A stretch of 64,000 bases of DNA from Spiractinospora alimapuensis (GTDB lineage Bacteria > Actinomycetota > Actinomycetes > Streptosporangiales > Streptosporangiaceae). Within the stretch, counting starts at the first letter, position 1, and the number at the start of each line of letters is the position of its first letter. The position numbers were made by a program, and so were the translations under genes. The notes below the pieces were generated by a model. The model made no database searches. It had not been told where the DNA came from and worked only from the letters and a program-made list of their open reading frames with translations. Where the stretch lies: assembly GCF_018437505.1 (NCBI RefSeq), contig NZ_CP072467.1:434001-498000 (forward strand), read 5' to 3'. Shown one piece after another: positions 1 through 64,000 of this stretch.

Positions 1-1
1 A

Positions 2-142
2 ATGCGGACCATACTGCTGTTCACCCCGGACATCGGCTGGCTGCTCGTCGCGATCGCGGCGACGGGGATATGCGTGGCGGGCCTGCGGATCGCGCTGGCG
101 GTCGTTCGGACCCGGGCGCGGCGGTCTCGAGGGGCCGTCTAG
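2..142 (+). CDS. Short membrane protein or C-terminal end of a cut gene
   Basis: A reading frame enters at the left edge and ends with TAG at 140-142. It encodes about 46 residues: one hydrophobic stretch (roughly residues 10-33, rich in Leu, Ala, Ile and Val) followed by an Arg-rich tail, as expected for a single membrane-spanning segment with a cytoplasmic positive tail. An ATG lies at position 2, but the window begins there, so this may be the end of a longer membrane protein rather than a complete small gene. I do not recognise the family. Confidence 0.35.
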   Translation: MRTILLFTPDIGWLLVAIAATGICVAGLRIALAVVRTRARRSRGAV

Positions 143-181
143 AGTGCGAATCGGACATGGATTCGTGGGAGTAGGAGCGGT

Positions 182-580
182 ATGAACCTGGAGGAACGGG
201 GACCGGGGTTCGCGGCGTTTTGGACGGAGCGCCACCTGGCGACCTTGACGACCCTGCGCGCCGACGGGACTCCGCACGTGGTGCCGGTGGGGGTGACCCT
301 CGACGTGGCGCGCGGCGTGGCCCGGGTCATCACCAGCGGCGACTCGCTCAAGGCGCGGCTGGTCGCCACGAACGCCGGCGCGGAGGGCGCTCCGGTCGCG
401 GTCTGTCAGGTGGACGGCCGGCGCTGGTCGACGCTCGAGGGGCGCGCGGTGGTCCGCGACACCCCCGAACAGGTCGCCAGCGCCGAGGCCGCCTACACCG
501 ACCGCTACAAGCCGCCGCGGGACAATCCCCGCCGGGTCGTCATCGAGATCACCGTGACCCGGGTCAAGGGCAACGCGTGA
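182..580 (+). CDS. PPOX-class F420-dependent oxidoreductase family protein
   Basis: The 132-residue product has the short split-barrel layout of the pyridoxamine-5'-phosphate-oxidase-like, F420- or FMN-binding family. An N-terminal helix is followed by the segment LATLTTLRADGTPHVVPVG (about residues 19-37), which is the typical first strand pair of these proteins. Length fits the family (about 130-150 aa). The ATG at 182 is preceded by an AGGAG-type ribosome site. The substrate cannot be read from sequence. It stands alone, convergent with the epoxide hydrolase gene downstream. Confidence 0.8.
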   Translation: MNLEERGPGFAAFWTERHLATLTTLRADGTPHVVPVGVTLDVARGVARVITSGDSLKARLVATNAGAEGAPVAVCQVDGRRWSTLEGRAVVRDTPEQVASAEAAYTDRYKPPRDNPRRVVIEITVTRVKGNA

Positions 581-605
581 CACCGCGCGGCCTCGGCCGA
601 TCCGC

Positions 606-1793
606 TCACCGCGGCGTGGTCAGGCGCGCGAAGAAGAACCGGATGTCACCCACCAGGTCGGCGGGGTGCTCAAGCCCCGGGAAGGTCCCCCCACGGGGGA
701 ACTCCGTCCAGTGGATGATGGTGGGGTTGTCCCGCTCGGCGAACCTCCGGATGGGGCGCACGATGTCGGCGGGGAACACCGCGACCCCCATCGGAACCGT
801 GGGTTCGGCGATCGTCACCCCCTCCTCCGCGGCGTGGTCGGGAGTGTCGGGCGACTCCACGAACGACCGCGCGCTGGAGCCCGCGGTGCGGGTGAGCCAG
901 TAGAGCATGACGTTGGTCAACAGCGCGTCCCGGGACACCTCGCCCAGTCCCGGGCCGTCGGTCCACTCCTGGAACACGTTGGCGATCCAGGCCAGCAGCC
1001 CTATTGGTGAGTCCGTCATGGGATAGGCGTAGGTCTGGGGACGAGTGGACTGGATCAGTTTGAACCCGTACAGCTCCCGCATGTAGTAGTCCACGCGTTC
1101 CATCCGGCGCTGTTCGGCGTCGCTCAGCCCCTCCAGCTCGCCCGGGTCCCCCGAGGGCCAGGAGATGAGGCCGTTGGTGTGGACGCCGATGACGTGCTCA
1201 TGGTCGATGATCCCCAGTTCACGGGAGATCCACGTCGCCCAGTCCCCGCCCTGCGCGCCGTAGCGCGTGTACCCCAGGCGACGCATGAGTTCGGCCCAGG
1301 CCCGTGCGACCCGTTCGGCGCCCCATCCCATCTCGTGCGTGGGGCCGGACAGGGTGTAGCCCGGCGGGGTGGGGACCACGAGGTGGAACGCCTGGGTCGG
1401 GTCGCCGCCGTGGGAGCGGGGGTCGGTGAGCGGGCCGATGACGTCGAGGTACTCAACGATCGAACTGGGCCATCCGTGCGTGATGACCAGCGGCGTCGCG
1501 TCGGGCTCGGGGGAACGCACGTGCAGGAAGTGCACGGTGGCGCCGTCGATCTGGGTCGTGAACTGCGGTAGGTCGTTGATCCGGCGTTCCCAGGCGCGCC
1601 AGTCGTAGCTGGTGCTCCAGTGGTGGGTGAGCCGCTTGAGCTCGTCGAGCGGGACGCCCAGGCTCCAGTCGGGCGTCGGTGCAGGGTCCGGCCAGCGGGC
1701 GCGGTCGAGCCGTTGGGCGAGGTCGTGGAGTTCTCCGTCCTCGACGGCCAACGTGAACGGGTGGATTCGGGTGTCGTCCTGGTGTGGGGACAC
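606..1793 (-). CDS. Epoxide hydrolase (microsomal-type, EHN domain)
   Basis: This 395-aa protein has the N-terminal epoxide-hydrolase domain (residues about 8-115) followed by an alpha/beta-hydrolase core. The oxyanion-hole motif HGWPSS is at about 106-111 and the nucleophile lies in QGGDWATW, with Asp184 as the probable nucleophile that forms the ester intermediate with an epoxide carbon. Length matches bacterial relatives of juvenile-hormone or microsomal epoxide hydrolases. The start is a GTG at 1793 with GAGG upstream. It is divergent from the TetR gene at 1887, and two palindromes sit in the 93-bp gap, so repression by that TetR protein is likely. The physiological epoxide is unknown. 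Confidence 0.88.
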   Translation of the reverse strand: MSPHQDDTRIHPFTLAVEDGELHDLAQRLDRARWPDPAPTPDWSLGVPLDELKRLTHHWSTSYDWRAWERRINDLPQFTTQIDGATVHFLHVRSPEPDATPLVITHGWPSSIVEYLDVIGPLTDPRSHGGDPTQAFHLVVPTPPGYTLSGPTHEMGWGAERVARAWAELMRRLGYTRYGAQGGDWATWISRELGIIDHEHVIGVHTNGLISWPSGDPGELEGLSDAEQRRMERVDYYMRELYGFKLIQSTRPQTYAYPMTDSPIGLLAWIANVFQEWTDGPGLGEVSRDALLTNVMLYWLTRTAGSSARSFVESPDTPDHAAEEGVTIAEPTVPMGVAVFPADIVRPIRRFAERDNPTIIHWTEFPRGGTFPGLEHPADLVGDIRFFFARLTTPR

Positions 1794-1810
1794 AGACGCC
1801 TCAATTCATA

Positions 1811-1854
1811 GTACGGCGTACGAGATTACTTGACCCTATAACGTACGGGGTACG
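1811..1854. promoter_or_regulatory. Twin palindromic operator between epoxide hydrolase and tetR
   Basis: GTACGGCGTAC (1811-1821) and CGTACGGGGTACG (1842-1854) are perfect inverted repeats and near copies of one another, with matching arms placed about 32 bp (three helical turns) apart. They lie in the only promoter region shared by the divergent hydrolase and TetR genes. The arrangement fits cooperative binding of TetR dimers. The assignment to this regulator is inferred from position. Confidence 0.6.
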
Positions 1855-1886
1855 GAGATATTCCGTCGACCAAGGAGGAGTTCGCG

Positions 1887-2687
1887 ATGGCACGCCACCA
1901 GAGCGGGGCGGGGGATCCGGTTCGGAGTCTGCGACTCCTGTGGCAGGACCCAGAGACACCCGTGCGCCGGGCCCGCGGCCCCCGGCCCGCGCTGCGTCTC
2001 GTGGAGATCGTGGAGACCGCGCTGCGTGAGGCCGACGCCAGTGGGATCGACGCGGTCTCAATGCGTCGCCTCGCCGACTCGCTGGGCGTCGGCGCCATGT
2101 CGCTGTACACCTACGTCCCGGGCAAGTCCGAACTGGTGGACCTGATGGTCGACGCGGCACACCGCACCCTCTACCGCGAGTCCAGCCCGCGTGACCTCCC
2201 CGGGTGGCGGGACCGGCTGGACCTCGTCGCCTGGGAGAACTGGCACCTGTACCGACGCCACCCGTGGTTGTTGGACGTCGACGTGTCCAGCCGGCCAACG
2301 CTGGGGCCGGGAACCACCGCCAAGTACGACTCCGAACTCGCCGCGGTGGACGGAATCGGCCTCGACGACCTTCAGATGGACAGTGTCGTCGCCCTGGTCG
2401 TCGGCCACGCCCAAACCTCGGCCCGGGCCGCCGAGGCCAGGACGCGCACGCGGCTCGCCAGCGCGCACGACGACGAGGAGTGGTGGCGGCGGTGGGAACC
2501 CGAACTCCGGCGTGTCCTGGACCCTACGCGGTTCCCTCTCGCCACACGGGTCGGCCAGCACGTCGGCGAGGCCACCGCGACCGCCCACGATCCCGAGCGC
2601 TCGTTCGTGTTCGGCCTCAACCGCATCCTCGACGGCGTCGCCCAGCTCATCGCCGCCGGTGGGGGCGACAACGCCGGAGCCACCTGA
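1887..2687 (+). CDS. TetR/AcrR family regulator with TetR_C-type ligand domain
   Basis: The 266-aa protein carries a helix-turn-helix at about residues 35-80, including SMRRLADSLGVGAMSLYTYV, the standard TetR recognition helix region. A long helical C-terminal domain follows, of the kind found in tetracycline-repressor-like (TetR_C) members. A strong AAGGAGGAG ribosome site precedes the ATG at 1887. It is divergent from the epoxide hydrolase gene and probably represses both that gene and itself through the palindromes at 1811-1854. The ligand is not predictable; an epoxide or other hydrophobic compound is plausible. Confidence 0.85.
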   Translation: MARHQSGAGDPVRSLRLLWQDPETPVRRARGPRPALRLVEIVETALREADASGIDAVSMRRLADSLGVGAMSLYTYVPGKSELVDLMVDAAHRTLYRESSPRDLPGWRDRLDLVAWENWHLYRRHPWLLDVDVSSRPTLGPGTTAKYDSELAAVDGIGLDDLQMDSVVALVVGHAQTSARAAEARTRTRLASAHDDEEWWRRWEPELRRVLDPTRFPLATRVGQHVGEATATAHDPERSFVFGLNRILDGVAQLIAAGGGDNAGAT

Positions 2688-2703
2688 GGCGTGGCCCCCG
2701 GTT

Positions 2704-2723
2704 AGCCCTCTCCCGGAGGGTTA
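2704..2723. terminator. Hairpin between convergent genes
   Basis: CCCTC (2706-2710) and GAGGG (2716-2720) pair around a 5-nt loop, with flanking TA/TA extending the stem past one mismatch. The hairpin lies in the short gap between the TetR gene (ending at 2687) and the MFS gene (ending at 2721, opposite strand), so it can serve both directions. There is no U-tract, which is usual for actinobacteria. Confidence 0.5.
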
Positions 2724-4298
2724 CTCCGAGGTCGTGGTGCGCACCGAGGTCGCCAACGGTTTCTCCCGAATGAAGAAACTCAGCACGAAGCCGCACACCA
2801 GCAGCGGAACCGCGTAGAGGAACACCGGGGGAAGCGCCCCCGCGAAACTCCCCACGATGGTGTCCTGTACCGCGTCGGGAAGGTTGCGCAGGGCCTCCGG
2901 CGTCAACGAGCTGAGGCCGGCCTCTCCGCCCTCCAGCTCGAACCCACCCGGGACCCGCGAGTCCACCTCGGTGTTCAGACGGGAGACGAAGATCGAGCCG
3001 AACACCGCGATCCCGAACGACGCCCCGATCTGACGGAAGTAGTTCGACGCCGACGTCGCCGCTCCCAAGTGCTCCGGCGGCGCCGTGTTCTGCACGATCA
3101 GGACCAGGTTCTGCATGATCATGCCGACGCCCAGGCCGAGGACCAGCATCGCCGTCGCGTTGTACAGGTAGGGGGTGGAGGCGTCCATGCGGGACAGCAG
3201 CGTCATCCCCACGGCCGTCACCGCTGTGCCGAGGATCGGCCAGATCTTGTAGCGACCGGTGGCGGTGATGAGCCGTCCGGTGGTGATACTCGCGGTCAGC
3301 ATCCCCACGATGATCGGCAACATCAACAGTCCGGAGGCCGTCGCGCTTACCCCGTTCACCATCTGCAGGAACGTCGGCAGGTAGGCGACCCCGGAGAACA
3401 TCGCGATCCCCACCGTCACCCCGATCACGCTGGCGAGCACGAAGTCACGGTCGCGGAACAGGCTCAGCGGGATGATCGGCTCGCTGGCACGGCGCTCCAC
3501 GAGGACGAACAGGACGGCGGTGACCACGGTGCCCACCCCCAGACCCACGATGACCGGGCTGGACCAGGCGTACTCCGATCCGCCCCAACTCGTGAACAGG
3601 ACCACGCAGGTGCTCGCCGCGGCCAGGAGCACCGTGCCCAGGTAGTCCAGCCGCGGCCGGGGGCCACGCCGAGGGCTGCCGGGCAACACGAGGGCGATCA
3701 CCAGCACGGCGACGGCGCCAAGCGGCAGGTTGATGTAGAAGATCCACCGCCAGTCCAGGTGGTCGGTGAAGAACCCGCCGAGGATCGGCCCGGCGACCGA
3801 GGCCAGACCGAACACGCCACCGATGAGACCCATGTAGCGACCTCGCTCCCGCGGGGACACCACGTCGGCGATCACCGCCTGGGCGCTGATCATCAATCCG
3901 CCGCCGCCGAGCCCCTGCAGCGCGCGGAAGGCGATGAGCTGCGTCATGTCCTGGGCGATCCCGCACAGGACCGACCCCACGAGGAACACCACGATCGCGA
4001 ACTGGAACACCCGCTTGCGGCCGAAGAGGTCGCCGGCCTTGCCGTAGATCGGCATACCGATGGTCGCGGCGAGCATGTAGGCGGTGATCACCCAGGACAG
4101 GTGCTCGAGCCCGTTCAGTTCGCCCACGATCGTGGGCAGCGCGGTGGACACGATGGTCTGGTCCAGCGCGCCCAACAGCATCGCCAACATCACGGCGGCG
4201 AAGATCCACCAGATCCGCCGCCGAGGCAGCCCTGTCCCCGGGCCATCCGGCTCCGGAGAGGGAGGTGGCGAGTCCGTGGGCCGGTCGGTAGCAGTCAT
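2721..4298 (-). CDS. MFS drug efflux transporter, DHA2 (EmrB/QacA) subfamily
   Basis: This 525-aa integral membrane protein should have 14 transmembrane helices. Helix 1 carries [17 protein letters not shown] (motif D1 region), helix 2/3 carries the motif A region [13 protein letters not shown], and helix 5 carries the antiporter motif C region [19 protein letters not shown]. These identify proton-coupled multidrug exporters of the EmrB/QacA type. It lies 111 bp downstream of a same-strand TetR gene (4410-5045), so a tetR-pump operon is likely. The exported compound is not predictable. Confidence 0.9.
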
Positions 4299-4409
4299 GA
4301 ACGCCCTACTTACGTCGTCGTGGCTGGTCGCGCGGCGGCCAGACGTGGGGCCGGGACGGCCGGGTCAAGGACGGGGGATGTGCCGAGCGGAGTGTGGGAC
4401 CGCCGACGG

Positions 4410-5045
4410 TCACGGGCCGTCGGCGGTGGAGAAGGCCGCGCGCACGGTCGCGAACGTCTCCTCGAACAGGGAGGTGAACTCCTGGGCGCCGGAGTGCGGC
4501 TCCGCCGCGGCGCGCCGCATCGCGAGCCGCGCCGTACCCGTGGCGATCATCGCGATCGCCTGCGGACGCACGTCGTCGGGGTCGTCCCCCAGACGATCGG
4601 CGACCGATTCGGTGACGAAGCGTTCCATCGCCGCGAACACCGCCATGACCTGCGGCATCAGTTGTGGTTCGCGTTCCAGTAGCTCCTTGCGGCGGTGCAT
4701 GTCCTCCAGGAAGACCCGCACCTCGCGCGGGTCCTCGTCCATGGCGGAGGAGAAGAAGACCTTCAGGTCGGTGATGAGATCCCCGCTGGGGCCTCCGTCG
4801 ACGAACCGCTGCCACGCCTGTGGTCCCGGGCGGGGTGGTCCGCTGCCCACCAGGGCGTCGTCCTTCGACGAGAAGTAGTTGAAGAAGGTGCGGGTCGACA
4901 CGTCCGCCGCTGCGGCGATGTCGTCGACGGTGACGTTGTCCAATCCGTCCCGGATCGCGAGCTCGACCGCCGCGCGTTCCATCGCCAGGCGGGTGGCGCG
5001 TTTCTTGCGTTCCCGCAGTCCCGGTTGGGCGTCGTTCACCGTCAC
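4410..5045 (-). CDS. TetR family regulator of the adjacent efflux pump
   Basis: The product of about 211 aa has an N-terminal DNA-binding domain with TVDDIAAAADVSTRTFFNYF (around residues 40-60), the classic TetR helix-turn-helix ending in an FFNYF signature, and a helical ligand-binding domain. The GTG at 5045 is preferred: an AATAAT -10-like box lies just upstream with no room for a leader, suggesting leaderless translation; a TTG at 5051 is the alternative. A perfect palindrome at 5056-5070 immediately upstream is the probable autoregulatory operator. It is cotranscribed with the MFS gene downstream. Confidence 0.82.
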   Translation of the reverse strand: MTVNDAQPGLRERKKRATRLAMERAAVELAIRDGLDNVTVDDIAAAADVSTRTFFNYFSSKDDALVGSGPPRPGPQAWQRFVDGGPSGDLITDLKVFFSSAMDEDPREVRVFLEDMHRRKELLEREPQLMPQVMAVFAAMERFVTESVADRLGDDPDDVRPQAIAMIATGTARLAMRRAAAEPHSGAQEFTSLFEETFATVRAAFSTADGP

Positions 5046-5055
5046 ACCCAAATTA

Positions 5056-5070
5056 TTGCAGAAACTGCAA
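5056..5070. promoter_or_regulatory. Palindromic operator upstream of the tetR-MFS unit
   Basis: TTGCAG-AAA-CTGCAA is a perfect inverted repeat with a 3-bp centre, placed 11 bp upstream of the preferred TetR start and overlapping the promoter. Position and symmetry fit an autoregulatory TetR operator; binding by this particular protein is inferred. Confidence 0.55.
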
Positions 5071-5105
5071 ACATGCGCGTAGTGAATATGTGCGTGACAT
5101 GCACC

Positions 5106-5699
5106 TCAGCGGTGCGGTGGCGGAGAACCCGTGCGTTGGCGGAGGAGATGGGCGCGAAGGCGGCGCCGGCGGGTCAGGGTCACCAGCTCGACCGTCGCGC
5201 CGAGCAGGAAGCCGAGGAGCACCGGAGCACCGCCCGCGACGAACACGGACAGGATCGTGGCCGTCGTCGCCGCGCCGTCCTCGCCGTGGGCGACGGCGTA
5301 GCGCTGTCCGTCGGATGGATCGCCACAGAAGACGGTGTACTCCCCGGGCTCACCCACCGAGAACGCCGTCACCAGCCGCCAGTACTCCCCGTCCACTTCA
5401 CCCTGGTGGTCGACGACCGTCGCGCCGAGTGACGCGCCGGGGTCGGGACCCCGCCAGGTCGCGGTCAAGGTCGGACGCGGTGAGATCGGGATCGTCACTG
5501 TAGAGGTGCCAGGCGCGACCTCGTTGGTCGACCGCGGCCACGGTGAACGTCGCCGCGTGACCGCTCGGGAACCGCGCCGTGAAGTCCGGCGGCTCGACCG
5601 CGCACACGAACACGACGGCGAAGCCGATGACCCACAGACCCCCGCCCAGTACCACGGACGGGGGAGGACCTCGGAGGGAGTCACCGCGTTTGGACGCAC
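5106..5699 (-). pseudogene. Two-helix membrane protein disrupted by two compensating frameshifts
   Basis: Pieces of one protein appear in two frames. The N-terminal start (ending PRPWYWAG) and the C-terminal two-thirds lie in one frame. The first membrane helix (GLWVIGFAVVFVCAV) and the segment up to WHLYSDDPDLT lie in another. A one-base loss in the G-run at 5639-5643 and a second shift near 5470-5500 would restore a continuous protein of about 195 aa with a second helix near the C terminus (VFVAGGAPVLLGFLLGATVEL). The family is an uncharacterised actinobacterial two-helix membrane protein with an extracytoplasmic domain. Either a real pseudogene or two sequencing errors could explain it. 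A GTG at 5684 or 5699 may be the start. Confidence 0.55.
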
Positions 5700-5710
5700 A
5701 CCCTCTGTGT

Positions 5711-5756
5711 GACACCCGCGGTGTGGGGGGCGACCGGCCGTCGCCCCCCACGGGTG

Positions 5757-5758
<2 letters not shown>
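5711..5758. terminator. Strong hairpin after gltA
   Basis: A perfect 12-bp stem (5723-5734 with 5740-5751) closes a 5-nt CGGCC loop, and an outer 8-bp repeat GACACCCG/CGGGTGTC (5711-5718 and 5751-5758) flanks it. The hairpin sits on the 3' side of the citrate synthase gene, whose stop codon begins at 5759 on the minus strand, and forms in RNA from either strand. There is no U-run. A factor-independent terminator for gltA is the simplest reading. Confidence 0.75.
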
Positions 5759-7061
<1,303 letters not shown>

Positions 7062-7408
7062 GTGAGTCCCTCTCCAGGTCTTTCGGGAACGAGGTGTCAG
7101 TCGCTTGCCGCCGTTCGCGCCGGTCAGCGGGGCGACCTCGGTACTGTCTCCCGTTGAAGTCTGATCTGGTCCTACGGTAACGACTGACCAGCACGATGAA
7201 CGCGGCGGGGTGAGCGCTGATCGCTCCGTTGCTTGTTGGTGGTTCACGTCGGCTGGCGCGGCAAGCTTTATGAGAGTACTTCTACCCGCTGAGCCCGCAC
7301 GACAACCCGGACAATCTATGTCAAACCCGGCGTTCTACGGTGGTCTGGGCGGTGCGGACGGGGCGATGCCGGGGGCGTTGGAGGCACAGGTCACCGTTGT
7401 GGGTTGCG
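7062..7408. other. Intergenic region upstream of gltA
   Basis: This 347-bp gap separates the gltA start from the 3' end of the next minus-strand gene. It must hold the gltA promoter and leader. I see no convincing reading frame, RNA gene or repeat in it. Confidence 0.5.
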
Positions 7409-8185
7409 TCACCGACGGTGATGCGGGGATGCCGGTGCCCCCGTGCGGCGGTGGCAACAGTCCCCACACACGCCCGCGCCGGGCACCCGGTAGTACAGGC
7501 AACAACTGCGGCGGACGAAGGTCGTCAGCGGATCGGGAGTCGGCTCGGCGAGCCCCCGCAGCGGAACCTGGTCCAGGAGGCGGGTGGTCACCTCACGGAC
7601 GACCGCGGCCTGGTCCGGGCGGGCGGCCGCCAGTGCGCGAGCGGAGCCCGCGAGGGACGAGACGGCGTTCCCCCACAGCATCCGCACCGAGATGCGACCC
7701 CGCCGGCGCAGGGCCTCGAACGTGGGAGCCAGGGCCGCCTCCACGACATGCGCGCGCAGCGCGGCCACCCCCGCCGTAGGGTCGCCGCGCCCCACCACGT
7801 GCGCCGAGTCGCGCGCGAACCCCAACGTCAAAGAGCCGCCCGGAGGTTGTCGCCAGACCAGCGCCTCGGGTGCGGCGACCACGCCGTGACACACGACCGT
7901 CGCGAGCGTCGGCGACAGCAGGCGCGACGCCAGACCCTGGCCGAACACGGAGGCGGCGACGCGCCACTCGACGTCGGCGGGCGCGCACCCCAGGCGTTCG
8001 GCGAAGCGCTCCGCGACGGCGGCGACCTCCGCGTCCAACAGCGGGGGGTCCTCCCACAACGCGGACAACGAGTGCCAGCCAGGCTCCTCCGCGGAGTGCC
8101 AGCCAGGCTCCTCCGCGGCGGCGGCCAACGAGAAGAACGCGTTGACACCCGCCACGTCCCGGACCGCCTCGCGCAGCGTCGTCAC
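7409..8185 (-). CDS. FhuF-like [2Fe-2S] protein (siderophore-iron reductase family)
   Basis: The product of about 258 aa ends with a Cys-rich motif, RRSCCLYYRVPGAGVCGDCC, matching the CC-x10-C-x2-C pattern that binds the [2Fe-2S] cluster in FhuF-type ferric-siderophore reductases. The rest is a mostly helical, Ala-rich domain as in actinobacterial relatives. The GTG at 8185 follows a GAGGGGGA ribosome site. Residues encoded at 8070-8117 are duplicated exactly (EEPGWHSA twice), from a 24-bp tandem repeat. No transport genes adjoin it, so the siderophore, if any, is unknown. Confidence 0.72.
   Translation of the reverse strand: MTTLREAVRDVAGVNAFFSLAAAAEEPGWHSAEEPGWHSLSALWEDPPLLDAEVAAVAERFAERLGCAPADVEWRVAASVFGQGLASRLLSPTLATVVCHGVVAAPEALVWRQPPGGSLTLGFARDSAHVVGRGDPTAGVAALRAHVVEAALAPTFEALRRRGRISVRMLWGNAVSSLAGSARALAAARPDQAAVVREVTTRLLDQVPLRGLAEPTPDPLTTFVRRSCCLYYRVPGAGVCGDCCHRRTGAPASPHHRR
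8070..8117 (+). repeat. Perfect 24-bp tandem duplication inside a coding region
   Basis: Positions 8070-8093 and 8094-8117 are identical. The unit is a multiple of three, so it adds eight residues to the FhuF-like protein without a frameshift. The exact identity suggests a recent slippage event. Confidence 0.95.
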
Positions 8186-8312
8186 CACTCCCCCTCGCTG
8201 TCGTGTCACCACCCCGATTCTCCCCGAATCCCCTCGTGGTGGGTCCAGGCGCCCTCCCCACCGACGCGGAAACCGTTGGTGTCCCCGGACGTGGCGCACT
8301 ACGCTCGGGGGT

Positions 8313-8741
8313 ATGCCTGGACCGCTGCCCGTCACCGACTCCCTGGTCATCCCGGAGTCGGACCTCAGCGTGCGGTTCTCCCGCGCGTCGGGCCCGGGAG
8401 GACAGGGCGTGAACACCACCGACAGTCGGGTGGAGCTCTCGCTGGACCTCGCGCACACCGGCGCGCTGACCGAGGAGCAGCGTGACCGTGCGTTGGCGCG
8501 GCTCGCGGGTCGCCTGGTCAACGGGGTGCTGACGGTGAGCGCGTCGGAGTACCGCTCCCAACTGCGCAACCGCCAGGCCGCGGAGGAACGCGTCCAGGAC
8601 CTGCTGCGCGATGCGGTGGCCCCACCGCCACCTCCGCGTAAGCGCACCAAGCCCTCCCGGCGCGCGAAGCAGCGACGCCTGGACGCGAAGAAGCGCAGGT
8701 CCCAGGTCAAGCACCTTCGCCGGGGAGGCTGGGCCGACTGA
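8313..8741 (+). CDS. arfB: Alternative ribosome-rescue factor ArfB (peptidyl-tRNA hydrolase)
   Basis: The 142-aa protein has the release-factor catalytic domain with the GGQ motif in SGPGGQGVN (about residues 28-36) and no codon-recognition domains. A Lys/Arg-rich tail (about residues 105-142) is known in ArfB/YaeJ proteins to sit in the empty mRNA channel. It hydrolyses peptidyl-tRNA on ribosomes stalled without a stop codon. Size is typical (about 140 aa). The ATG at 8313 follows a purine-rich GGGGG element. It is divergent from the FhuF-like gene. Confidence 0.93.
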   Translation: MPGPLPVTDSLVIPESDLSVRFSRASGPGGQGVNTTDSRVELSLDLAHTGALTEEQRDRALARLAGRLVNGVLTVSASEYRSQLRNRQAAEERVQDLLRDAVAPPPPPRKRTKPSRRAKQRRLDAKKRRSQVKHLRRGGWAD

Positions 8742-8822
8742 CCCCTCCGTCGTAGCCGGGGCTCGGCGGAACCATCGATCCCAGCCAGCCTCTTTGTTCC
8801 CGCCCATCCTTTTTGGGATGCT

Positions 8823-9839
8823 GTGAGGGTGGTGAGTCAACCGACAACGAACCCCGTTCCACAGGGTGTGCCGGACGTGCTGGGGCCCGAGTACACCGCG
8901 ATCACGCTGCCCTTGGGTCAGGACGAGGAAGGCGACGTCGTCGCGACACTGGTGCGGCGCAGAGCGCCCGTCGACCACGGCCGCGCGGTCCTGCACCTGC
9001 ACGGCTACACCGACTACTTCTTCCAGGCGCACGTCGCCGACTTCTACGTGGACCGGGGCTACCACTTCTACGCCCTGGACCTGCGTAAGTGCGGACGGTC
9101 GCTACGGGACTACCAGACCCCGAACTTCTGCCACAGCCTCACCGACTACATCCCCGAGCTCGACCGCGCCGTCGACATCATTCGCCGCCAGGACGGGGTG
9201 GACACACTCGTCCTCGAGGGGCACTCCACCGGCGGTCTCCTCGCCGCGCTGTGGGCGCACCGGGTGCGGGGCCGAGGCGTCGTCGACGGGGTCGTCCTCA
9301 ACAGCCCCTACTTCGACCAGAACGTGGCCCCGGGGCTGCGGCCCGCTCTCGACCCCCTGTTGTCGATGCTCGCGGCGCGCACCCCCAAGGCGCGCCTCCC
9401 GATCGGTATGCGCGAGGGCTACGGACAGAGCATCCACGTCGATGACCACGGCGAGTGGAACTACGACCTCACCCTGAAGCCCCATGGTGGTTTTCCGATC
9501 CGACTGGGGTGGCTCGCGGCCGTCCTGCGCGCGCAGAGCGTGGTCCGCCACGGGCTCGCCATCGACGTACCGGTGCTGGTGCTCGCCTCCTCCCGCAGTC
9601 GACGCTCCCCCCGCTACAGCGAGGAGGGGCGCGCGGCGGACACGGTGCTCAACGTCGCGCACATGGCCCGTATCGCCCCCCGCTTGGGCAAGGACGTCAC
9701 CTACGCCACGGTGGAGGGCGGCATGCACGACGTCACCCTCTCCGACCCGGCCGCGCGGGAGATCGCCTTCACCGAGCTCGCGGACTGGTTGGACCGCCAC
9801 TACACGAGCACGGAGGCGCCGACGCCCCCGCACGCGTGA
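8823..9839 (+). CDS. Alpha/beta hydrolase (serine aminopeptidase S33 / lysophospholipase-like)
   Basis: This 338-aa cytoplasmic hydrolase has the oxyanion region HLHGYTDY (about residue 60), the nucleophile elbow GHSTGG, and a C-terminal catalytic His in GGMHDVTLS. The overall pattern matches the S33/PldB group of monoacylglycerol- or lysophospholipid-type hydrolases. A GTG at 8823 gives the longest form; a GTG at 8832 with GAGGG just before it is an alternative. It is convergent with the methyltransferase gene. The substrate is not predictable. Confidence 0.82.
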   Translation: MRVVSQPTTNPVPQGVPDVLGPEYTAITLPLGQDEEGDVVATLVRRRAPVDHGRAVLHLHGYTDYFFQAHVADFYVDRGYHFYALDLRKCGRSLRDYQTPNFCHSLTDYIPELDRAVDIIRRQDGVDTLVLEGHSTGGLLAALWAHRVRGRGVVDGVVLNSPYFDQNVAPGLRPALDPLLSMLAARTPKARLPIGMREGYGQSIHVDDHGEWNYDLTLKPHGGFPIRLGWLAAVLRAQSVVRHGLAIDVPVLVLASSRSRRSPRYSEEGRAADTVLNVAHMARIAPRLGKDVTYATVEGGMHDVTLSDPAAREIAFTELADWLDRHYTSTEAPTPPHA

Positions 9840-9852
9840 CCGCGATGACCCG

Positions 9853-9879
9853 CGCCGCGTCCCTTCCTAGGGTGCGGCG
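9853..9879. terminator. Hairpin between convergent hydrolase and methyltransferase
   Basis: CGCCGC-GT-CC (from 9853) pairs with GG-GT-GCGGCG (ending at 9879) around a short loop, with two G-T wobbles. It overlaps the last codons of the methyltransferase gene and can act in both directions. Confidence 0.4.
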
Positions 9880-10457
9880 TCGGCGACGATGACGACCAGG
9901 TCGCGGTACTCCCACTCGACCCGGGGGGTCAGACCCGCCGCGCTCAGCCAGTCGAGTTGCTCGTCCCTTCCGCTGGGCGTGTCGAACACCCCGTCGATCT
10001 CGGTGTGGACGTCCCGCGGGTCCGATGGGACGACGATGTCGGCCAGGGTGAAGCGTCCGCCGGGCCGTAGCGCCGCCGCGACGCGGGTGAAGAGGTCGGC
10101 CTTCTCCGGTCCGTCGAGGTGGTGGATGGCGAGGGTGGAGACCACGGCGTCGAACCCTCCCTCGGGGAGGGGGTCCTGGAGCCGTTGGGTCACCAGGTGG
10201 GTCGAGTCGGGCAGTTGGGTGCGGGCTCGGTCCAGCATGGACGCGTTCTCGTCCACGCCGACCACGGTGGCCGTCGGGTGGGAAGCGAGGATCCGCAGGG
10301 TGGTCTCCCCGGTCCCGATTCCGAGGTCCAACAGGCGACGGACGGGGCGCTGGGCGAACGCGGCGGAGGCGTGTCGCTGCAGGCCGTCGTAGTCGGCGAT
10401 CTCCTCGTCCATGAGTGCGCGGTAGGTGGTCGGGTCGAACGCGAAGGATTCGCTCAT
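9867..10457 (-). CDS. SAM-dependent methyltransferase, class I
   Basis: The 196-aa protein has the Rossmann S-adenosylmethionine-binding motif I, LLDLGIGTGETTLRIL (about residues 42-57), an acidic residue after strand 2 (VVGVDENASML), and the motif IV region FDAVVSTLAIHHLD. The IHHL signature is typical of small-molecule methyltransferases of the Methyltransf_11/25 groups. Nothing indicates the acceptor. It stands alone, convergent with the upstream hydrolase gene. Confidence 0.85.
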   Translation of the reverse strand: MSESFAFDPTTYRALMDEEIADYDGLQRHASAAFAQRPVRRLLDLGIGTGETTLRILASHPTATVVGVDENASMLDRARTQLPDSTHLVTQRLQDPLPEGGFDAVVSTLAIHHLDGPEKADLFTRVAAALRPGGRFTLADIVVPSDPRDVHTEIDGVFDTPSGRDEQLDWLSAAGLTPRVEWEYRDLVVIVADAAP

Positions 10458-10525
10458 ATCCGCCTTCTACCACGCGCGAACGCCGCACGCACCGTGTTTT
10501 CCCGGCCGGCGCTCCTGGCGCGCGG

Positions 10526-10771
10526 TCATTGTCGGTAGTGCTCGACCTCGTTCTCCGAGCGCAGTGCCGCCTCGTTAGGATCCTGGCCGAACTCGCGCCG
10601 TGCCCGGCGCTGACGCAGCAGGTCCCAACACTGGTCGAGCTGTCGCTCCAGTTCCGCGACCCGGGCTCGGTCCTCGTCGGTCGAGCCGCCGGAGGCCAGG
10701 GCGCTCCGCAGGTCGCGTTCCTCCTGCGTCATGTGCTTGATCCTGGCGAAGATGTCGTTGTCGACGCTCAT
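10526..10771 (-). CDS. DUF2630 family small protein
   Basis: This 81-aa, highly charged, helical protein begins MSVDNDIFARIKHMTQEE and continues with a coiled-coil-like heptad stretch (VAELERQLDQCWDLLRQRRARRE, about residues 38-60). It matches the actinobacterial family of unknown function DUF2630 in length and in the conserved N-terminal IxxLVxEE-like and C-terminal RRAR segments. It lacks a signal peptide and is probably cytoplasmic. No function is known. It is divergent from the S4-domain gene. Confidence 0.75.
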   Translation of the reverse strand: MSVDNDIFARIKHMTQEERDLRSALASGGSTDEDRARVAELERQLDQCWDLLRQRRARREFGQDPNEAALRSENEVEHYRQ

Positions 10772-10860
10772 AACCCACCCCGAATCATGTGCTCGTCAGG
10801 TTACTCATTGTAGTTGTCCGGCCTCTGGGGTGGTGGTGGAGAACGACTAGAGTCGCACCC

Positions 10861-11304
10861 ATGGGTGAGGAGACGACACCGACCAGCCCGTCGGGTGAGT
10901 CGGGTGAGGGGCAGCCGCGTCCGCTGCCGCCGGGGCCACCGTCCACACGCGCGGATCGGTGGTTGTGGGCGGTGCGCCTGCTCAAGACGAGAGCCGAGGC
11001 GGCCCAGGCGTGTCGTGGTGGACACGTACGAGTGAACGACCAGTCCGCGAAGGCGGCCAGCCCGGTGCGGGTGGGGGACGTCGTCAAGGTGACCGCCCAT
11101 GGTCAGACACGGATCGTCGAAGTCACCCACGTGCTGGAGAAGCGCGTGGGCGCTCCTATCGCCCAGCGCTGCTACGTGGACCGGACTCCCGCACCTCCCC
11201 CACAGCAGGCGACCCCGGTCGCGCGTCGGGACCGAGGGGCCGGCCGTCCCACGAAACGCGATCGCCGTGTGATTGACCGGACCTTCGGATCGCGGCAGAG
11301 TTAA
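10861..11304 (+). CDS. hslR: S4-domain RNA-binding protein, Hsp15 (HslR) family
   Basis: The 147-aa protein carries one S4 RNA-binding domain, TRADRWLWAVRLLKTRAEAA then GGHVRVNDQSAKAASPVRVGD (about residues 28-75), followed by a basic tail (GAGRPTKRDRRVIDR). This layout matches Hsp15, which binds 50S subunits carrying stranded nascent chains. A Pro-rich N-terminal extension is common in actinobacterial members. The ATG at 10861 is chosen because upstream in-frame sequence is not conserved in character. A ribosome-rescue role would parallel arfB nearby, but that is inference. Confidence 0.85.
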   Translation: MGEETTPTSPSGESGEGQPRPLPPGPPSTRADRWLWAVRLLKTRAEAAQACRGGHVRVNDQSAKAASPVRVGDVVKVTAHGQTRIVEVTHVLEKRVGAPIAQRCYVDRTPAPPPQQATPVARRDRGAGRPTKRDRRVIDRTFGSRQS

Positions 11305-11328
11305 CGCGCCCAATATCACTGCCGGTGA

Positions 11329-11354
11329 GTTTTACTCGAGGTTCTCGGTAAAAC
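11329..11354. terminator. Stem-loop in AT-rich gap after hslR
   Basis: GTTTTAC (11329-11335) pairs with GTAAAAC (11348-11354), and the interior CGAG/CTCG extends the stem with one bulged base. It follows the hslR stop by about 25 bp, and a run of seven T residues begins about 30 bp further on. A terminator is most likely; an operator for the downstream phosphodiesterase gene is possible. Confidence 0.45.
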
Positions 11355-11490
11355 GCCATTCATGGTTACGCAAACGCACGGGAGTTTTTTTCCTTTGTGA
11401 TGAAAAATGTCCCGGTTTGTGCATCAATTTGTCACCCGCGCTGCGGAGGGTGTTGCCGGTAGCTCTTGATCTACGACACCGAGGAGTGCC

Positions 11491-12456
11491 GTGACGTTGC
11501 AGGTTCCGTTAATCCCGCACACCCGTACCTCCGCTCCCGCGCCCCGCACTCGCCGTTGGGTGCGGACCGCGGCCACGACGGCTGTCAGCTTCGCGTTCCT
11601 GCTGGGTGGAACCGCGACGGCCAACGCAGACACGGTGGAGAGCGACGACGTCGAGAGCGCGAGCTGGGGCATGCCCCGGCCCGACCTGATCGACGTCGCG
11701 CACCGTGGGGCGTCGGCGTACGCGCCGGAGAACACGCTGGTGGCCTACGAGGTCGCGGACGATCTGGGCACGCACATGGCCGAGATCGACGTCCAGCGCA
11801 CCGCGGACGGCGAGCTCGTGCTGATGCACGACGTCACCCTGATTCGCACCACAAACGTCGAAGAGGTGTTCCCGGACCGCGACTCCTACAACGTCGGCGA
11901 CTTCACCCTGGAGGAAATGCGTCAGCTCGACGCGGGGTCGTGGTTCGACGAGTCCTTCGCCGGCGAACCCATCCCGACCCTCGGTGAGGCGCTCGACCTC
12001 TTCGAGGAGCTGGACCTGCCCATGCTCCTCGAGGCGAAGTCCACGAGCCTGTATCCGGGGATCGAGGAGGACATCGCCGAGGAACTCTGGCAGCGCTCCT
12101 ACTGGAACCGGCCCGGCCGTCCATTCGAGCCACACCGCCTGGTGATCCAGGCGTTCGAGTGGGACACCATGGAACGCTCCAAGGAGCTGTTGCCACGGAT
12201 TCCGCACGGGCTTCTCGGTCGCGTGGACGAGTCGGAGATCGAGGACTACGCCCAGTGGGCGGACCAGATCAACCCGAACCAGAACACCATCGACGCCGAC
12301 TACGTCGAGGCGGTGCAGGACGCGGGTCTGGAGATCTACGTCTACACCGTGAACAGCGAGAGCGACATCAATCGGGCGATCGACAACGGTGTCAACGGGA
12401 TCATCAGTGACTACCCGGACCGCGTGCTGGAGATCATGGCCGAACGCGATGTCTGA
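11491..12456 (+). CDS. glpQ: Secreted glycerophosphodiester phosphodiesterase
   Basis: The 321-aa precursor has a Sec-type signal peptide (basic residues 20-26, hydrophobic core to about residue 40, cleavage near ATANA). The GDPD TIM-barrel catalytic elements follow: HRG (about 71-73), PENT (79-82), the metal-binding Glu/Asp in AEIDVQ (about 98-100), and HD (113-114). It hydrolyses glycerophosphodiesters to glycerol-3-phosphate and an alcohol outside the cell. The GTG start at 11491 has a GAGGAG ribosome site 5 bp upstream. A strong terminator follows. Phosphate control is plausible but no clear PHO box is visible. Confidence 0.9.
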   Translation: MTLQVPLIPHTRTSAPAPRTRRWVRTAATTAVSFAFLLGGTATANADTVESDDVESASWGMPRPDLIDVAHRGASAYAPENTLVAYEVADDLGTHMAEIDVQRTADGELVLMHDVTLIRTTNVEEVFPDRDSYNVGDFTLEEMRQLDAGSWFDESFAGEPIPTLGEALDLFEELDLPMLLEAKSTSLYPGIEEDIAEELWQRSYWNRPGRPFEPHRLVIQAFEWDTMERSKELLPRIPHGLLGRVDESEIEDYAQWADQINPNQNTIDADYVEAVQDAGLEIYVYTVNSESDINRAIDNGVNGIISDYPDRVLEIMAERDV

Positions 12457-12480
12457 CTGAGTCGTCCGTAAGCGGTTCTC

Positions 12481-12513
12481 GGGGTGTGGTGCCGGTTGGT
12501 ACCACACCCCTTT
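12481..12513 (+). terminator. Rho-independent-like terminator after the phosphodiesterase gene
   Basis: A perfect 10-bp stem, GGGGTGTGGT (12481-12490) with ACCACACCCC (12501-12510), is extended inside the loop by three more pairs around GGTT and is followed by TTT. It lies 24 bp after the stop codon. Confidence 0.85.
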
Positions 12514-12611
12514 CGTCGCGGTGCTACCGATATCACCCAATAGTTACGGATCGCGACCTGATGCGGCCACACCGTTGACGGAAAGCCGAAGCCCCCCGGC
12601 ACCGTTGAGAC

Positions 12612-13835
12612 ATGTCTCACATCCCCCCGCCACGCAAACGCCGCGTAATCCACCGATTCGGTCCGGCCCATCGCCGATCACTCGCCGCCCTCACCACCCT
12701 CGCCCTCCTGCTGTGCGCGTGTGGGGACGACGGAGACGCCCCCGAAGCACAGGACAGATCAGAAGAGGAACGAGAGGACGAACAACAACCCCCCGAGCCG
12801 CGCACCGTCACCGTCCTGGGCGCGGGTGACCTCCTCATCCACAGCACGGTGTGGCAGCAGGCCGAGGCGCACGGCGACGGCACCTTCGACTTCGCCCCGA
12901 TGATGGACGGCCTCGCCCCCACGATCGGTGAAGCCGACCTCGCCCTGTGCCACCTCGAGGTGCCGCTCGGTGAACCCGAGGGGCCCTTCTCCGGATACCC
13001 CATGTTCCAGGCGCCGCCCCAACTCACCGACGCCCTGGTGGAGTGGGGCTACGACGGCTGCTCCACCGCCTCCAACCACACCCTTGACCAGGGCACCGAC
13101 GGCATCGTGCGCACGCTGGACGCGTTGGAGGACGCCGACCTCGGCGCCGCCGGCAGCGCACGGGACGAACAGGAGGCCGCGGAGACACAGATCTACGAGG
13201 TCGCCACCGACGACGGGGATCCGGTGAGCGTCGCGCAGCTCTCCTACACCTACGGGTTCAACGGGATGACCCTGCCCGAGGGGCAGGAGTGGATGGGCAA
13301 CCTGATCGACGCCGAGACGATCCTCGCCGACGCCCAGACCGCGACGGAGGCCGGGGCCGACCTCGTCACGGTCGCGATGCACTGGGGTGAGGAGTACGTC
13401 CACGACGCCACACAGGAACAACGGGACCTGGCCGCGGAGCTGCTCGCCTCCGAGGACATCGACGTGATATTCGGCCACCACGCCCACGTCGTGCAGCCCG
13501 TCGACGAGTTCGACGGCGACTGGGTCATCTACGGGATGGGCAACCAGCTCTCCGGCCAGCACGTCGTTGGCACCCCCCAACGGGAGGGGGCCATGGCCCA
13601 GGTCACCTTCGTGGAGGACGCGCAGGGGCAGTGGAGCACCGACGCCGTGGAGATCGTGCCGACGTGGCTGGCCACCGACCCACTGCGCGTGGTCCACCTC
13701 GCCGACGAACTCGCCGACCCCGATCTCCCCGACGCCCAGCGTGAGGAGTTCCAGGGCGCCTACGACCGCATCACCGGACACATCGACGGTCTCGGCGCCC
13801 TGGACCACGGAGCGGAGGTCACCCCGGTCGACTAG
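12612..13835 (+). CDS. CapA family lipoprotein (metallophosphoesterase-like, poly-gamma-glutamate-type)
   Basis: The 407-aa product has a lipoprotein signal peptide: basic N terminus, hydrophobic core, and a lipobox ending LLLCAC at about residues 33-38. An acidic linker (EEEREDEQQPPEP) leads to a CapA/PGA_cap domain. Domain signatures are GAGDLLIHSTVW at its start, CHLEVPLG, ASNHTLDQG, MHWGEEYV and GHHAHVVQP, which carry the His and Asp/Asn residues that bind metals in this calcineurin-like fold. Members are tied to capsule or peptide handling at the cell surface. No other polyglutamate genes lie nearby, so the role is open. Confidence 0.85.
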   Translation: MSHIPPPRKRRVIHRFGPAHRRSLAALTTLALLLCACGDDGDAPEAQDRSEEEREDEQQPPEPRTVTVLGAGDLLIHSTVWQQAEAHGDGTFDFAPMMDGLAPTIGEADLALCHLEVPLGEPEGPFSGYPMFQAPPQLTDALVEWGYDGCSTASNHTLDQGTDGIVRTLDALEDADLGAAGSARDEQEAAETQIYEVATDDGDPVSVAQLSYTYGFNGMTLPEGQEWMGNLIDAETILADAQTATEAGADLVTVAMHWGEEYVHDATQEQRDLAAELLASEDIDVIFGHHAHVVQPVDEFDGDWVIYGMGNQLSGQHVVGTPQREGAMAQVTFVEDAQGQWSTDAVEIVPTWLATDPLRVVHLADELADPDLPDAQREEFQGAYDRITGHIDGLGALDHGAEVTPVD

Positions 13836-14722
13836 CTCCCCGTCAGCGGGGAGTCACCGCGCGCCGTGAGGAACGCCCGGAGGTGTCGCAGGAGCTCCTC
13901 CGGGCGTTCCTCGGGAACGAAGTGTCCGCAGCGCTCGATCGCGGTGCCCGTCACGTCCTCCGCGTACTCGCGCCAGATGTCCAGCGTCGGTAGCCGCGCC
14001 GGCAATCCCACCGACCCCCACAGGGCCAGGAGCGGGGCGGTGACGCGGCGCCCGGCCGTCGCGTCCTCCTCGTCGTGGGCGAGGTCGACGTCCTGCGCCC
14101 GGTAGTCGTCGAACCCCGCGCGGAGTGCCCCGGGGCGGGAGAACGCACGCACGTAGTCGTCAACGGCCTCGGGCGGCAGCGCGTCCCGGTTGTAGGTCCA
14201 TCGCTCGAAGAAGTACTCGAGGTAGCCGCGAACGTCCGGTGAGACCAGGCGTTCAGGGAGGTCATGTTGCATGTGAAACAACCAGTGCCAGTAACCGGCG
14301 GCGACCGTCGCGTCCAGGCGGCGGAACATCTCCCGCGTCGGTACGACGTCCAACACGACGAGCCGGCTGACCTGGTCGGGCCGGTCCAGCGCCCAACGGT
14401 GCCCCACCCGGGCTCCGCGGTCGTGGCCGATGACGGTCGCTGAGTCGAAGCCCAGATGTTCGACGAGTCCGGCCATGTCGGCGGCCATCTGACGCTTGTC
14501 GTAGCCGTGTCCGGGCTTGTCGCTCGTGCCGTAGCCGCGCAGGTCCGCGGCGACGACCGTGTGGTCCCGCGCGAGGTCGTCGATGACCAGGTCCCAGCAC
14601 CGTCGGGTCTGTGGCCACCCGTGGAGAAGCACCAACAGCGGGCCGTCGCCGGCGCGGGTGTAGCCGATGCGCACGCCCTCCACCTGAGCGAAGTCGTGGT
14701 GACGGACCGGGTCTTGCGTCAT
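13832..14722 (-). CDS. Alpha/beta hydrolase, epoxide-hydrolase / haloacetate-dehalogenase type
   Basis: The 296-aa enzyme has the HGWPQT oxyanion motif (about residue 36), the nucleophile segment VIGHDRGARVGHRWA with Asp as probable nucleophile, and a late catalytic His in ERCGHFVPEERPEE. These together are typical of haloacetate dehalogenases and soluble epoxide hydrolases. The ATG at 14722 has GGAGG 6-7 bp upstream. It lies 17 bp after the preceding maleylpyruvate-isomerase-like gene and probably shares its transcript. Its stop overlaps the CapA stop on the other strand. Confidence 0.85.
   Translation of the reverse strand: MTQDPVRHHDFAQVEGVRIGYTRAGDGPLLVLLHGWPQTRRCWDLVIDDLARDHTVVAADLRGYGTSDKPGHGYDKRQMAADMAGLVEHLGFDSATVIGHDRGARVGHRWALDRPDQVSRLVVLDVVPTREMFRRLDATVAAGYWHWLFHMQHDLPERLVSPDVRGYLEYFFERWTYNRDALPPEAVDDYVRAFSRPGALRAGFDDYRAQDVDLAHDEEDATAGRRVTAPLLALWGSVGLPARLPTLDIWREYAEDVTGTAIERCGHFVPEERPEELLRHLRAFLTARGDSPLTGS
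13836..13853. terminator. Hairpin at overlapping convergent gene ends
   Basis: CTCCCCG (13836-13842) pairs perfectly with CGGGGAG (13847-13853) around TCAG. It starts just past the CapA stop codon and lies in the last codons of the opposite-strand hydrolase gene, so it may end both transcripts. Confidence 0.55.
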
Positions 14723-14739
14723 TTCTACCTCCAGGGGGA

Positions 14740-15432
14740 TCAACCGAGCGCGAAGAGGGTGATGCCGTGTTCGCGCAGCAGACGACGTTCGCCGGACGTG
14801 ACGGGGTCGCGTCCGGTCGCCTTGGCCACCATAACGGCGTCGTCCCGGCCCAGGGAGGACGCCGCGTCGACGGGGGTCGGGCCGAGCAGGAGATCGACGA
14901 CGGCGGACAGGCCCGCCGGGCTGCTCCATCGGTCGGTCGCGGTCCCCTTGGCGAGGTCGATGCCGTGGAGGACCAGTTCGACGACGCGGGTGAGGACGTA
15001 GTCGCGAAGGAGCATCGCGTCGCCGTGTCGCGTGCGGACGATCCGGTCCGGTGGTTGCGTGGCGCACTGGTGGGCGACCGTTCGCCATGTGTGGTCGAAG
15101 TGGTCGATGAGCGCCGCCCTCGTGGGGAACGCGTGGGCACGGTGGCGGGCTGACTGGACGCGTTCGTCACTGGCCGCGGTCGTGAGTGCCTGCCCCTCGA
15201 GGTAGTACCGGGTGGGGTCGGTGTCCGCGACCGTCGGGGGGTCCGGCGCGCGGAGCATGGCGGGCACCCGCTCCACCGTCATCAGGACGTGGGCGAAGAG
15301 CTCCCGGTTGCTCCACGGAGGGCATGGCGAGGGCAGGTCCCACGCCGCCCCGGGGAGAGCGCGTGCGTTGGCGGTGAGGCGCTCGGCCTCGGCCCGCATC
15401 GCCGCGATCTCGGGGAGGTGGTCCTCGTCCAT
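14740..15432 (-). CDS. Maleylpyruvate isomerase N-terminal / DinB-like metal-binding protein
   Basis: The 230-aa product has the mycothiol-dependent maleylpyruvate isomerase-like (MDMPI_N, DinB-superfamily) helical bundle. Signatures are DLPSPCPPWSNRELFAHV (about residues 33-50), whose W-x-x-x-x-L-x-x-H element carries a metal-ligand His, and a later DYVLTRVVELVLHGIDLA with further His/Glu ligands. Such proteins act with mycothiol, the actinobacterial thiol. The ATG at 15432 overlaps the upstream TGA (TGATG), indicating translational coupling to the prolyl aminopeptidase gene. The actual substrate is unknown. Confidence 0.75.
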   Translation of the reverse strand: MDEDHLPEIAAMRAEAERLTANARALPGAAWDLPSPCPPWSNRELFAHVLMTVERVPAMLRAPDPPTVADTDPTRYYLEGQALTTAASDERVQSARHRAHAFPTRAALIDHFDHTWRTVAHQCATQPPDRIVRTRHGDAMLLRDYVLTRVVELVLHGIDLAKGTATDRWSSPAGLSAVVDLLLGPTPVDAASSLGRDDAVMVAKATGRDPVTSGERRLLREHGITLFALG

Positions 15433-16394
15433 CACGGTGCCCGGAACTCGACGAACCGGTCGCTGGCGGCGACGATCTCCGTGGTCATGGGGGTTGCGCC
15501 GTGACCGGCCCCGTCGACGAGAACGAGTTCGGCGTCGGGCCAGGCGCGGGCGATGCGCCAGGCGACGTCGGGAGGCCCGCTGATGTCACGGCGACCGTGG
15601 ATCAGGACGCCCGGGATGCCGGCGAGGTGTGCGGCGCCGCGCTCGAGCTCACCGTCGTCGAGGAAAGCGGCGTTGCTCCAGTAGTGGGTGACGAGGCGGG
15701 CGAAGGTCATACGGAACGCGGGATCGGCGTAGCGCGGGTTGGGGCTGTGGGGGGCGGCGGCCGCGACGTGGGTGTCCTCCCACGCGCACCAGTCGCGGGC
15801 GGCGCGTTCCCGTACCGCGGGGTCCGGGTCGGCGAGGAGTTGGGCGTAGGCGGCCGCCAGCTCGTGGTCGCCGTGCGCGGTGGGCGCGCCCGCCCGGAGG
15901 CGGTGCCAGGCCTCGGGGAACACGCGTCCCATGTCGCGGGTGATCCACTCGACCTCGCGGCGGGTGGTGTTGGTGACGGCGCACAGCAGCACCGCGTTCA
16001 CCCGGCGGGGGTGGCGTTGGGCGTAGGCGAGGCCGAGGGTGCACCCCCAGGAGACGCCGAAGACGACCCAGGAGTCGATGCCGAGGTGTTCGCGGAGCCG
16101 TTCGATGTCCTCGACGAGATGGTGGGTGGTGTTGACTGTCAGGTCCGTCGCGGGGTCGCCCGCGTCGGGCGTGCTGCGACCGCTGCCGCGCTGGTCGAAC
16201 AGGGTGATCCGGTAGGCGTCCGGGTCGAAGAACCGCGCGAGGTCGGGATGGCTGCCGCTGCCGGGGCCGCCGTGCAGGACGACCACCGGGGTTCCCTCAG
16301 GGGTGCCCCGGGACTCCCAGTAGACGCGATTCCCGTCGCCGACGTCGAGCATTCCCTGGGCGAAGGGCTCGGTCACGCTGTAGCCCGCGGACAT
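15432..16394 (-). CDS. pip: Prolyl aminopeptidase (proline iminopeptidase), S33 family
   Basis: This 320-aa cytoplasmic peptidase removes N-terminal proline. It shows the family signatures HGGPGSGSHPDLARFFDP (about residues 41-58), FDQRGSGRSTP, the nucleophile elbow GVSWGCTLGLAYAQ, and the late segments GRRDISGPP (Asp) and GAGHGAT (His), completing a Ser-Asp-His triad. Length matches the monomeric bacterial enzyme (about 310-320 aa). It is the first gene of a three-gene minus-strand unit with the MDMPI-like and hydrolase genes. Confidence 0.92.
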   Translation of the reverse strand: MSAGYSVTEPFAQGMLDVGDGNRVYWESRGTPEGTPVVVLHGGPGSGSHPDLARFFDPDAYRITLFDQRGSGRSTPDAGDPATDLTVNTTHHLVEDIERLREHLGIDSWVVFGVSWGCTLGLAYAQRHPRRVNAVLLCAVTNTTRREVEWITRDMGRVFPEAWHRLRAGAPTAHGDHELAAAYAQLLADPDPAVRERAARDWCAWEDTHVAAAAPHSPNPRYADPAFRMTFARLVTHYWSNAAFLDDGELERGAAHLAGIPGVLIHGRRDISGPPDVAWRIARAWPDAELVLVDGAGHGATPMTTEIVAASDRFVEFRAP

Positions 16395-16556
16395 GACATC
16401 CCTTCCGTTGTGAACCGGGTTCGTGATCCTACCGGTGGCCCGCAGGCGCAGCTAGGGGATCGGTCGGGGCGGTGCCGGGGGATCACCGGATGTCCTGGAT
16501 GTCCGATTCTGGGATGATCATCGTCGTTGGATCTCTTACGTGGCAGGGGTTAGGCG

Positions 16557-18080
16557 ATGGCGCGGGTCTCCCGACGGGCGGTACTGAAGTACGGGGCGAT
16601 TGGGATGTCGGTGACGGCGCTCGCTTCCGGTGGCGGAGTCGGGTGGGCGTTCCTGGACGCGACGACGGACACCGCCGACCGGTTGGACTTCGACAATGCG
16701 TTGGCGATCCCTCCACTCGCCGACTCCGAGGTCGACGACGACGGGCGGCGAACCTTCGCGCTGGAGGCCGACATCGGCGAGCTCCAGATTCATCCCGGCG
16801 AGGCGACGACGACGTGGGGGCTCAACGGCGACTATCTCGGTCCCACACTGCGAGCCACCCGGGGCGAAACCGTCGCGATCAGCGTCACCAACAACATCGG
16901 GGAGACCACGAGCCTGCACTGGCACGGCATGCACCTGCCCGCCGCGATGGACGGAGGCCCCCACCAGGAGATCGACCCCGGGGACACCTGGACCCCCACG
17001 TGGACGATCGACCAGCCGGCGGCGACCCTCTGGTACCACCCACACCCGCACGGCGCGACCGCGCAGCACGTCTACCGGGGGGCGGCCGGTCTGTTCCTCG
17101 TCGACGATCCCGAGGCGGACGCGCTGGGGCTGCCCAGCGAGTACGGCGTCGACGACATTCCCGTGATCGTCCAGGACAAGAACTTCGACCGGGCGAACCA
17201 GTTCAACGAGTCACCGACCCTGATGGGCGACGTCGGCATCGTCGGGGACACCATCCTGGTCAATGGGACCCACGCCCCCTACCTGGAGGTGGGCCACGAA
17301 CTCGTGCGGCTTCGCCTGCTCAACGCCTCCAACGCCCGGGTCTTCGCGTTCGGCTTCGTCGACGAACGCGAGTTCCAGCTCATCGCCACCGACGGAGGAC
17401 TGCTCCCCGCTCCGCACACCATGACCCGGATCCAGCTCTCCCCCGGTGAACGCGCCGAGATCCTGGTGTCCTTCACCCCCGACGAGGAGGTCGTGCTGCG
17501 CGGCTTCCCGCCCGACCTGGGGCGGGTGGGCGCCTGGTCGAGCCGGTTCGACGGCGGCGACGACACCTTCGACATCCTCCAGGTCCGAACCGCCTCGGAG
17601 CTCCACTCCGCCCCGGCGATCCCCGAGGAGTTGGCCCCCGCACCCGATCTGGATCTCGACGGAGTCGAGAACCCCACCCGGGTCTTCCAACTGGCGGGGC
17701 GCAGTATCAACAACGAGCACATGGACATGCGTCGGATCAACTTCGCCACCACCGTCGACTCCGTGGAGATCTGGGAGGTGTTCAACGGCCACGCCACCCA
17801 CCACAACTTCCACGTCCACGACGTCCAGTTCCAGGTGATCAGCGTCGACGGCGTCGAACCTCCGCCGGAACTGCGGGGTTGGAAGGACACGATCTTCCTG
17901 CCGCCCTACGAGCGCTTCCGGATCGCCATGCACTTCAAGAACTACACCGACCCCGACGTGCCGTACATGTACCACTGCCACATCCTCTACCACGAGGACC
18001 AGGGCATGATGGGCCAGTTCGTCGTCGTCGAGCCCGGCCAGGAACCGGGACTGCCCGAAACCGACCACGCGGCGCACTGA
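16557..18080 (+). CDS. Multicopper oxidase, Tat-exported (CotA / bilirubin oxidase-like)
   Basis: The 507-aa precursor begins with a twin-arginine signal (VSRRAVLKYG, then a hydrophobic core), so it is folded with copper before export. All copper motifs are present: LHWHGMH (about 120-126), HPHPHG (161-166), HNFHVHD in the third domain, and YHCHILYHEDQGMMG (from about residue 472), whose Cys is the type-1 ligand with Met as axial ligand. It should couple one-electron oxidation of phenols, bilirubin-like compounds or metals to reduction of O2 to water. It stands alone. Confidence 0.94.
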   Translation: MARVSRRAVLKYGAIGMSVTALASGGGVGWAFLDATTDTADRLDFDNALAIPPLADSEVDDDGRRTFALEADIGELQIHPGEATTTWGLNGDYLGPTLRATRGETVAISVTNNIGETTSLHWHGMHLPAAMDGGPHQEIDPGDTWTPTWTIDQPAATLWYHPHPHGATAQHVYRGAAGLFLVDDPEADALGLPSEYGVDDIPVIVQDKNFDRANQFNESPTLMGDVGIVGDTILVNGTHAPYLEVGHELVRLRLLNASNARVFAFGFVDEREFQLIATDGGLLPAPHTMTRIQLSPGERAEILVSFTPDEEVVLRGFPPDLGRVGAWSSRFDGGDDTFDILQVRTASELHSAPAIPEELAPAPDLDLDGVENPTRVFQLAGRSINNEHMDMRRINFATTVDSVEIWEVFNGHATHHNFHVHDVQFQVISVDGVEPPPELRGWKDTIFLPPYERFRIAMHFKNYTDPDVPYMYHCHILYHEDQGMMGQFVVVEPGQEPGLPETDHAAH

Positions 18081-18101
18081 CCCGCGAGGCGTCGGCCGTC
18101 G

Positions 18102-18389
18102 TCAGCGGGACCGGTAGGCGTCTCCCCGGTGTTCGACTGCGGTAACTGTGACCGTCCGAGACTCGTCATCGATCCCATACAGAACGCGGTATGTGCCGCG
18201 ACGCGCGGAATATGTTCCGTCGTAGGGCGGCAACAGGAGTTCCTTTCCTACACGACGGGGATTATCCAGTAGTACCGATGTGATGAACTCGCAGACCGCG
18301 TGGGCGACCTTTTGCGGAAGCCGGTTTGAGAGTGCCCGCGCCACCGGAGCAGCTATCACAAGGTGATATCGGGTTTTGATGTCATTCAC
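18102..18389 (-). CDS. relE: RelE/ParE-family mRNA interferase toxin
   Basis: The 95-aa basic protein has the RelE fold pattern: an N-terminal strand (YHLVIAAPVARAL), two helices, and C-terminal strands GTYRVLYGIDDESRTVTVTAVEHRGDAYR carrying the conserved Arg-x-x-Y and His-Arg residues of ribosome-dependent mRNA endonucleases. Its ATG overlaps the end of the antitoxin gene by 8 bp, so it is translated after the antitoxin, as usual for such pairs. It would cut mRNA in the ribosomal A site when the antitoxin is lost. Confidence 0.9.
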   Translation of the reverse strand: MNDIKTRYHLVIAAPVARALSNRLPQKVAHAVCEFITSVLLDNPRRVGKELLLPPYDGTYSARRGTYRVLYGIDDESRTVTVTAVEHRGDAYRSR

Positions 18390-18660
18390 CGCGATGCTCG
18401 GCCATCAGGGATCGAAGCTGATCGACGTCGAGAACATCACCCTGCTCTCGGGCGATTTTGGACTCGGCGAGTTGGCCCATGAGCTCCGGACTGCTGAGTA
18501 CCTCCAACGTCTCCTCCAAGGCGTCCAGATCGTCGGCGGACATGATGACCGCGGCGACCTCACCGTGTCGGGTGATGGTGACGCGTTGATGCGTGCGCTG
18601 TACGTCATCGACGAGTTCGGACAATCGATTGCGTGCCTCGGTGAGGGGCAATGTCTCCAT
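18382..18660 (-). CDS. Phd/YefM-family antitoxin
   Basis: The 92-aa product begins METLPLTEARNRLSELVDDVQ, the standard Phd/YefM DNA-binding N terminus (about residues 1-55, ending VAAVIMSADDLDALEETLEVL). A variable acidic C terminus wraps and neutralises the toxin. The ATG at 18660 matches the family start; upstream in-frame sequence does not. The gene precedes and overlaps relE and should repress the pair through palindromes just upstream (18692-18703 and 18722-18741). Confidence 0.9.
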   Translation of the reverse strand: METLPLTEARNRLSELVDDVQRTHQRVTITRHGEVAAVIMSADDLDALEETLEVLSSPELMGQLAESKIAREQGDVLDVDQLRSLMAEHRGE

Positions 18661-18691
18661 GACACGAAGACTATCTAAAATCTGGCGTGAT

Positions 18692-18741
18692 GTCTGTGCA
18701 GACTGTCCGCGGGCTCGCGAACCTATGCACTCCGGCATAGG
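18692..18741. promoter_or_regulatory. Palindromes in the divergent antitoxin / histidine-kinase promoter region
   Basis: GTCTG-TG-CAGAC (18692-18703) and CCTATGC-actccg-GCATAGG (18722-18741) are inverted repeats in the gap upstream of the Phd antitoxin. A TAGATA -10-like box for the antitoxin lies between them and the start codon. The first palindrome is well placed as the antitoxin operator; the role of the second is unclear. Confidence 0.45.
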
Positions 18742-18796
18742 CGTGCCGTGCGGATCCGGCGATGCGGGGCGGCCGTCTGACGCTCACCATGGAGGG

Positions 18797-20419
18797 ATGA
18801 GGCGGGTTGACTGGGTGACACGACTGTTGGGTTCGTATCGAGGGGGCACCGTGTGGATCATGGTGGTCGCGTGGGCCGGGCTGAGCGCCGTGCTGCTCGT
18901 CGAGGCGGACGGCATGACGGACTCCCGACAGCGGGCGGTGGCCGTGGTGGCGAGCGCCCTGTTGGCGGGCGCCTTCGTCGTCGCCCGCCGCTCCCCCGCC
19001 ATCGCGCTGATCCTCGTGGGTGCGTTGGCCCTGGCACAGGTGCTGGTCAGTGTCGTGGTCCTCCAGTCGGCGTGGGCCATGTCCTGCCTGCTTCCCGTCA
19101 TCGTGTTCGCCTTCCACGCCGGCCGTCGCTCGGTGGGACCACTCGCGGTCGTCGGGCTGGTCATCGGTGCGGCGACGGTCTCGGGCAGTGTGCTCGCGGC
19201 ACAGTGGATGACGGGTCGTGGCGCCGACAATCCCGCGAGCGTGTTCGCGGACTGGGCCGGCGTCGTCATCGTCGCGATCATGGTGGCGCTCGCGCCATGG
19301 CTGCTGGGCCGCTACTGGCGGGACCACGACGCGATCGGGGCGCGCGGGTGGGAGGTGGCCGAACACCTGGAACGCGTGCGCACGGTCGAGACCGAACACG
19401 CGCGGCTGCGGGAACGCGCTCGCATCGCCAGCGACATGCACGACTCACTCGGACACAGCCTCACCCTCGTGGGCGTGCGGGCGGCCGCGCTGGAGATGGC
19501 CGCCGAGGCCGACAGCGATCAGCGCGCGGCGGCCAGTGAGTTGCGCGCCGCCGCGCACGAGGCCACCTTGCGGCTGCGCGAGGTCATCGGTGTCCTACGC
19601 AGCGAGCACTCGGGCGACGACGAGGCGACCGTGGACGACGTTTCCACGCTGGTGCGCAGCGCGCGCTCGGCGGGCCTGCGCGTTCGACTCACGCGGGAAG
19701 GGCTGGACCTGCCGACCACCACGCCGGTCGGCGCGGCGGCGTGCCGTGTCGTCAGGGAGGCGCTCACCAACGCGGCGAGGTACGCCGCCGACGCGGAGAT
19801 CACGGTGCGGGTGAGCCGCGACGGGGCGTCCACCTCGGTACTCGTCCAGGACGACGGATCGTGGACCGTCGCAGCGGGCGCGGGCTCGGGCTCGGGTACG
19901 GGGCTGGCGGGACTTCGGGAACGGGTGGAGGAACTCCGCGGCACGCTGGACGCCGGGCCGGTCGAGGACGGTCCCGGCTTCCGGGTGCGGGCATGGTTGC
20001 CGGAGTCGGACGACACGGCCTCCCAGCCGCGTCCCGGTACGCGGCTGACCCGGGAACGGGAGAACGTTACGCGGCGGGCGCGGCGCGGGCTGCTCACCGC
20101 GGTCCTCGTCCCCGTCGGGTTGACCGCGACCCTCGCCGGACTGACGTTCGCGCTGCTGGGGCTGCGTGGCGCCAACTCGGTCCTGGACCCGGCCGACTAC
20201 GCCGAACTCGACCTGGGCGACGCGCGCGGGTCCGTCGAGTCCGTACTCCCCGCGTTCTCCTCGCGCCCCCGCGACCTCATCGGGGAGTCCCCCGCACCCG
20301 ACGGCTCGGTGTGCGAGTACTATCCGTCGAGCCGTGAGTCCGGACTGCCGACCATCTTCCGGCTGTGTTTCGTCGCGGACCGTCTCGTGGCCAAGGACGA
20401 GTTCGAGCAGCGGCCATGA
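18797..20419 (+). CDS. NarL-type sensor histidine kinase with extra C-terminal membrane and extracytoplasmic domain
   Basis: The product of about 540 aa has several N-terminal membrane helices (residues about 15-165) and a HisKA_3 dimerisation domain with IASDMHDSLGHSL, where His215 is the phosphorylated residue. An HATPase domain follows (REALTNAARYA; GSGTGLAGLRERV). Unusually, a further membrane helix follows the ATPase domain (TAVLVPVGLTATLAGLTFALLGL), with about 85 extracytoplasmic residues after it (DYAELDLGDARGSVESVLP onward). The response regulator gene follows directly. ATG 18797 has a Shine-Dalgarno element too close; GTG 18815 is an alternative start. Confidence 0.85.
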   Translation: MRRVDWVTRLLGSYRGGTVWIMVVAWAGLSAVLLVEADGMTDSRQRAVAVVASALLAGAFVVARRSPAIALILVGALALAQVLVSVVVLQSAWAMSCLLPVIVFAFHAGRRSVGPLAVVGLVIGAATVSGSVLAAQWMTGRGADNPASVFADWAGVVIVAIMVALAPWLLGRYWRDHDAIGARGWEVAEHLERVRTVETEHARLRERARIASDMHDSLGHSLTLVGVRAAALEMAAEADSDQRAAASELRAAAHEATLRLREVIGVLRSEHSGDDEATVDDVSTLVRSARSAGLRVRLTREGLDLPTTTPVGAAACRVVREALTNAARYAADAEITVRVSRDGASTSVLVQDDGSWTVAAGAGSGSGTGLAGLRERVEELRGTLDAGPVEDGPGFRVRAWLPESDDTASQPRPGTRLTRERENVTRRARRGLLTAVLVPVGLTATLAGLTFALLGLRGANSVLDPADYAELDLGDARGSVESVLPAFSSRPRDLIGESPAPDGSVCEYYPSSRESGLPTIFRLCFVADRLVAKDEFEQRP

Positions 20420-20446
20420 CCTGGCGACGACGCTTGAGAGGTGGGG

Positions 20447-21130
20447 ATGGTGGAGCGAACACCCCTGCGGGTGGTACTCGCCGACGACGAGCGGATGGTC
20501 CGCGCCGGGATCGCCTCGATCCTCGCCTCCGCCACGGGCTTCGAGGTCGTGGGCGAGGCGTCCGACGGGGCCGAGGCCGTCGCACTCGTGGCTCAACACG
20601 GACCCGACATCGCCTTGCTGGACGTGCAGATGCCGGGAACGGACGGCCTGTCCGCGGCCGACACGATCCTCGCCCAGCACCCCGGAACCGCCGTCGTCGT
20701 TCTCACGACCTTCTCCGAGGACGCCTACGTGGCCCGCGCGCTCGGCGGCGGCGCGAGCGGTTTCGTCCTGAAGACGGGTGACCCCAACGACCTGGTCTCC
20801 GGGCTACGGGCCGTGGCAGACGGCGGAGCGTACCTGTCGCCGGAGATCGCGCGCCGTGTCATCGACGAGCTGGGCGCCGGCGGGACGCGGGGCCGGATGT
20901 CGCGGGGAGCGCTCGCGCGCGAGCGCGTGGGTCAGCTCACCGAACGGGAACGGGAGGTGCTCGGGCTCCTCGGCGAGGGGTTGTCCAACGACGCGATCGC
21001 CCGACGTCTGGGCATCGTCCCGGGGACCGCGAAGGTCCACGTCGGGTCGATCCTGTCCCGGCTTGGCGTCGCCAATCGCGTACAGGCCGCGATCCTCGCC
21101 TACGAGGCGGGACTCATCGCCGAGACCTGA
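20447..21130 (+). CDS. NarL/FixJ-family response regulator
   Basis: The 227-aa protein has a receiver domain with the acidic pair ADDER (about 12-16), phosphoacceptor Asp59 in LLDVQMPGTDG, the switch Thr in VLTTFSED, and Lys in FVLKTGD. A LuxR-type helix-turn-helix follows (QLTEREREVLGLLGEGLSNDAIARRLGIVPGTAKVHV, about residues 165-200). It is the partner of the histidine kinase 27 bp upstream. ATG 20447 is chosen because GAGAGG lies 6 bp before it. Target genes are not evident. Confidence 0.93.
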   Translation: MVERTPLRVVLADDERMVRAGIASILASATGFEVVGEASDGAEAVALVAQHGPDIALLDVQMPGTDGLSAADTILAQHPGTAVVVLTTFSEDAYVARALGGGASGFVLKTGDPNDLVSGLRAVADGGAYLSPEIARRVIDELGAGGTRGRMSRGALARERVGQLTEREREVLGLLGEGLSNDAIARRLGIVPGTAKVHVGSILSRLGVANRVQAAILAYEAGLIAET

Positions 21131-21174
21131 GCGGACACGCTGGTCAGCGCGTCGCACTGCGCTAGATTCGTTCC

Positions 21175-22386
21175 ATGACCGACACCGCCGCCCTGCTGGA
21201 CCACGTGTGGCGCGAGGACGGCGCCCGGCTGCTGGGGGCCCTGGCTCGTCGGATCGGCGACCTGGGGCTCGCGGAGGACGCGCTACAGGAGGCCGCGGCG
21301 GAGGCGCTGCGCACCTGGTCCACCGATCCGCCCCCCAACCCGGCCGGGTGGCTGGCCACCACGGCGCGCCGCAGGGCCATCGACCGGCTGCGACGTGCGG
21401 ACACTGAGGACACCAAGCTTCGGGTCCTCGCCGCGCGGGCGGAGGAGCCGGCGGAGGACGCGGGGGACGACGTCGTCGCGCTGCTCTTCGGCTGCTGCGA
21501 CCCCACGCTGCCCGCCGACACCCGGGTCATGCTCACCCTGCGCGCGGTGTGCTCGTTGACCGTCCCGGAGATCGCGAGTGCCTTCCTCACCACACCGACA
21601 GCCGTCACGCAACGCCTCACGCGGTGTCGGCGCAGACTGCGCGACAGCGGCGTCACCTTCCAGGTCCCACACCCCGAAGAGTTCGCCCCACGCCTGGATT
21701 CCGTCCTCGCGACGATCTACCTCCTGCACAACGAGGGATACCTGGCCACGGACGCGTCCGCGGGACACCGTCCCGACCTCGTCGCGACCTCCGTGCGGTT
21801 GGGGCGGGAACTGACCACCCTGATGCCGCGAGAGACGGAGGTGGCCGGGCTCACCGCGTTGATGGAACTCAACCAGGCCCGTGGCGGACAACGCCTCGAC
21901 CGCGACGGCGGCCTGCTGCTGTTGGGGGAACAGGACCGCCACGCCTGGGATCAGCGACTCATCGCCCAGGCCTCGACACGGTTGGAGCGGGCGCTGGCGC
22001 GACGGCGCCCAGGGCCCTACCAAGTGCAGGCGGCGATCGTGGCGCTCCACACCCAGGCTCCGGACGTGGCCGGAACCGACTGGCGCCAGATCCGGTTGTT
22101 GTACGACCGTCTGTACACCCTGCGCCCCGCGGCGCTGGTCCGGTTGAGTCGGGCGGTGGCCACCTGGCACGTCCGGGGTGCCGGCGCGGCGCTTGATGAG
22201 GTGGACGCGTTGCGGGCCGACCTGGAGGGCAACCGTCTGTTCCACGCGACCCGGTCGCGGCTGCTGGAGGACCTCGGTCGCCTCGACGAGGCGACCGAGG
22301 CGACGCGGCGGGCCGTCGGCCTGGCGATGAACCCCGCGGAACGGCGGTTGCTGGGCCGACGGCTGCACGCACTCAGTGCTCGATGA
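21175..22386 (+). CDS. ECF RNA polymerase sigma factor, SigJ/ECF42-like with C-terminal extension
   Basis: The 403-aa protein has sigma region 2 (HVWREDGARLLGALARRIGDLGLAEDALQEAAAEALRTW), a linker, and region 4 (CSLTVPEIASAFLTTPTAVTQRLTRCRRRLR). A long C-terminal domain (DUF6596-type, about residues 185-400) follows, containing YLLHNEGYLATD and repeated helical pairs. This layout is that of ECF42 sigma factors, which lack a classical anti-sigma factor and are paired with DGPF/YCII proteins. Such a gene lies immediately downstream, convergent, overlapping by 14 bp. Control by the C-terminal domain is known for the group. Confidence 0.9.
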   Translation: MTDTAALLDHVWREDGARLLGALARRIGDLGLAEDALQEAAAEALRTWSTDPPPNPAGWLATTARRRAIDRLRRADTEDTKLRVLAARAEEPAEDAGDDVVALLFGCCDPTLPADTRVMLTLRAVCSLTVPEIASAFLTTPTAVTQRLTRCRRRLRDSGVTFQVPHPEEFAPRLDSVLATIYLLHNEGYLATDASAGHRPDLVATSVRLGRELTTLMPRETEVAGLTALMELNQARGGQRLDRDGGLLLLGEQDRHAWDQRLIAQASTRLERALARRRPGPYQVQAAIVALHTQAPDVAGTDWRQIRLLYDRLYTLRPAALVRLSRAVATWHVRGAGAALDEVDALRADLEGNRLFHATRSRLLEDLGRLDEATEATRRAVGLAMNPAERRLLGRRLHALSAR

Positions 22387-22732
22387 TGGGGCGCACCTCC
22401 ACGCTGTTGCTGGGGCAAGTCGCCAGTCCGGGGAAAGTGGCGGCGACGGACAGTGCCTCCTCCAGCGAGTCGGCGACGATGTAGCTGATGCCGCCGATGA
22501 TCTCCTTCAGCTCCAGGTAGGGGCCGTCGGTCACCTGCGGTGTGCCGTCGGCGTCGAGCCGGATGGTCTTGGCCTGCTCCGGTGGTGTGAGTTCGCCGCC
22601 GACGTCGAGCTTGCCCTCGGCGATCCACTTCTCCGCCCAGGCGATGATCCCTTCCATCTCCCGTTCGGAGGCAGCTTCGGTGACGTGGGCCCACTCCTCC
22701 GGTGCTCCGCACACCAGCATGAGGTAACGCAT
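22373..22732 (-). CDS. DGPF-domain (YCII-related) protein, partner of the ECF sigma factor
   Basis: The 119-aa protein begins MRYLMLVCGAPEEW and contains the family motif TDGPYLELKEIIGGISYIVA (about residues 65-84), the DGPF/YCII dimeric alpha-beta barrel. Proteins of this type are the usual neighbours and targets of ECF42 sigma factors; their biochemical role is not established. ATG 22732 is chosen for the conserved MRYLML start and a GAGAGGA ribosome site. A promoter resembling the ECF42 consensus lies about 50-77 bp upstream. Confidence 0.85.
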   Translation of the reverse strand: MRYLMLVCGAPEEWAHVTEAASEREMEGIIAWAEKWIAEGKLDVGGELTPPEQAKTIRLDADGTPQVTDGPYLELKEIIGGISYIVADSLEEALSVAATFPGLATCPSNSVEVRPIIEH

Positions 22733-22780
22733 GTCTGTTCCTCTCGACGGGGACACCAGGGTGGCGTCCTCTCACCCCTA

Positions 22781-22809
22781 CTACGAATGGCGTCGCCTTC
22801 CATTCGACA
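22781..22809 (-). promoter_or_regulatory. Probable ECF42-type promoter of the DGPF gene
   Basis: Reading the minus strand, TGTCGA (22809-22804) is followed after an 18-bp spacer by CGTAG (22785-22781). As I recall, ECF42 promoters have TGTCGA at -35 and a CGA/CGT-type -10, so this fits transcription of the DGPF gene by the neighbouring sigma factor. The same -35 is not seen upstream of the sigma gene itself. Confidence 0.6.
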
Positions 22810-22833
22810 TCGGCCGCGATATTTTCTCTCGGC

Positions 22834-23847
22834 TCACGTCCGAGGCAGGTGGATCAGTGTCTTTCCGGTGTTTCCGCCCTTCAGGATGTCCAGGAACGCC
22901 GAGACCGCGGTGTCGATCCCGGTCGTGACGGTCTCCTCGCGGGTCAGGGACCCGTCGGCCAGCCACCCCGCGGCGAGCTGGGTGTACTCCGCGGCGAGGT
23001 GGCGGTGGTCGCCGATGATGAACCCGCGCAGGGTCAGCCGTTTCTTGATCGCCTGGTACAGGTTGTCCGGCCCTGGGCCTCGGCCCTCGGCGTTGTAGTG
23101 CGCGACCGCCCCGCACAGCGCGACCCGACCGTTGGGCCGCACCACGTCCAGCGCCGCTTGCAGGTGTGTTCCCCCCACGTTGTCGAAGTACACGTCAACG
23201 CCGTCCGGCGCGGCGAGGCGGAGATCTTCGAGGAGAGTGCCCTCCTTGTAGTCGACGGCGGCGTCGTATCCGAAGTCCTCCATCGCGCGGCGCACCTTCC
23301 GCGCGCCCCCCGCCGAGCCGACGACCCGCTTCGCGCCCAGGTGACGGGCGATACGTGGGATCACGCTTCCCACCGCGCCGGAGGCCGCGGAGACGAACAC
23401 GGTGTCGCCGGGGTCCACTCGCGCGATCTCGGTGAGTCCGACGTAGGCCGTCAGGCCCGTCGTTCCCAGCACCCCGAGGTAGGCCGACGCCGGCGCGATG
23501 GCGGTGTCGAGCACCTCGACCTGGCCCGCGTCCAGGAGGGCGTGTTCGCGCCAGCCGAGGAAGTGCCGCACCACTGTCCCCGTAGGGAGATCCGGCGTGT
23601 CGGACGCGACCACCGTGCCGACCGCGCCGCCGGTCATGGTCTCTCCCAGCGCGAACGGCGAGATGTAGGACTCCACGTCGTCCATCCGGCCGCGCATGTA
23701 GGGGTCGACCGACAGCCAGTCGTTGGCGACGACGACCTGACCGGGGCCCGGGTCGGGTACCTCGACCGTGACCGTCGCGAAGTCGTCGTCGCTTGGCTCC
23801 CCTCTGGGGCGGGAACGTAGCTGGATCTCCCTGCTGGTGAATACCAC
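22834..23847 (-). CDS. NADP-dependent oxidoreductase, medium-chain (CurA / leukotriene-B4 dehydrogenase-like)
   Basis: The 337-aa enzyme belongs to the zinc-free medium-chain reductases. An N-terminal GroES-like domain carries WLSVDPYMRGRM, followed by a Rossmann domain with VFVSAASGAVGSVIPRIARHLG (glycine-rich NADPH loop) and the family motif YFDNVGGTHLQAAL. These are hallmarks of the CurA/YncB/prostaglandin-reductase group that reduces alkenals and enones. GTG 23847 is chosen because GAGAGGA lies 6 bp upstream; the longer upstream extension shows no family sequence. Confidence 0.9.
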   Translation of the reverse strand: MVFTSREIQLRSRPRGEPSDDDFATVTVEVPDPGPGQVVVANDWLSVDPYMRGRMDDVESYISPFALGETMTGGAVGTVVASDTPDLPTGTVVRHFLGWREHALLDAGQVEVLDTAIAPASAYLGVLGTTGLTAYVGLTEIARVDPGDTVFVSAASGAVGSVIPRIARHLGAKRVVGSAGGARKVRRAMEDFGYDAAVDYKEGTLLEDLRLAAPDGVDVYFDNVGGTHLQAALDVVRPNGRVALCGAVAHYNAEGRGPGPDNLYQAIKKRLTLRGFIIGDHRHLAAEYTQLAAGWLADGSLTREETVTTGIDTAVSAFLDILKGGNTGKTLIHLPRT

Positions 23848-24016
23848 GGCGTGTCCTCTCTGTCGGGCAGGGCCGAATATATGCCGCTCAGGGGACACGA
23901 ACGGCCACGAATCGGCTGAGTAGGCGGGATTCCGTCCCTTGGGGGCGGACGGGGACGACAATGGACCGCTACGATCGATTACCGCACAAACCCGCCGTCG
24001 AAGGGTCTCGCCGGTG

Positions 24017-24571
24017 ATGACAGCCTGGGCGGAGCCGCAGCGCGCACCACTCACCTGGGAGATGTTCCTCGGAATCGACCCCGAGACCCGGCGCGACCTG
24101 GAACTCGTGGACGGCTACCTGGTGCCCCGAGAACAGCGTTCCTCCGAGCACCAGGCGGTGCTGCGGCGCCTGCTGTCCATCCTGGAGGAGGCCGCGGGCG
24201 ACGCCGAACACGGACTGTCCCCGGGAACCGGTTTCGCCACCGACACTGAGGTGGACGTCCTGTTGTGGCGGGAACCGCCCACGGCGCGGAAGCCCGACGC
24301 GGTGTTGTACCGCGCGCTGGCGGAGGGCGAGGAGCTGACCGCGGACCACGTGGTGATCGTCGCCGAGGTGTTGTCGACGTGGTCCCAGCGGCGTGACCGT
24401 GTGCACAAGATGGCGGACTACGCCGACGCGGCGATCTCCAACTACTGGCTCGTTCACTACGACCGGTCCGGGGTGGTGGGCATCGAACGGTACGCGTTGC
24501 TCGACCCGACCAAGCCCTACCGTCACATCGGGACGACGTACCGCAGCATGACCTCACGTCGACGCCCCTGA
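24017..24571 (+). CDS. Uma2-family putative restriction-endonuclease-like protein (1 of 3)
   Basis: The 184-aa protein has the PD-(D/E)XK fold pattern of Uma2 (DUF820): DLELVDGYLVPREQRSSEHQAV (about 28-49), TEVDVLLW, RKPDAVLYR (active-site Asp), and VVIVAEVLSTWSQRRDRVHKMADYADAAISNYWLV, with Glu, Asp and Lys as catalytic residues. Family function is unknown although the family is abundant in actinobacteria and cyanobacteria. Compared with its paralogue at 26093 it stops about 20 residues early, just after YRSM, in a sequence overlapping the convergent ThuA gene by 18 bp. Confidence 0.85.
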   Translation: MTAWAEPQRAPLTWEMFLGIDPETRRDLELVDGYLVPREQRSSEHQAVLRRLLSILEEAAGDAEHGLSPGTGFATDTEVDVLLWREPPTARKPDAVLYRALAEGEELTADHVVIVAEVLSTWSQRRDRVHKMADYADAAISNYWLVHYDRSGVVGIERYALLDPTKPYRHIGTTYRSMTSRRRP

Positions 24572-25213
24572 CGTCGTCGGCGACTCCCCCAGGCAGGAGC
24601 GGATCCCGCCGAGGAGGTGTGCCCGGAACCGGGGGTCGTGGTAGCTCTCCGTCCCGTGCCCCAGCGCGGTGTAGAACACGGGGCCTCCGCCCATCCGATG
24701 GGTCCAGGCGATGGGGTGGTCGTCGTCGGTCGCGAGGAGCACACGGCTGTGCGGCTCCGGTGCGTCGTGGAATTCGTACCAGGCGTCGGTCGTGGTCCAG
24801 ACTCCGTCGATGAGGTGCCGTGTGGCGGGATGGGTGGGGTCGGTGACGCGCAGGGTCGCGGTCCGCGTCGGTGTGTGGTCGTGGGGTCGGGCACCGATCA
24901 GGTGACCGAAGAACGGCCAGTCCTCCTCGGTGTCCGCGGCCGCGTGCACGCCGACGAACCCGCCGCCCGCGGTGACGAAGCGTTCCATCGCGGCCCGTTG
25001 GGGCGCGTTGAACACGGTTCCGGAGGTGTTGAGGAACACGACGGCGGCGTAGCGTTCCAGCTCGCGGGGCGTGAACGTGGTCGGGTCCTCCGTGGCGTCG
25101 ACGGTGACGCCGTGCGTGGCGCCGAGTTCCCGAACGGCCGCGATCCCGTCGGGGATCGACGGATGCCGGAATCCGGTCGTGCGGGTGAGGACGAGCAGTC
25201 GCGGCGACGCCAT
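24554..25213 (-). CDS. ThuA-domain protein (trehalose-utilisation-like glutamine-amidotransferase fold)
   Basis: The 219-aa protein matches the ThuA fold: LLVLTRTTGFRHPSIPDGIAAV (about 6-27), FLNTSGTVFNAPQRAAMERFVTAGGGFVGVHAAADTEEDWPFFGHLIGA, and HRMGGGPVFYTALGHGTESY with the late conserved His. The fold is that of class I amidotransferases without the nucleophile Cys. ThuA proteins are linked to disaccharide oxidation and glycoside processing in other bacteria. ATG 25213 has GGGAGGA upstream. It follows the dioxygenase gene by 35 bp on the same strand. Confidence 0.88.
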   Translation of the reverse strand: MASPRLLVLTRTTGFRHPSIPDGIAAVRELGATHGVTVDATEDPTTFTPRELERYAAVVFLNTSGTVFNAPQRAAMERFVTAGGGFVGVHAAADTEEDWPFFGHLIGARPHDHTPTRTATLRVTDPTHPATRHLIDGVWTTTDAWYEFHDAPEPHSRVLLATDDDHPIAWTHRMGGGPVFYTALGHGTESYHDPRFRAHLLGGIRSCLGESPTTSGAST

Positions 25214-25248
25214 CGTGAATCCTCCCGTTGTGGTGGCCGAGGAACCGG

Positions 25249-25968
25249 TCACCAGACGCTGCGGGCCATCACCGACGACCCTGCGGGGGTGAGCGGCTCA
25301 TGGAGAAGGATCGGGGTCTGTGCCATGAAGCGCGGCTCGGCCCCGTGGTGCTCCTGCGCGGCGTGGGCGAGGAACGGATGGCACAGGTACATGTCGCCGG
25401 GGCGTCCGGTCGCGGTGACGACGGGGCGGTGGGTGGAGGCGGGTGCGAGGCGGCGTGACGCGGTCGCGGAGTCCAGCGGTTCCGCGTCGAGGACGCGCGC
25501 CGTGTCGCGGTGGGATCCCACGCGGATTCGGGTGGGCGCGTCGTCCTCCCCCACCGTGGACAGCAACACGAGGAGAAGCACCGTCCACGGGCGGCCGCTC
25601 GTCGCCGGTTGCCCGTCCGGGCCCAGGGTGTTCTGGTCGATGTGCCACCCTCGGTCGTCGTCGGCAGGGAACACCGGGAACCGCACGGGGATAGTGCCGA
25701 CGTCCCGGCGTGGCTGCCAGGTGTCGACCCCGAGCAGTGTGTCCAGCGCGGCGCGTAGGGAACGGCTGGACATGATCGTCGCCCCGGGGCCGTCCTCCAG
25801 GTCGGTCGCCCACACCACCGGCCGGGTCCACCCCGCGGGGTCGTGTGGGGACAGCCCCATCGCGGACCACAGCCGAGAACGGAGGTCGTCGGCCACGTCC
25901 TCCGACGCGGCCGCGGGCAGATGGACGTACCCACGTTCGGCGAATTTATGGTGATCGACCGAGCGCAT
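25249..25968 (-). CDS. Phytanoyl-CoA dioxygenase (PhyH) family protein
   Basis: The product of about 239 aa is a non-haem Fe(II)/2-oxoglutarate oxygenase-like protein. The ligand motif HxD is in GWHIDQN, and the distal His is in LCHPFLAHAAQEHHG. An Arg (RFMAQTPILL) follows where 2-oxoglutarate is bound in the family. The start is uncertain: ATG 25968 (MRSVDHHKFAERGYVHLP) matches the family beginning, while a GTG at 26067 would add 33 residues. It is first in a two-gene unit with the ThuA gene. The substrate is unknown. Confidence 0.82.
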   Translation of the reverse strand: MRSVDHHKFAERGYVHLPAAASEDVADDLRSRLWSAMGLSPHDPAGWTRPVVWATDLEDGPGATIMSSRSLRAALDTLLGVDTWQPRRDVGTIPVRFPVFPADDDRGWHIDQNTLGPDGQPATSGRPWTVLLLVLLSTVGEDDAPTRIRVGSHRDTARVLDAEPLDSATASRRLAPASTHRPVVTATGRPGDMYLCHPFLAHAAQEHHGAEPRFMAQTPILLHEPLTPAGSSVMARSVW

Positions 25969-26092
25969 AGGGCGACGGTACTCCTCGTCCTGCGCTTGGA
26001 CCAGCCAATTCTCCGGTGTCTGTTCCGTCCGCCACCCTGGCCCCGTGAATGGCGCTGGTCTCGCCACGGAGGCCGGATCGCGGAGGTAACAC

Positions 26093-26710
26093 GTGTCAAC
26101 CGTTGGGGCGGAGCCGAGGCACCATCCCGTCTCGTGGGAGGAGTTCCTCGACCTGGATTCCGATCTTCGGCGGGACCTGGAGATCGTCGAGGGTTATGTG
26201 TTCCCCCGTGGACGACGCGCGCGGGAACACCAGAAGGTCGCGAGGCGGCTGTCCGCGGCCTTGGAGGCCGCCGCGGTCGAACGCATGCGCGACAGCGGTC
26301 GTGCCGAGTGCTACGAGACCAACACCGAAGTGGACGTCCTCCTGTGGGAACACCCCGCGACCGCTCGGAAACCCGACGCGGTGCTGCACCGCTGTCTGCC
26401 CGACTTCGAACAGCTCGCGGCGGAGCATGTCGTGGTCGCTGTCGAGGTGCTGTCCACCTGGTCCCAACGACGGGACCGACTGCACAAGATGGCGGAGTAC
26501 GCGGCGGCGGGAATCCCGCACTATTGGCTGGTGGAGGTCGACACACTGGGTGCGGTCAGTGTCGAGCGCTACGCGCTGTTCGGGGGCATCGCACCGTACC
26601 GGCACATCGACACGACCCACCGGGATATGGGTGGCCCCGCGATTCACGCGACCGACCCGTTCCCGATCGAGGCGCTGTGGCGAAGCCTGGAGGTCGCGCC
26701 GCCGGAGTGA
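26093..26710 (+). CDS. Uma2-family putative endonuclease (2 of 3)
   Basis: The 205-aa protein is a close relative of the one at 24017: DLEIVEGYVFPRGRRAREHQKV, TEVDVLLWEHPATARKPDAVLHR, and VEVLSTWSQRRDRLHKMAEYAAAGIPHYWLVEVD carry the PD-(D/E)XK residues. It retains a normal C terminus (ATDPFPIEALWRSLEV), unlike the first copy. The GTG at 26093 has GGAGG 7 bp upstream. It is divergent from the dioxygenase gene with little space between them. The two copies probably arose by duplication within this region. Confidence 0.87.
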   Translation: MSTVGAEPRHHPVSWEEFLDLDSDLRRDLEIVEGYVFPRGRRAREHQKVARRLSAALEAAAVERMRDSGRAECYETNTEVDVLLWEHPATARKPDAVLHRCLPDFEQLAAEHVVVAVEVLSTWSQRRDRLHKMAEYAAAGIPHYWLVEVDTLGAVSVERYALFGGIAPYRHIDTTHRDMGGPAIHATDPFPIEALWRSLEVAPPE

Positions 26711-26724
26711 GGCGCGGACCGGGC

Positions 26725-27057
26725 TCAGGGCAGGGAGCGGTGGATCTCCAGGAGGGAGTCGCGGGCGGCGTTCCCGGCCTCGGGGTCGTCGACGACGGCG
26801 CGCAGGCGCGTGACGATGTCGTCGGTGTCCAGGCCGCGGTGCATCCGCACGAGGTGCCCCAGGCCGATGGCCGCACATCGGCGGATGTCGCCGGATGGGT
26901 GGTCCAGCAGGTCAAGACAGATCGAGCGGACCCAGTGGGGGTCGGGGTCGTGGACCACGACCCCGACCAGTGCGGTGACGATCCGTCCCACGTCACCCGC
27001 TGACAGGGCGGCGTTGAGGCCGTCGCGGTCGACCCTGGGCGGTTGTTCGTAGCGCAC
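26725..27057 (-). CDS. HEAT-repeat-like small protein
   Basis: The product of about 110 aa consists of paired helices (WVRSICLDLLDHPSGDIRRCAAIGLGHLVRMH, about residues 33-64, then LDTDDIVTRLRAVVDDPEAGNAARDSLLEIHRSL), typical of short HEAT-repeat proteins found scattered in bacteria, some of them next to toxin or nuclease genes. GTG 27057 is chosen because GAGAGGGGG lies 5 bp upstream. It is convergent with the Uma2 gene. No function can be assigned; a protein-binding or immunity role is only a guess. Confidence 0.65.
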   Translation of the reverse strand: MRYEQPPRVDRDGLNAALSAGDVGRIVTALVGVVVHDPDPHWVRSICLDLLDHPSGDIRRCAAIGLGHLVRMHRGLDTDDIVTRLRAVVDDPEAGNAARDSLLEIHRSLP

Positions 27058-27241
27058 CAGGGTCCCCCTCTCGTCGGTCTCAGACGCCGCTGGCGCCGCC
27101 ACGAGTCTGAAGGCTCCCGGCGGCCTCGCGCATCCATCGAATGGTGACGTCCGCATCCACCTTTTGGCAGAGTCCCACGTCAACCAGGGTGGGGCCGGGC
27201 GGGCTGCGACGCCTCGAGGAAGGCCCGGGTCGGTGCGCGCC

Positions 27242-28099
27242 TCACGGCCGGCTGGCGCGCTCCACGCAGCGCCGCGCTCCCTCCTCGGTCGCCCCGAGCA
27301 CCTCCGAGATCTGCCACGCGGCGGCCGAGACGTCGACCGCCAACGTGTCCATCCGGGAGCGCGGCATCCGCACCTCGGGGCCGCTGACGCTGAGGCATCC
27401 CACGACGCGGGACGCGTTGTCGAAGATCGGCACCGCCACGGTGTGGATACCGGGTGTGCGCTCCGCGAAGGACAGTGCCCGCCCGGTCTCCCGGATCTCC
27501 GCCAGTTGCCGCCGCAGGGCGTCGGGGTCGGTGATCGTGGCCGGGGTGGCGCGATCGATTGGGTCCCGCAGCACCTGTTCCCGCAGGTCGTAGCGAAGGT
27601 AGGCGAGGAGTGCCTTCCCCGGGGCGCCCTGGGGCAGCGGTAGGGGAATCCCGATCTCGGTATAGGTGCGTCGTAACGGCTGGTGGCTCTCCGCCTGGTC
27701 GACGACCGCGCGTTTCATCGACGGCAATAGTTCGTGCAGGCCCACCGTCTCGTCGACCTGGTCGCGCAGCCGGCGCATCGTCTCCATCGCGGCGTCACGG
27801 AGCGAGGTGGGAAACGCGCCGCTGCGGGCGAGCTGCACCAGGAGGGGCCCCAGGGCGTAGCGCCGCTCGGTGGTCTGGCGAACCAGGCCGTTGACCTGCA
27901 TGGCTGCCAGGAGGCGATGCGTGGTGCTCGTGGACAGGCCGGTGGCGCGGGCGATGTCGCTGGTGCCGAGCTCGGGTGTGCGCGGACTGAAGCAGCGCAG
28001 AATCGTGACGGCTCGGTCGATGGACTGCACTCCCGAGCCGCGCTCTGGTCCCCCTTTCCGTGGATCCGGGGGGCCACCCCCGTCGTCTTCATGATCCAA
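27242..28099 (-). CDS. IclR family transcriptional regulator
   Basis: The product of about 285 aa has a winged helix-turn-helix (QSIDRAVTILRCFS, TSDIARATGLSTSTTHRLLAAMQVNGLV, about residues 25-85) and the IclR effector domain (GIPLPLPQGAPGKALLAYL; VAVPIFDNASRVVGCLSVSGP). IclR proteins usually control divergent catabolic genes in answer to a small acid. It faces the CoA-transferase gene, and direct repeats in the gap are candidate operators. The TTG at 28099 gives the listed start; a GTG at 28030 would also leave the DNA-binding domain intact. Confidence 0.9.
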   Translation of the reverse strand: MDHEDDGGGPPDPRKGGPERGSGVQSIDRAVTILRCFSPRTPELGTSDIARATGLSTSTTHRLLAAMQVNGLVRQTTERRYALGPLLVQLARSGAFPTSLRDAAMETMRRLRDQVDETVGLHELLPSMKRAVVDQAESHQPLRRTYTEIGIPLPLPQGAPGKALLAYLRYDLREQVLRDPIDRATPATITDPDALRRQLAEIRETGRALSFAERTPGIHTVAVPIFDNASRVVGCLSVSGPEVRMPRSRMDTLAVDVSAAAWQISEVLGATEEGARRCVERASRP

Positions 28100-28150
28100 A
28101 GTTCGCTCACCCCATTGACGAGTGTCCAGATCAGTACGTACATTCCTGCT

Positions 28151-28180
28151 ATACGAGAAGCTGTCCCATCATACGGGAAG
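28151..28180. promoter_or_regulatory. Direct repeat in the IclR / CoA-transferase gap
   Basis: ATACGAGAAG (28151-28160) and ATACGGGAAG (28171-28180) differ at one base and are spaced 20 bp apart, two helical turns, immediately before the CoA-transferase start. They could be IclR half-sites; this is inferred from position. Confidence 0.45.
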
Positions 28181-28192
28181 ATTGTGGTGTCT

Positions 28193-29416
28193 ATGAAACC
28201 ACTCGATGGATTCCGTGTCCTGGACCTCACCCGGTTCCTCTCCGGTCCCTACTGCACGATGGTGCTGGCCGAGCTCGGCGCCGACGTCATCAAGGTTGAG
28301 CCCCCCTCCACCGGGGACGACTCCCGTCGGCTCGCCCCCAAGGTGAACGGCGAGAGCTACCCCTTCGCGATGCCGAACCGCAGTAAGCGAAGTGTCGCGC
28401 TCAACCTGAAGGACGACGCGGGCCTGGACGCCTTCCTGCGGATGGTCGACCAGGCCGACCTGGTGATCGAGAACTTCCGGCCCGGCGTCGTCGACCGGCT
28501 GGGGATCTCCTACGAGGACCTCCGCAAGCGCCGGCCGGACCTGCTGTACTGCTCGATCAGCGGCTTCGGACAGAGCGGTCCCTACCGCGACCGGCCCGGG
28601 TTCGACATCATGGCGCAGGGGGCGGGGGGATTCCTGCGGATGACCGGACATCCCGACGGGCGTCCCGCCAAGATCGGGATCGCGATCAACGACATCGCGG
28701 CCGGCGCCACGGCCCTGTACTCCATCCTCGCCGCGGAGATGGTGCGGCGCACCACCGGTCGAGGAGAGTACATCGACGTCTCCCTCCTCGAGGCGGGACT
28801 CGCCTGGACCGTCTGGGAGTCCGGCGCCTACTTCGGCTCCGGGGAGATCCCCGCCGCGACCGGGACGCGGCACCGTCGCAGCACCCCCTACCAGGCCTAC
28901 GCCACCTCGGACGGGTTCGTCACCATCGGAGCGAACAACGACCGGCTCTGGACCCGCCTGGTGCGCGACGTGCTCGATCGCCCGGAGTGGTTGGACGACG
29001 AGCGCTTCCACTCCCTGCCGGCGCGGATGGAGCACATCGACGAACTCCAGGAGGAGATCGAGGCACTCACCACCACCCGCACCACGGCGGAGTGGATCGA
29101 GGCGTTGGACAAGGGCGGTATCCCCGGCGGACCCGTCCTGACCTACGACCAGGCCCTCAGCGACCCCCACGTCCAGGCGCGGGGCATGGTCGCCGAGCTC
29201 GACCACCCCATCATCGGCCCGATGCGCACCATCGCCCCACCCACCAAGTTCCGCAACCTCGACTTCTCCATCGGCGGCCCCGCGCCCTGGCTGGGCCAGC
29301 ACACGCGGACCGTCCTGGCCGAGGCCGGGTTCACCGCCGAGGAGATCGACAGCTTGTGCGCGTCCGGCGCGGCACATGACGAACACCCGGACCTGCAGGG
29401 AGACCCCAATGTCTGA
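28193..29416 (+). CDS. CaiB/BaiF (family III) CoA transferase
   Basis: The 407-aa enzyme moves CoA between carboxylic acids. It shows the family start LDGFRVLDLTRFLSGPYCTMVLAELGADVIKVEPP (about 4-38), the KRSVALNLK segment, and the catalytic Asp region RPGFDIMAQGAGGFLRMTGHPDGRP (Asp near 140). C-terminal small-domain motifs IPGGPVLTYDQALSDPHVQARGM complete the fold. Length fits the family (about 400 aa). It overlaps the enoyl-CoA hydratase gene by 8 bp and leads the operon with the TctCBA importer, so it probably activates the imported acid. Confidence 0.93.
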   Translation: MKPLDGFRVLDLTRFLSGPYCTMVLAELGADVIKVEPPSTGDDSRRLAPKVNGESYPFAMPNRSKRSVALNLKDDAGLDAFLRMVDQADLVIENFRPGVVDRLGISYEDLRKRRPDLLYCSISGFGQSGPYRDRPGFDIMAQGAGGFLRMTGHPDGRPAKIGIAINDIAAGATALYSILAAEMVRRTTGRGEYIDVSLLEAGLAWTVWESGAYFGSGEIPAATGTRHRRSTPYQAYATSDGFVTIGANNDRLWTRLVRDVLDRPEWLDDERFHSLPARMEHIDELQEEIEALTTTRTTAEWIEALDKGGIPGGPVLTYDQALSDPHVQARGMVAELDHPIIGPMRTIAPPTKFRNLDFSIGGPAPWLGQHTRTVLAEAGFTAEEIDSLCASGAAHDEHPDLQGDPNV

Positions 29417-30185
29417 GGACATCCTCGTCGAGCGCGACGGCGCCGTCACCACGATCACACTCAACCGCCCCCAGAGCCGCAACGCCATCAACCTGGGCAT
29501 GTACAAGGAGATCCCCAAGATCGCGGCGTCGGTGGACGCCGATCCCGCGGTCAAGGTCGTGGTGCTGCGCGGCGCCGGGACCAAGGCCTTCGCGGCCGGT
29601 GCCGACATCCACGAGTTCGAGGAGGTGCGCGGCGACGCGGAGAGCGCCCGCTCCTACAACGAGTACGTGGCGGCCGCGGAGCACGCGCTGGAGGGCATCG
29701 CCAAGCCCACCATCGCCATGGTGCACGGGTTCTGTATCGGTGGCGGCTGTGGCCTGGCACTCACCTGCGACTTCCGGTTCGGCGACACCAACGCCCGGTT
29801 CGGCATCACCCCGGCCAAGCTCGGACTCGTCTACAGCCTGGAGTCCACCAAACGCCTGGTCGACCTCGTCGGTCCGGCCCAGGCCAAGTGGATCCTGTTC
29901 TCCGGTCTCCACATCGACGCCGACCGTGCCCTGCGCGTCGGCCTCGTGGAGGCGGTGCACGACCCCGACACCCTGGAGTCGGCGACCACGGAGTTCGCGG
30001 CCACCCTCGTCTCCCGCGCCCAGTTCAGCGTCCGATCCACCAAGGAGATCATCCGGCGGATCACCGCGGGTCAGGCGGAGGAAGACGACCACACACGCCA
30101 CCTGCGCAACTCCTCCTTCGACACCGCCGACTACGCCGAAGGCGTGCGCGCCTTCATGGAGAAACGAGCGCCGCGCTTCGCCTGA
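29409..30185 (+). CDS. Enoyl-CoA hydratase/isomerase family protein
   Basis: The 258-aa crotonase-fold protein has the oxyanion-hole segment GAGTKAFAAGADIHEFEE (about 53-70) and HGFCIGGGCGLALTCDFRFGD (about 105-125). The residue after the GGG helix is Cys-Gly-Leu, and the second catalytic Glu position (KLGLVYSLESTKRL) lacks the usual Glu-Glu pair of true hydratases, so isomerase, lyase or hydrolase chemistry is possible. ATG 29409 overlaps the CoA-transferase end. It should act on the CoA ester formed by that enzyme. Confidence 0.85.
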   Translation: MSEDILVERDGAVTTITLNRPQSRNAINLGMYKEIPKIAASVDADPAVKVVVLRGAGTKAFAAGADIHEFEEVRGDAESARSYNEYVAAAEHALEGIAKPTIAMVHGFCIGGGCGLALTCDFRFGDTNARFGITPAKLGLVYSLESTKRLVDLVGPAQAKWILFSGLHIDADRALRVGLVEAVHDPDTLESATTEFAATLVSRAQFSVRSTKEIIRRITAGQAEEDDHTRHLRNSSFDTADYAEGVRAFMEKRAPRFA

Positions 30186-30385
30186 CCGGCGCACGACCCC
30201 TCATCGGCGCGGGGGGATGACCAGACCAACCAGGGTGGTCGGATCCACGGTCACCCGCCCCGCACCGGCGCTCTCCACGCACCGCACGGTCTCCCGCCGC
30301 GCGGTCCCACCGCCCCTGTCCCCCACCCAGCTTGAACCGTCCCGGGGGTCCGCCCCGGGGCCAGTCCAGTGAGGAGAGTTCACCC

Positions 30386-31369
30386 ATGTCGAGGTTCTCT
30401 TCAGTTTTCGCGGTGATGACCACGTTGGCCGTCGCCACCAGCGCGTGTGGAGCCGGAAGCTACGCCGAGGAGGAGGCGGACGACTACCCCAGTCAGGAGC
30501 TCGACTGGACGATCGCCTTCGGCCCTGGTGGCGGCAACGACATCATGGCGCGGGAGATCGTGAGCATCCTGGAGGCCGAGGAGCTGTACCCGGAGAACAT
30601 CGTGGTGGAGAACCGGGAGGGGGGAAGCGGCGCGACCGGTTGGGGACACCTCCTCGGTCAGTCCGGAAACCCCTACGCGATCTCCACCACCTCCGGCTCC
30701 TTCCTCACCACTCCCTTGCAGGCCGACACCGGATGGACCTACGAGGACTTCACCGCCGTCGGCCTCTTCGCCACCGACGACACCTTGTTCGTCGTTCCCT
30801 CCGGCCACGACGCCCAGTCCTGGGAGGACTGGGTCGACTACGCCCAGGAGAACGCGCCCGTCGCCGTCGGGGGCATTGGAACGGTCAACGTCGACTTCAT
30901 CATCCAGGCCGAACTCGCCGAACAGGCCGGATACGAGATCGACTACGTGCCGTTCAACGACGAAGGACAGATGCAGGCCGCACTGCTCTCGGGGACGCTC
31001 GACGCCATCGTGTCCAACCCCGGCTCGGTGATGGGTCAGGTCGAGGCCGAGGAGGTCACCCCGCTCCTGTTCACCGGCGAGGAACCACTGGAGGCGTTGC
31101 CCGACGTTCCCATCGGAGAGGAGGAAGGGTTGGAGAACCTGGTGTCCATGCCGCGCGGACTGATCCTCCCACCCGACGTTCCCGACTACGCGACGGAATG
31201 GTGGATCGGCGCGATGGAGAGCGTGGTCGAAACCCAGGAGTGGCAGGACTACATCGACGCCAACTTCCTCAGCGAGGACGTTCGGTGGGGTGAGGAATTC
31301 GCGGCCTACCTCGAGGAGAACGCCACCGAGTTCGAGGAGACCCTCCGGGAGCACGGTGCGATCGAATGA
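30386..31369 (+). CDS. tctC: Tripartite tricarboxylate transporter substrate-binding lipoprotein (TctC/Bug), system 1
   Basis: The 327-aa lipoprotein has a signal peptide with lipobox TSAC (Cys about residue 21) and a Bug-type binding domain. Elements include DWTIAFGPGGGNDIMAREI (about 40-58), where the family contacts carboxylate groups, and VPFNDEGQMQAALLSGTLDAIVSNPGSV. It captures a carboxylic acid outside the membrane for TctAB. GAGGAG lies 9 bp upstream of ATG 30386. Its stop overlaps the tctB start (ATGA). The acidic composition is usual for exported proteins of this organism. Confidence 0.92.
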   Translation: MSRFSSVFAVMTTLAVATSACGAGSYAEEEADDYPSQELDWTIAFGPGGGNDIMAREIVSILEAEELYPENIVVENREGGSGATGWGHLLGQSGNPYAISTTSGSFLTTPLQADTGWTYEDFTAVGLFATDDTLFVVPSGHDAQSWEDWVDYAQENAPVAVGGIGTVNVDFIIQAELAEQAGYEIDYVPFNDEGQMQAALLSGTLDAIVSNPGSVMGQVEAEEVTPLLFTGEEPLEALPDVPIGEEEGLENLVSMPRGLILPPDVPDYATEWWIGAMESVVETQEWQDYIDANFLSEDVRWGEEFAAYLEENATEFEETLREHGAIE

Positions 31370-31926
31370 GTGAGCCAACCACCCCGCTACGATCGGCTCC
31401 CGCGGCCGAGACGGACGAACACGGGGCCGGAACCATGCCGGCGGTCCTCCGCCGGATCGACGGCACCTCGCTGTTCTACCTGGTGCTGACCGTCGTCCTC
31501 GCCGGCTACACCCTGCTCGCGTTCGACATGGAGTGGGACACGCAGGCCGGACGCATCGGCCCCGGATTCTTCCCCCGTATCATCGGCGTCGCCGGAGTCG
31601 CGCTGGCGGTGATCGGGCTGGTCAACGCGATACGTCAGGCACGGAGCAGGTCGTTGGACGCGGTCCCGGCGGAGCCCGAGGACCTCCGCTACCCCGGGAT
31701 CATCGCCGTCATCGCCCTGGGGCTGGGTGCGTTCGTCACCGTGCTCATTCCCCTGGGGGCGCCCCTCACCGGGGCGGCGTTCCTGGTGCTGATGTATCTC
31801 ATGATCGACCGGAAGCGAATCCTGCGGCGCGCCGTATTGAGTGTCGTGTTCCCGCTCGCGCTCTACATCGTCTTCGACGTTCTGCTCGGCGCGGCCCTCC
31901 CCGGGGGAATCACCGACTTCCTCTGA
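31366..31926 (+). CDS. tctB: Tripartite tricarboxylate transporter small membrane subunit TctB, system 1
   Basis: The 186-aa protein has four hydrophobic segments (starting near residues 35, 65, 108 and 155), including SLFYLVLTVVLAGYTLLAFD and the family motif RIGPGFFPRIIGVAGVALAVIGL. It is the small membrane partner of TctA in sodium- or proton-coupled uptake. Translation is coupled to tctC by a 4-bp ATGA overlap. A cytoplasmic N-terminal extension of about 30 residues is rich in charged residues. Confidence 0.9.
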   Translation: MSEPTTPLRSAPAAETDEHGAGTMPAVLRRIDGTSLFYLVLTVVLAGYTLLAFDMEWDTQAGRIGPGFFPRIIGVAGVALAVIGLVNAIRQARSRSLDAVPAEPEDLRYPGIIAVIALGLGAFVTVLIPLGAPLTGAAFLVLMYLMIDRKRILRRAVLSVVFPLALYIVFDVLLGAALPGGITDFL

Positions 31927-31956
31927 TATTCGCGCCTTTCCCGCCCGACGTCCGTT

Positions 31957-31979
31957 TCCGATTCGGCCGCCAAATCGGA
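31957..31979 (+). other. Hairpin in the tctB-tctA gap
   Basis: TCCGATT (31957-31963) pairs perfectly with AATCGGA (31973-31979) around a 9-nt loop in the 138-bp gap between tctB and tctA. Other genes of this operon overlap or lie close, so this gap stands out. It may tune the expression ratio of the subunits; no U-run follows. Confidence 0.4.
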
Positions 31980-32064
31980 CCCGCCCGCCGCTGACGACTC
32001 TCCACTAATTCGGCGCCATGTAGGGCTTGATACCGATTTCCCCCCATCACTCTCGGAGTCCATT

Positions 32065-33621
32065 ATGGACCTGTTTGCGAATTTACTGAATGGCATATCC
32101 AATGTGCTGTCGCCCACAACGCTGATGTTCCTCGTCATGGGCGTTCTCGTGGGAATGCTCGTCGGGGTGATCCCCGGGCTCGGGCCGTCGGCGGGGTTGG
32201 CGATCCTGCTGCCGTTGACGTTCGGCCTCGACCCGATGCACGCGATCATCCTGCTGGCCGCGGTGTACTACGGCGCCTTCTACGGCAGCACCATCACCTC
32301 CGTCCTGATCAACACCCCGGGTGACGCGGCCAGTGTCCCGGCGGCGTTGGAGGGATATCCGATGGCGCGGCGGGGAAGGGCCGCGCCGGCGCTCATCATC
32401 GCGACGATCGCGTCGTTCGTCGCCGGAACCGTCGCGGCCATCCTGCTGACCCTGGCGGCACCCGCGGCGGCGGCCGTCACGTCCAGCTTCGGGCCGCCAG
32501 AGCTGTTCCTGCTGGTCATCCTCGGCCTGTTGACACTCATCGTGTTGGTGGGAAAGAACTGGGTGCGGGGCGCGCTGTCCGTCATCCTGGGCTTCGCGAT
32601 CGGCACGGTCGGTATCGACATCGGGGGCGGCGCGCAGCGCTACACCTTCGGCTCGACGGAGCTCATCAACGGGATTCCGTTCATCCCCGTCGCCATCGGC
32701 CTGTTCGGACTCGGTGAGATCCTGTGGAGCCTCTACAACGGCGTCCACCGAAAGAAGCAGGAGCGAGTCGAGTTCAACCTGCGATCCAACTTCTGGCCCA
32801 ACCGTAAGGAGTGGCGTGAGGCGCGTGGGCCCATTGGCCGGGGGTCCCCGATGGGCTTCCTGCTAGGCGTGGTTCCGGGCGCGGGGGCGACAGTCGCCTC
32901 GCTCATCTCCTACAGCGTGGAGAAGAGCCTGTCCAAGACGCCCGAGAAGTTCAACAAGGAGGGTGCGGTCGCGGGCATCGCCGGTCCGGAGTCGGCGAAC
33001 AACGCCGCCGCCACCGGAGCCATGGTTCCACTGCTCACGATGGGAATCCCGGGTTCGGCCTCGACCGCGGTGCTACTGGGCGGGTTCTTGATGTGGGGGC
33101 TCCAGCCGGGGCCCTTGCTGATGGAGCAGAACCCGGACTTCGCGTGGGGTCTGATCGCGAGCATGTACCTGGGCAACGTGGTGCTGCTGGCGGTCAACAT
33201 CTTCTGTATCCCGATGTTCGCCTCGGTCACCCGGATCTCGCTGCCGACCCTCGCGCCGCTGATCGTCGTTCTTTGTGCCTTCGGGGCGTTCACCGTCAAC
33301 GGGAGCGTCATCGAGGTCGGCATCATGTTCGCCTGCGGTTTCGTCGGGTTCTTCATGCGGATGTACGGGCTCTCACCCGCGGCCCTGGTGATCGCGTTGG
33401 TGCTGGGGCCGCTCGCGGAGGAGACCTTGCGCCAGACGATGATCATCTCCGGTGGCAATTTCGACATCTTCCTGGTTCGCACGCCGTCGCTCATCCTGCT
33501 AGCGGTGGGGGTCGGCCTGTGTCTGCTTCCGGTCGCCACGCCCTGGGTCAAACGGGTCGCCGCCCGTGCGCTCGAGCGGAAGAATCGGGGGGAGGAGTCG
33601 ACGCCGAGCGCCCAGTCGTGA
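32065..33621 (+). CDS. tctA: Tripartite tricarboxylate transporter large permease TctA, system 1
   Basis: This 518-aa protein of about 12 membrane helices has the duplicated TctA signature: GVIPGLGPSAGLAILLPLTFGLDP (about 33-56) in the first half and GVVPGAGATVASLISYSVEKSLSK in the second. The segments STITSVLINTPGDAASVPAALEGYPMARRG and TMGIPGSASTAVLLGG are also typical. It forms the transport path for the acid delivered by TctC. ATG 32065 begins a normal N terminus (MDLFANLLNGISNVLSP). Confidence 0.93.
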   Translation: MDLFANLLNGISNVLSPTTLMFLVMGVLVGMLVGVIPGLGPSAGLAILLPLTFGLDPMHAIILLAAVYYGAFYGSTITSVLINTPGDAASVPAALEGYPMARRGRAAPALIIATIASFVAGTVAAILLTLAAPAAAAVTSSFGPPELFLLVILGLLTLIVLVGKNWVRGALSVILGFAIGTVGIDIGGGAQRYTFGSTELINGIPFIPVAIGLFGLGEILWSLYNGVHRKKQERVEFNLRSNFWPNRKEWREARGPIGRGSPMGFLLGVVPGAGATVASLISYSVEKSLSKTPEKFNKEGAVAGIAGPESANNAAATGAMVPLLTMGIPGSASTAVLLGGFLMWGLQPGPLLMEQNPDFAWGLIASMYLGNVVLLAVNIFCIPMFASVTRISLPTLAPLIVVLCAFGAFTVNGSVIEVGIMFACGFVGFFMRMYGLSPAALVIALVLGPLAEETLRQTMIISGGNFDIFLVRTPSLILLAVGVGLCLLPVATPWVKRVAARALERKNRGEESTPSAQS

Positions 33622-33654
33622 CCAGCCGATCCCCGCGAGTGGAGGAGCCCATCG

Positions 33655-34604
33655 ATGCGCCAGCAGCGTTACGCCGTGGTCGGTGGCGGCATCCTCGGTA
33701 CGGCAGTCGCCCGACGGCTCCTCGAGGAACGCCCCGCGATCCGGCTGAGTCTTCTCGAGAAGGAGGACGACGTCGGGACGCACCAGACGGGGCACAACAG
33801 TGGCGTGGTTCACGCCGGTCTGTACTACCAGCCCGGATCGTTGAAGGCGCGGTTGTGCCGACGGGGTGTGGGTCTGCTGCGGGCGTTCTGCCGGGTGCGA
33901 GGTGATGGGGATCCAGCGGCGGGACGGGGAGGTCGTCCTCGACGCCGCGGATGGCCTCACCGAGGCCTTCGACCGGGTGATCGTGTGTGGCGGGCTGCAC
34001 AGTGACCGGCTGGCGCGGCTGGCCGGCGCCGCGGAGGATCCCGTCATCGTCCCGTTCCGCGGTGAGTTCTACGCGCTGCGTGAGCAGCGCCGGTCCCTGG
34101 TCAACGGCCTGGTCTATCCAGTCCCCGACCCCCGGTACCCGTTCCTGGGCATCCACCTCACGCCACGCGTCGACGGCGAGGTACTCGTCGGACCGAACGC
34201 GGTCCTGGCCGGGGCGCGTGAGGGGTACCGCCGGAGACCTCAACGGACGGGACCTGCGTGAGGTCCTCGCGTCCTCCGGATTCCGGGCGTTGGCACGCCA
34301 GCACTGGCGGACCGGCGCCGCCGAGATGTTGGGTTCGTTCAGCCGGCGGGTGTTCGTGTCCCGCGCGCGTCGCTACCTGCCGGGGTTGCGCGGCATGGAC
34401 GTGGTCCCGGCTCCCAGCGGTGTGCGGGCCCAGGCCCTGAACGGCGACGGGACGTTGCTGGACGACTTCCGGATCGACCGCCGTGGCGCTGTGGTCGCGA
34501 TCCGCAACGCGCCCTCCCCCGCCGCCACCTCGGCGTTGGCGATCGCCGAGCACATCGTCGACGGTGTCCTCAACAAGGAGCCGCCAGCGGAGGGATCTCG
34601 ATAG
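33655..34604 (+). pseudogene. lhgO: Decayed L-2-hydroxyglutarate oxidase (LhgO-type)
   Basis: Three frames in turn encode parts of one FAD-dependent oxidase. The N terminus has the FAD loop VVGGGILGTAVARRL and HQTGHNSGVVHAGLYYQPGSLKA (33655 to about 33890). The middle has VIVCGGLHSDRLARL, PFRGEFYAL and GPNAVLAGAREGY (about 33895-34225). The C terminus has SSGFRALARQHWRTG, GVRAQALN and NAPSPAATSALAI (about 34225-34604). Relative to E. coli LhgO, about 84 residues are missing at the first junction, and a one-base shift lies near 34225-34240. The enzyme cannot be functional. It follows tctA by 33 bp and once belonged to that operon. Confidence 0.85.
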
Positions 34605-34617
34605 GCTCGCGGCCACC

Positions 34618-35322
34618 ATGAACCATCCGCATGCCACCGACCGGCCCGCCACGGAGGCGGAGGCCCTCGCCCAGCAACGGCGTCTGGCTCCCCTGGTGCG
34701 GGAGGAGGCGCTGTCCACGGCGGAAGTGACGCTCGTGGCCGGGGTCGACGTCACCTACGCCGACGCGGTCGACCGGCTCGTCGCCGCCGCCGTCGTGCTC
34801 CGACTCCCCGGACTGGACGTCGTGGAACGGTCCTGGGTCTCGGCGCGGCCGTGTTTTCCCTACGTCCCGGGACTCTTCGCGTTTCGCGAGGCCCCTCCCC
34901 TCCTCGACGTCCTCGCCACCCTGGAGACGGTTCCCGACGTGGTGGTGTGCGACGGCTACGGCAGGGCACACCCACGCCGGTTCGGCCTGGCCTCCCACCT
35001 CGGTGTGCTCCTTGACCGTCCGGTGGTGGGCGTCGCGAAGTCACCCTTCGTGGGAGAGGCCGTACCGCCCACGTCGGAGCGTGGTTCCTGGAGCGACCTG
35101 ACCATCGACGGAGAGGTCGTCGGTCGGGCCCTGCGCACGCGGGACGGAGTCAAACCCGTCTACGTGTCGGTGGGGCACCGGGTCGACCTGCCCAGCGGCA
35201 CCGACCTGGTGCTCCGGCTGTCGCCGCGCTACCGGGTCCCCGAGCCGATCCGGCACGCGGACCGACTGTCCCGGGCGGTGCTCCGCGACGGCCACCTTTC
35301 GACGGTGTACGGGTCGGGTTAG
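34618..35322 (+). CDS. nfi: Endonuclease V (deoxyinosine 3' endonuclease)
   Basis: The 234-aa DNA-repair enzyme cuts near deoxyinosine. It has the family motifs VAGVDVTYADA (catalytic Asp, about residue 43), PYVPGLFAFREAPPLL with the wedge PYVP, VCDGYGRAHPRRFGLASHLGVLLDRP (catalytic Asp and DG(x)G(x)AHPRR), and VVGVAKSPFVG. Length matches bacterial Nfi (about 220-235 aa). ATG 34618 follows the lhgO remnant by 13 bp. Its last 12 bases and the following 20 or so are repeated about 76 bp downstream. Confidence 0.94.
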   Translation: MNHPHATDRPATEAEALAQQRRLAPLVREEALSTAEVTLVAGVDVTYADAVDRLVAAAVVLRLPGLDVVERSWVSARPCFPYVPGLFAFREAPPLLDVLATLETVPDVVVCDGYGRAHPRRFGLASHLGVLLDRPVVGVAKSPFVGEAVPPTSERGSWSDLTIDGEVVGRALRTRDGVKPVYVSVGHRVDLPSGTDLVLRLSPRYRVPEPIRHADRLSRAVLRDGHLSTVYGSG

Positions 35323-35413
35323 GGGGTTCCCGGGGCTTCGACCTTGTCTCGGGGCGGTGCTCGGCGGCTGCTGCGCGGCGGTGTACGGGTGAGGTTAGGG
35401 GGTTCCCGGAGCT
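35303..35413 (+). repeat. Direct repeat at the 3' end of the endonuclease V gene
   Basis: About 35 bp beginning CGGTGTACGGGT at 35303 (end of the endonuclease V gene and its stop) recur at 35379 with only a few changes. The spacer is about 40 bp. The second copy has no coding role. Both copies contain GGTTAGGGGGTTCCCGG, which may mark a shared termination-region element. Confidence 0.8.
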
Positions 35414-35438
35414 CCGATGGCTTGGCCGGCGGTACCGG

Positions 35439-35723
35439 CTACCGGACGAAGCCCGCCACGCGGGGGTGCGGGGTGATCGGTATGTCCGTCCCGCCCGTGG
35501 AGTCGGCCAGCGCGTCGAGGATCCCCTGGTCTGGCTCGCCGTAGAGCTGGAAACTGTGGGCGAGCATCTGGTCGGCGGCGAAGAAGACGTCCACCATCAG
35601 TTGCGGGCCGTGCCCCCTGGTGAAGTCGACGGCCCGCGTGATGGCCGCGTTGAACTCCCCGACGTGCCCGTCGTGGACGCGCATGGTGTTGCGGAACAGG
35701 ATGGTGCACGGTGGGTTGCTCAT
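35439..35723 (-). CDS. Small protein, possible antibiotic-biosynthesis-monooxygenase-like (ABM) fold
   Basis: The 94-aa product begins MSNPPCTILFRNTMRVHDGHVGEFNAAITRAVDFTRGHG. The strand-helix-strand pattern, with an early strand containing Arg and a later Gln/Tyr-rich strand, resembles dimeric alpha-beta barrel (ABM-like) proteins, but no catalytic signature is visible and the match is weak. It lies 125 bp downstream of a GntR gene on the same strand. The ATG at 35723 lacks a well spaced ribosome site. It should be called hypothetical in a strict annotation. Confidence 0.5.
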   Translation of the reverse strand: MSNPPCTILFRNTMRVHDGHVGEFNAAITRAVDFTRGHGPQLMVDVFFAADQMLAHSFQLYGEPDQGILDALADSTGGTDIPITPHPRVAGFVR

Positions 35724-35848
35724 GGGGGCGACACTCGCACCTCCAGCACGCTTGAACGAGAATCGCCGTTCGGTGGACGTGGCCCGGGACGCCCGACGTC
35801 GACGGTGGCGCGGTCCACGCGCGGGAGCCGCTCCCGCCGGCGCACACC

Positions 35849-36523
35849 TCAGGCCGTGCGGACGCGGCGCAGATAGGCGTCGCGGGAGGGACGCAGGTGG
35901 TCGCGGCAGATGTCGGCGAGGAGATCGGTGTCGCCGGCGCGCAGAGCGTCCACCATGGTCCAGTGCTCCTCCTGGGCCCGGCGCAGGGACTCGGGGTCGG
36001 TGATGGTGATGGACCGGATCACGTGGGTCATGCGTGCGTAGCGGTCGATCGCCTCCACCAGTGCGTCGTTGTCGGCCAGAGAGAACAGGTGCCGGTGGAA
36101 GGCGAGGTTCGCCTGGAGGACACCCCGCGCGTCGCCACCGCCGACCGCGGCGTCGTGGCGGTGCTGGATCTCGACGAGTTCGGCGAGCCGCGCGCGCGGA
36201 ACCGGCAGGGAGACGCGACGCGCGCAACTCACCTCCAGCACCTCCCGGAGGTCGTAGAGGTCGCGCACCTCCTTCTCGCCGTACGCGGCGACGTACGCGC
36301 CGGCGTGGGGTTTACGGCGCACGAGCCCCCGGTTGTGCAGCTCCTGGAGCGCCGCGCGTACCACGTGCCGTTTGACGTCGAACTGTTCCATCAGCTCGTC
36401 CTCCACCAGTCGCTCCCGGGGGAAGCGGCGGCCGAGCACGATGTCCTCCTCGAGGAGGTCGGCGAGTGGCGCTCCGCCGGAAACGGACGCGGTGGTGTGG
36501 GCCGGGGAGGTTGGTTCGGGCAC
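35849..36523 (-). CDS. GntR family regulator, FadR subfamily (FCD domain)
   Basis: The product of about 224 aa has a winged helix-turn-helix (RLVEDELMEQFDVKRHVVRAALQELHNRGLVRRKPHAGAYVA, about residues 35-75) and a helical FCD effector domain with the metal/acid-binding Asp and His residues (YDLREVLEVSCA; ANLAFHRHLFSLADND; EHWTMVDALRAGD; CRDHL). FCD regulators commonly sense organic acids. It is divergent from the IlvD/Edd-type dehydratase gene, and an AT-rich palindrome lies in the gap. The GTG at 36523 is chosen because upstream sequence is low in coding character. Confidence 0.88.
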   Translation of the reverse strand: MPEPTSPAHTTASVSGGAPLADLLEEDIVLGRRFPRERLVEDELMEQFDVKRHVVRAALQELHNRGLVRRKPHAGAYVAAYGEKEVRDLYDLREVLEVSCARRVSLPVPRARLAELVEIQHRHDAAVGGGDARGVLQANLAFHRHLFSLADNDALVEAIDRYARMTHVIRSITITDPESLRRAQEEHWTMVDALRAGDTDLLADICRDHLRPSRDAYLRRVRTA

Positions 36524-36623
36524 AGCGGCTTGTCTCCGATCGCCGTCCGTTGACGTGGTGCGACACCCACGGTACTTGCGGCCCCGTGGGCCGTTGTGAT
36601 TCCCTCGCGATGAAATCGATGAA

Positions 36624-36635
36624 ATTATCAATAAT
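36624..36635. promoter_or_regulatory. AT-rich palindrome before the dehydratase gene
   Basis: ATTAT-CA-ATAAT is a perfect inverted repeat lying 10 bp upstream of the preferred dehydratase start, in a strikingly AT-rich stretch of this GC-rich genome that also has the direct repeat ATGAAAT (36610, 36620). It is a candidate GntR operator. Confidence 0.45.
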
Positions 36636-36645
36636 GAGGTCGATG

Positions 36646-38388
36646 ATGGGTGATCGGGCACGCCCGCTGGGTCTGCGGGGAAACCTCACCAACTACGGAG
36701 ATTCCGAGTTCGCGCTGTTCCTGCGTACGGCCTTCATCAAGGGCGCGGGTTACACCGACGACGCGCTCGACCGCACCGTGGTGGGCATCGTCAACACCGG
36801 CAGCGGGTTCAACCCCTGCCACGGCACCATGCCGCAACTCGTGGACGCGGTGAAACGCGGCGTCATGCTGGCCGGAGGCCTTCCGGTGGAGTTCCCCACC
36901 ATCTCACTGCACGAGAGCTTCGCCCAGCCCACCAGCATGTACCTGCGCAACCTGATGTCGATGGACACCGAGGAGATGATCCGGGCCCTCCCGGTCGACG
37001 CGGTGGTGCTCATCGGAGGTTGTGACAAGACGGTTCCCGCCCAGCTCATGGGTGCCGCGTCCGCGGGTGTTCCCGCGGTCCAGCTCGTCACCGGATCCAT
37101 GCTCACCGGGTCGTACCGAGGGCGTCAGGTGGGTGCCTGCACCGACTGTCGGGCCTACTGGGGCCGGTACCGCGGTGGCGAGATCGACGACGCCGAGATC
37201 GCCGAGGTCAACCAGCAGCTCGTCAGCAGCATGGGAACGTGTTCGGTCGCCGGTACGGCGAGCACCATGGCCTGCGTCGCCGAGGCCCTGGGAGTCGCCC
37301 TCCCCGGCAGCGCGACCCCACCCGCTGTCACCGCCGACCGTACCCGGGTGGCCGAACGCACCGGACGCCGCGCGACGGAACTCGCCCGCGAGGGGTTGGC
37401 CATCGGCGACGTCCTCACCGAAGCGGCGTTCGAGAACGCCCTTACGGTGCTGCTCGCCCTCGGCGGTTCGACCAACGGGATCGTCCACCTGGCCGCGGTC
37501 GCCGGGCGGCTCGGCTACACCCTCGACCTGGACCGGTTCGACGCGATGAGCGAACGAACCCCCGTCCTGGTCGACCTCAAGCCCGCCGGCGACCACTACA
37601 TGGAGGACCTCCACCGCGCGGGCGGCGTCCCCCGACTGCTCCACGAACTCCGGGACCTGCTCGACCTCGACGCCCTCACCGTTACCGGCCGCACGCTCGG
37701 GGAGGAACTCGACGACGCGCCACCCCCCTTTGACCAGGACGTCATCCGCCCTCGCGCCAATCCCGTCTATCCGGCCGGAAGCATCGCCGTGCTGCACGGC
37801 AACCTCGCGCCCAACGGCGCCATCATCAAACGGGCGGCGGCCTCCCAGGAGCTCCTGGAACACCGGGGGCGTGCCGTGGTGTTCCGCGACGCGGCCGACC
37901 TGGCCGCGCGGATCGACGACGACGCGCTGGACGTCTCCTCCGACGACGTTCTGGTCCTGCAACGGATCGGCCCGTTGGGCGGTCCCGGCATGCCCGAGGC
38001 GGGGTATCTCCCGATCCCGTCCCGACTCGCGCGACAGGGAGTCCGCGACATGGTGCGTGTCTCCGACGGACGCATGTCGGGAACCGCGTCGGGAACCATC
38101 GTGCTGCACGTCTCCCCCGAGGCCGCCGCGGGCGGCGCGCTCGCGCAGGTACGCACCGGCGACATGATCCGGCTCAGCGTCGCCGAACGGCGGATCGACG
38201 TGGAGGTCTCCACCGACGAACTCGAACGACGGGCCGCCGAGGCGGACACGGCGGACGCGGAGGCCGTGTCCCGACCGGGGCGGGGCTATGGACGACTCTT
38301 CGCCGAACAGGTCACCCAGGCCGAGGACGGTGTGGACTTCGCGTTCCTCCGCGCCGAGGACTACCGGGGGGTGATCCCCCGAGCCTGA
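36646..38388 (+). CDS. IlvD/Edd-family dehydratase (sugar-acid dehydratase-like)
   Basis: The 580-aa iron-sulfur dehydratase shows GFNPCHGTMPQL, IGGCDKTVPAQLMGAASAG (cluster Cys and Lys-carbamate region) and MGTCSVAGTASTM, the three cluster-Cys segments of the IlvD/Edd family. The CDKTVPA variant and overall layout resemble L-arabonate/D-xylonate dehydratases more than dihydroxy-acid dehydratase. It would convert an aldonic or similar 2,3-dihydroxy acid to a 2-keto-3-deoxy acid. ATG 36646 has GAGG 6 bp upstream; several earlier in-frame ATGs lie in the AT-rich operator zone. It is divergent from a GntR gene. Confidence 0.87.
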   Translation: MGDRARPLGLRGNLTNYGDSEFALFLRTAFIKGAGYTDDALDRTVVGIVNTGSGFNPCHGTMPQLVDAVKRGVMLAGGLPVEFPTISLHESFAQPTSMYLRNLMSMDTEEMIRALPVDAVVLIGGCDKTVPAQLMGAASAGVPAVQLVTGSMLTGSYRGRQVGACTDCRAYWGRYRGGEIDDAEIAEVNQQLVSSMGTCSVAGTASTMACVAEALGVALPGSATPPAVTADRTRVAERTGRRATELAREGLAIGDVLTEAAFENALTVLLALGGSTNGIVHLAAVAGRLGYTLDLDRFDAMSERTPVLVDLKPAGDHYMEDLHRAGGVPRLLHELRDLLDLDALTVTGRTLGEELDDAPPPFDQDVIRPRANPVYPAGSIAVLHGNLAPNGAIIKRAAASQELLEHRGRAVVFRDAADLAARIDDDALDVSSDDVLVLQRIGPLGGPGMPEAGYLPIPSRLARQGVRDMVRVSDGRMSGTASGTIVLHVSPEAAAGGALAQVRTGDMIRLSVAERRIDVEVSTDELERRAAEADTADAEAVSRPGRGYGRLFAEQVTQAEDGVDFAFLRAEDYRGVIPRA

Positions 38389-39562
38389 GAGGCATCCAGA
38401 GCCGTCGTGGAAAGGCCACACCAAGGAGCCGATGAATAAGTGACCGGCCGGGAGTCCCGTGACGGACGACCCTTCCCCCGCCCCACCACCGGTCTATATG
38501 TAGGCGTCCACCGAGGACAGTCGGGGTGCCCCGAGGGCGACACGCCCGGTGTGATGTGGTGCGGCCAACGGGCAGCCCTGCGGTCGGTGCTGATCGTTTC
38601 TGGCCATGGCAGTGGGTCGGTCGTGGATCGACCCGCGCGGGTCGGAGCTCGGGCACGGCTGGGGTCGGCACGCGGGAACGAGCCCACGTCGTCGCGGTCT
38701 GCGCGGCGGTAACCGTTGGTGTGGGTGTCGGTCACCCGGCCATCCCTTGGGTCCGGTCCGGGTGTTTCGGAGGGACGGCCGATGACAGGAACCCGAAGCC
38801 GGGGCGCGGCGCACACATCCAGGTTCGACTGCCGGCAGTGTCGGAGGCACCATGTTGGCACGTGTGGGGGTGTGATGACTACCTATTCATGGGGGTTTGT
38901 GGTCGGTGATGTGCTGGGGCACCATCGCTGGGTGCATGGCCTTCCGCCACATGGGGCGGATCGGGATTTGGTGTTCGTGTCGGAGCGGTTGGTTTCGGCC
39001 GCTGTACGGTGCGCCGATGGGCCTGCGTTCGGTGAGGTGAAAGTGCGGATCGTTGTGGCGGGTTCGGACGCGCGCGGGTCGTGCGGTGGTCCCGGACATC
39101 GGAGCTCGGACATCTCACCGTGATCGGCGTTGGTCTACCGGGCTGTATGGCGCTCGAAGCGGCCCTGTGACATCGCCCTTTTGGAGGTGACAGGGGCAGC
39201 TCGCGCGGTCATCGCGTGGGTGTCGGTCACCCAGCCACCTCCCCGGACCGATCTGGGCGTTCCGCAAGGCTGGTCGGTGTCGGGTATCCGACGCCGGGGG
39301 GGGCACATGCGCATATCCCGCGTTCGCCTGTCGGCCAATGTCGGGAGCGCCGTGTGTGGGTGACAGAGCCAGCCGGCGTGGTCGTCGTGTGCGCGTCGGG
39401 CCCCCGGCCACCTCCAGGATCGGGCCGGGTGGGCCCGCCGGTGGAATCGCCGCACGGGCCATGGGCGGTCCGCGCATCGGGTCGGCACCAGGCCGCACCG
39501 TGGCGATCCCACCGACGCTCGGCACCCGCCTTCCGGTGCGTCCGCTCGCGCCGTGTGCCCGA
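38389..39562. other. 1.17-kb stretch without a convincing gene
   Basis: This gap follows the dehydratase gene and precedes the 3' end of larC. All open frames in it have mixed, Arg/Pro-rich composition and poor third-position GC bias. The best candidate is an 82-residue frame from ATG 38875 to 39123 on the plus strand, whose third-position GC is near 60% rather than the 85-90% of neighbours; I do not accept it as a gene. The stretch contains a diverged repeat pair listed separately. It may be gene debris or acquired DNA. Confidence 0.6.
38717..39363 (+). repeat. Diverged ~150-bp intergenic repeat pair
   Basis: About 150 bp from 38717 and from 39211 are related. They share the identical 16-mer TGGGTGTCGGTCACCC (38722 and 39217), then several short identical blocks (GCCGGGG, TGTCGG) in the same order and spacing, ending in GTGTGGG. 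Each copy opens with a hairpin GGGTG-TCGGT-CACCC (38723-38737 and 39218-39232). Neither copy is coding. A third, weaker similarity begins near 39395. Confidence 0.6.
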
Positions 39563-40744
39563 TCAGTCGGGTTCGGGTGGGGCGGTGCCGGGCCTTCCGG
39601 CCAGGTGTCGGCGGACCCGCGACGCCACGGTCAGCGGAGGGACACCGAGGGCGTCGGCGGCCGCGACCACGTCGTCGTGCTCGGGTTTCGCGTGCCAGGG
39701 GCCGTGCTTGACCCGCACGGGGTGGCCGCCGACGTCGACCGTCGTCACCCGGCGCGGCACGGCTCTGCGGAGCGTGGGCGAGCGCCGGATACCCAGACTG
39801 CCGGTGTGGCGCAGGACCAGCTCCTCCAGCATCGCCGCCTCCGTCTCCCGGCACAGGACGTGCACGACGTGCGCGGGCCGGTTCTTCTTCATGACCGCCG
39901 GGGTGATCCACGCGTCGGCGGCCCCGGCGTCCATCGCGGCCCCGACGAGGTGTCCCAGCACCTCCCCGGTGGCGTCGTCCACGTTGGTCTCCAGCACCAC
40001 GAGTTCCTCAGCCGGGGGAATCCGGTCCGTGGCGGTCTCGAGGAGTGTCGCCTGCAGGACGTTGGGGCGGTCGGGGAGGTCCCGCGTGCCCGCGCCGTAG
40101 CCCGTCTCCCCCACGACCCCGGCCGGGAACGGCCCGTAGGTGGTGTCGATCGCGGTCAGCAGCGCCGCCCCCGTCGGGGTGACCGTCTCGGCCGGGACGT
40201 CGATTCCGACCACGCTCGCTCCGCGGAGCAGCGCCATCGTGGCGGGCGCGGGCGCCGGCAGCCAGCCGTGCTGGGTGGACACCCGGCCCTGCCCGAGACC
40301 CACCGGTGCCGAGACGACGCGCTCGACCCCCAACAGGTGCATCGCCGCGGCGGAACCGACGATGTCCACGATCGTGTCCAGTCCGCCGAGCTCGTGGAGA
40401 TGGACGTGGTCGGGATCGGTCCCGTGGAGGCGGGCTTCCACCTCGGCGACGGCTCGCAGCGCGCGTTGGGCGGTCAGGGCGACGGAATCGACGTCGACCC
40501 GTGCCGCGTGGGCGATGAGCTCCGCGGCCGTGCGTGACGTGGCGGTGTCGTCCTCGACCTCGACGCGGGCGGCGGTGGCCATGATTCCGTGCTTGGCGAC
40601 GCGGTCCTGGGTCAGCCGCCAGCCCCGGACGCCGGTGCTCGCGAGGATCCGCCGTACGTCGTCCAGTGGCGCCCCCAGGTCCAGCAGGGCTCCGAGCAGC
40701 ATGTCGCCGGAGACGCCGGCGCTGGGATTGAGATGGAGGATCAC
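39563..40744 (-). CDS. larC: LarC, nickel-insertion protein for the pincer cofactor
   Basis: The 393-aa protein begins MILHLNPSAGVSGDMLLGALLDLG, the LarC start, and continues through HLHELGGLDTIVDIVGSAAAMHLLGVERV, PTGAALLTAI and LETNVDDATGEVLGHLVGAAMDAGAADAWITPAVMKKNRPAHVVHVLC. It performs CTP-dependent nickel insertion to finish the nickel-pincer nucleotide of LarA. LarC1 and LarC2 parts are in one continuous frame here, with no programmed frameshift. The GTG at 40744 overlaps the larB stop by 4 bp. It is the last gene of the operon. Confidence 0.93.
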   Translation of the reverse strand: MILHLNPSAGVSGDMLLGALLDLGAPLDDVRRILASTGVRGWRLTQDRVAKHGIMATAARVEVEDDTATSRTAAELIAHAARVDVDSVALTAQRALRAVAEVEARLHGTDPDHVHLHELGGLDTIVDIVGSAAAMHLLGVERVVSAPVGLGQGRVSTQHGWLPAPAPATMALLRGASVVGIDVPAETVTPTGAALLTAIDTTYGPFPAGVVGETGYGAGTRDLPDRPNVLQATLLETATDRIPPAEELVVLETNVDDATGEVLGHLVGAAMDAGAADAWITPAVMKKNRPAHVVHVLCRETEAAMLEELVLRHTGSLGIRRSPTLRRAVPRRVTTVDVGGHPVRVKHGPWHAKPEHDDVVAAADALGVPPLTVASRVRRHLAGRPGTAPPEPD

Positions 40745-41457
40745 CGGCGGGCCTCTCCGCTTCCGTGGCGGGCGGTGCTGGACTCCACGGTGGTCGCGAG
40801 TCGGTGGGCCGCCATCGCGGCACCGAAGCCGGAGTCGATGTTGACCACGGTCAGCCCCGCGGCGCAGGTGCTCATCATGGCCAGCAACGCGGTCACCCCC
40901 TCCAGGGCGGCACCGTAGCCGGAGGACACGGGCACGGCGATCACCGGGACGGCGACCAGGCCCGCGATGACGCTGGCCAGCCCGCCCTCCATTCCGGCCA
41001 CCACGACCACGGCGTCGTATGTCGCGATCTCCGCGGCGCAGTCCAGTGTTCGGTGTATACCGGCCACACCGACGTCGTGGAACGTCGCCACCGTCAGGCC
41101 GACCGCGCGGGCGACGCCGGCGGCCTCGGCGGCGACCCGCGTGTCGGCCGTGCCCGCGCTGACCACCGCGAGACGGAACGACCGTGGCGAGGCGTCTCTC
41201 CAGCGCAACAGCCGGGCCTCTGGGTCGTGGGTGGCTCCAGGGAGTGCCCGGGCGACGGTGTCCGCGTCTGGGGTCGGGATCCTGGTGACCAGAACCGGGC
41301 CGCGGGACTGGCGTAGCAGTTCCGCCACGATGGCGATGATCTGGTCGGTTTCCTTGCCGGGCGCGTAGACACACTCGGCGACACCCTGGCGCTCCTCGCG
41401 GGCGGTGTCGACCCGGGCGAACCCGAGGTTGGTGTACCCCTCGCCGCCGCTCGTCAC
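40741..41457 (-). CDS. larB: LarB, nicotinate dinucleotide carboxylase/hydrolase for the pincer cofactor
   Basis: The 238-aa protein has an N-terminal GFARVDTAREERQGVAECVYAPGKE segment and a C-terminal PurE-like (AIR-carboxylase) domain with VVVAGMEGGLASVIAGLVAVPVIAVPVSSGYG and STCAAGLTVVNIDSGFGAA. The Cys in STCAAG fits the conserved LarB cysteine that attacks nicotinic acid adenine dinucleotide. It carboxylates the pyridine ring and releases AMP, the first step of cofactor synthesis. The GTG start overlaps the larE stop by 4 bp. Confidence 0.93.
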   Translation of the reverse strand: MTSGGEGYTNLGFARVDTAREERQGVAECVYAPGKETDQIIAIVAELLRQSRGPVLVTRIPTPDADTVARALPGATHDPEARLLRWRDASPRSFRLAVVSAGTADTRVAAEAAGVARAVGLTVATFHDVGVAGIHRTLDCAAEIATYDAVVVVAGMEGGLASVIAGLVAVPVIAVPVSSGYGAALEGVTALLAMMSTCAAGLTVVNIDSGFGAAMAAHRLATTVESSTARHGSGEARR

Positions 41458-42284
41458 TGGGTTCCTCCGGTGGTGACCTCGACGAGTGGCAGGACGGCGT
41501 TCATCCGGCCGCTGGACAGTCCGCCCAGGTCGAGGGAACAGAAGGTGAACCCGCTGGCCCGGACCCGCGCGTCGAGTTCCCCGCGCAGGGTGGCGGCGCG
41601 TTCGACCTGGTGCGCGGGCACCTCGATCCGGGCGACGGTGCCCTGGGAGTGGGCTCGGACGCGTAGGTCGGAGAAGCCCAGGGCACGAACGGCCTCCTCC
41701 GCGGCCTCGATCCGGGCGAGAACGTCGGGGGTGACGGTCTCTCCGTAGGCGACACGGGAGGCGAGGCAGGGCGCGGCCGGTTTCGTCGCGGTGCGCAGCC
41801 CCAGCTCGTGGCTGACGTTCCGCACCGTGGCCTTGTCGAAGCCGGCGTCCACGAGGGGACTCAGCACACCACGCTCTCCGGCGGCGCGTTGCCCCGGACG
41901 GTGGTCCCCCAGATCGTCGAGATTGGTCCCCAACGCCACCGACGCGCCCGAGAGGCGGGCGATGGGTGCCAGGGCGTCGAACAGGGCACTCTTGCAGTGG
42001 TAGCAGCGGTCACCGGCGTTGGCCCGGTACTCGGGGCGGTTGGCCTCGTCCGTGCGGACCTCCACGTGCGCGATGGCGTGCTCGGTGGTGAAAGTACGCG
42101 CGTCACCTCGCTCCCGCGCAGCCAGGCTCGGCGACACGGCGGTCACGGCGAGTGCCCCGTCACCGAGCTCCCGTGCCGCCACGAAGGCGAGCAGGGCTGA
42201 GTCCACTCCGCCCGAGTAGGCGACGATGAGGCGCCTCTCCGCGGCGAGCCGGGCGCGGAGACGTTCCAGTGGTGTCGTCGGCAT
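41454..42284 (-). CDS. larE: LarE, ATP-dependent sulfur transferase for the pincer cofactor
   Basis: The 276-aa protein has the PP-loop ATPase motif YSGGVDSALLAF (SGGVDS at 24-29), GTNLDDLGDHRPGQRAA, and KPAAPCLASRVAYGE. Three cysteines are well placed: Cys94 and Cys97 in DRCYHCK and Cys173 in PCLASR. That set corresponds to the cluster-binding type of LarE (three Cys holding a [4Fe-4S] cluster) rather than the single-Cys sacrificial type of Lactobacillus. It converts the two pyridine carboxylates to thiocarboxylates. ATG 42284 starts 23 bp after the ldh2 stop. Confidence 0.93.
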   Translation of the reverse strand: MPTTPLERLRARLAAERRLIVAYSGGVDSALLAFVAARELGDGALAVTAVSPSLAARERGDARTFTTEHAIAHVEVRTDEANRPEYRANAGDRCYHCKSALFDALAPIARLSGASVALGTNLDDLGDHRPGQRAAGERGVLSPLVDAGFDKATVRNVSHELGLRTATKPAAPCLASRVAYGETVTPDVLARIEAAEEAVRALGFSDLRVRAHSQGTVARIEVPAHQVERAATLRGELDARVRASGFTFCSLDLGGLSSGRMNAVLPLVEVTTGGTQ

Positions 42285-42307
42285 GGGTCCCTCCCCTTCG
42301 TGCGTGG

Positions 42308-43378
42308 TCAGACCAGGTATGCGAGGTCCGGGATGCTGACATCCAGCGCGTCCGCCGTCGCCGCGATCTCGGCGCGAACCTCCGGAGCCAGGTCGAGACC
42401 CGCCTCGAGGTTCTCCGCCGCGCGAACGGCCTCGGGTTCTCCCGGGAGGTAGACGCGGGAGTGGTCCGTGGCCGGCCGGAGAGCCGTCACCTCCTCGGCG
42501 ACGCCCGCCATGCGGTCGGCGAACTCCCCCGGTGCGGTGAACAGGTCGGGGTTCATCGCGAGGAAGAAGTGGCCCACGTCCTGCTCGGTGTGGGGGTTGT
42601 CGTACAGCGGCGGGATGTGAGGGCCGTAGTTGGCCCCCGACAGCACACCCGAGAGGATGTCGACCAGCAGGGCCAGGCCCGAGCCTTTGGCGCCGCCGAG
42701 CGGGAGCATGGTCCCCTGGACACCCGCTGCGGGGTCCTGGGTAGGGGATCCGGAAGCGTCCAGGGCCCACCCGATGGGGATCGGTTCCCCCTTCTTGTCC
42801 GCGAGGATGATCTTGCCGCGGGCCACCGTGCTGGTCGCCATGTCGAACACGATGTTGGGCCGCTCACCGGCGACGGGAACGGCGTAGGACAGCGGGTTGG
42901 TGCCGAAGAACGGGGCGGCGGCGCCCCACGGCGCCATCGTGGGGGGCGCGCTGGTCGTGGCGAGAGCGATGAGGCCCCGGTCCGCCGCGGCACTGGTGTA
43001 GTAGGCGAGCATGCCGCAGTGGTTGGATCGGTGAACCGCGACGGCTCCCATCCCACTGGCCTTCGCCTTGTCGATGGCGGTTTCCATGGCGGCGCGGGCG
43101 ACGACGATCCCGGGGCCGTTGCCCCCGTCGAGCCGAGCGCTCACGGGCGTCTCCGCCTCGGTGCGCATGGTGGGGCGGGGGTCGACGAGGCCGGAGCGGA
43201 CGCGTTCGACGTAGACGGCCGTGCGGCTGACCCCGTGGGAGGACACCCCGCGGAGCTCGGCCTGGACGAGGTGGTCCGCCGTCGTCGCGGCTCCCTCTTC
43301 GGACAGCCCGGCGGCGGTGAAGATCCGTGTCACCACGTTGCGCAGGGGGTTGACGGCGACACGGGAGTTGTCAGACAT
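42308..43378 (-). CDS. Malate/L-lactate dehydrogenase family (Ldh2-type) NAD(P)-dependent 2-hydroxyacid dehydrogenase
   Basis: The 356-aa enzyme belongs to the Ldh2 family that oxidises L-malate, L-sulfolactate, ureidoglycolate or similar 2-hydroxyacids. Signatures are ELRGVSSHGVSRTAVYVERV (catalytic His, about 40-60), VHRSNHCGMLAYYTSAAADRGLIALATTSAPPTMAPWGAAAPFFGTNPLSYAVP, and PLGGAKGSGLALLVDILSGVLSGA. ATG 43378 overlaps the RraA gene end by 8 bp (ATGTCTGA). In this operon it should oxidise the stereoisomer produced by the LarA homologue. Confidence 0.93.
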   Translation of the reverse strand: MSDNSRVAVNPLRNVVTRIFTAAGLSEEGAATTADHLVQAELRGVSSHGVSRTAVYVERVRSGLVDPRPTMRTEAETPVSARLDGGNGPGIVVARAAMETAIDKAKASGMGAVAVHRSNHCGMLAYYTSAAADRGLIALATTSAPPTMAPWGAAAPFFGTNPLSYAVPVAGERPNIVFDMATSTVARGKIILADKKGEPIPIGWALDASGSPTQDPAAGVQGTMLPLGGAKGSGLALLVDILSGVLSGANYGPHIPPLYDNPHTEQDVGHFFLAMNPDLFTAPGEFADRMAGVAEEVTALRPATDHSRVYLPGEPEAVRAAENLEAGLDLAPEVRAEIAATADALDVSIPDLAYLV

Positions 43379-44048
43379 GCTCACATCCGTTCTCGGTGAG
43401 TTTCTCGGTGATCCAGGCGCGGTCCCACCGGTCGCCGGTGATCGCCTCGGGCACGGTGTCCTCGTGTCGGCGCAGCGCGTCCGCGTCCCGCTCGACGCTT
43501 TCGGCGTCGCCCTGGGGGACCACGACGACTCCGTCCGCGTCGCCGAGGATCAGGTCGCCGGGGAGGACGGCCTCCCCACCGCAACCGATCGGTGTGTTGA
43601 TCTCTCCGGGGCCGTCCTTGTAGGGGCCGTTGGGGTTGAGCCCACGGGCGAACACGGGCAGGCCGAGGGCGTTCAGGTCCTCGACGTCGCGCACGGCGCC
43701 GTCGACGACGATTCCGGCGATGCCCCGATGGGACGCGTAGCGTGCCATCAGTCCACCGATGATGGCGTGGGCGCTCCCGCCGCAGGCGTCGACGACGAGC
43801 ACGTCCCCCGGCTCCGCGAGGTCCAGCGCGCGGTGCACCATCAGATTGTCCGAAGGGCGGGTGCGGACGGTGATCGCGATGCCGGCCAGGTAGCGGCCGC
43901 TGATGCGGTGGAGCCCGCGGAGCGTTCCGAACCGTGCCATCACGTCGACGACGTTGGGGGTGGGGGTCTGCGCGTCCCGGAAGCGACGGATCACGTCCGG
44001 GGGGACCGTGGACTTCGGCCGGGCGAGGACACGGTTGCCGACGCCCAT
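43371..44048 (-). CDS. RraA-like / HMG-aldolase-family protein (2-oxo acid aldolase or oxaloacetate decarboxylase)
   Basis: The 225-aa protein shows the class II pyruvate-aldolase core of the RraA/HMG family: LVVDACGGSAHAIIGGLMARYASHRGIAGIVVDGAVRDVEDLNALGLPVFARG (about residues 93-145), carrying the Gly-rich phosphate/carboxylate loop and the Arg-Asp pair (RD) that binds substrate and metal. Catalytic family members cleave 4-hydroxy-4-methyl-2-oxoglutarate or 4-carboxy-4-hydroxy-2-oxoadipate and decarboxylate oxaloacetate; RraA proper inhibits RNase E. The operon setting favours the enzyme role. ATG 44048 overlaps the larA stop by one base (TGATG). Confidence 0.87.
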   Translation of the reverse strand: MGVGNRVLARPKSTVPPDVIRRFRDAQTPTPNVVDVMARFGTLRGLHRISGRYLAGIAITVRTRPSDNLMVHRALDLAEPGDVLVVDACGGSAHAIIGGLMARYASHRGIAGIVVDGAVRDVEDLNALGLPVFARGLNPNGPYKDGPGEINTPIGCGGEAVLPGDLILGDADGVVVVPQGDAESVERDADALRRHEDTVPEAITGDRWDRAWITEKLTENGCEHV

Positions 44049-45334
44049 CACGCCGCCACCGCTCCGGCCGCGTCGAAGCGGAGGCCGGGCGTGGACTCCA
44101 GGATCGTGATCTCCTCCCGGTCCCGGATCTCGGGCAGTAGGGCCGTGGAGATCCATAGCGTTTCCAGGTGCAGCGTGTTGTCGATCATCGCCATTCGGAT
44201 CGTGTTCTCCTCACCGGGTTGGGGTTTGAGCATCCGGGCCATGGCGGCCACGAGGGCGGAGTCGGAGGGGAACGTCATGGGCACCGCCGCGCGTTGTGGT
44301 CCGCCGCTGGTCAGACAGTTCAGGTAGGTGCTCTCGCGGTCGAGTTTGGCGACGAGCCGTTCTGTGGTGAAGTCGGCGAGGCCGACCCCGGTGGCGTTGC
44401 CGTGCGAGCCGGCGTCCAGGTCGAGGACCCCGAGGGCGCGGATGGCGGGGACCGCCGGTTCGTCCATGCCCTCCAACCGGAGACGTCCGATGACGTTGGT
44501 GTCCATCCCGGATCCGCTGTATGCCTTGCCCATCGATCGGACGATGAGGGCGTCGAGACGGTCCACGGGCAGCCGCGGGAGGAGCCGCCGGGCGCGGTCC
44601 AGCAGGCGCTCCTCGTGGTGGCGCAGCTCGGCGGCCGGGATCGCCTCGATCACCGCCGGGTGCTCGTGGGCGTCCTGCACGATGGCGATGCCGCCGACCA
44701 CCGGGAGGCGGTCCAGGACCGTTGTGGCGATGGAGTCGATCGCCTCGACCATGTGGTGCCACCCCAGCCGGTGCACCATGGACGCGCCGTGCGCCCTTCC
44801 CGCCCCGACGGTCAGCATCTTCAACAGCCCGCTCTCGTGCGGGCCGTGGAACGAGGTGTGGGGTTTGATCCGGTTGACCGGGATGATCATGTCCGCCTCG
44901 GCGGCTTCTCGGGCGAACCGGACCGGCAGGCCGGCACGGGGGCCGGTGGTCTCCCCGAGGTGCGCGACCTCGTCGGAGCAGCTAATGGGTGCTCCCGTGG
45001 CTTCCTCCGTGATGCCCAGGGAGGTGAGGATGTCGCGCTGTCCCTGTGCGGTGCCACCGCCGTGGCTGCCCATGGCGGAGAACAGGAAGGGCGATCCGCC
45101 GGCGTCACGGACCGCGCGCACCACTCCGCGGAGGAGCTGTGGGATGCCGTGTATGCCGCGGCTTCCCGCCGTGATCGCGACCCGCGCGCCGGCCAGCGCA
45201 CCGTGTTCGTCGAGGAGACAGCGGGTCTGGCGAAACGTGGTCTCCTCGGGGTCCTCGAGTGCGAACGACGGCAGGGTGCGGCGAATCCTGTGCATCGGGA
45301 CGTGGTGCAGAACGGAGCTGGTCCTGGTTGTCAT
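44048..45334 (-). CDS. larA: LarA-family nickel-pincer racemase/epimerase (DUF2088)
   Basis: The 428-aa protein has the LarA/DUF2088 signatures AITAGSRGIHGIPQLLRGVV (about 54-72), SAMGSHGGGTAQGQRDIL (86-103) and MIIPVNRIKPHTSFHGPHESGLLKMLTVGAGRAHGA (149-184), rich in the His and Lys residues that hold and work with the nickel-pincer cofactor. The family interconverts stereoisomers of 2-hydroxyacids by hydride transfer to the cofactor; members act on lactate, malate, 2-hydroxyglutarate or sugar acids. This variant differs from true lactate racemase. It overlaps tctA by 4 bp and is encoded with larB, larE and larC. Confidence 0.9.
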   Translation of the reverse strand: MTTRTSSVLHHVPMHRIRRTLPSFALEDPEETTFRQTRCLLDEHGALAGARVAITAGSRGIHGIPQLLRGVVRAVRDAGGSPFLFSAMGSHGGGTAQGQRDILTSLGITEEATGAPISCSDEVAHLGETTGPRAGLPVRFAREAAEADMIIPVNRIKPHTSFHGPHESGLLKMLTVGAGRAHGASMVHRLGWHHMVEAIDSIATTVLDRLPVVGGIAIVQDAHEHPAVIEAIPAAELRHHEERLLDRARRLLPRLPVDRLDALIVRSMGKAYSGSGMDTNVIGRLRLEGMDEPAVPAIRALGVLDLDAGSHGNATGVGLADFTTERLVAKLDRESTYLNCLTSGGPQRAAVPMTFPSDSALVAAMARMLKPQPGEENTIRMAMIDNTLHLETLWISTALLPEIRDREEITILESTPGLRFDAAGAVAA

Positions 45335-46872
45335 GGGGTCACCTCTGGGCGTGGTCCCGATTCGGAGTCCTCCGTGGGGAGCCGACGGCGCATCCACCGC
45401 GCGAGTAGCGGCGCCGTCAGCGACAGGAGGATGAGGAGCATCAAGACGATGGTCAGTGGGCGGGAGAAGTAGTAGCCGAGCAGGTCGCCCTGGGCCATCA
45501 CCGCCGACTGCCGGAGCCCCTTCTCGGCGATGCTGCCCAGGATGAGCCCGAGCACGATGGGCGCCGGAGGCATACCGACCTTGCGCAGGACGTATCCGAT
45601 CACGCCGAACACCAGCATCACCCATACGTCGGCGATGCTGTTGTTCACCGCGTAGGTTCCGACGACGCACAGCGCGACGATGACGGGCACGAGGACACGG
45701 ATCGGTGCCCGGGTGGCGAGCACGAAGTAGCGTGCGCCGGCCAGGGCGAACGCGCCGATCAGGATGTTGGCCAGCAGGAAGCCGAACATGATGGCGTAGG
45801 TGATGTCACCCTGTTCGGTGAACAGGGCCCCGCCGGGCTGCAGGCCGTGGATGAGGAGGCCGCCGAAGATGACGGCGGTCGCGGAGCTGCCGGGAATCCC
45901 CAGTGTCAGCATGGGGACCATCGACCCACCGGTGACGCCGCTGTTGCAGGTCTCGGCGCCCGCCACACCCTTGAGTGACCCCTTGCCGAACTCCTCTCGG
46001 TCCTTGCCGCGGGAGAAGCGTTTGGCCTCGTTGTAGCCGATCCAGCTCCCGATGTCGCCGCCGGCGCCCGGAAGCAGTCCGACGAACACGCCGATCCCGG
46101 AGGAGCGGCCGATCGTGCCACCCAGGCGGCGCAGTTCCCGCAGCGTCGGCATCGCTCGTCCCGTGACACTGCTCCGGGTCGGCGCGGTCGACGTCGATCT
46201 TCCCTCGGCGAGGATGAGGACCTGGGACAGCGAGAAGAGGCCGATCAACGCGGGTACGAGCGCGATGCCTGACTGCAGTGCGGTCGTGCCGAAGGTGAAG
46301 CGTGGATACCCGGTCAGGATATCGATCCCGACCGTGGCGACCAGCAGGCCGATCGCGCCGGCCGCGAATCCCTTGAGCAACGACCCGGCGGAGAGGCTCC
46401 CGATGATCAGCAGTCCGAAGATCGCGATCAGGAAGTACTCCGAGGCGGCGAAGGCGAGGGAGACCTGGGCGAGTGGCGGTGCGATCAGCAGTAGGGCGAA
46501 GGCGCTCACCAGGCCGCCGCTCATCGACGCGATCGCGGAGACGGCCAGCGCCTTGGCCCCCTTACCCCGCAAGGTGAGTTGGTAGCCGTCCAGAGCGGTG
46601 GCCGCGGCGGCGGGGGTGCCGGGGGTGTTGATCAGGATCGCCGAGATGGATCCGCCGTAGGTCGCGGCGGCGTAGATCGCGACGAGCATGGAGATGCCGG
46701 CGACCGGGTCCATCCCGAAGGTCACCGGGACCAGCAGTGCGATGCCCATCGTCCCACTGAGGCCGGGCAGCGCGCCGATGATGATGCCGCCGACGACACC
46801 GGCGGTGATCGCGAGCAGGACCTCCCACGTGAACAGGTTGTCCAGGGCGCCGTAGAGAATCTCGGTGTTCAC
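45331..46872 (-). CDS. tctA: Tripartite tricarboxylate transporter large permease TctA, system 2
   Basis: The 513-aa membrane protein has the paired TctA signatures GIIIGALPGLSGTMGIALLVPVTFGMDP (about residues 30-57) and GVFVGLLPGAGGDIGSWIGYNEAKRFSRG, with the NTPGTPAAAATALDGYQLTLRGKG and TLGIPGSSATAVIFGGLLIHG segments and about 12 helices. GTG 46872 is chosen because AGGGGGTGA, a near-perfect ribosome site, lies 5 bp upstream; GTG 46878 falls within that site. Its stop overlaps the larA start (ATGA), which ties transport to the racemase. Confidence 0.93.
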   Translation of the reverse strand: MNTEILYGALDNLFTWEVLLAITAGVVGGIIIGALPGLSGTMGIALLVPVTFGMDPVAGISMLVAIYAAATYGGSISAILINTPGTPAAAATALDGYQLTLRGKGAKALAVSAIASMSGGLVSAFALLLIAPPLAQVSLAFAASEYFLIAIFGLLIIGSLSAGSLLKGFAAGAIGLLVATVGIDILTGYPRFTFGTTALQSGIALVPALIGLFSLSQVLILAEGRSTSTAPTRSSVTGRAMPTLRELRRLGGTIGRSSGIGVFVGLLPGAGGDIGSWIGYNEAKRFSRGKDREEFGKGSLKGVAGAETCNSGVTGGSMVPMLTLGIPGSSATAVIFGGLLIHGLQPGGALFTEQGDITYAIMFGFLLANILIGAFALAGARYFVLATRAPIRVLVPVIVALCVVGTYAVNNSIADVWVMLVFGVIGYVLRKVGMPPAPIVLGLILGSIAEKGLRQSAVMAQGDLLGYYFSRPLTIVLMLLILLSLTAPLLARWMRRRLPTEDSESGPRPEVTP

Positions 46873-46881
46873 GGTCACCCC

Positions 46882-47379
46882 CTAACCGAACAACAGCCCG
46901 GTGGGCAACGGGACGCTGAGCTGGGCCACGAACAGCAGGTAGACCAGCCCGGACAGTACGACGGTGACGCCGGTGAAGACGCGCCAGTCGCGCACGCCGC
47001 CGAACCACAGGTGTGCGACGAGGTAGAGCGCGGTCGCGGGGAAGAAGCCGACGAGACTCAGCAGCCCGACGTAGGCCGTCACGATCACGATGGTCCACGC
47101 GGGACGGGACAGGGTCGCACGGCTCCACTCCGTAGAGGACTCCGGTGCCTCCGAGGAGTCCGCTCTGGCGCGCGCCGCGCGTAGCCCGCGCACGGCGATG
47201 GCGACGCCGAGCCCCAGCAACAGCGCGAGGACGGCCCACGGCCAGGCGGCGGCCTCCGCGGACAGGGGGATCGTGTACAGGAGGAACACGGTGGCGAGGG
47301 CGACGAGTGAGAGGCCGAGAACGGCGTCGGGAGATCGGAGGGACGATAAGCGCCTTTTCGGTCCTGACTGGAGGGACAT
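46882..47379 (-). CDS. tctB: Tripartite tricarboxylate transporter small membrane subunit TctB, system 2
   Basis: The 165-aa protein has four hydrophobic segments: SPDAVLGLSLVALATVFLLYTIPL, AAAWPWAVLALLLGLGVAIAV, AWTIVIVTAYVGLLSLVGFFPATALYLVAHLWF, and VFTGVTVVLSGLVYLLFVAQLSVPLP. The last ends in the short P-x-G-L-L-F tail typical of TctB. ATG 47379 is preceded by a GGGGGTAGG element. It follows tctC by 73 bp and precedes tctA by 9 bp. Confidence 0.88.
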   Translation of the reverse strand: MSLQSGPKRRLSSLRSPDAVLGLSLVALATVFLLYTIPLSAEAAAWPWAVLALLLGLGVAIAVRGLRAARARADSSEAPESSTEWSRATLSRPAWTIVIVTAYVGLLSLVGFFPATALYLVAHLWFGGVRDWRVFTGVTVVLSGLVYLLFVAQLSVPLPTGLLFG

Positions 47380-47452
47380 GCGTCGACCTACCCCCTTGGG
47401 AGTGCGTGGCGGACGGGCCGGGCGTGCTGATGTCGGAGTATGGGCCGGTGGC

Positions 47453-48499
47453 TCATGGGGCGCCGCCCCAGATGTAGGTCTCGCCGAGGCGGCGGGCCGT
47501 GCGGTCGTCTCTGGTGACCATGTCGGCGTACTCGTCCGGCGGGAGGTAGTCGACTTCCAGACCCTGCGTGGCGAGCTGCTCGATGTGATCCGGATGTTCC
47601 ACGGCCGCCCGGCACGCGTCCACCAACGTGGCCGTGACCTCCGGGTCCAGGCCGGCGGGGGCGGCGATGCCACGGGAAGACCAGGAGGCCACGTCGGTGA
47701 AGCCGGCCTCGGTGAGCGTGGGAACGTCTTCCAGGTACGGTGACCGTTCCGCGTCGTCCTTCATGACCGCGATCACCCGGATCTCCCCGGCGTCGTGTTG
47801 GGCCTTGACCTCGCCGACGTTGGCGAAGACGGCGTCGACGTTGCCGCCGAGGAGGTCGGAGATGCTGTCGGCGGCCCCCTCGTTGTGGAGAACCGTGAAT
47901 CGTGTGTCGAATCTGTCGCTGAGTTGGAGCGAGGCGAAGTGGTCGTCGCTGCCCACGCCGGTGGACGTCACGATCAGTTCGTGTTCCATGGCGTGTTCCA
48001 TGAAGCCGGTGATGTCGTCGAACCGGTCGTCGGAGGGACTGACCGCGATCGCGCCGTAGTCGGTGACCTGGTTCCCGATCAGGGTGAACGACTCCGGCCC
48101 GACGTCGGTGCGTCCCAGGCGCGGGTCCAGGTAGCCGGTCATGAAGTTGGGCGTGTTGATGAACCCGATCGTGTAGCCGTCGGGATCCGCGTTTACGAGA
48201 TCGTTCCACCCCACCCACCCGCCTCCCCCGGGGAGGTTGATGATCTGGACTTCTCCGTCAAGCGCCTCCTCCAGGAAGGGCTGGAGGACGCGTGCGCCGA
48301 CATCGGTTCCGCCCCCCGGCTCGTAGGCGACGATCATCTGGATGGGGCGGGTGGGGAACGCTCCGGTTCCCCCGCCCAGGCCACAGGCCGAGAGGGTCGG
48401 AGCGCCGGCCGCCGCCAGGCCGAGCGCGGAGAGCCGAAGAAACGCGCGACGCCCGATTGGTCGGTTACCGCCATGGGGAATTTCCGTTGTTTTTGGCAT
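47453..48499 (-). CDS. tctC: Tripartite tricarboxylate transporter substrate-binding lipoprotein TctC, system 2
   Basis: The 348-aa precursor carries a twin-arginine-like basic patch (IGRRAFLRLSALG) followed by a lipobox ending LSAC at about residue 39, so it is a lipoprotein, perhaps Tat-exported. The Bug domain shows PIQMIVAYEPGGGTDVGARVLQPFLEE, INLPGGGGWVGWNDLVNADPDGYTIGFINTPNFM and VLHNEGAADSISDLLGGNVDAVFANVGEV. It would bring the operon's substrate to TctAB. It is the first gene of the nine-gene operon running to larC. Confidence 0.92.
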   Translation of the reverse strand: MPKTTEIPHGGNRPIGRRAFLRLSALGLAAAGAPTLSACGLGGGTGAFPTRPIQMIVAYEPGGGTDVGARVLQPFLEEALDGEVQIINLPGGGGWVGWNDLVNADPDGYTIGFINTPNFMTGYLDPRLGRTDVGPESFTLIGNQVTDYGAIAVSPSDDRFDDITGFMEHAMEHELIVTSTGVGSDDHFASLQLSDRFDTRFTVLHNEGAADSISDLLGGNVDAVFANVGEVKAQHDAGEIRVIAVMKDDAERSPYLEDVPTLTEAGFTDVASWSSRGIAAPAGLDPEVTATLVDACRAAVEHPDHIEQLATQGLEVDYLPPDEYADMVTRDDRTARRLGETYIWGGAP

Positions 48500-48587
48500 G
48501 AAAGAATACCGCCTCCCCGAGGCTCGACATTCTTCGAACGGGTGAGTGCTGAATGTATGGGGTTGTTGGCGCGCGGGGCCCGGGGGG

Positions 48588-49292
48588 TTACCTTCCTGGG
48601 GCGTCGGCTTCCTGTCGCTGCGCGAGGAACTTGCGCATGGTTTCCTCACCTGCTCTGAGGTGCGCGAGCAACGCTTCGCGGGCGACCGGAAGGTCGTGCG
48701 CCTCGATCGCGACGCAAATATCCTGGTGTTCGTTGACTACTTCTCGCATTCGACCTTCGTATCCCGGGGCGAGGAAGTGTCGAATTCGGTTGATATGTTT
48801 CTCGGTCTGTTCGTAGAAGCGGATGAGTCGCGAGTTGTCGCTCAGTGCGACAATGCGTTTGTGGAATGCGTGGTCCCGCGCGAGGTACTCCTCGTACGGT
48901 CCGGGTGGGCCGGGGGTGGGGGCACGGTCGAAGAAGGTGGACAGCTCCTCGACGACCTCTTCCTCCCACGTCTCGGCCAGACGATCCAGGCCGAGGGGCT
49001 CCACCAGGCGACGCACCTCGAACAGTTCGGCGACGTCCCCGAGGGCGAAGCCGGCCACCGCATAGCGTCCCCGCCGGCGGTCCACCAGACCCGCCGCCTC
49101 CAGGCTCTGCATCGCGTCACGGATGGGGGTCCTGCTGACGCCCAACGCCTCGGAGAGGTGTCGGTCAACGAGTGGGGTCCCTGGGGGAAGGTCCCCATGG
49201 ATGATCGCGCTCTCGATGGCCTCGTACGCGGACTCACTCATCCGGAGGTTCCGCAGGGGTCCGTGGGCCCGCATGGGGGCTAGCGCATCCAT
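48588..49292 (-). CDS. GntR family regulator, FadR subfamily, of the Lar-Tct operon
   Basis: The product of about 234 aa has a winged helix-turn-helix (AIIHGDLPPGTPLVDRHLSEALGVSRTPIRDAMQSLEAAGLVDRRRGRYAVAGF, about residues 29-82) and an FCD domain with the His/Asp acid-sensing set (FEVRRLVEPLGLDRLA; RDHAFHKRIVALSDNSRL; EHQDICVAIEAHDLP; HLRAG). The gene lies upstream of tctC on the same strand and divergent from the FAH gene, and a perfect 20-bp palindrome follows its start at 49331-49350. The exact start is uncertain: ATG 49292, 49274 and a later ATG all lack strong ribosome sites. Confidence 0.88.
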   Translation of the reverse strand: MDALAPMRAHGPLRNLRMSESAYEAIESAIIHGDLPPGTPLVDRHLSEALGVSRTPIRDAMQSLEAAGLVDRRRGRYAVAGFALGDVAELFEVRRLVEPLGLDRLAETWEEEVVEELSTFFDRAPTPGPPGPYEEYLARDHAFHKRIVALSDNSRLIRFYEQTEKHINRIRHFLAPGYEGRMREVVNEHQDICVAIEAHDLPVAREALLAHLRAGEETMRKFLAQRQEADAPGR

Positions 49293-49729
49293 GTGACGCA
49301 CGGTACATTGCCTCCGAAAAGTCAACAAGGGTATTTGGTATACCAAATACCGGAAGATGTCCCTCGAGAAGACGAACCCGCCGCACCGGCAGGGTGACCC
49401 CGCCTCCACCGCCCACGGCCCCGTGGGTCGGTCAGCCCAGACGCCAGCCCACTCCCCCAGTCGTCCAGCGATGGCTTCACAGTCGTCCGCTGGCCCGGGT
49501 TTCCTCCAGGGAGGACGATGCGCATGGACGATCCGCCCTCCCCTCGCGCGACGGATCCGGGTGCTGGTCGGACGACTCCGCCCCCGACGAGCACGCTCAC
49601 ACCCCGTTCGACCTCAGGGCCGTGGCCGTGGACGACCGGGGCACGGTGGGAGCCGGGTGAGCCCGAGCCATGTTCCGTGAGAATCGCTCTTCGCGAGAAG
49701 AGAGAACGTACGAGAAAGGTACGCACCGC
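49293..49729. other. Divergent promoter region between gntR and the FAH gene
   Basis: This 437-bp gap holds the 20-bp palindrome at 49331-49350 and the promoters for both directions. Open frames within it (for example 49357-49680) are Pro/Arg-rich with no recognisable domain and weak codon bias, and I do not call them genes. The last 60 bp before the FAH start are A/G-rich, including CGAGAAAGG. Confidence 0.55.
49331..49350. promoter_or_regulatory. Perfect 20-bp palindrome, probable GntR operator
   Basis: GTATTTGGTATACCAAATAC reads the same on both strands. Its core TGGTATACCA closely matches the TGGT...ACCA half-site pattern recognised by FadR-subfamily GntR proteins. It lies 39 bp upstream of the gntR start and about 380 bp before the FAH gene. 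It is the obvious candidate for autoregulation and effector-controlled expression of the operon. Confidence 0.8.
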
Positions 49730-50584
49730 ATGCGCCTTGCCACTATCCGCACCGAGTCCGGCGAGCGTCGGCCCGTCGTGGTCGACCCGAAACGCGGAAC
49801 CGTCGCAGTGTCCGATCTCATCGACGCCGCCCCGAGCGACACCATGGCGTTGCTCGCCCCCGAGGCGTGGCGGGAACTGGAGGACCGGCTCGCCCGAGCG
49901 CCGGAGTCGGTGCCGGACCTCGGCCCCGACGCGCACTTCGTCGCGCCCTACACCCGTCCCCGCAAGCTGTGGGGCATCGGACTCAACTACGTGGACCACG
50001 CGGCCGACCTGTCCGAGGTGGTTCCCGACGAGCCCGCGTCGTTCGTCAAGGGGGACCACACCATCATCGGGCCCGGAGAGCCCATCCCACTACCCGCCCA
50101 GAGCCAGCGGGTCACCGCTGAGGGCGAACTGGGGTTGGTGATCGGTCGCTACTGCCGTGACGTCTCCGAGGACGACGCGTTGGACTACGTCGCCGGCGTC
50201 ACCACGGTGTTGGACCAGACCGCCGAGGACATCCTGGAGCGTAACCCGCGTTTCCTCACGCGTTCCAAGAACTTCCCCGGGTTCTTCTCCTTCGGTCCGC
50301 ACATCGTGCCGCTGTCGGAGGTGATCGCCGCGAACGGGTCGCTGTCCGAGGTCGAGGTGCAGACCGTCATCGACGGCGAGGTCCACCGCGCCAACACGGT
50401 GTCGCGGATGCGCTACTCGCCCGAGCACCTGATCAGCTTCCACAGTGCGGTGATGCCGCTCTACCCCGGGGACATCATCTCCACCGGAACCCCGGGTGCG
50501 GCACCGTTGGCGCCGGGCATGGTCGCGGAGTGCCGCGTCAGCGGAGTGGGCACGCTCCGCAATCCGGTGGTCGCCGCTCCCTGA
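49730..50584 (+). CDS. Fumarylacetoacetate hydrolase (FAH) family protein
   Basis: The 284-aa protein begins MRLATIRTESGERRPVVVD and has the FAH catalytic domain: KLWGIGLNYVDHAADL (about 82-97), the metal ligands in VTAEGELGLVIGRYCRDVSEDDALDYVAG (Glu-x-Glu) and LDQTAEDI, and MPLYPGDIISTGTPGAAP. Bacterial members hydrolyse acylpyruvates, hydrate dienoates, or decarboxylate/tautomerise oxaloacetate. Divergent placement from the Lar-Tct regulator suggests it joins that pathway. ATG 49730 has GAGAAAGG about 10 bp upstream. Confidence 0.9.
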   Translation: MRLATIRTESGERRPVVVDPKRGTVAVSDLIDAAPSDTMALLAPEAWRELEDRLARAPESVPDLGPDAHFVAPYTRPRKLWGIGLNYVDHAADLSEVVPDEPASFVKGDHTIIGPGEPIPLPAQSQRVTAEGELGLVIGRYCRDVSEDDALDYVAGVTTVLDQTAEDILERNPRFLTRSKNFPGFFSFGPHIVPLSEVIAANGSLSEVEVQTVIDGEVHRANTVSRMRYSPEHLISFHSAVMPLYPGDIISTGTPGAAPLAPGMVAECRVSGVGTLRNPVVAAP

Positions 50585-50788
50585 CGACGAGGTGGTACGG
50601 GGGCGGACTCTCCGATTCCCTCGTGGTTTTCTGTGGCGGCGCGAGAATCTGCCTCAGGGGGGTGGTGATCCGAAGCTGGGCGTTGTAAGTATCTCTCAGG
50701 ATGTCGTGGGCACGTCCTGGGGAACTGTGGGCCGCATCGTTTCTGACCGGGCCGGTCGCGTGCGCACCCCGACACGGAGGGGATGTTC

Positions 50789-51649
50789 ATGGGGCAGGAC
50801 CGGTTCGGTGCCGGTGCGGCGGGAGGCGACGCCCACGCGCTGAGCCGACCCACACGACGGGTCGCCGTGTGGGTCGCCCTGCTCGCCGCGCTCACCGCGC
50901 TGGGGGTCGTCCTCAGCCACGCCGCCGGGGTGGGGCCGGACGAGGACTATCCACCAGCTGTGCTGCTGGTCGCGCTCGCGCCGGTGGTCGCGGCGGTCGT
51001 CGTCGCCGGGGCGTCGTCCCGGATGCGTGGCCTCGGATCCATCGTCCGCGGCGTCGGGCACTGGCGGATCGCGCCGTCGTGGTACCTGCTGGTCGTCGCG
51101 GGACCCGTCGTCCTCGTTCTCCTGACCAGTCTGATCTCCGGGGCGCTGGGTGGTCCGGTGCCCGACGAGTGGGTCCTGGCCCCCAGCGGGTTCCTCGCCG
51201 TGGGGCTCGCCGTCCCGTGGATCGTGGGGATGCTGGAGGAGATCGCCTGGCGCGGGTTCGCCCAGCCACTCCTCCAGGTGCGATTCGGCGCGCTGGGCGC
51301 GGCGGTGGTGATCGGGGCCGTGTGGGCCAGTTGGTACCAGTGGCCTCTGTTGGCTCCTGGCGGCGTCGACGGCGGGGCGCTCGCCCTCACGCTGCAGCTC
51401 TACGTTCGCCTGATCGCGACCGCGGTGATCTACGCGTGGCTGCTCAACACCACCGGCAGCCTCCTCCTGGTGATGGTCGCCCATCTCTCCCACCACGTCG
51501 CGCTCGACCTGCTGCCGGTCCCCGACGCGGTGGGCGCCGGATGGGGCGCGATCCTCGCCGCCCTCTACGCGGCGCTGGCGGCGGTCGTGGTGGGCATGAC
51601 CAGCCCCCACACCCTGACGAGGGGCGGTTCACCGCCCCGACGCCCGTGA
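50789..51649 (+). CDS. CPBP-family intramembrane protease-like protein
   Basis: The 286-aa membrane protein has about eight hydrophobic segments and the first CPBP (Abi/CAAX protease) motif EEIAWRGFAQPLL (about 150-162). The usual second motif, W-x-x-W-H-x-P, reads WASWYQWPLL, so its His is missing, while a late HLSHH segment is kept. It may therefore be catalytically altered. ATG 50789 has GGAGGGG 6 bp upstream; an earlier ATG at 50783 abuts that site. It is followed at 86 bp by an acetyltransferase gene. Its role is unknown. Confidence 0.8.
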   Translation: MGQDRFGAGAAGGDAHALSRPTRRVAVWVALLAALTALGVVLSHAAGVGPDEDYPPAVLLVALAPVVAAVVVAGASSRMRGLGSIVRGVGHWRIAPSWYLLVVAGPVVLVLLTSLISGALGGPVPDEWVLAPSGFLAVGLAVPWIVGMLEEIAWRGFAQPLLQVRFGALGAAVVIGAVWASWYQWPLLAPGGVDGGALALTLQLYVRLIATAVIYAWLLNTTGSLLLVMVAHLSHHVALDLLPVPDAVGAGWGAILAALYAALAAVVVGMTSPHTLTRGGSPPRRP

Positions 51650-51735
51650 GGTGGCGTGGTCTTCGTTGCCCGTCCCCGGCCCTCCCTCACGCACCCGTCT
51701 TGCGTCGCGCCCACGCCCAGTGGTTGGCTCGGGGA

Positions 51736-52296
51736 ATGGTGCCACCCGACGCCTTCCGTGATCAACCCACCCTGCACACGGCGCGGATCCGGCTGGAACC
51801 CCTCACGGCCGAGCACTTCGACGGGATCTGGGCGATGGTGCGGGAGCCCGAGGTGGCGCGCCTGACCGGTGCCCACCAGCCGTTCACCGAGGCCGGCATC
51901 CGGGGCTGGCTCACCACCCGCGCGGACCACCACGACCGAGCCGACTGGGCCGTCGTCCGCGTGAACGACGGCGTGGTGATCGGGGACGTCGCCTTCAACG
52001 GCTTCGACCCCGACAACGCCTCCACCGGATTCCGGATCGCCCTGGCCGGGCCGCATGTGTTCGGACACGGCTACGGGACCGAGGCGACCCGCCTCGCCGT
52101 CGACTACGCGCTGGACACCGTGGGTCTGCACCGCGTGGAGCTGGAGGTGTTCTCGTTCAACCCGCGGGCGCGGCGCGTGTACGAGAAGTGCGGCTTCGTG
52201 CGCGAAGGAGTCCGGCGCGATGCCCTGTACTGGGCGGGTGCGCGCTACGACGCCATCGTGATGGCCGTCCTGTCCACCGATCCCCGACCCCGGTGA
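51736..52296 (+). CDS. GNAT family N-acetyltransferase (RimJ/RimL-like)
   Basis: The 186-aa protein starts with TLHTARIRLEPLTAEHFDGIWAMV, as in RimJ/RimL-type acetyltransferases. It contains strand 4 VVIGDVAFNGFDPDNASTGFRIA, the acetyl-CoA loop FGHGYGTEATRLAVDYALDTVGLHRVELEVFSFNPRARRVYEKCGFVREG, and a terminal RYDAIVMAVL. These proteins acetylate N-terminal or small-molecule amines. The acceptor is unknown. It is convergent with the TetR gene. Confidence 0.88.
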   Translation: MVPPDAFRDQPTLHTARIRLEPLTAEHFDGIWAMVREPEVARLTGAHQPFTEAGIRGWLTTRADHHDRADWAVVRVNDGVVIGDVAFNGFDPDNASTGFRIALAGPHVFGHGYGTEATRLAVDYALDTVGLHRVELEVFSFNPRARRVYEKCGFVREGVRRDALYWAGARYDAIVMAVLSTDPRPR

Positions 52297-52310
52297 CGGC
52301 GCCACACGTC

Positions 52311-53009
52311 TCACGTTGACGCGGGGGCCAGCCCGTCGATCAGTGCGCGCAGGCCCCGGGCGAAGGTGGCGTCCCAGTCCGTCGCGGCCATCCTCCGGTG
52401 GGCCGCCAACGTGGGGTAACGGTCGCGTTGAGTCTGGACGTGTTCGTCGGCCGCCTTCCGAGCGTCTTTGGGCTGGGTCTGCCAGGACGCCTGCATCAGT
52501 GTGGAACCGATGACGTAGTTGGAGACGGCGTACGCGGCGTCGCTCACGCCGGTCACGGGAAGGCCGGCACGCGCGAGGACTGAGTACAGGAACTCCTCCC
52601 TCGCGAGCATGTTGGGTCCCAGCATCGGGCGGCCGAGGAGGCCCGCGGACCAGGGGTGACGAAGCAGCGCGGCGCGCCAGTCGGTCATGAATCCGCGGAG
52701 GTCCTCCGCCCAGTCCGGCCCAGGCTCGCCGGGGAGGTCGACCTCGGCGTAGACGGCGTCGAGGGCGAGGTCGAGCACGTCGTCCTTGGTGGCGACGTGG
52801 CCGTACAGAGTCGTCGACCCGGTGTCGAGGCGCTCGGCGAGACGACGCATCGTCAGCCGTTCCGCGCCCTCCTCGTCGAGCAGCGCCAGTGCCGTCTCCA
52901 CGATGCGTTCCCTGGTGACCCGCTGTTTGCGTGGGCGCTCGGATCGGAGCCACACCTGCCCCGGGGACGGGGGTGGAGACGTGGCCGCGCGGTGGTCCTG
53001 TTCGGTCAT
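52311..53009 (-). CDS. TetR family regulator with TetR_C-like ligand domain
   Basis: The product of about 232 aa has a DNA-binding domain with VTRERIVETALALLDEEGAERLTMRRLAERLDTGSTTLYGHVATKDDVLDLALD (about residues 30-85) and a long helical ligand-binding domain. It is divergent from an MFS exporter gene, the classic repressor-pump layout, with inverted and direct repeats in the 72-bp gap. ATG 53009 is preferred; a GTG at 53018 would add three residues. Confidence 0.88.
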   Translation of the reverse strand: MTEQDHRAATSPPPSPGQVWLRSERPRKQRVTRERIVETALALLDEEGAERLTMRRLAERLDTGSTTLYGHVATKDDVLDLALDAVYAEVDLPGEPGPDWAEDLRGFMTDWRAALLRHPWSAGLLGRPMLGPNMLAREEFLYSVLARAGLPVTGVSDAAYAVSNYVIGSTLMQASWQTQPKDARKAADEHVQTQRDRYPTLAAHRRMAATDWDATFARGLRALIDGLAPAST

Positions 53010-53027
53010 GCCCGCCACTATAGTACG

Positions 53028-53069
53028 TTGATCGGCGACCCGATCATTGGTCGGGTTTCAGATCAATGG
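53028..53069. promoter_or_regulatory. Operator repeats between tetR and the MFS pump gene
   Basis: TGATCG (53029-53034) and CGATCA (53041-53046) form an inverted repeat. GATCATTGG (53042-53050) recurs as GATCAATGG (53061-53069), and TTGATC (53028-53033) pairs with GATCAA (53061-53066). The nested repeats fill the divergent promoter, just before the pump gene's ribosome site, and fit TetR binding. Confidence 0.55.
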
Positions 53070-53081
53070 TCTGGAGGCTGT

Positions 53082-54578
53082 ATGAATCATGACGCGGACC
53101 GGGGCGGGGCACGGACACCCCAACCGTCCCCGACCGACGGCTCCGACACCCCCACCGTCCCCCCGGACCCCCGGCGCTGGTGGGCCCTCGCGGTGATCGG
53201 GTTGGTGCAGCTCATGGTGGTTCTGGACGCGACCATCGTGAACATCGCGCTGCCCTCCGCGCAGGCCGACCTCGCGATCAGCGACGGCGACCGGCACTGG
53301 GTGATCACCGCGTACGTGTTGGCCCTGGGGAGTCTCCTGCTCCTCGGCGGACGCGTCGCCGACCAGATCGGTGTGCGGCGCGCCCTGCTGATCGGCCTGG
53401 TCGGGTTCGCCGCGGCGTCGATCCTCGGCGGTGCCGCCCCCACCGGGGGAATCCTCTTCGCCGCACGCGCGGGCCAGGGCGTCTCCGCGGCGCTCGTCGC
53501 TCCCGCGGCGCTCTCCCTCCTCAGCGTCCTGTTCACCGACCCTCGTGAGCGGGGGACGGCGTTCGGAATCTACGGTGCCCTCTCGGGTGGCGGAGCGGCG
53601 GTGGGTCTGCTCGCTGGAGGGCTGCTCACGGAGTACCTCGACTGGCGATGGTGCCTGTATGTGAACGTCCCGATCGCCGTGCTCGCCGCCGCGGGGGCGG
53701 TGGCCTTCGTCCGCGCCGGGACGCAGGGGCCGCGGGGGCGGGTGGACCTTCCCGGCGCGGTCCTCAGTTGTGTGGGGCTGGCGTCGATCGTGTTGGGGAT
53801 CGCCCAGGCGGAGGAGCGGGGCTGGACCTCGTCCACCGTGATCGCGCTCATCGGGGTGGGGGTGATCGTGCTCCTGCTGCTCGTCGTCGTGGAGACCAGG
53901 ACCGTGCGGCCGCTCGTGCCCCTTCGGGTGCTCACCCATCGAGCCCGGGGAGGGTCGTTCCTCGCCGTCGCGCTGTCCCAGGTCGCCCTGTTCGGGTTCT
54001 TCCTGTTCATGACCTACTACATGCAGGGCGTGCTGGGATACACGCCGATCCAGGCGGGGTTGGCCTTCCTGCCGTTGACGGCGGCCACGGCGGTGGGGGC
54101 GAGCGTCGTCGCGGCGCGACTGCTGCACCGGACCGGCCCGAGGGTGTTGGTCGTCTCGGGATTGCTGCTGACCGCCGGGGGGATGGGGGCGCTGACCCGG
54201 TTGAGTGCCGACGCGGACATGGTGTACCTGACGTTGCTGCTCCCCACACAGCTCGCGATCGGGCTCGGGATGGGGTTGGTGATGATGCCGGCGATGAGCA
54301 CCGCCACCGCGTCGGTGGCTCCCGCGGACGCGGGCGTCGCCGCCGCCCTCGTCAACACCTCGCAGCATGTCGGTGGCGCTCTGGGTGCGGCGCTGCTCAA
54401 CACCGTCGCCGCCAGCGCGACGGCCTCACTCGCCGTCGGGGGGCGCGGCACAGGGGTCGAGGCCGTGGTGCACGGCTACACCACGGGGATCGCGACGGCG
54501 GTGGCCGTTCTCCTGGCCACCGCCGTCGTCGCCTTCGTGCTGCTGCCTCGACGGCCCGGAGCGGCCCAGGGCCGGTGA
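53082..54578 (+). CDS. MFS drug efflux transporter, DHA2 family
   Basis: The 498-aa membrane protein should have 14 helices. Family segments are LMVVLDATIVNIALPSAQADL in helix 1, LGGRVADQIGVRRALLIGLVGFA (motif A), the antiporter motif region FGIYGALSGGGAAVGLLAGGLLTEYLDWRWCLYVNVPIA, and a late GMGLVMMPAMSTATASV. ATG 53082 has GGAGG 5 bp upstream. It is controlled, by position, by the divergent TetR protein. The exported compound is unknown. Confidence 0.92.
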   Translation: MNHDADRGGARTPQPSPTDGSDTPTVPPDPRRWWALAVIGLVQLMVVLDATIVNIALPSAQADLAISDGDRHWVITAYVLALGSLLLLGGRVADQIGVRRALLIGLVGFAAASILGGAAPTGGILFAARAGQGVSAALVAPAALSLLSVLFTDPRERGTAFGIYGALSGGGAAVGLLAGGLLTEYLDWRWCLYVNVPIAVLAAAGAVAFVRAGTQGPRGRVDLPGAVLSCVGLASIVLGIAQAEERGWTSSTVIALIGVGVIVLLLLVVVETRTVRPLVPLRVLTHRARGGSFLAVALSQVALFGFFLFMTYYMQGVLGYTPIQAGLAFLPLTAATAVGASVVAARLLHRTGPRVLVVSGLLLTAGGMGALTRLSADADMVYLTLLLPTQLAIGLGMGLVMMPAMSTATASVAPADAGVAAALVNTSQHVGGALGAALLNTVAASATASLAVGGRGTGVEAVVHGYTTGIATAVAVLLATAVVAFVLLPRRPGAAQGR

Positions 54579-54777
54579 CCCCCGAACGCCCCCGCGGGTC
54601 GGTGACGGTCCCGTGCGGAGCCCGTGACGGGGTGTTTGGTTGTGTTTTTCCAGGATGTCCTCTGCCGGTCACGTCGTGCCCTCAGGGTGGCCGTGGCGCT
54701 GTGACAGACAACGAAACCCGCGTGTTCCCCCTCATCGCCAGTGAACACGCGGGCCTCTTCCCGCAAGGAGAACTGTG

Positions 54778-56280
54778 GTGCAGAACTTCCGGGGATGGTC
54801 CCGGCCGCCGGCCGGCGGGCTGGTGACGTCGGGGCTCATGCTGAGCATGCTCGCCGCGACAGCGGCCCCCGCCGCCGCCGACACCGAAGGTCCCGAGATC
54901 ATGGGCTTCGGACCCGACAACGTCATCGTGCTGATCGGTGACGGCATGGGCTACAACCACGTCGACGCCGCCAGCCTCTACGAGAACGGCACGTCCTACA
55001 GCCAGGTCTCGGTGGGGGTGGACCCCGAGGACGACTCCGACGGCTCCACCATGCCCAGCCCTCCGTCGCGTGAGGGGTCACGGCCGTTCGCGGCTGGGGA
55101 CGTCGAGCGTGAGCCCTCCGAGCCCAACAACGTCTACGAAGAGTTCCCCGTGCAGTTGGGCATGGCCACCTACAACGTCGATGGCGGCTACTCCTCGGAT
55201 GACGCGTGGGGGGACTTCGACTGGGTCAAGGATGGTGCGACCGACTCCGCCGCGGCGGGTACGGCCCTGGCGACGGGGGTGCACACCAACAACGGCGCCA
55301 TCGGCCTCGACCCGGAGGGCGACCCGGTGCGCAACCTCACCGAGCGTGCCCAGGAGACGGACCGGGCCAGTGGAGTCGTGACGAGCGTCCAGTTCAGCCA
55401 CGCCACCCCCGCCTCGTTCGTGGCGCACAACGCGAGTCGGAACAACTACCACTCCATCGCGCGCGAAATGCTCACCGAGCACGAGATCGACGTCGTGATG
55501 GGGGCGGGGCACCCCTACTTCGACGACGACGGCGAAGCGGTGGAGGAACCGGCGTTCGACTACATCGACGAGCGGACGTATGAGTCGGTGACGTCCGGAG
55601 ACTTGGGTTTCGAGACGGTCGAGGAGGCGGACGACTTCGCCGACCTCGCCCAGGCGCAGAACCCGCCCGAGCGGGTGTTCGGCCTGGCCCAGGCCGCCAC
55701 GACGCTCCAGTACGACCGCAGCGGACCGGACCGTGACTCGGAAGGCAACCCCATCGACGGGGCCGAGCCGTACACGGCGCCGGACAACGAGAACGTGCCC
55801 AGCCTGTCGGACATGACGGCCGGGGCGCTCAACGTCCTCGACAACGCCTCCGACGAGGGAATGTTCCTCATGGTCGAGGGTGGGGCCATCGACTGGGCGG
55901 GCCACGGGAACGAGATGGGCCGCCTCATCGAGGAACAGATCGCCTTCAATGAGGCGGTGGACACCGTGGTCGACTGGGTCGAGCAGGAGAGCAGTTGGCA
56001 GGAGACCCTGGTCGTGGTCACGGCGGACCACGAGACGGGGTATCTCGCCGGCCCCGGAGCCGGAGACGCCTGGACCCCCATGACCGGCGAGTCCGGTTCA
56101 CTGCCGGAGCACTCCTGGCACAGCGGGGACCACACCAACTCCCTCGTCCCGCTCTACGCCTCCGGCCCCGGAGCCTCACGCATCGAGCACTACTCCACCC
56201 ACGACGACGCCGTGCGCGGCGCCTACCTGGAGCACACCGACGTCGCCAACGCGATCTTCGACTTCTGGGGCTACGAGTAG
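54778..56280 (+). CDS. phoA: Secreted alkaline phosphatase
   Basis: The 500-aa precursor has a Sec signal peptide (hydrophobic core about residues 13-30, cleavage after APAAA). The alkaline-phosphatase fold follows, with VIVLIGDGMGYNHVDAA (metal-binding Asp), the nucleophile Ser in KDGATDSAAAGTALATG, FLMVEGGAIDWAGHGNEMG (metal ligands), TADHETGYLAG, and a late HSGDHTNSLVPLYA His. It is an extracellular, metal-dependent phosphomonoesterase. GTG 54778 has AAGGAG 7 bp upstream; GTG 54775 is too close. A strong terminator follows. Phosphate control is likely by family but no clear PHO box is seen. Confidence 0.92.
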   Translation: MQNFRGWSRPPAGGLVTSGLMLSMLAATAAPAAADTEGPEIMGFGPDNVIVLIGDGMGYNHVDAASLYENGTSYSQVSVGVDPEDDSDGSTMPSPPSREGSRPFAAGDVEREPSEPNNVYEEFPVQLGMATYNVDGGYSSDDAWGDFDWVKDGATDSAAAGTALATGVHTNNGAIGLDPEGDPVRNLTERAQETDRASGVVTSVQFSHATPASFVAHNASRNNYHSIAREMLTEHEIDVVMGAGHPYFDDDGEAVEEPAFDYIDERTYESVTSGDLGFETVEEADDFADLAQAQNPPERVFGLAQAATTLQYDRSGPDRDSEGNPIDGAEPYTAPDNENVPSLSDMTAGALNVLDNASDEGMFLMVEGGAIDWAGHGNEMGRLIEEQIAFNEAVDTVVDWVEQESSWQETLVVVTADHETGYLAGPGAGDAWTPMTGESGSLPEHSWHSGDHTNSLVPLYASGPGASRIEHYSTHDDAVRGAYLEHTDVANAIFDFWGYE

Positions 56281-56293
56281 ATTCCCAACAAAC

Positions 56294-56329
56294 GTGTGGG
56301 CCTGGTCAGACCAGGCCCACACTCGTTTT
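56294..56329 (+). terminator. Terminator after alkaline phosphatase
   Basis: A perfect 13-bp stem (56294-56306 with 56310-56322) closes a 3-nt CAG loop and is followed by TCGTTTT (56323-56329). It starts 14 bp after the stop codon. Confidence 0.92.
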
Positions 56330-56333
56330 CATC

Positions 56334-56360
56334 GCGGGGTCAGGACTCGAGCCCGTGACG
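56334..56360 (-). repeat. Partial copy of the initiator tRNA 3' end
   Basis: These 27 bp match the tRNA 3' end at 56494-56520 at about 20 of 27 positions, in the same orientation, covering the acceptor 3' strand and T-arm. Similarity stops before the anticodon arm. It may be a relic tRNA or an old integration-site duplicate, or a chance match. Confidence 0.4.
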
Positions 56361-56438
56361 ACCCCACGCGGCCAGAATTGAACATCCACGACCGCCAGAT
56401 GACGCCCGGTCTTGCCGTCAAACTGCTGTCACACGCAC

Positions 56439-56474
56439 GAGGCCCGGTTCACGAACTTCCGTGAACCGGGCCTC
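56439..56474 (-). terminator. Terminator of the initiator tRNA
   Basis: A perfect 15-bp stem (56439-56453 with 56460-56474) closes a 6-nt AACTTC loop. It lies 17 bp beyond the 3' end of the minus-strand tRNA, the expected place for its terminator. Confidence 0.85.
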
Positions 56475-56491
56475 GACCTGCACTTATCTCG

Positions 56492-56565
<74 letters not shown>

Positions 56566-56618
56566 TCGGTGTGTTGTCTTAACTCTAACGCACGTGCGGG
56601 GTGGTCGTGACATGGAAG

Positions 56619-57866
56619 CTAGGAGGTGACGCAGACCTGGCCGCGGTCCTTCTTCACGGGGTTGCCGTGGCCGGGGCGGATGTCGTCCTCGAAGATCTCG
56701 GTGGGCAGGTAAAGGGAGCAGCAGGCGTTCGGGATGTCCACAACACCGCTGACGCGGCCTTCTATGGGTGCGGTGCCGAGGATCAGGTAGGCCTGCTCGC
56801 CGGTGTAGCCCCACTTCTTGAGGTACTCGATGGCGTTGAGGCAGGCGTTGCGGTAGGCCTCGGTGGCGTCCATGTAGAGGTTGGTGTTGTCCCGGTGGTC
56901 GACGGAGATCCCGATGAAGGACAGGAACTCGGAGTAGCGGGGTTCCACGCGGCCGGGGAAGAAGACGGGGTTGCGGTGCACGCCGTAGGTGTCCATGCCG
57001 TTCTTGATGACCTCGACGCGCAGGTCGATGAAGCCGCCCATCTCGATCGCGCCGCAGAAGTTGATCTCGCCGTCGCCCTGGCTGAAGTGCAGGTCGCCCA
57101 TTGACAGCAACGCGCCGGGGACGTGGACGGGATAGAAGACGCGGGCGCCGCGGGTGAGGTTCTTGATGTCGTGGTTGCCGCCGTTCTCGCGTGGCGGCAC
57201 GGTGCGGGCGCCGTCGGCGGCGACGCGCTGGGCGGCGTCCCCCACGGCGCGCCCCGGGAGGGTTCCGTTCTCCAGGGGCGGCAGAGCCAGCGGTGGCACC
57301 CGTGTGGGGTTGGTGGCGATCAGGTCCCGCTCGCGGCCGTTCCAGGAGGCGAGCAGCTCGGCCGAGGGGGCCACGCCCATCAGGCCCGGGTGGGTGATGC
57401 CGGTGAACCGAACACCGGGCACGTGTCGGGAGGTCGTCTCCTGTCCGTGGAAGTCCCAGATCGCCTTGTAGGCCTCGGGATAGTAGTCGGTGAGGAAACC
57501 GCCGCCGTTGACCTTGGAGAAGATCCCGCTGTATCCCCAACCCTGGCCGCAGACGGGCCCCTCCTGTTGGGGGATGGGACCCAGGTCCAGGATGTCGACG
57601 ACGAGCAGGTCACCGGGCTCGGCACCCTCCACAGCGATCGGTCCGCTGAGCATGTGGCACCGGTCGAGGTCCACGTCGCGGACGTCGTTGGCGGAGTCGT
57701 TGTTGCCGATCTGACCGTCGGTCCACTCCCGACACTCCACCCGGAACTCCTGTCCGGAGCGGGCGGTGGCGGCGGGCGGGATCTCCGGGTGCCACCGGTT
57801 GTGGCCCGCGACGCGTTGCTGGGCCATGGTGGTCGACGGGTCGTGACTGAACAGGACCTCGGGCAT
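56619..57866 (-). CDS. fmdA: Formamidase (acetamidase/formamidase family)
   Basis: The 415-aa enzyme hydrolyses formamide to formate and ammonia. Family segments are HNRWHPEIPPAATARSGQEF (about 22-41), CREWTDGQIGNNDSANDVRDVDLDRCHMLSGPIAVEGAEPGDLLVVDILDLG, GFLTDYYPEAYKAIWDF, and SMGDLHFSQGDGEINFCGAIEMGG, with the catalytic acidic and His residues. Length matches FmdA (about 405-415 aa). It is the last gene of a minus-strand unit with an AmiC-like protein, FmdB and AmiS. FmdA, FmdB and the channel together form a formamide utilisation set. Confidence 0.94.
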   Translation of the reverse strand: MPEVLFSHDPSTTMAQQRVAGHNRWHPEIPPAATARSGQEFRVECREWTDGQIGNNDSANDVRDVDLDRCHMLSGPIAVEGAEPGDLLVVDILDLGPIPQQEGPVCGQGWGYSGIFSKVNGGGFLTDYYPEAYKAIWDFHGQETTSRHVPGVRFTGITHPGLMGVAPSAELLASWNGRERDLIATNPTRVPPLALPPLENGTLPGRAVGDAAQRVAADGARTVPPRENGGNHDIKNLTRGARVFYPVHVPGALLSMGDLHFSQGDGEINFCGAIEMGGFIDLRVEVIKNGMDTYGVHRNPVFFPGRVEPRYSEFLSFIGISVDHRDNTNLYMDATEAYRNACLNAIEYLKKWGYTGEQAYLILGTAPIEGRVSGVVDIPNACCSLYLPTEIFEDDIRPGHGNPVKKDRGQVCVTS

Positions 57867-57885
57867 GGGTGTTCTCGCTTCCGCG

Positions 57886-58494
57886 TTAGGACGGTTCTCG
57901 GTTCATTTCTGGGTTTCGCACTGGGGAGAACCACAGTGCGCCGACGGCGGCCACTCCGAGCAGAAGCAGCACGAGGGCCGTCGCGGGCGTGTCCGGCCAC
58001 AGGCCGACGACGAGGAGCGCGCCGGGGAAGGCCGCGGTGACGGTGCCGGTGACGATGGCGAACCAGCCCGTGAAGGGGGCGAGGCCGCTGTTGCCGCGCC
58101 CCAGGACGAGGAAGAAGAGGAACCACAGGACGGCCCAGTACAGCCAGATCACGGTGAAGGGCCAGTCGCCGGCCAGTACCGCGGACTGCAGCGACATGGC
58201 GATCGCGCTGAGCGCCACGAACAGCGAGAACCATCCCAGCCCGCGCGGGTCCCAGTCGGTGATCGCGTTGATCCCGACCCAGAGGTAGGTGAACCCGAAG
58301 AGGTACAGCGGGGCGGCCTCCAGAACCGACGCGGTGTCGCCGTTCTGGATGAGGAGGACCGTGGGGCCGACGACCTGGAGGGTTCCGACGAAGAGGTTGA
58401 GGGGGGCGGCGGCGCGGGGGCTGATGGTGCCCAGCAGCATCAGCCCGTTGACCACGAGAACGGCGCCGACGTAGAAGAGGCCGGTGGCGACCAT
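57886..58494 (-). CDS. amiS: AmiS/UreI family amide or urea channel
   Basis: The 202-aa membrane protein has six hydrophobic helices, beginning GLFYVGAVLVVNGLMLLG, and the family motifs PLNLFVGTLQVV, YLFGFTYLWVGINAITDWDPRGLGWFSLFVALSAI and WLYWAVLWFLFFLVLG. UreI channels pass urea and AmiS proteins pass short aliphatic amides, so here it should admit formamide or similar amides. It lies between fmdB and the formamidase gene, 19 bp from the latter. Confidence 0.93.
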   Translation of the reverse strand: MVATGLFYVGAVLVVNGLMLLGTISPRAAAPLNLFVGTLQVVGPTVLLIQNGDTASVLEAAPLYLFGFTYLWVGINAITDWDPRGLGWFSLFVALSAIAMSLQSAVLAGDWPFTVIWLYWAVLWFLFFLVLGRGNSGLAPFTGWFAIVTGTVTAAFPGALLVVGLWPDTPATALVLLLLGVAAVGALWFSPVRNPEMNREPS

Positions 58495-58503
58495 GGCCGC
58501 CGC

Positions 58504-58779
58504 CTAGGGGCGAGGGAGCATCGCGTGGCGGGGGTCTGTTGGCGCGGCTGGGGCGCTCACGGTGGGTGCGGACCGGACGACGGCGGGGTTCTCCGCGCTC
58601 GCCTGCGCCCGTTCGATCGCGCCGTGGCTGGCGCGACGCGCCCCGCCCAGCATCGGGGCGGTGAACGCCCGCCGCGCGTCCTGGCCGCAGTGGCAGGACG
58701 CGCGCGGCGCGGCGTCACCCATCGCCGCGGCGTGTGTGGTTTCGTGCCCCTCGGGACACCGGTAGAGGTAATCGACCAT
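58504..58779 (-). CDS. fmdB: FmdB-family zinc-ribbon protein
   Basis: The 91-aa protein begins MVDYLYRCPEGHETTHAAAMGDAAPRASCHCGQDARRAF, with the Cys-Pro-x-Gly-His and Cys-x-Cys pattern of the FmdB zinc ribbon (CPEC replaced by CPEGH here, so the first knuckle uses Cys and perhaps His). FmdB proteins accompany formamidase genes and are thought to regulate them. ATG 58779 is chosen because AAAGGAG lies 6 bp upstream; ATG 58785 touches that site. An upstream hairpin can cover the ribosome site. Confidence 0.85.
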   Translation of the reverse strand: MVDYLYRCPEGHETTHAAAMGDAAPRASCHCGQDARRAFTAPMLGGARRASHGAIERAQASAENPAVVRSAPTVSAPAAPTDPRHAMLPRP

Positions 58780-58787
58780 GACCATCT

Positions 58788-58818
58788 CCTTTCAGTTGAA
58801 AATGAATCAAATGAAAGG
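58788..58818 (-). promoter_or_regulatory. Leader hairpin that can hide the fmdB ribosome site
   Basis: On the minus strand CCTTTCA (58818-58812) is complementary over 7 bases to TGAAAGG (58794-58788), the start of the fmdB Shine-Dalgarno element. The 17-nt loop is AT-rich. A second pairing, TTTCA with TGAAA inside 58801-58790, competes with it. The two alternatives could form a translational switch for the amide genes. Confidence 0.5.
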
Positions 58819-58856
58819 AAAAGTCAAGCAGGTTCGGTGATCTTCTCCGGGGTGTG

Positions 58857-59942
58857 TCAGAGTCGGGTGATGATGTCGAAGGACGTGCCCTCGGCGTTGG
58901 CCAGGTAGACGGGCTGGCGTACGTGGGCGCGGGATATCTGCATGGTCCCGCGCGGGCCGTCGTAGCCGACCTGATCGCCCACCGCGGCCAGCCGTTCGGC
59001 CTGGATGGTGCCCGCGCGGCGCGCCAGTGCGCTGAGGGCCATGATCCCCTCGAAGCAGGACTCCGCCATGTTGTTGAGGGCGGGCGCGGTGGGGCCGTGC
59101 ATCCGCGCGTAGGCGGAGGTGAGGTCCATGGCCGAGGCCGTCGCCAGGGACCGGAAGTAGGCGGCGGCCACGAACAACCCGCTGGTCGACTCCGGGCCGC
59201 TGCCGAGGAGCATGTTCTCCTCCATCAGCGGACTGAGGCGGCGGATGGAGTCGTGCAGCCCCCACGCGGCGAACTCGCGGTTGAAGTGCACGGCGTCCTG
59301 ACCCACGAGGAGCATCAGGACCGTGTCGGGGCGGCTGCGGGAGATCCGTGTGAGCACCGACCGGAAGTCGTGGGTGCCCAGGGGGACGAAGCTCTCCCCC
59401 ACCAGCCGAACCCCCAGCCGCTGGGCGTAGGAGCGAACGGCCCGCGCGGTTCCCCTCGGCCAGACGTAGTCGTCGCCGACGAGGAAGATCCGGCGCATAC
59501 CGAGTTCCGCCCGCATCCACCGCAGCGCCGGCGCGATCTGGTCGGGAGGGGTCTCCCCGGAGCAGAAGACGCCGTTGGCGCTCTCCCCTCCCTCGTACAG
59601 GGAGGTGTAGACGTAGGGGACGTGCCCGGTCACGACCGGAACCAGGTGTTGGCGCACCTGGGAGATGTGCCAACCCGTGACGGCGTGGATCGCGCCCGAC
59701 CGGACCAGGGAGCTCACCGTGGCGGCCACCTCGGACGGAGGGGCACCGCCGTCGATGACGACGGGACGGACCGCGCGACCCAGGACCCCACCGTCGGCGT
59801 TGACCTCCGCGACCGCGACCTCGGTCACCGCCTCACAGGAGGGGCCGAAGATCCCCGCGGGGCCGCGCAGTGGGATCACCACGCCGACGGGAAAGTCGGC
59901 GTCGGTGCGGGACGGTTCGTGCGTGGGGCAGCGACAGTCCAC
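58857..59942 (-). CDS. AmiC-like amide-sensing periplasmic-binding-fold protein, without signal peptide
   Basis: The 361-aa protein has the type I periplasmic-binding fold of AmiC and urea/amide ABC receptors: VGVVIPLRGPAGIFGPSCEAVTEVAVAEVNADGG (about 19-52), YVYTSLYEGGESANGVFCSGETP, RRIFLVGDDYVWPRGTARAVRSYA and FEGIMALSALARRAGT. The N terminus (MDCRCPTHEPSRTDADF) is polar, with no signal peptide or lipobox, and no ABC genes adjoin. It is therefore probably a cytosolic sensor like Pseudomonas AmiC, but an AmiR antiterminator is not seen nearby. It heads the fmdB-amiS-fmdA unit. Confidence 0.82.
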   Translation of the reverse strand: MDCRCPTHEPSRTDADFPVGVVIPLRGPAGIFGPSCEAVTEVAVAEVNADGGVLGRAVRPVVIDGGAPPSEVAATVSSLVRSGAIHAVTGWHISQVRQHLVPVVTGHVPYVYTSLYEGGESANGVFCSGETPPDQIAPALRWMRAELGMRRIFLVGDDYVWPRGTARAVRSYAQRLGVRLVGESFVPLGTHDFRSVLTRISRSRPDTVLMLLVGQDAVHFNREFAAWGLHDSIRRLSPLMEENMLLGSGPESTSGLFVAAAYFRSLATASAMDLTSAYARMHGPTAPALNNMAESCFEGIMALSALARRAGTIQAERLAAVGDQVGYDGPRGTMQISRAHVRQPVYLANAEGTSFDIITRL

Positions 59943-60078
59943 GTCCGCTTCCTTCCGTTCGCGACCACCAAGATGGCGACCCGCGTGTCCCGGGCGCGCG
60001 CCGGGATGCTAGGTTCTCGCCGGTTGGAATCTTCTCGGACGGAAATACTGTGATCAAGAGCGAGTGCAGAGGGGGACG

Positions 60079-60552
60079 ATGAGCCAGCAGACCGTGACGT
60101 CCCCGGTCGATCCCCTCGTCCTGCGACACGTCGCCGCCGAGCTGGATCGGCGGGCGGAGCGCGTGGTGCGGGAGTTCGGCCTGACCGTCGACCAGTGGCG
60201 CATGCTGGAGATGCTGAGCACTCGGGACGCTCCGACGATGTCCGCCCTGGCGACGGTTCTCGGTCTCACCGGTGCGACGACCACGCGGATCGCGGACCGG
60301 CTCGCCACCCAGGCCCTCGCCTACCGTGACGCCGACGCCGGAGACCGCCGCAGGGTCGTGCTCCGACCCTCCCGCCGCGGCCTCGCCCTGTACGAGCGGC
60401 TCGCCGCCGAGGTGCACACCGCCCAGGACGACGTGCTGGCGCCGTTGGACGAGGCGGAGCGGCGCACCCTGACCCGTCTGTTGCGTCGGGTCGCCAGTGG
60501 CCCCACCTCAGGCGTGGGCGAGACGGCGGGCCCGGAGGAGGCCGTGTCCTAG
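60079..60552 (+). CDS. MarR family transcriptional regulator
   Basis: The 157-aa protein has the MarR winged-helix domain: RVVREFGLTVDQWRMLEMLSTRDAPTMSALATVLGLTGATTTRIADRLATQALAYRDADAGDRRRVVLRPSRRGLALYE (about residues 30-108), including the DxRRR wing. It is divergent from the AmiC-like gene and overlaps by 45 bp, tail to tail, with a Bcr-type pump gene. It could control either unit. GGGGG lies upstream of ATG 60079. Confidence 0.9.
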   Translation: MSQQTVTSPVDPLVLRHVAAELDRRAERVVREFGLTVDQWRMLEMLSTRDAPTMSALATVLGLTGATTTRIADRLATQALAYRDADAGDRRRVVLRPSRRGLALYERLAAEVHTAQDDVLAPLDEAERRTLTRLLRRVASGPTSGVGETAGPEEAVS

Positions 60553-61791
60553 GAGCCCGGTCGCGGCGACGATGGTCCCGAACATCACGACCGTCATGCT
60601 CCCCAGGGACGCCTCTCCGTGGGCGGTCATCCCGGCGAGCGCCGACAGCCCGCCGCCCAGGGCGAACTGGACCGACCCCAACAGCGCGGACGCGCTACCG
60701 GCGCGGGACTGCGGCTGACTCGACAGGGCGATGGTCGTCGCGTTCGGCGAGATGAAGCCCGTACTGAACATCATGGCGAGCAGCGCCACGGAGACACTCA
60801 GCAGCCCTCCCCCGCTCACCGTGATGGCGGCGAGCGCCACGACGCTGACGAGCGCGCCGACCAGGCCGCCCAACAGGAGCCGCGACATGGGGATCCGGTT
60901 GATCAACGCCGCGTTGACCTGGGTTCCCAGCACCATGGCGATCGTGTTCACCGCGAAGATCAGGCTGTACTGCTGCGGCGTCGCTCCGAGCTCCGTCTGG
61001 GAGACGAAGGAGAACGACGCGACGTAGGTGAAGGTCATCGAGAAGCTGAGCGCCAGCGTGAGTGCCGGGACCACGAACCGCGCGTCGCGCAGGAGGTCCA
61101 GGAACACGCGGCTGGCCGCACCGAGCCGCAGGGGTTGCCGCTGGGCTCTGGGCAGGGACTCCGGCAAAACGAACGCGACCAGTCCGGCCGAGACCAGCCC
61201 CGCGACACCCAACACCACGAAGGAGAGCTGCCACGGGCCGACCAGCAGGAGCTGGGCCCCGAGGATCGGTCCCAGCATGGGGGCGAGCCCCACGAGGAGG
61301 ATCAGACGGGAGAAGAACCGCGCGGCCCGCTCCCCGGTGAAGAGGTCCCGCACGATGGCCCGCGACACCACGGCACCGGCCGCGCCGGAGAGGCCCTGCA
61401 GGAAGCGGAGCAGGATCAGGGTGTCGGCGTCGGTGGCGACGACCGACAGGAACGAGGTGAGCGCAAAGATCGAGCTGCCGACGAGGAGCGGCATGCGTCG
61501 CCCCACCGCGTCGCTCATCGGCCCGATCACCAGTTGGCCGAGCGCGATGCCGACCATGATCGCGGTCAGGGTGAGTTGGATCTGGGACTGCGGCGCCCCG
61601 AGGTCGGTGGCGATCTCGGGGAACGCGGGAAGGTAGAGGTCGGTCGCCAACGGACCCACCGCCGTCAACATGCCCAGCACGAACACGAGGAAGGCCACCG
61701 AGCGCCGCTTGGGCGCGGGTGTCTCCTCGGACCGCTGGTGCTGGTGCTGGCGTTGCCGAGGCGGTGCGGGTCGGGTGAGGACGTGCGTCAT
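60508..61791 (-). CDS. MFS drug efflux transporter, Bcr/CflA family
   Basis: The 427-aa membrane protein should have 12 helices. Bcr/CflA marks are MLTAVGPLATDLYLPAFPEIATDLGAPQSQIQLTLTAIMVGIALGQLVIGPMSDAVGRRMPLLVGS (about residues 40-105), RFLQGLSGAAGAVVSRAIVRDLFTG and APMLGPILGAQLL. The charged, Gln-rich N-terminal tail is cytoplasmic. ATG 61791 has GGAGCG upstream. Its 3' end overlaps the MarR gene, so the two may be controlled together, though they are convergent. Confidence 0.92.
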   Translation of the reverse strand: MTHVLTRPAPPRQRQHQHQRSEETPAPKRRSVAFLVFVLGMLTAVGPLATDLYLPAFPEIATDLGAPQSQIQLTLTAIMVGIALGQLVIGPMSDAVGRRMPLLVGSSIFALTSFLSVVATDADTLILLRFLQGLSGAAGAVVSRAIVRDLFTGERAARFFSRLILLVGLAPMLGPILGAQLLLVGPWQLSFVVLGVAGLVSAGLVAFVLPESLPRAQRQPLRLGAASRVFLDLLRDARFVVPALTLALSFSMTFTYVASFSFVSQTELGATPQQYSLIFAVNTIAMVLGTQVNAALINRIPMSRLLLGGLVGALVSVVALAAITVSGGGLLSVSVALLAMMFSTGFISPNATTIALSSQPQSRAGSASALLGSVQFALGGGLSALAGMTAHGEASLGSMTVVMFGTIVAATGLLGHGLLRARRLAHA

Positions 61792-61996
61792 CAACGCTCC
61801 GAATCCGGGGTGCGTGGAAGTGGAAGAGATACGGACGCGCGCTTGGGGCTCCGCATACTCGACGTGCAACACCACGACCCGGGCAGACAGTCCGAACATT
61901 CCCGTTATCTCGCCGTGATCTGAATTACGTCGAGGGACGCGGCTGACCAGGGCGGTCGAGCGTGACGCGGGTCATTGACCTCCCTCCCCCACGCGC

Positions 61997-62030
61997 TTGA
62001 CCTCAACCGGACTTGATGTTGAAGGCTCAA
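61997..62030 (+). promoter_or_regulatory. MerR-type promoter before the oxidoreductase pseudogene
   Basis: TTGACC (61997-62002) starts an inverted repeat CCTCAAC ... GTTGAAGG (about 62001-62024), the pattern TTGACCTCAAC-n-GTTGA typical of promoters whose long spacer is untwisted by MerR-family activators. No merR gene is seen in the window. Confidence 0.5.
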
Positions 62031-62067
62031 GGCACGACACGGAGTGGGAACGAAGGCGGTGGAGTCG

Positions 62068-63041
62068 ATGCGCGCGATTCGCGTGAGGGAGTTCGGCTGG
62101 CCGGGAAACCTGGTCAGCGAGCTGGTGAGCGATCCGGTGCCCGGGCCCGACCAGGCGCTCATCGACGTGTCCTTCGCCAACGTGATGTACGTGGACACAC
62201 TCCTGCGGGCCGGACGGTGCGACGACCTCCTCGACGTCCGCCCGCCCTACGTACCGGGCAGCGGCGTCGCGGGAACGGTGCGCCGAATCGGCGCCCACGT
62301 CGCGCCGGAATGGCTGGGTCGGGACGTCATCGCCGACATCGGGATCGGTGGCTACGCCGAGCGCGCCGTCGCCCCGGAGAGCTCACTGATCGAGATCCCA
62401 CCGGGATGCCGCACGAGTCGGCCCTCGCGGTCCTCTCCGACGGCGCCACGGCGTGCTGGGCCAGCGACACCGCGGCGTTCCGCGCCGGCGAGTGGGTCCT
62501 CGTCACGGCGGCCTGCGGCGGCGCGGGCAGTCTGGTGGTCCAGTTGGCCCGTGCCGCCGGCACCCGTGTGGTGGGCGCCGCGTCGGGACGGCTGAAGCTG
62601 GACCGGGTCCGCGCGCTGGGCGCGGAGGCCGTCGTCGACTACTCCCAAGCGGGCTGGGCCGACCGGGTTCGAGACGTCACCGACGGCGCGGGAGCCTCGG
62701 TCGTCGTCGACGGAACCGGCGGTCGGCTGGCCGAGATCGCCTACTCGACCCTCGCCGACGGCGGGACCTTCGTGTCCTACGGAGTCTGCGACGGACCGGC
62801 CGTCGACGTCGACGAGCGGGAGGCGGCGGCGCGCGGGATCGGCATGCGTCGACTCGTCGGGTGCGCGGCGCCGCGCGACGACGAACAACGCCTGACCCGC
62901 CGCGCCCTGGACCTCGTGCGACGCGGGGAGCTCACGCCGCTGATCGCGCTCACCATTCCGCTGGACCGCGCCGTCGACGCGCACATCCTCCTCGAGCAGC
63001 GCGCCGCCGCGGGAAAGGTGCTGTTGGTGGTCGGCGGGTGA
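62068..63041 (+). pseudogene. Zinc-free quinone oxidoreductase (medium-chain), frameshifted
   Basis: The first part (MRAIRVREFGWPG, then ALIDVSFANVMYVDTLLRAG, GSGVAGTVRRIG and YAERAVAPESSLIEIP) is in one frame from ATG 62068. The rest (GMPHESALAVLSDGATA, VLVTAACGGAGSLVVQLARAAGTRVVGAASG, VVVDGTGGRLAEIAYSTLADGGTFVSYG, LEQRAAAGKVLLVVGG) is in another frame to 63041. One base lost near 62396-62410, in CCACCGGGATG, would restore an enzyme of about 325 aa of the NADPH:quinone reductase group. It may be a true pseudogene or a sequencing error. Confidence 0.8.
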
Positions 63042-63049
63042 GGGGCCCT

Positions 63050-63655
63050 TCAGTACAGGGCGCGCACGTCGATGTCCACGGCGAAGGGGACGGAGAGGCG
63101 GAGCCGGCCGCGTTCGATGCCAGTGGCGACGTACTGGCCGGTGGTGTCGTCGAGCTCGTAGACGTGCACCACCGGCCTCGCGTTCTCCTCTTCGACCCGC
63201 CAGAAGTGCCGGATCCCCGCCTTGGCGTACTTCAGTGGTTTGGTCTCGCGGTCACGTTCCTCCGACTCCGGGGAGACGATCTCCACGACCAGCAGGACGT
63301 CCTCGGGCAGGAGATAGGTCCGGCTCGCGTCCCGCACCGGCTCGTGGAACACCACAACGTCCGGCTCCGGGCGTTGCCGATGGCCCAGCTTGATCGTCAT
63401 CTCCGGCTCGACACGCACGCCGGGAGGGGCCGCCGCATCGAGCGCGGCCCCCAAGCGCATCATCACCCGGGCGTGGAAGGACCGCTGGACCCACCGCACC
63501 ACGAGCACCCCGTCGAGGAGTTCGACATGGCGGGGAGCCGCCCCGGGGAGGTGGTCGAGGTCGTCGGCCGTCCATCCTCCGGGTGGTGCGGCGAGCCAGT
63601 TCGGCAGCGACGCCGCCGGTTCGGGGGCTGGTCCTGTGGAACTGGACAACGCCAT
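63050..63655 (-). CDS. Uma2-family putative endonuclease (3 of 3)
   Basis: The 201-aa protein has the Uma2 PD-(D/E)XK pattern: HVELLDGVLVVRWVQRSFHARVMMRLGAAL (about 43-72), RPEPDVVVFHEP (active-site Asp), and VLLVVEIVSPESEERDRETKPLKYAKAGIRHFWRVEEE (Glu, Asp and Lys). It belongs to a different subgroup from the two copies at 24 and 26 kb, as shown by the EIVSPESEERDR rather than EVLSTWSQRRDR core. It is tail to tail with the oxidoreductase pseudogene. Confidence 0.87.
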   Translation of the reverse strand: MALSSSTGPAPEPAASLPNWLAAPPGGWTADDLDHLPGAAPRHVELLDGVLVVRWVQRSFHARVMMRLGAALDAAAPPGVRVEPEMTIKLGHRQRPEPDVVVFHEPVRDASRTYLLPEDVLLVVEIVSPESEERDRETKPLKYAKAGIRHFWRVEEENARPVVHVYELDDTTGQYVATGIERGRLRLSVPFAVDIDVRALY

Positions 63656-63758
63656 GGGCCTCCGGACAGCTCGGACGACGCGGGTACCGCGACCCTAACT
63701 CACGTCGCCCGAGCGCCGTCGCGCCTTCGTTGGGCCTGGAGGCCGGTCCGATCGACCG

Positions 63759-64000
63759 TCAGATCGGCCAGGTCTCCTCGCGCCAGGCGGCGTCCCAGAA
63801 CATCCACTCGTAGGTGGTGGCCCGCAGGAACGCCTCGCGCATGCGGGAGACGGTGAAGTCGTCGGCGCGGTCGGCCAGCCGGTCGGCGATCGTCTTGACC
63901 TGTTCGGTGGCCTTGGCGAAGTCCTCGTCGGCGTAGGTGGCGATCCAGTCCGCGTAGGGATGGCCGGTGAGGTCACCGGCCTTGGCCATGAGGCGGTCGC
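63759..64000 (-). CDS. tenA: TenA-like thiaminase II, C-terminal part (cut by window end)
   Basis: The visible 80 residues end HPYADWIATYADEDFAKATEQVKTIADRLAD, then FLRATTYEWMFWDAAWREETWPI, the standard TenA C terminus with the YADEDF and the late EWMFWDAAW segment that includes an active-site Glu. TenA hydrolyses aminopyrimidine products of thiamine breakdown to salvage the pyrimidine. The start lies beyond position 64000, so length and start are not visible. Confidence 0.85.
   Translation of the reverse strand, partial: DRLMAKAGDLTGHPYADWIATYADEDFAKATEQVKTIADRLADRADDFTVSRMREAFLRATTYEWMFWDAAWREETWPI

What the first reader, a model, noticed from the sequence alone, without database searches (positions are those of the whole stretch)
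44048..45334. LarA homologue is a divergent subgroup, probably not a lactate racemase
The protein keeps DUF2088 signatures (GSHGGGTAQGQ at 89-99; RIKPHTSFHGPHESGLLK at 155-172), but its neighbours are carboxylate importers and malate-type enzymes rather than lactate genes. LarA homologues with malate, 2-hydroxyglutarate or sugar-acid activity are known, and this one may define substrate range from context.
Basis: partly seen in the sequence, partly recalled or inferred. Interest (0 to 1): 0.6.

Follow-up and report, generated by a model that had tools for sequence, protein, structure and literature searches.

The report
Unassigned nickel-dependent hydroxy-acid isomerase
This gene encodes a distant cousin of bacterial lactate racemase that keeps all the parts needed to hold the unusual nickel cofactor but belongs to a large branch of unknown activity, and its neighbours suggest that it flips a stereocentre in a sugar-derived acid rather than in lactate or malate.

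Summary
The ORF is real (window 45334-44048, minus strand, 428 aa). It is a clear member of a known but unassigned subfamily, "NPN isomerase group 22" (463.6 bits, cut-off 400). It does not match the lactate racemase model, and a tree with solved LarA, malate racemase and gluconate-epimerase sequences puts it in a separate, fully supported branch. An AlphaFold model (pLDDT 95) matches only LarA-family structures well (Z 18.6-21; next best 7). The cofactor and catalytic set R59, H91, H159, K172 and H188 is invariant in 139 group-22 proteins. It is the only LarA homologue found in the genome and sits in one apparent operon with larE, larB and larC, so it is very probably a nickel-pincer enzyme. 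The malate reading is weaker. In the ten-member clade around it, nine members lie near an acid-sugar-type dehydratase (IlvD/EDD, enolase-superfamily or UxaA), and most also near SDR and FAH genes of the "Route III" type. Elsewhere in group 22 the gene sits beside four-carbon acid-sugar kinase and PdxA. Best explanation: a C2-epimerase of an imported acid sugar. The exact substrate is unknown; malate-type or lactate/glycerate racemase readings are not excluded. Group 22's published gene-context table could not be read here.

The parts
44048..45334 (-). LarA homologue, NPN isomerase group 22 (428 aa). Candidate cofactor residues R59 (codon 45160-45158), K172 (44821-44819), H188 (44773-44771); candidate catalytic residues H91 (45064-45062), H159 (44860-44858)
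   Evidence: translation; NF052515 463.6 bits; invariant residues; model; LarA fold
45331..46878 (-). TctA, large membrane subunit of a tripartite tricarboxylate transporter; its end overlaps the larA start by 4 bases
   Evidence: homologous to annotated TctA of Sporomusa
46882..47379 (-). TctB, small membrane subunit
   Evidence: start inferred
47453..48499 (-). TctC, solute-binding protein
   Evidence: start inferred
48588..49292 (-). GntR/FCD regulator (start uncertain)
   Evidence: Pfam FCD and GntR
43371..44048 (-). RraA-like protein (PRK06201 subfamily; HMG/CHA aldolase and oxaloacetate decarboxylase relatives); start overlaps the larA stop (TGATG)
42308..43384 (-). Ldh_2 family NAD(P)-dependent 2-hydroxyacid dehydrogenase (malate/lactate/ureidoglycolate/sulfolactate type; no equivalog cut-off met)
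41454..42284 (-). LarE, sulfur transferase of NPN biosynthesis
   Evidence: TIGR00268 257.8 bits; start
40741..41457 (-). LarB, NPN biosynthesis
   Evidence: NF033503 242.9 bits
39563..40744 (-). LarC, nickel insertion
   Evidence: Pfam Ni_insertion 388 bits; TIGR00299 and NF052512; start
36466..38388 (+). IlvD/EDD family acid-sugar-type dehydratase (PRK06131; match covers residues 74-632, so the true start is probably further in); convergent with the lar operon; likely but unproven pathway partner
   Evidence: NF004784 833.6 bits against cut-off 539, below the cut-offs of biosynthetic IlvD models
49670..50584 (+). FAH-family hydrolase, divergent from the operon; likely pathway partner
   Evidence: Pfam FAA_hydrolase 172 bits; present near larA in all six members of the closest clade

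Best explanation
The protein is a nickel-pincer-nucleotide (NPN) enzyme that inverts the C2 stereocentre of a 2-hydroxy acid by transient hydride transfer to the cofactor: K172 tethers the cofactor, H188 ligates nickel, R59 binds phosphate or carboxylate, and H91 and H159 are the acid/base pair. The substrate is most likely an acid sugar (an aldonate, or an aldarate), imported by TctABC and epimerised so that a stereospecific dehydratase can accept it. The 2-keto-3-deoxy product is then broken down by dehydrogenase and FAH hydrolase or aldolase steps. Shown by computation: fold, residue set, group membership, gene order and conserved neighbourhood. Inferred: cofactor binding, activity, substrate class, order of steps.
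For: Group 22 membership. LarA fold: 12 LarA-family entries at Z 18.6-21.1, the next unrelated fold at 7.0. R59, H91, H159, K172 and H188 invariant in 139 of 139; the K-to-H spacing of 16 equals LarA 184/200, Mar2 181/197 and GntE2 164/180. Only LarA homologue found in the genome, in one apparent operon with larE/B/C. In the 10-member clade around it (SH-aLRT 99) nine loci carry an IlvD, enolase-superfamily or UxaA dehydratase, and most also SDR and FAH; in L052 an MFS transporter, IlvD and larA22 lie in tandem with larA starting 5 bases after IlvD, near a GMC oxidoreductase and gluconate-2-dehydrogenase subunit 3. A distant Bacilli clade (L106, L109, L113) has the same set plus RraA and Ldh2. 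Other group-22 genes sit beside four-carbon acid-sugar kinase and PdxA (kinase 15 hits within 5 kb, 0 at 7-10 kb; PdxA 13 and 0). UxaA-type, SDR and FAH enzymes form acid-sugar Route III (PMC6336799). The two residues after the second catalytic His, F-F in LarA and Y-K in Mar2 (PMC7583248), are T160-S161 here.
Against: The window lacks the enolase-superfamily and SDR genes of its relatives; the closest copies elsewhere in the genome are only 37% and 43% identical. The IlvD gene is on the other strand, 1.2 kb from larC, with a GntR gene next to it. Ldh2 and RraA have no obvious place in a simple dehydratase route. FAH, SDR and enolase-superfamily genes are not much denser next to larA22 than further out over all loci (ratios 1.1-1.4). 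Some group-22 genes sit beside LutABC or GlcD/F, which fits lactate-like acids. The LarA residues D72, K298, W358 and T359 could not be aligned with confidence. No assay exists.
Confidence: 0.55

Rival explanations
1. Malate, tartrate or similar short dicarboxylate racemase: TctABC imports a dicarboxylate, LarA22 makes the isomer that Ldh2 oxidises, and RraA decarboxylates the oxo-acid.
For: TctABC, Ldh_2 (best solved relative: type 2 malate/lactate dehydrogenase) and RraA (relatives include oxaloacetate decarboxylases) flank larA with overlapping genes. A basic residue at position 163 is common in group 22 (R/H/K in 81 of 112). The relatives' enolase-superfamily enzyme is most like L-talarate/galactarate dehydratase.
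Against: The malate-racemase model NF052593 scores 18.7 against a cut-off of 500; the Mar2 loop pair Y-K is T-S here; dehydratase and FAH genes of the neighbourhood are not needed for malate; a basic residue 163 also occurs in the four-carbon acid-sugar context, where the expected substrates are monocarboxylates.
Confidence: 0.2
2. Racemase of a small 2-hydroxy acid (lactate or glycerate) at the end of the pathway: the FAH step releases pyruvate plus lactate, glycerate or glycolate, and LarA22 makes the isomer that Ldh2 can oxidise.
For: Route III releases lactate or glycolate (PMC6336799); some group-22 genes sit beside LutABC, GlcD/F or DUF4147 glycerate kinase; Ldh_2 lies close downstream.
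Against: No Lut genes near the window copy; no NF033504 match; the bulky hydrophobic F-F pair of lactate racemases is absent.
Confidence: 0.15
3. An NPN enzyme that does another hydride-transfer reaction, or a protein without isomerase activity.
For: LarA residue D72 falls at A56 by position, and the K298 equivalent is uncertain; PMC7583248 notes that some unassigned groups lack catalytic residues.
Against: Both catalytic histidines and the cofactor Lys/His/Arg are invariant in 139 proteins, and the operon carries larB, larC and larE.
Confidence: 0.07

Closest known systems
NPN isomerase group 22 (NCBIfam NF052515; numbering apparently that of Desguin et al. 2020, PMC7583248)
   Same: Full-length match, 463.6 bits; same invariant residues as 138 other group-22 proteins
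   Different: The group has no reported activity in the papers read; nothing separates this protein from the group except its own clade and operon
D-gluconate 2-epimerase GntE2 (Thermotoga maritima, 4NAR)
   Same: LarA fold (Z 18.6); small or polar residues after the second catalytic His; acid-sugar gene context
   Different: About 12% identity; separate branch; E-S loop instead of T-S; no NF052594 match
Malate racemase Mar2 (6D6Z/7S91)
   Same: Top structural match (Z 21.1); K/H spacing of 16 and R, H, H set
   Different: 15% identity; lacks the Y-K loop pair; NF052593 18.7 against a cut-off of 500
Lactate racemases LarA (L. plantarum, 5HUQ) and LarAIp (9EIA)
   Same: Fold (Z 19.0-21.0), cofactor and catalytic residues by position
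   Different: 14-17% identity; F-F (LarA) or L-M (LarAIp) loop replaced by T-S plus a 3-residue longer loop before the tethering lysine; no NF033504 match
LarASp/LarABw (9Q3K/9Q3J), single-histidine LarA relatives (PMC12393405)
   Same: Divergent LarA branch with carbohydrate-like context; Z 20.0-20.7
   Different: Those have Asn in place of the second catalytic His; this protein keeps both histidines

Membership tests
LarA superfamily (NPN-dependent 2-hydroxyacid isomerases) | Two-domain LarA fold | tested here: met
   AF2 model pLDDT 95.3; LarA-family chains Z 18.6-21.1 over 297-326 residues, next fold 7.0; Foldseek E down to 1e-9
LarA superfamily (NPN-dependent 2-hydroxyacid isomerases) | NPN-binding Arg, Lys and His (R75, K184, H200) | tested here: met
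   R59, K172, H188 invariant in 139/139; K-to-H spacing 16 as in LarA, Mar2 and GntE2. The profile alignment alone does not place K172 on K184 because of a longer loop
LarA superfamily (NPN-dependent 2-hydroxyacid isomerases) | Two catalytic histidines (H108, H174) | tested here: met
   H91 and H159 align and are invariant
LarA superfamily (NPN-dependent 2-hydroxyacid isomerases) | D72 and K298 equivalents | tested here: inconclusive
   D72 falls at A56 by position; K270 (invariant) or R284 may stand in for K298; C-terminal alignment not reliable
LarA superfamily (NPN-dependent 2-hydroxyacid isomerases) | Cofactor biosynthesis genes larB, larC, larE available | tested here: met
   all three in the same apparent operon
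LarA superfamily (NPN-dependent 2-hydroxyacid isomerases) | Bound NPN and C2 isomerase activity | not testable with these tools
   needs purified protein
NPN isomerase group 22 (NF052515) | Score above the curated cut-off of 400 bits | tested here: met
   463.6 bits over residues 13-404
Lactate racemase (LarA group 1, NF033504) | Match to the equivalog model (cut-off 460) | tested here: not met
   no match at E <= 0.001; outside the LarA branch
Malate racemase (LarAH6, NF052593) | Match to the equivalog model (cut-off 500) | tested here: not met
   18.7 bits
Malate racemase (LarAH6, NF052593) | Lys at the T359 position for the second carboxylate | tested here: inconclusive
   region not aligned with confidence; R348 is nearby but unplaced
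Hexonate/gluconate 2-epimerase (NF052594, GntE) | Sequence match or common branch | tested here: not met
   no match; group 22 and GntE in separate branches. This lowers membership only, not the idea that it works like GntE
DUF362 (PF04015) | Score above the gathering cut-off | tested here: met
   33 bits against 24 over residues 65-224; DUF362 was used as outgroup of the LarA tree in PMC11770544, so this reflects kinship of the N-terminal domain

The most novel reading that the evidence does not exclude
Group 22 is a family of acid-sugar C2-epimerases whose subclades follow the catabolic genes beside them: C4 acids (threonate/erythronate) where a four-carbon acid-sugar kinase and PdxA are present, and C5-C6 aldonates or aldarates where IlvD, UxaA or enolase-superfamily dehydratases are present. 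The window protein would be the entry step of an unreported pathway in which nickel-pincer chemistry lets a cell use both C2 epimers of an imported acid sugar.
Probability: 0.45. Interest if true: 0.65.

Novelty: new member of a known kind. Interest (0 to 1): 0.45.

Why it matters
Group 22 is common (46 of 396 sampled genomes of the same phylum; also Bacilli, Clostridia, Planctomycetes, Poribacteria and haloarchaea), yet no activity for it was found in the papers read. If its members are acid-sugar C2-epimerases, a large share of unassigned nickel-pincer enzymes gains a testable function, and pathways thought to need two dehydratases for two epimers may run on one. The genes beside it (kinase plus PdxA, or dehydratase) give concrete substrates to assay.

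Tried and rejected
A scan of genome contigs with the single protein found no relative; repeating it with an alignment gave 80 loci. PDB searches by sequence with the protein or a group-22 profile found no LarA structure, so the fold link rests on the model and a profile-profile alignment (probability 96.7, C-terminal half unreliable). Mapping of W358/T359 for a second-carboxylate contact was abandoned: no coordinates were available, and the two LarA papers place the GntE2 equivalent at different residues. The idea that the window genome holds the relatives' enolase-superfamily and SDR genes elsewhere was tested and not supported. A second LarA paralogue in the genome was looked for and not found. 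The published gene-context table and residue logos for group 22 (supplement of PMC7583248) could not be opened, so overlap with an earlier suggestion there is unknown. No structural or literature evidence was found that ties RraA (PRK06201 type) to one substrate.

Full report
Observation. The ORF is on the minus strand of window 45334-44048 and encodes 428 aa; both motifs are at the stated residues. It overlaps the TctA end by four bases and its stop overlaps the start of an RraA-like gene (TGATG); RraA overlaps Ldh_2, LarE overlaps LarB and LarB overlaps LarC. So TctC-TctB-TctA-LarA-RraA-Ldh2-LarE-LarB-LarC looks like one transcription unit behind a GntR/FCD regulator. Transcription was not shown.

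What it is. NCBIfam places it in "nickel pincer cofactor-dependent isomerase, group 22" with 463.6 bits (cut-off 400); the malate-racemase model reaches 18.7 and the lactate-racemase model does not appear. The group number appears to be that of Desguin et al. 2020 (PMC7583248, 25 groups); in the parts read, that paper and the two later ones (PMC11770544, PMC12393405) report no activity for group 22. A tree of 18 group-22 proteins with LarA, LarAIp, Mar2, GntE2 and other homologues separates group 22 from all of them with full support (quick method, divergent sequences).

Structure and residues. The AlphaFold model is confident (pLDDT 95.3, pTM 0.92). All LarA-family structures found score Z 18.6-21.1 and the next fold 7.0. 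R59, H91, H159, K172 and H188 are invariant in 139 of 139 group-22 proteins. By position and spacing they match LarA R75, H108, H174, K184 and H200; the Lys-to-His spacing is 16 in LarA, Mar2, GntE2 and here. The loop between the second catalytic His and the Lys is three residues longer than in LarA, so the profile alignment misplaces the Lys. The pair after that His is T160-S161, against F-F in LarA and Y-K in Mar2 (PMC7583248). D72, K298, W358 and T359 could not be mapped reliably, so no second-carboxylate contact is claimed or excluded.

It is the genome's only LarA homologue found with group-22 and Lar_N models, and the operon holds larB, larC and larE, so it is very likely the client of that cofactor pathway.

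Neighbourhood. The five closest relatives (65-72% identity) all have GntR, TctCBA, LarA22, Ldh2 and LarE/B/C, with FAH, SDR and an enolase-superfamily gene divergent; one also has RraA and two have IlvD. The enolase-superfamily protein is closest by sequence to L-talarate/galactarate dehydratase among solved structures; the function is not shown. The wider 10-member clade (SH-aLRT 99) adds L051 and L052, where L052 has MFS, IlvD and larA22 in tandem near gluconate-2-dehydrogenase-like genes, and two Bacillales loci with UxaA, SDR and FAH. Nine of ten have an acid-sugar-type dehydratase (counting the window's IlvD, which lies on the other strand). A distant Bacilli clade (L106, L109, L113) has RraA, Ldh2, FAH, IlvD, UxaA, TctABC, a 2-hydroxyacid dehydrogenase and SDR around its own LarA22. 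UxaA-type dehydratase, SDR and FAH hydrolase form the Route III acid-sugar pathway described for Herbaspirillum (PMC6336799).

Across 131 single-copy loci, hits within 5 kb and at 7-10 kb are 15 and 0 for four-carbon acid-sugar kinase, 13 and 0 for PdxA, 10 and 0 for Ldh2, 11 and 0 for LutA, 8 and 1 for IlvD, and 12 and 3 for UxaA; FAH, SDR and enolase-superfamily genes show little contrast. The inner zone searched is about 1.8 times the outer. Loci were chosen by similarity and are not independent. Roseobacter plasmids place the gene with an L-arabinonate-type dehydratase, UxaA and LarC, and a Paenibacillus plasmid with glucuronate isomerase and larE/B/C. Residue 161 is Asp in 17 of 17 proteins with the kinase-PdxA context and Ser or Ala in most Tct-plus-dehydratase loci, which fits different substrates in different subclades but also follows the tree.

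Mechanism proposed. Import by TctABC; C2 hydride transfer to NPN and back on the other face, with H91 and H159 as acid/base; dehydration of the accepted epimer; then cleavage to central metabolites. Ldh2 and RraA may oxidise and cleave a later intermediate; their place is not resolved. The group-level family, fold and residue set are shown; cofactor binding, activity and substrate are inferred.

Verdict. The subgroup is already catalogued. The malate reading is possible but weaker than an acid-sugar epimerase.

Noticed in passing
L036, L044, L045, L046, L048, L070, L075, L078, L126, L129, L131, L138, L140, L156, L167, L084, L086: Group-22 larA beside a four-carbon acid-sugar kinase and PdxA, suggesting a threonate/erythronate C2-epimerase; residue 161 is Asp in all 17 such proteins.
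   Followed up: partly
L044, L047, L067, L069, L070, L073, L076, L107, L141 (LutABC); L093, L095, L097, L100, L110 (GlcD, most with a LutA/GlcF-like gene): Other group-22 genes sit beside lactate/glycolate-oxidation genes, so the group may also hold lactate-like substrates.
   Followed up: partly
L082, L086, L088: Haloarchaeal group-22 genes beside a DUF4147 glycerate kinase.
   Followed up: no
L081: Paenibacillus cellulositrophicus plasmid: uxaC, larA22, SDR, larE, larB, larC in a row, which resembles a mannonate/gluconate route.
   Followed up: no
window 27734-33621: A second tripartite tricarboxylate transporter (TctC 30332-31369, TctA 32065-33621) beside a CaiB-type CoA-transferase and a crotonase-like gene (transporter; the other two read by eye from the ORFs).
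   Followed up: no
window 38388-39563: About 1.2 kb between IlvD and larC without an obvious gene; holds diverged direct repeats of 84 and 66 nt and a 23-nt inverted repeat.
   Followed up: no
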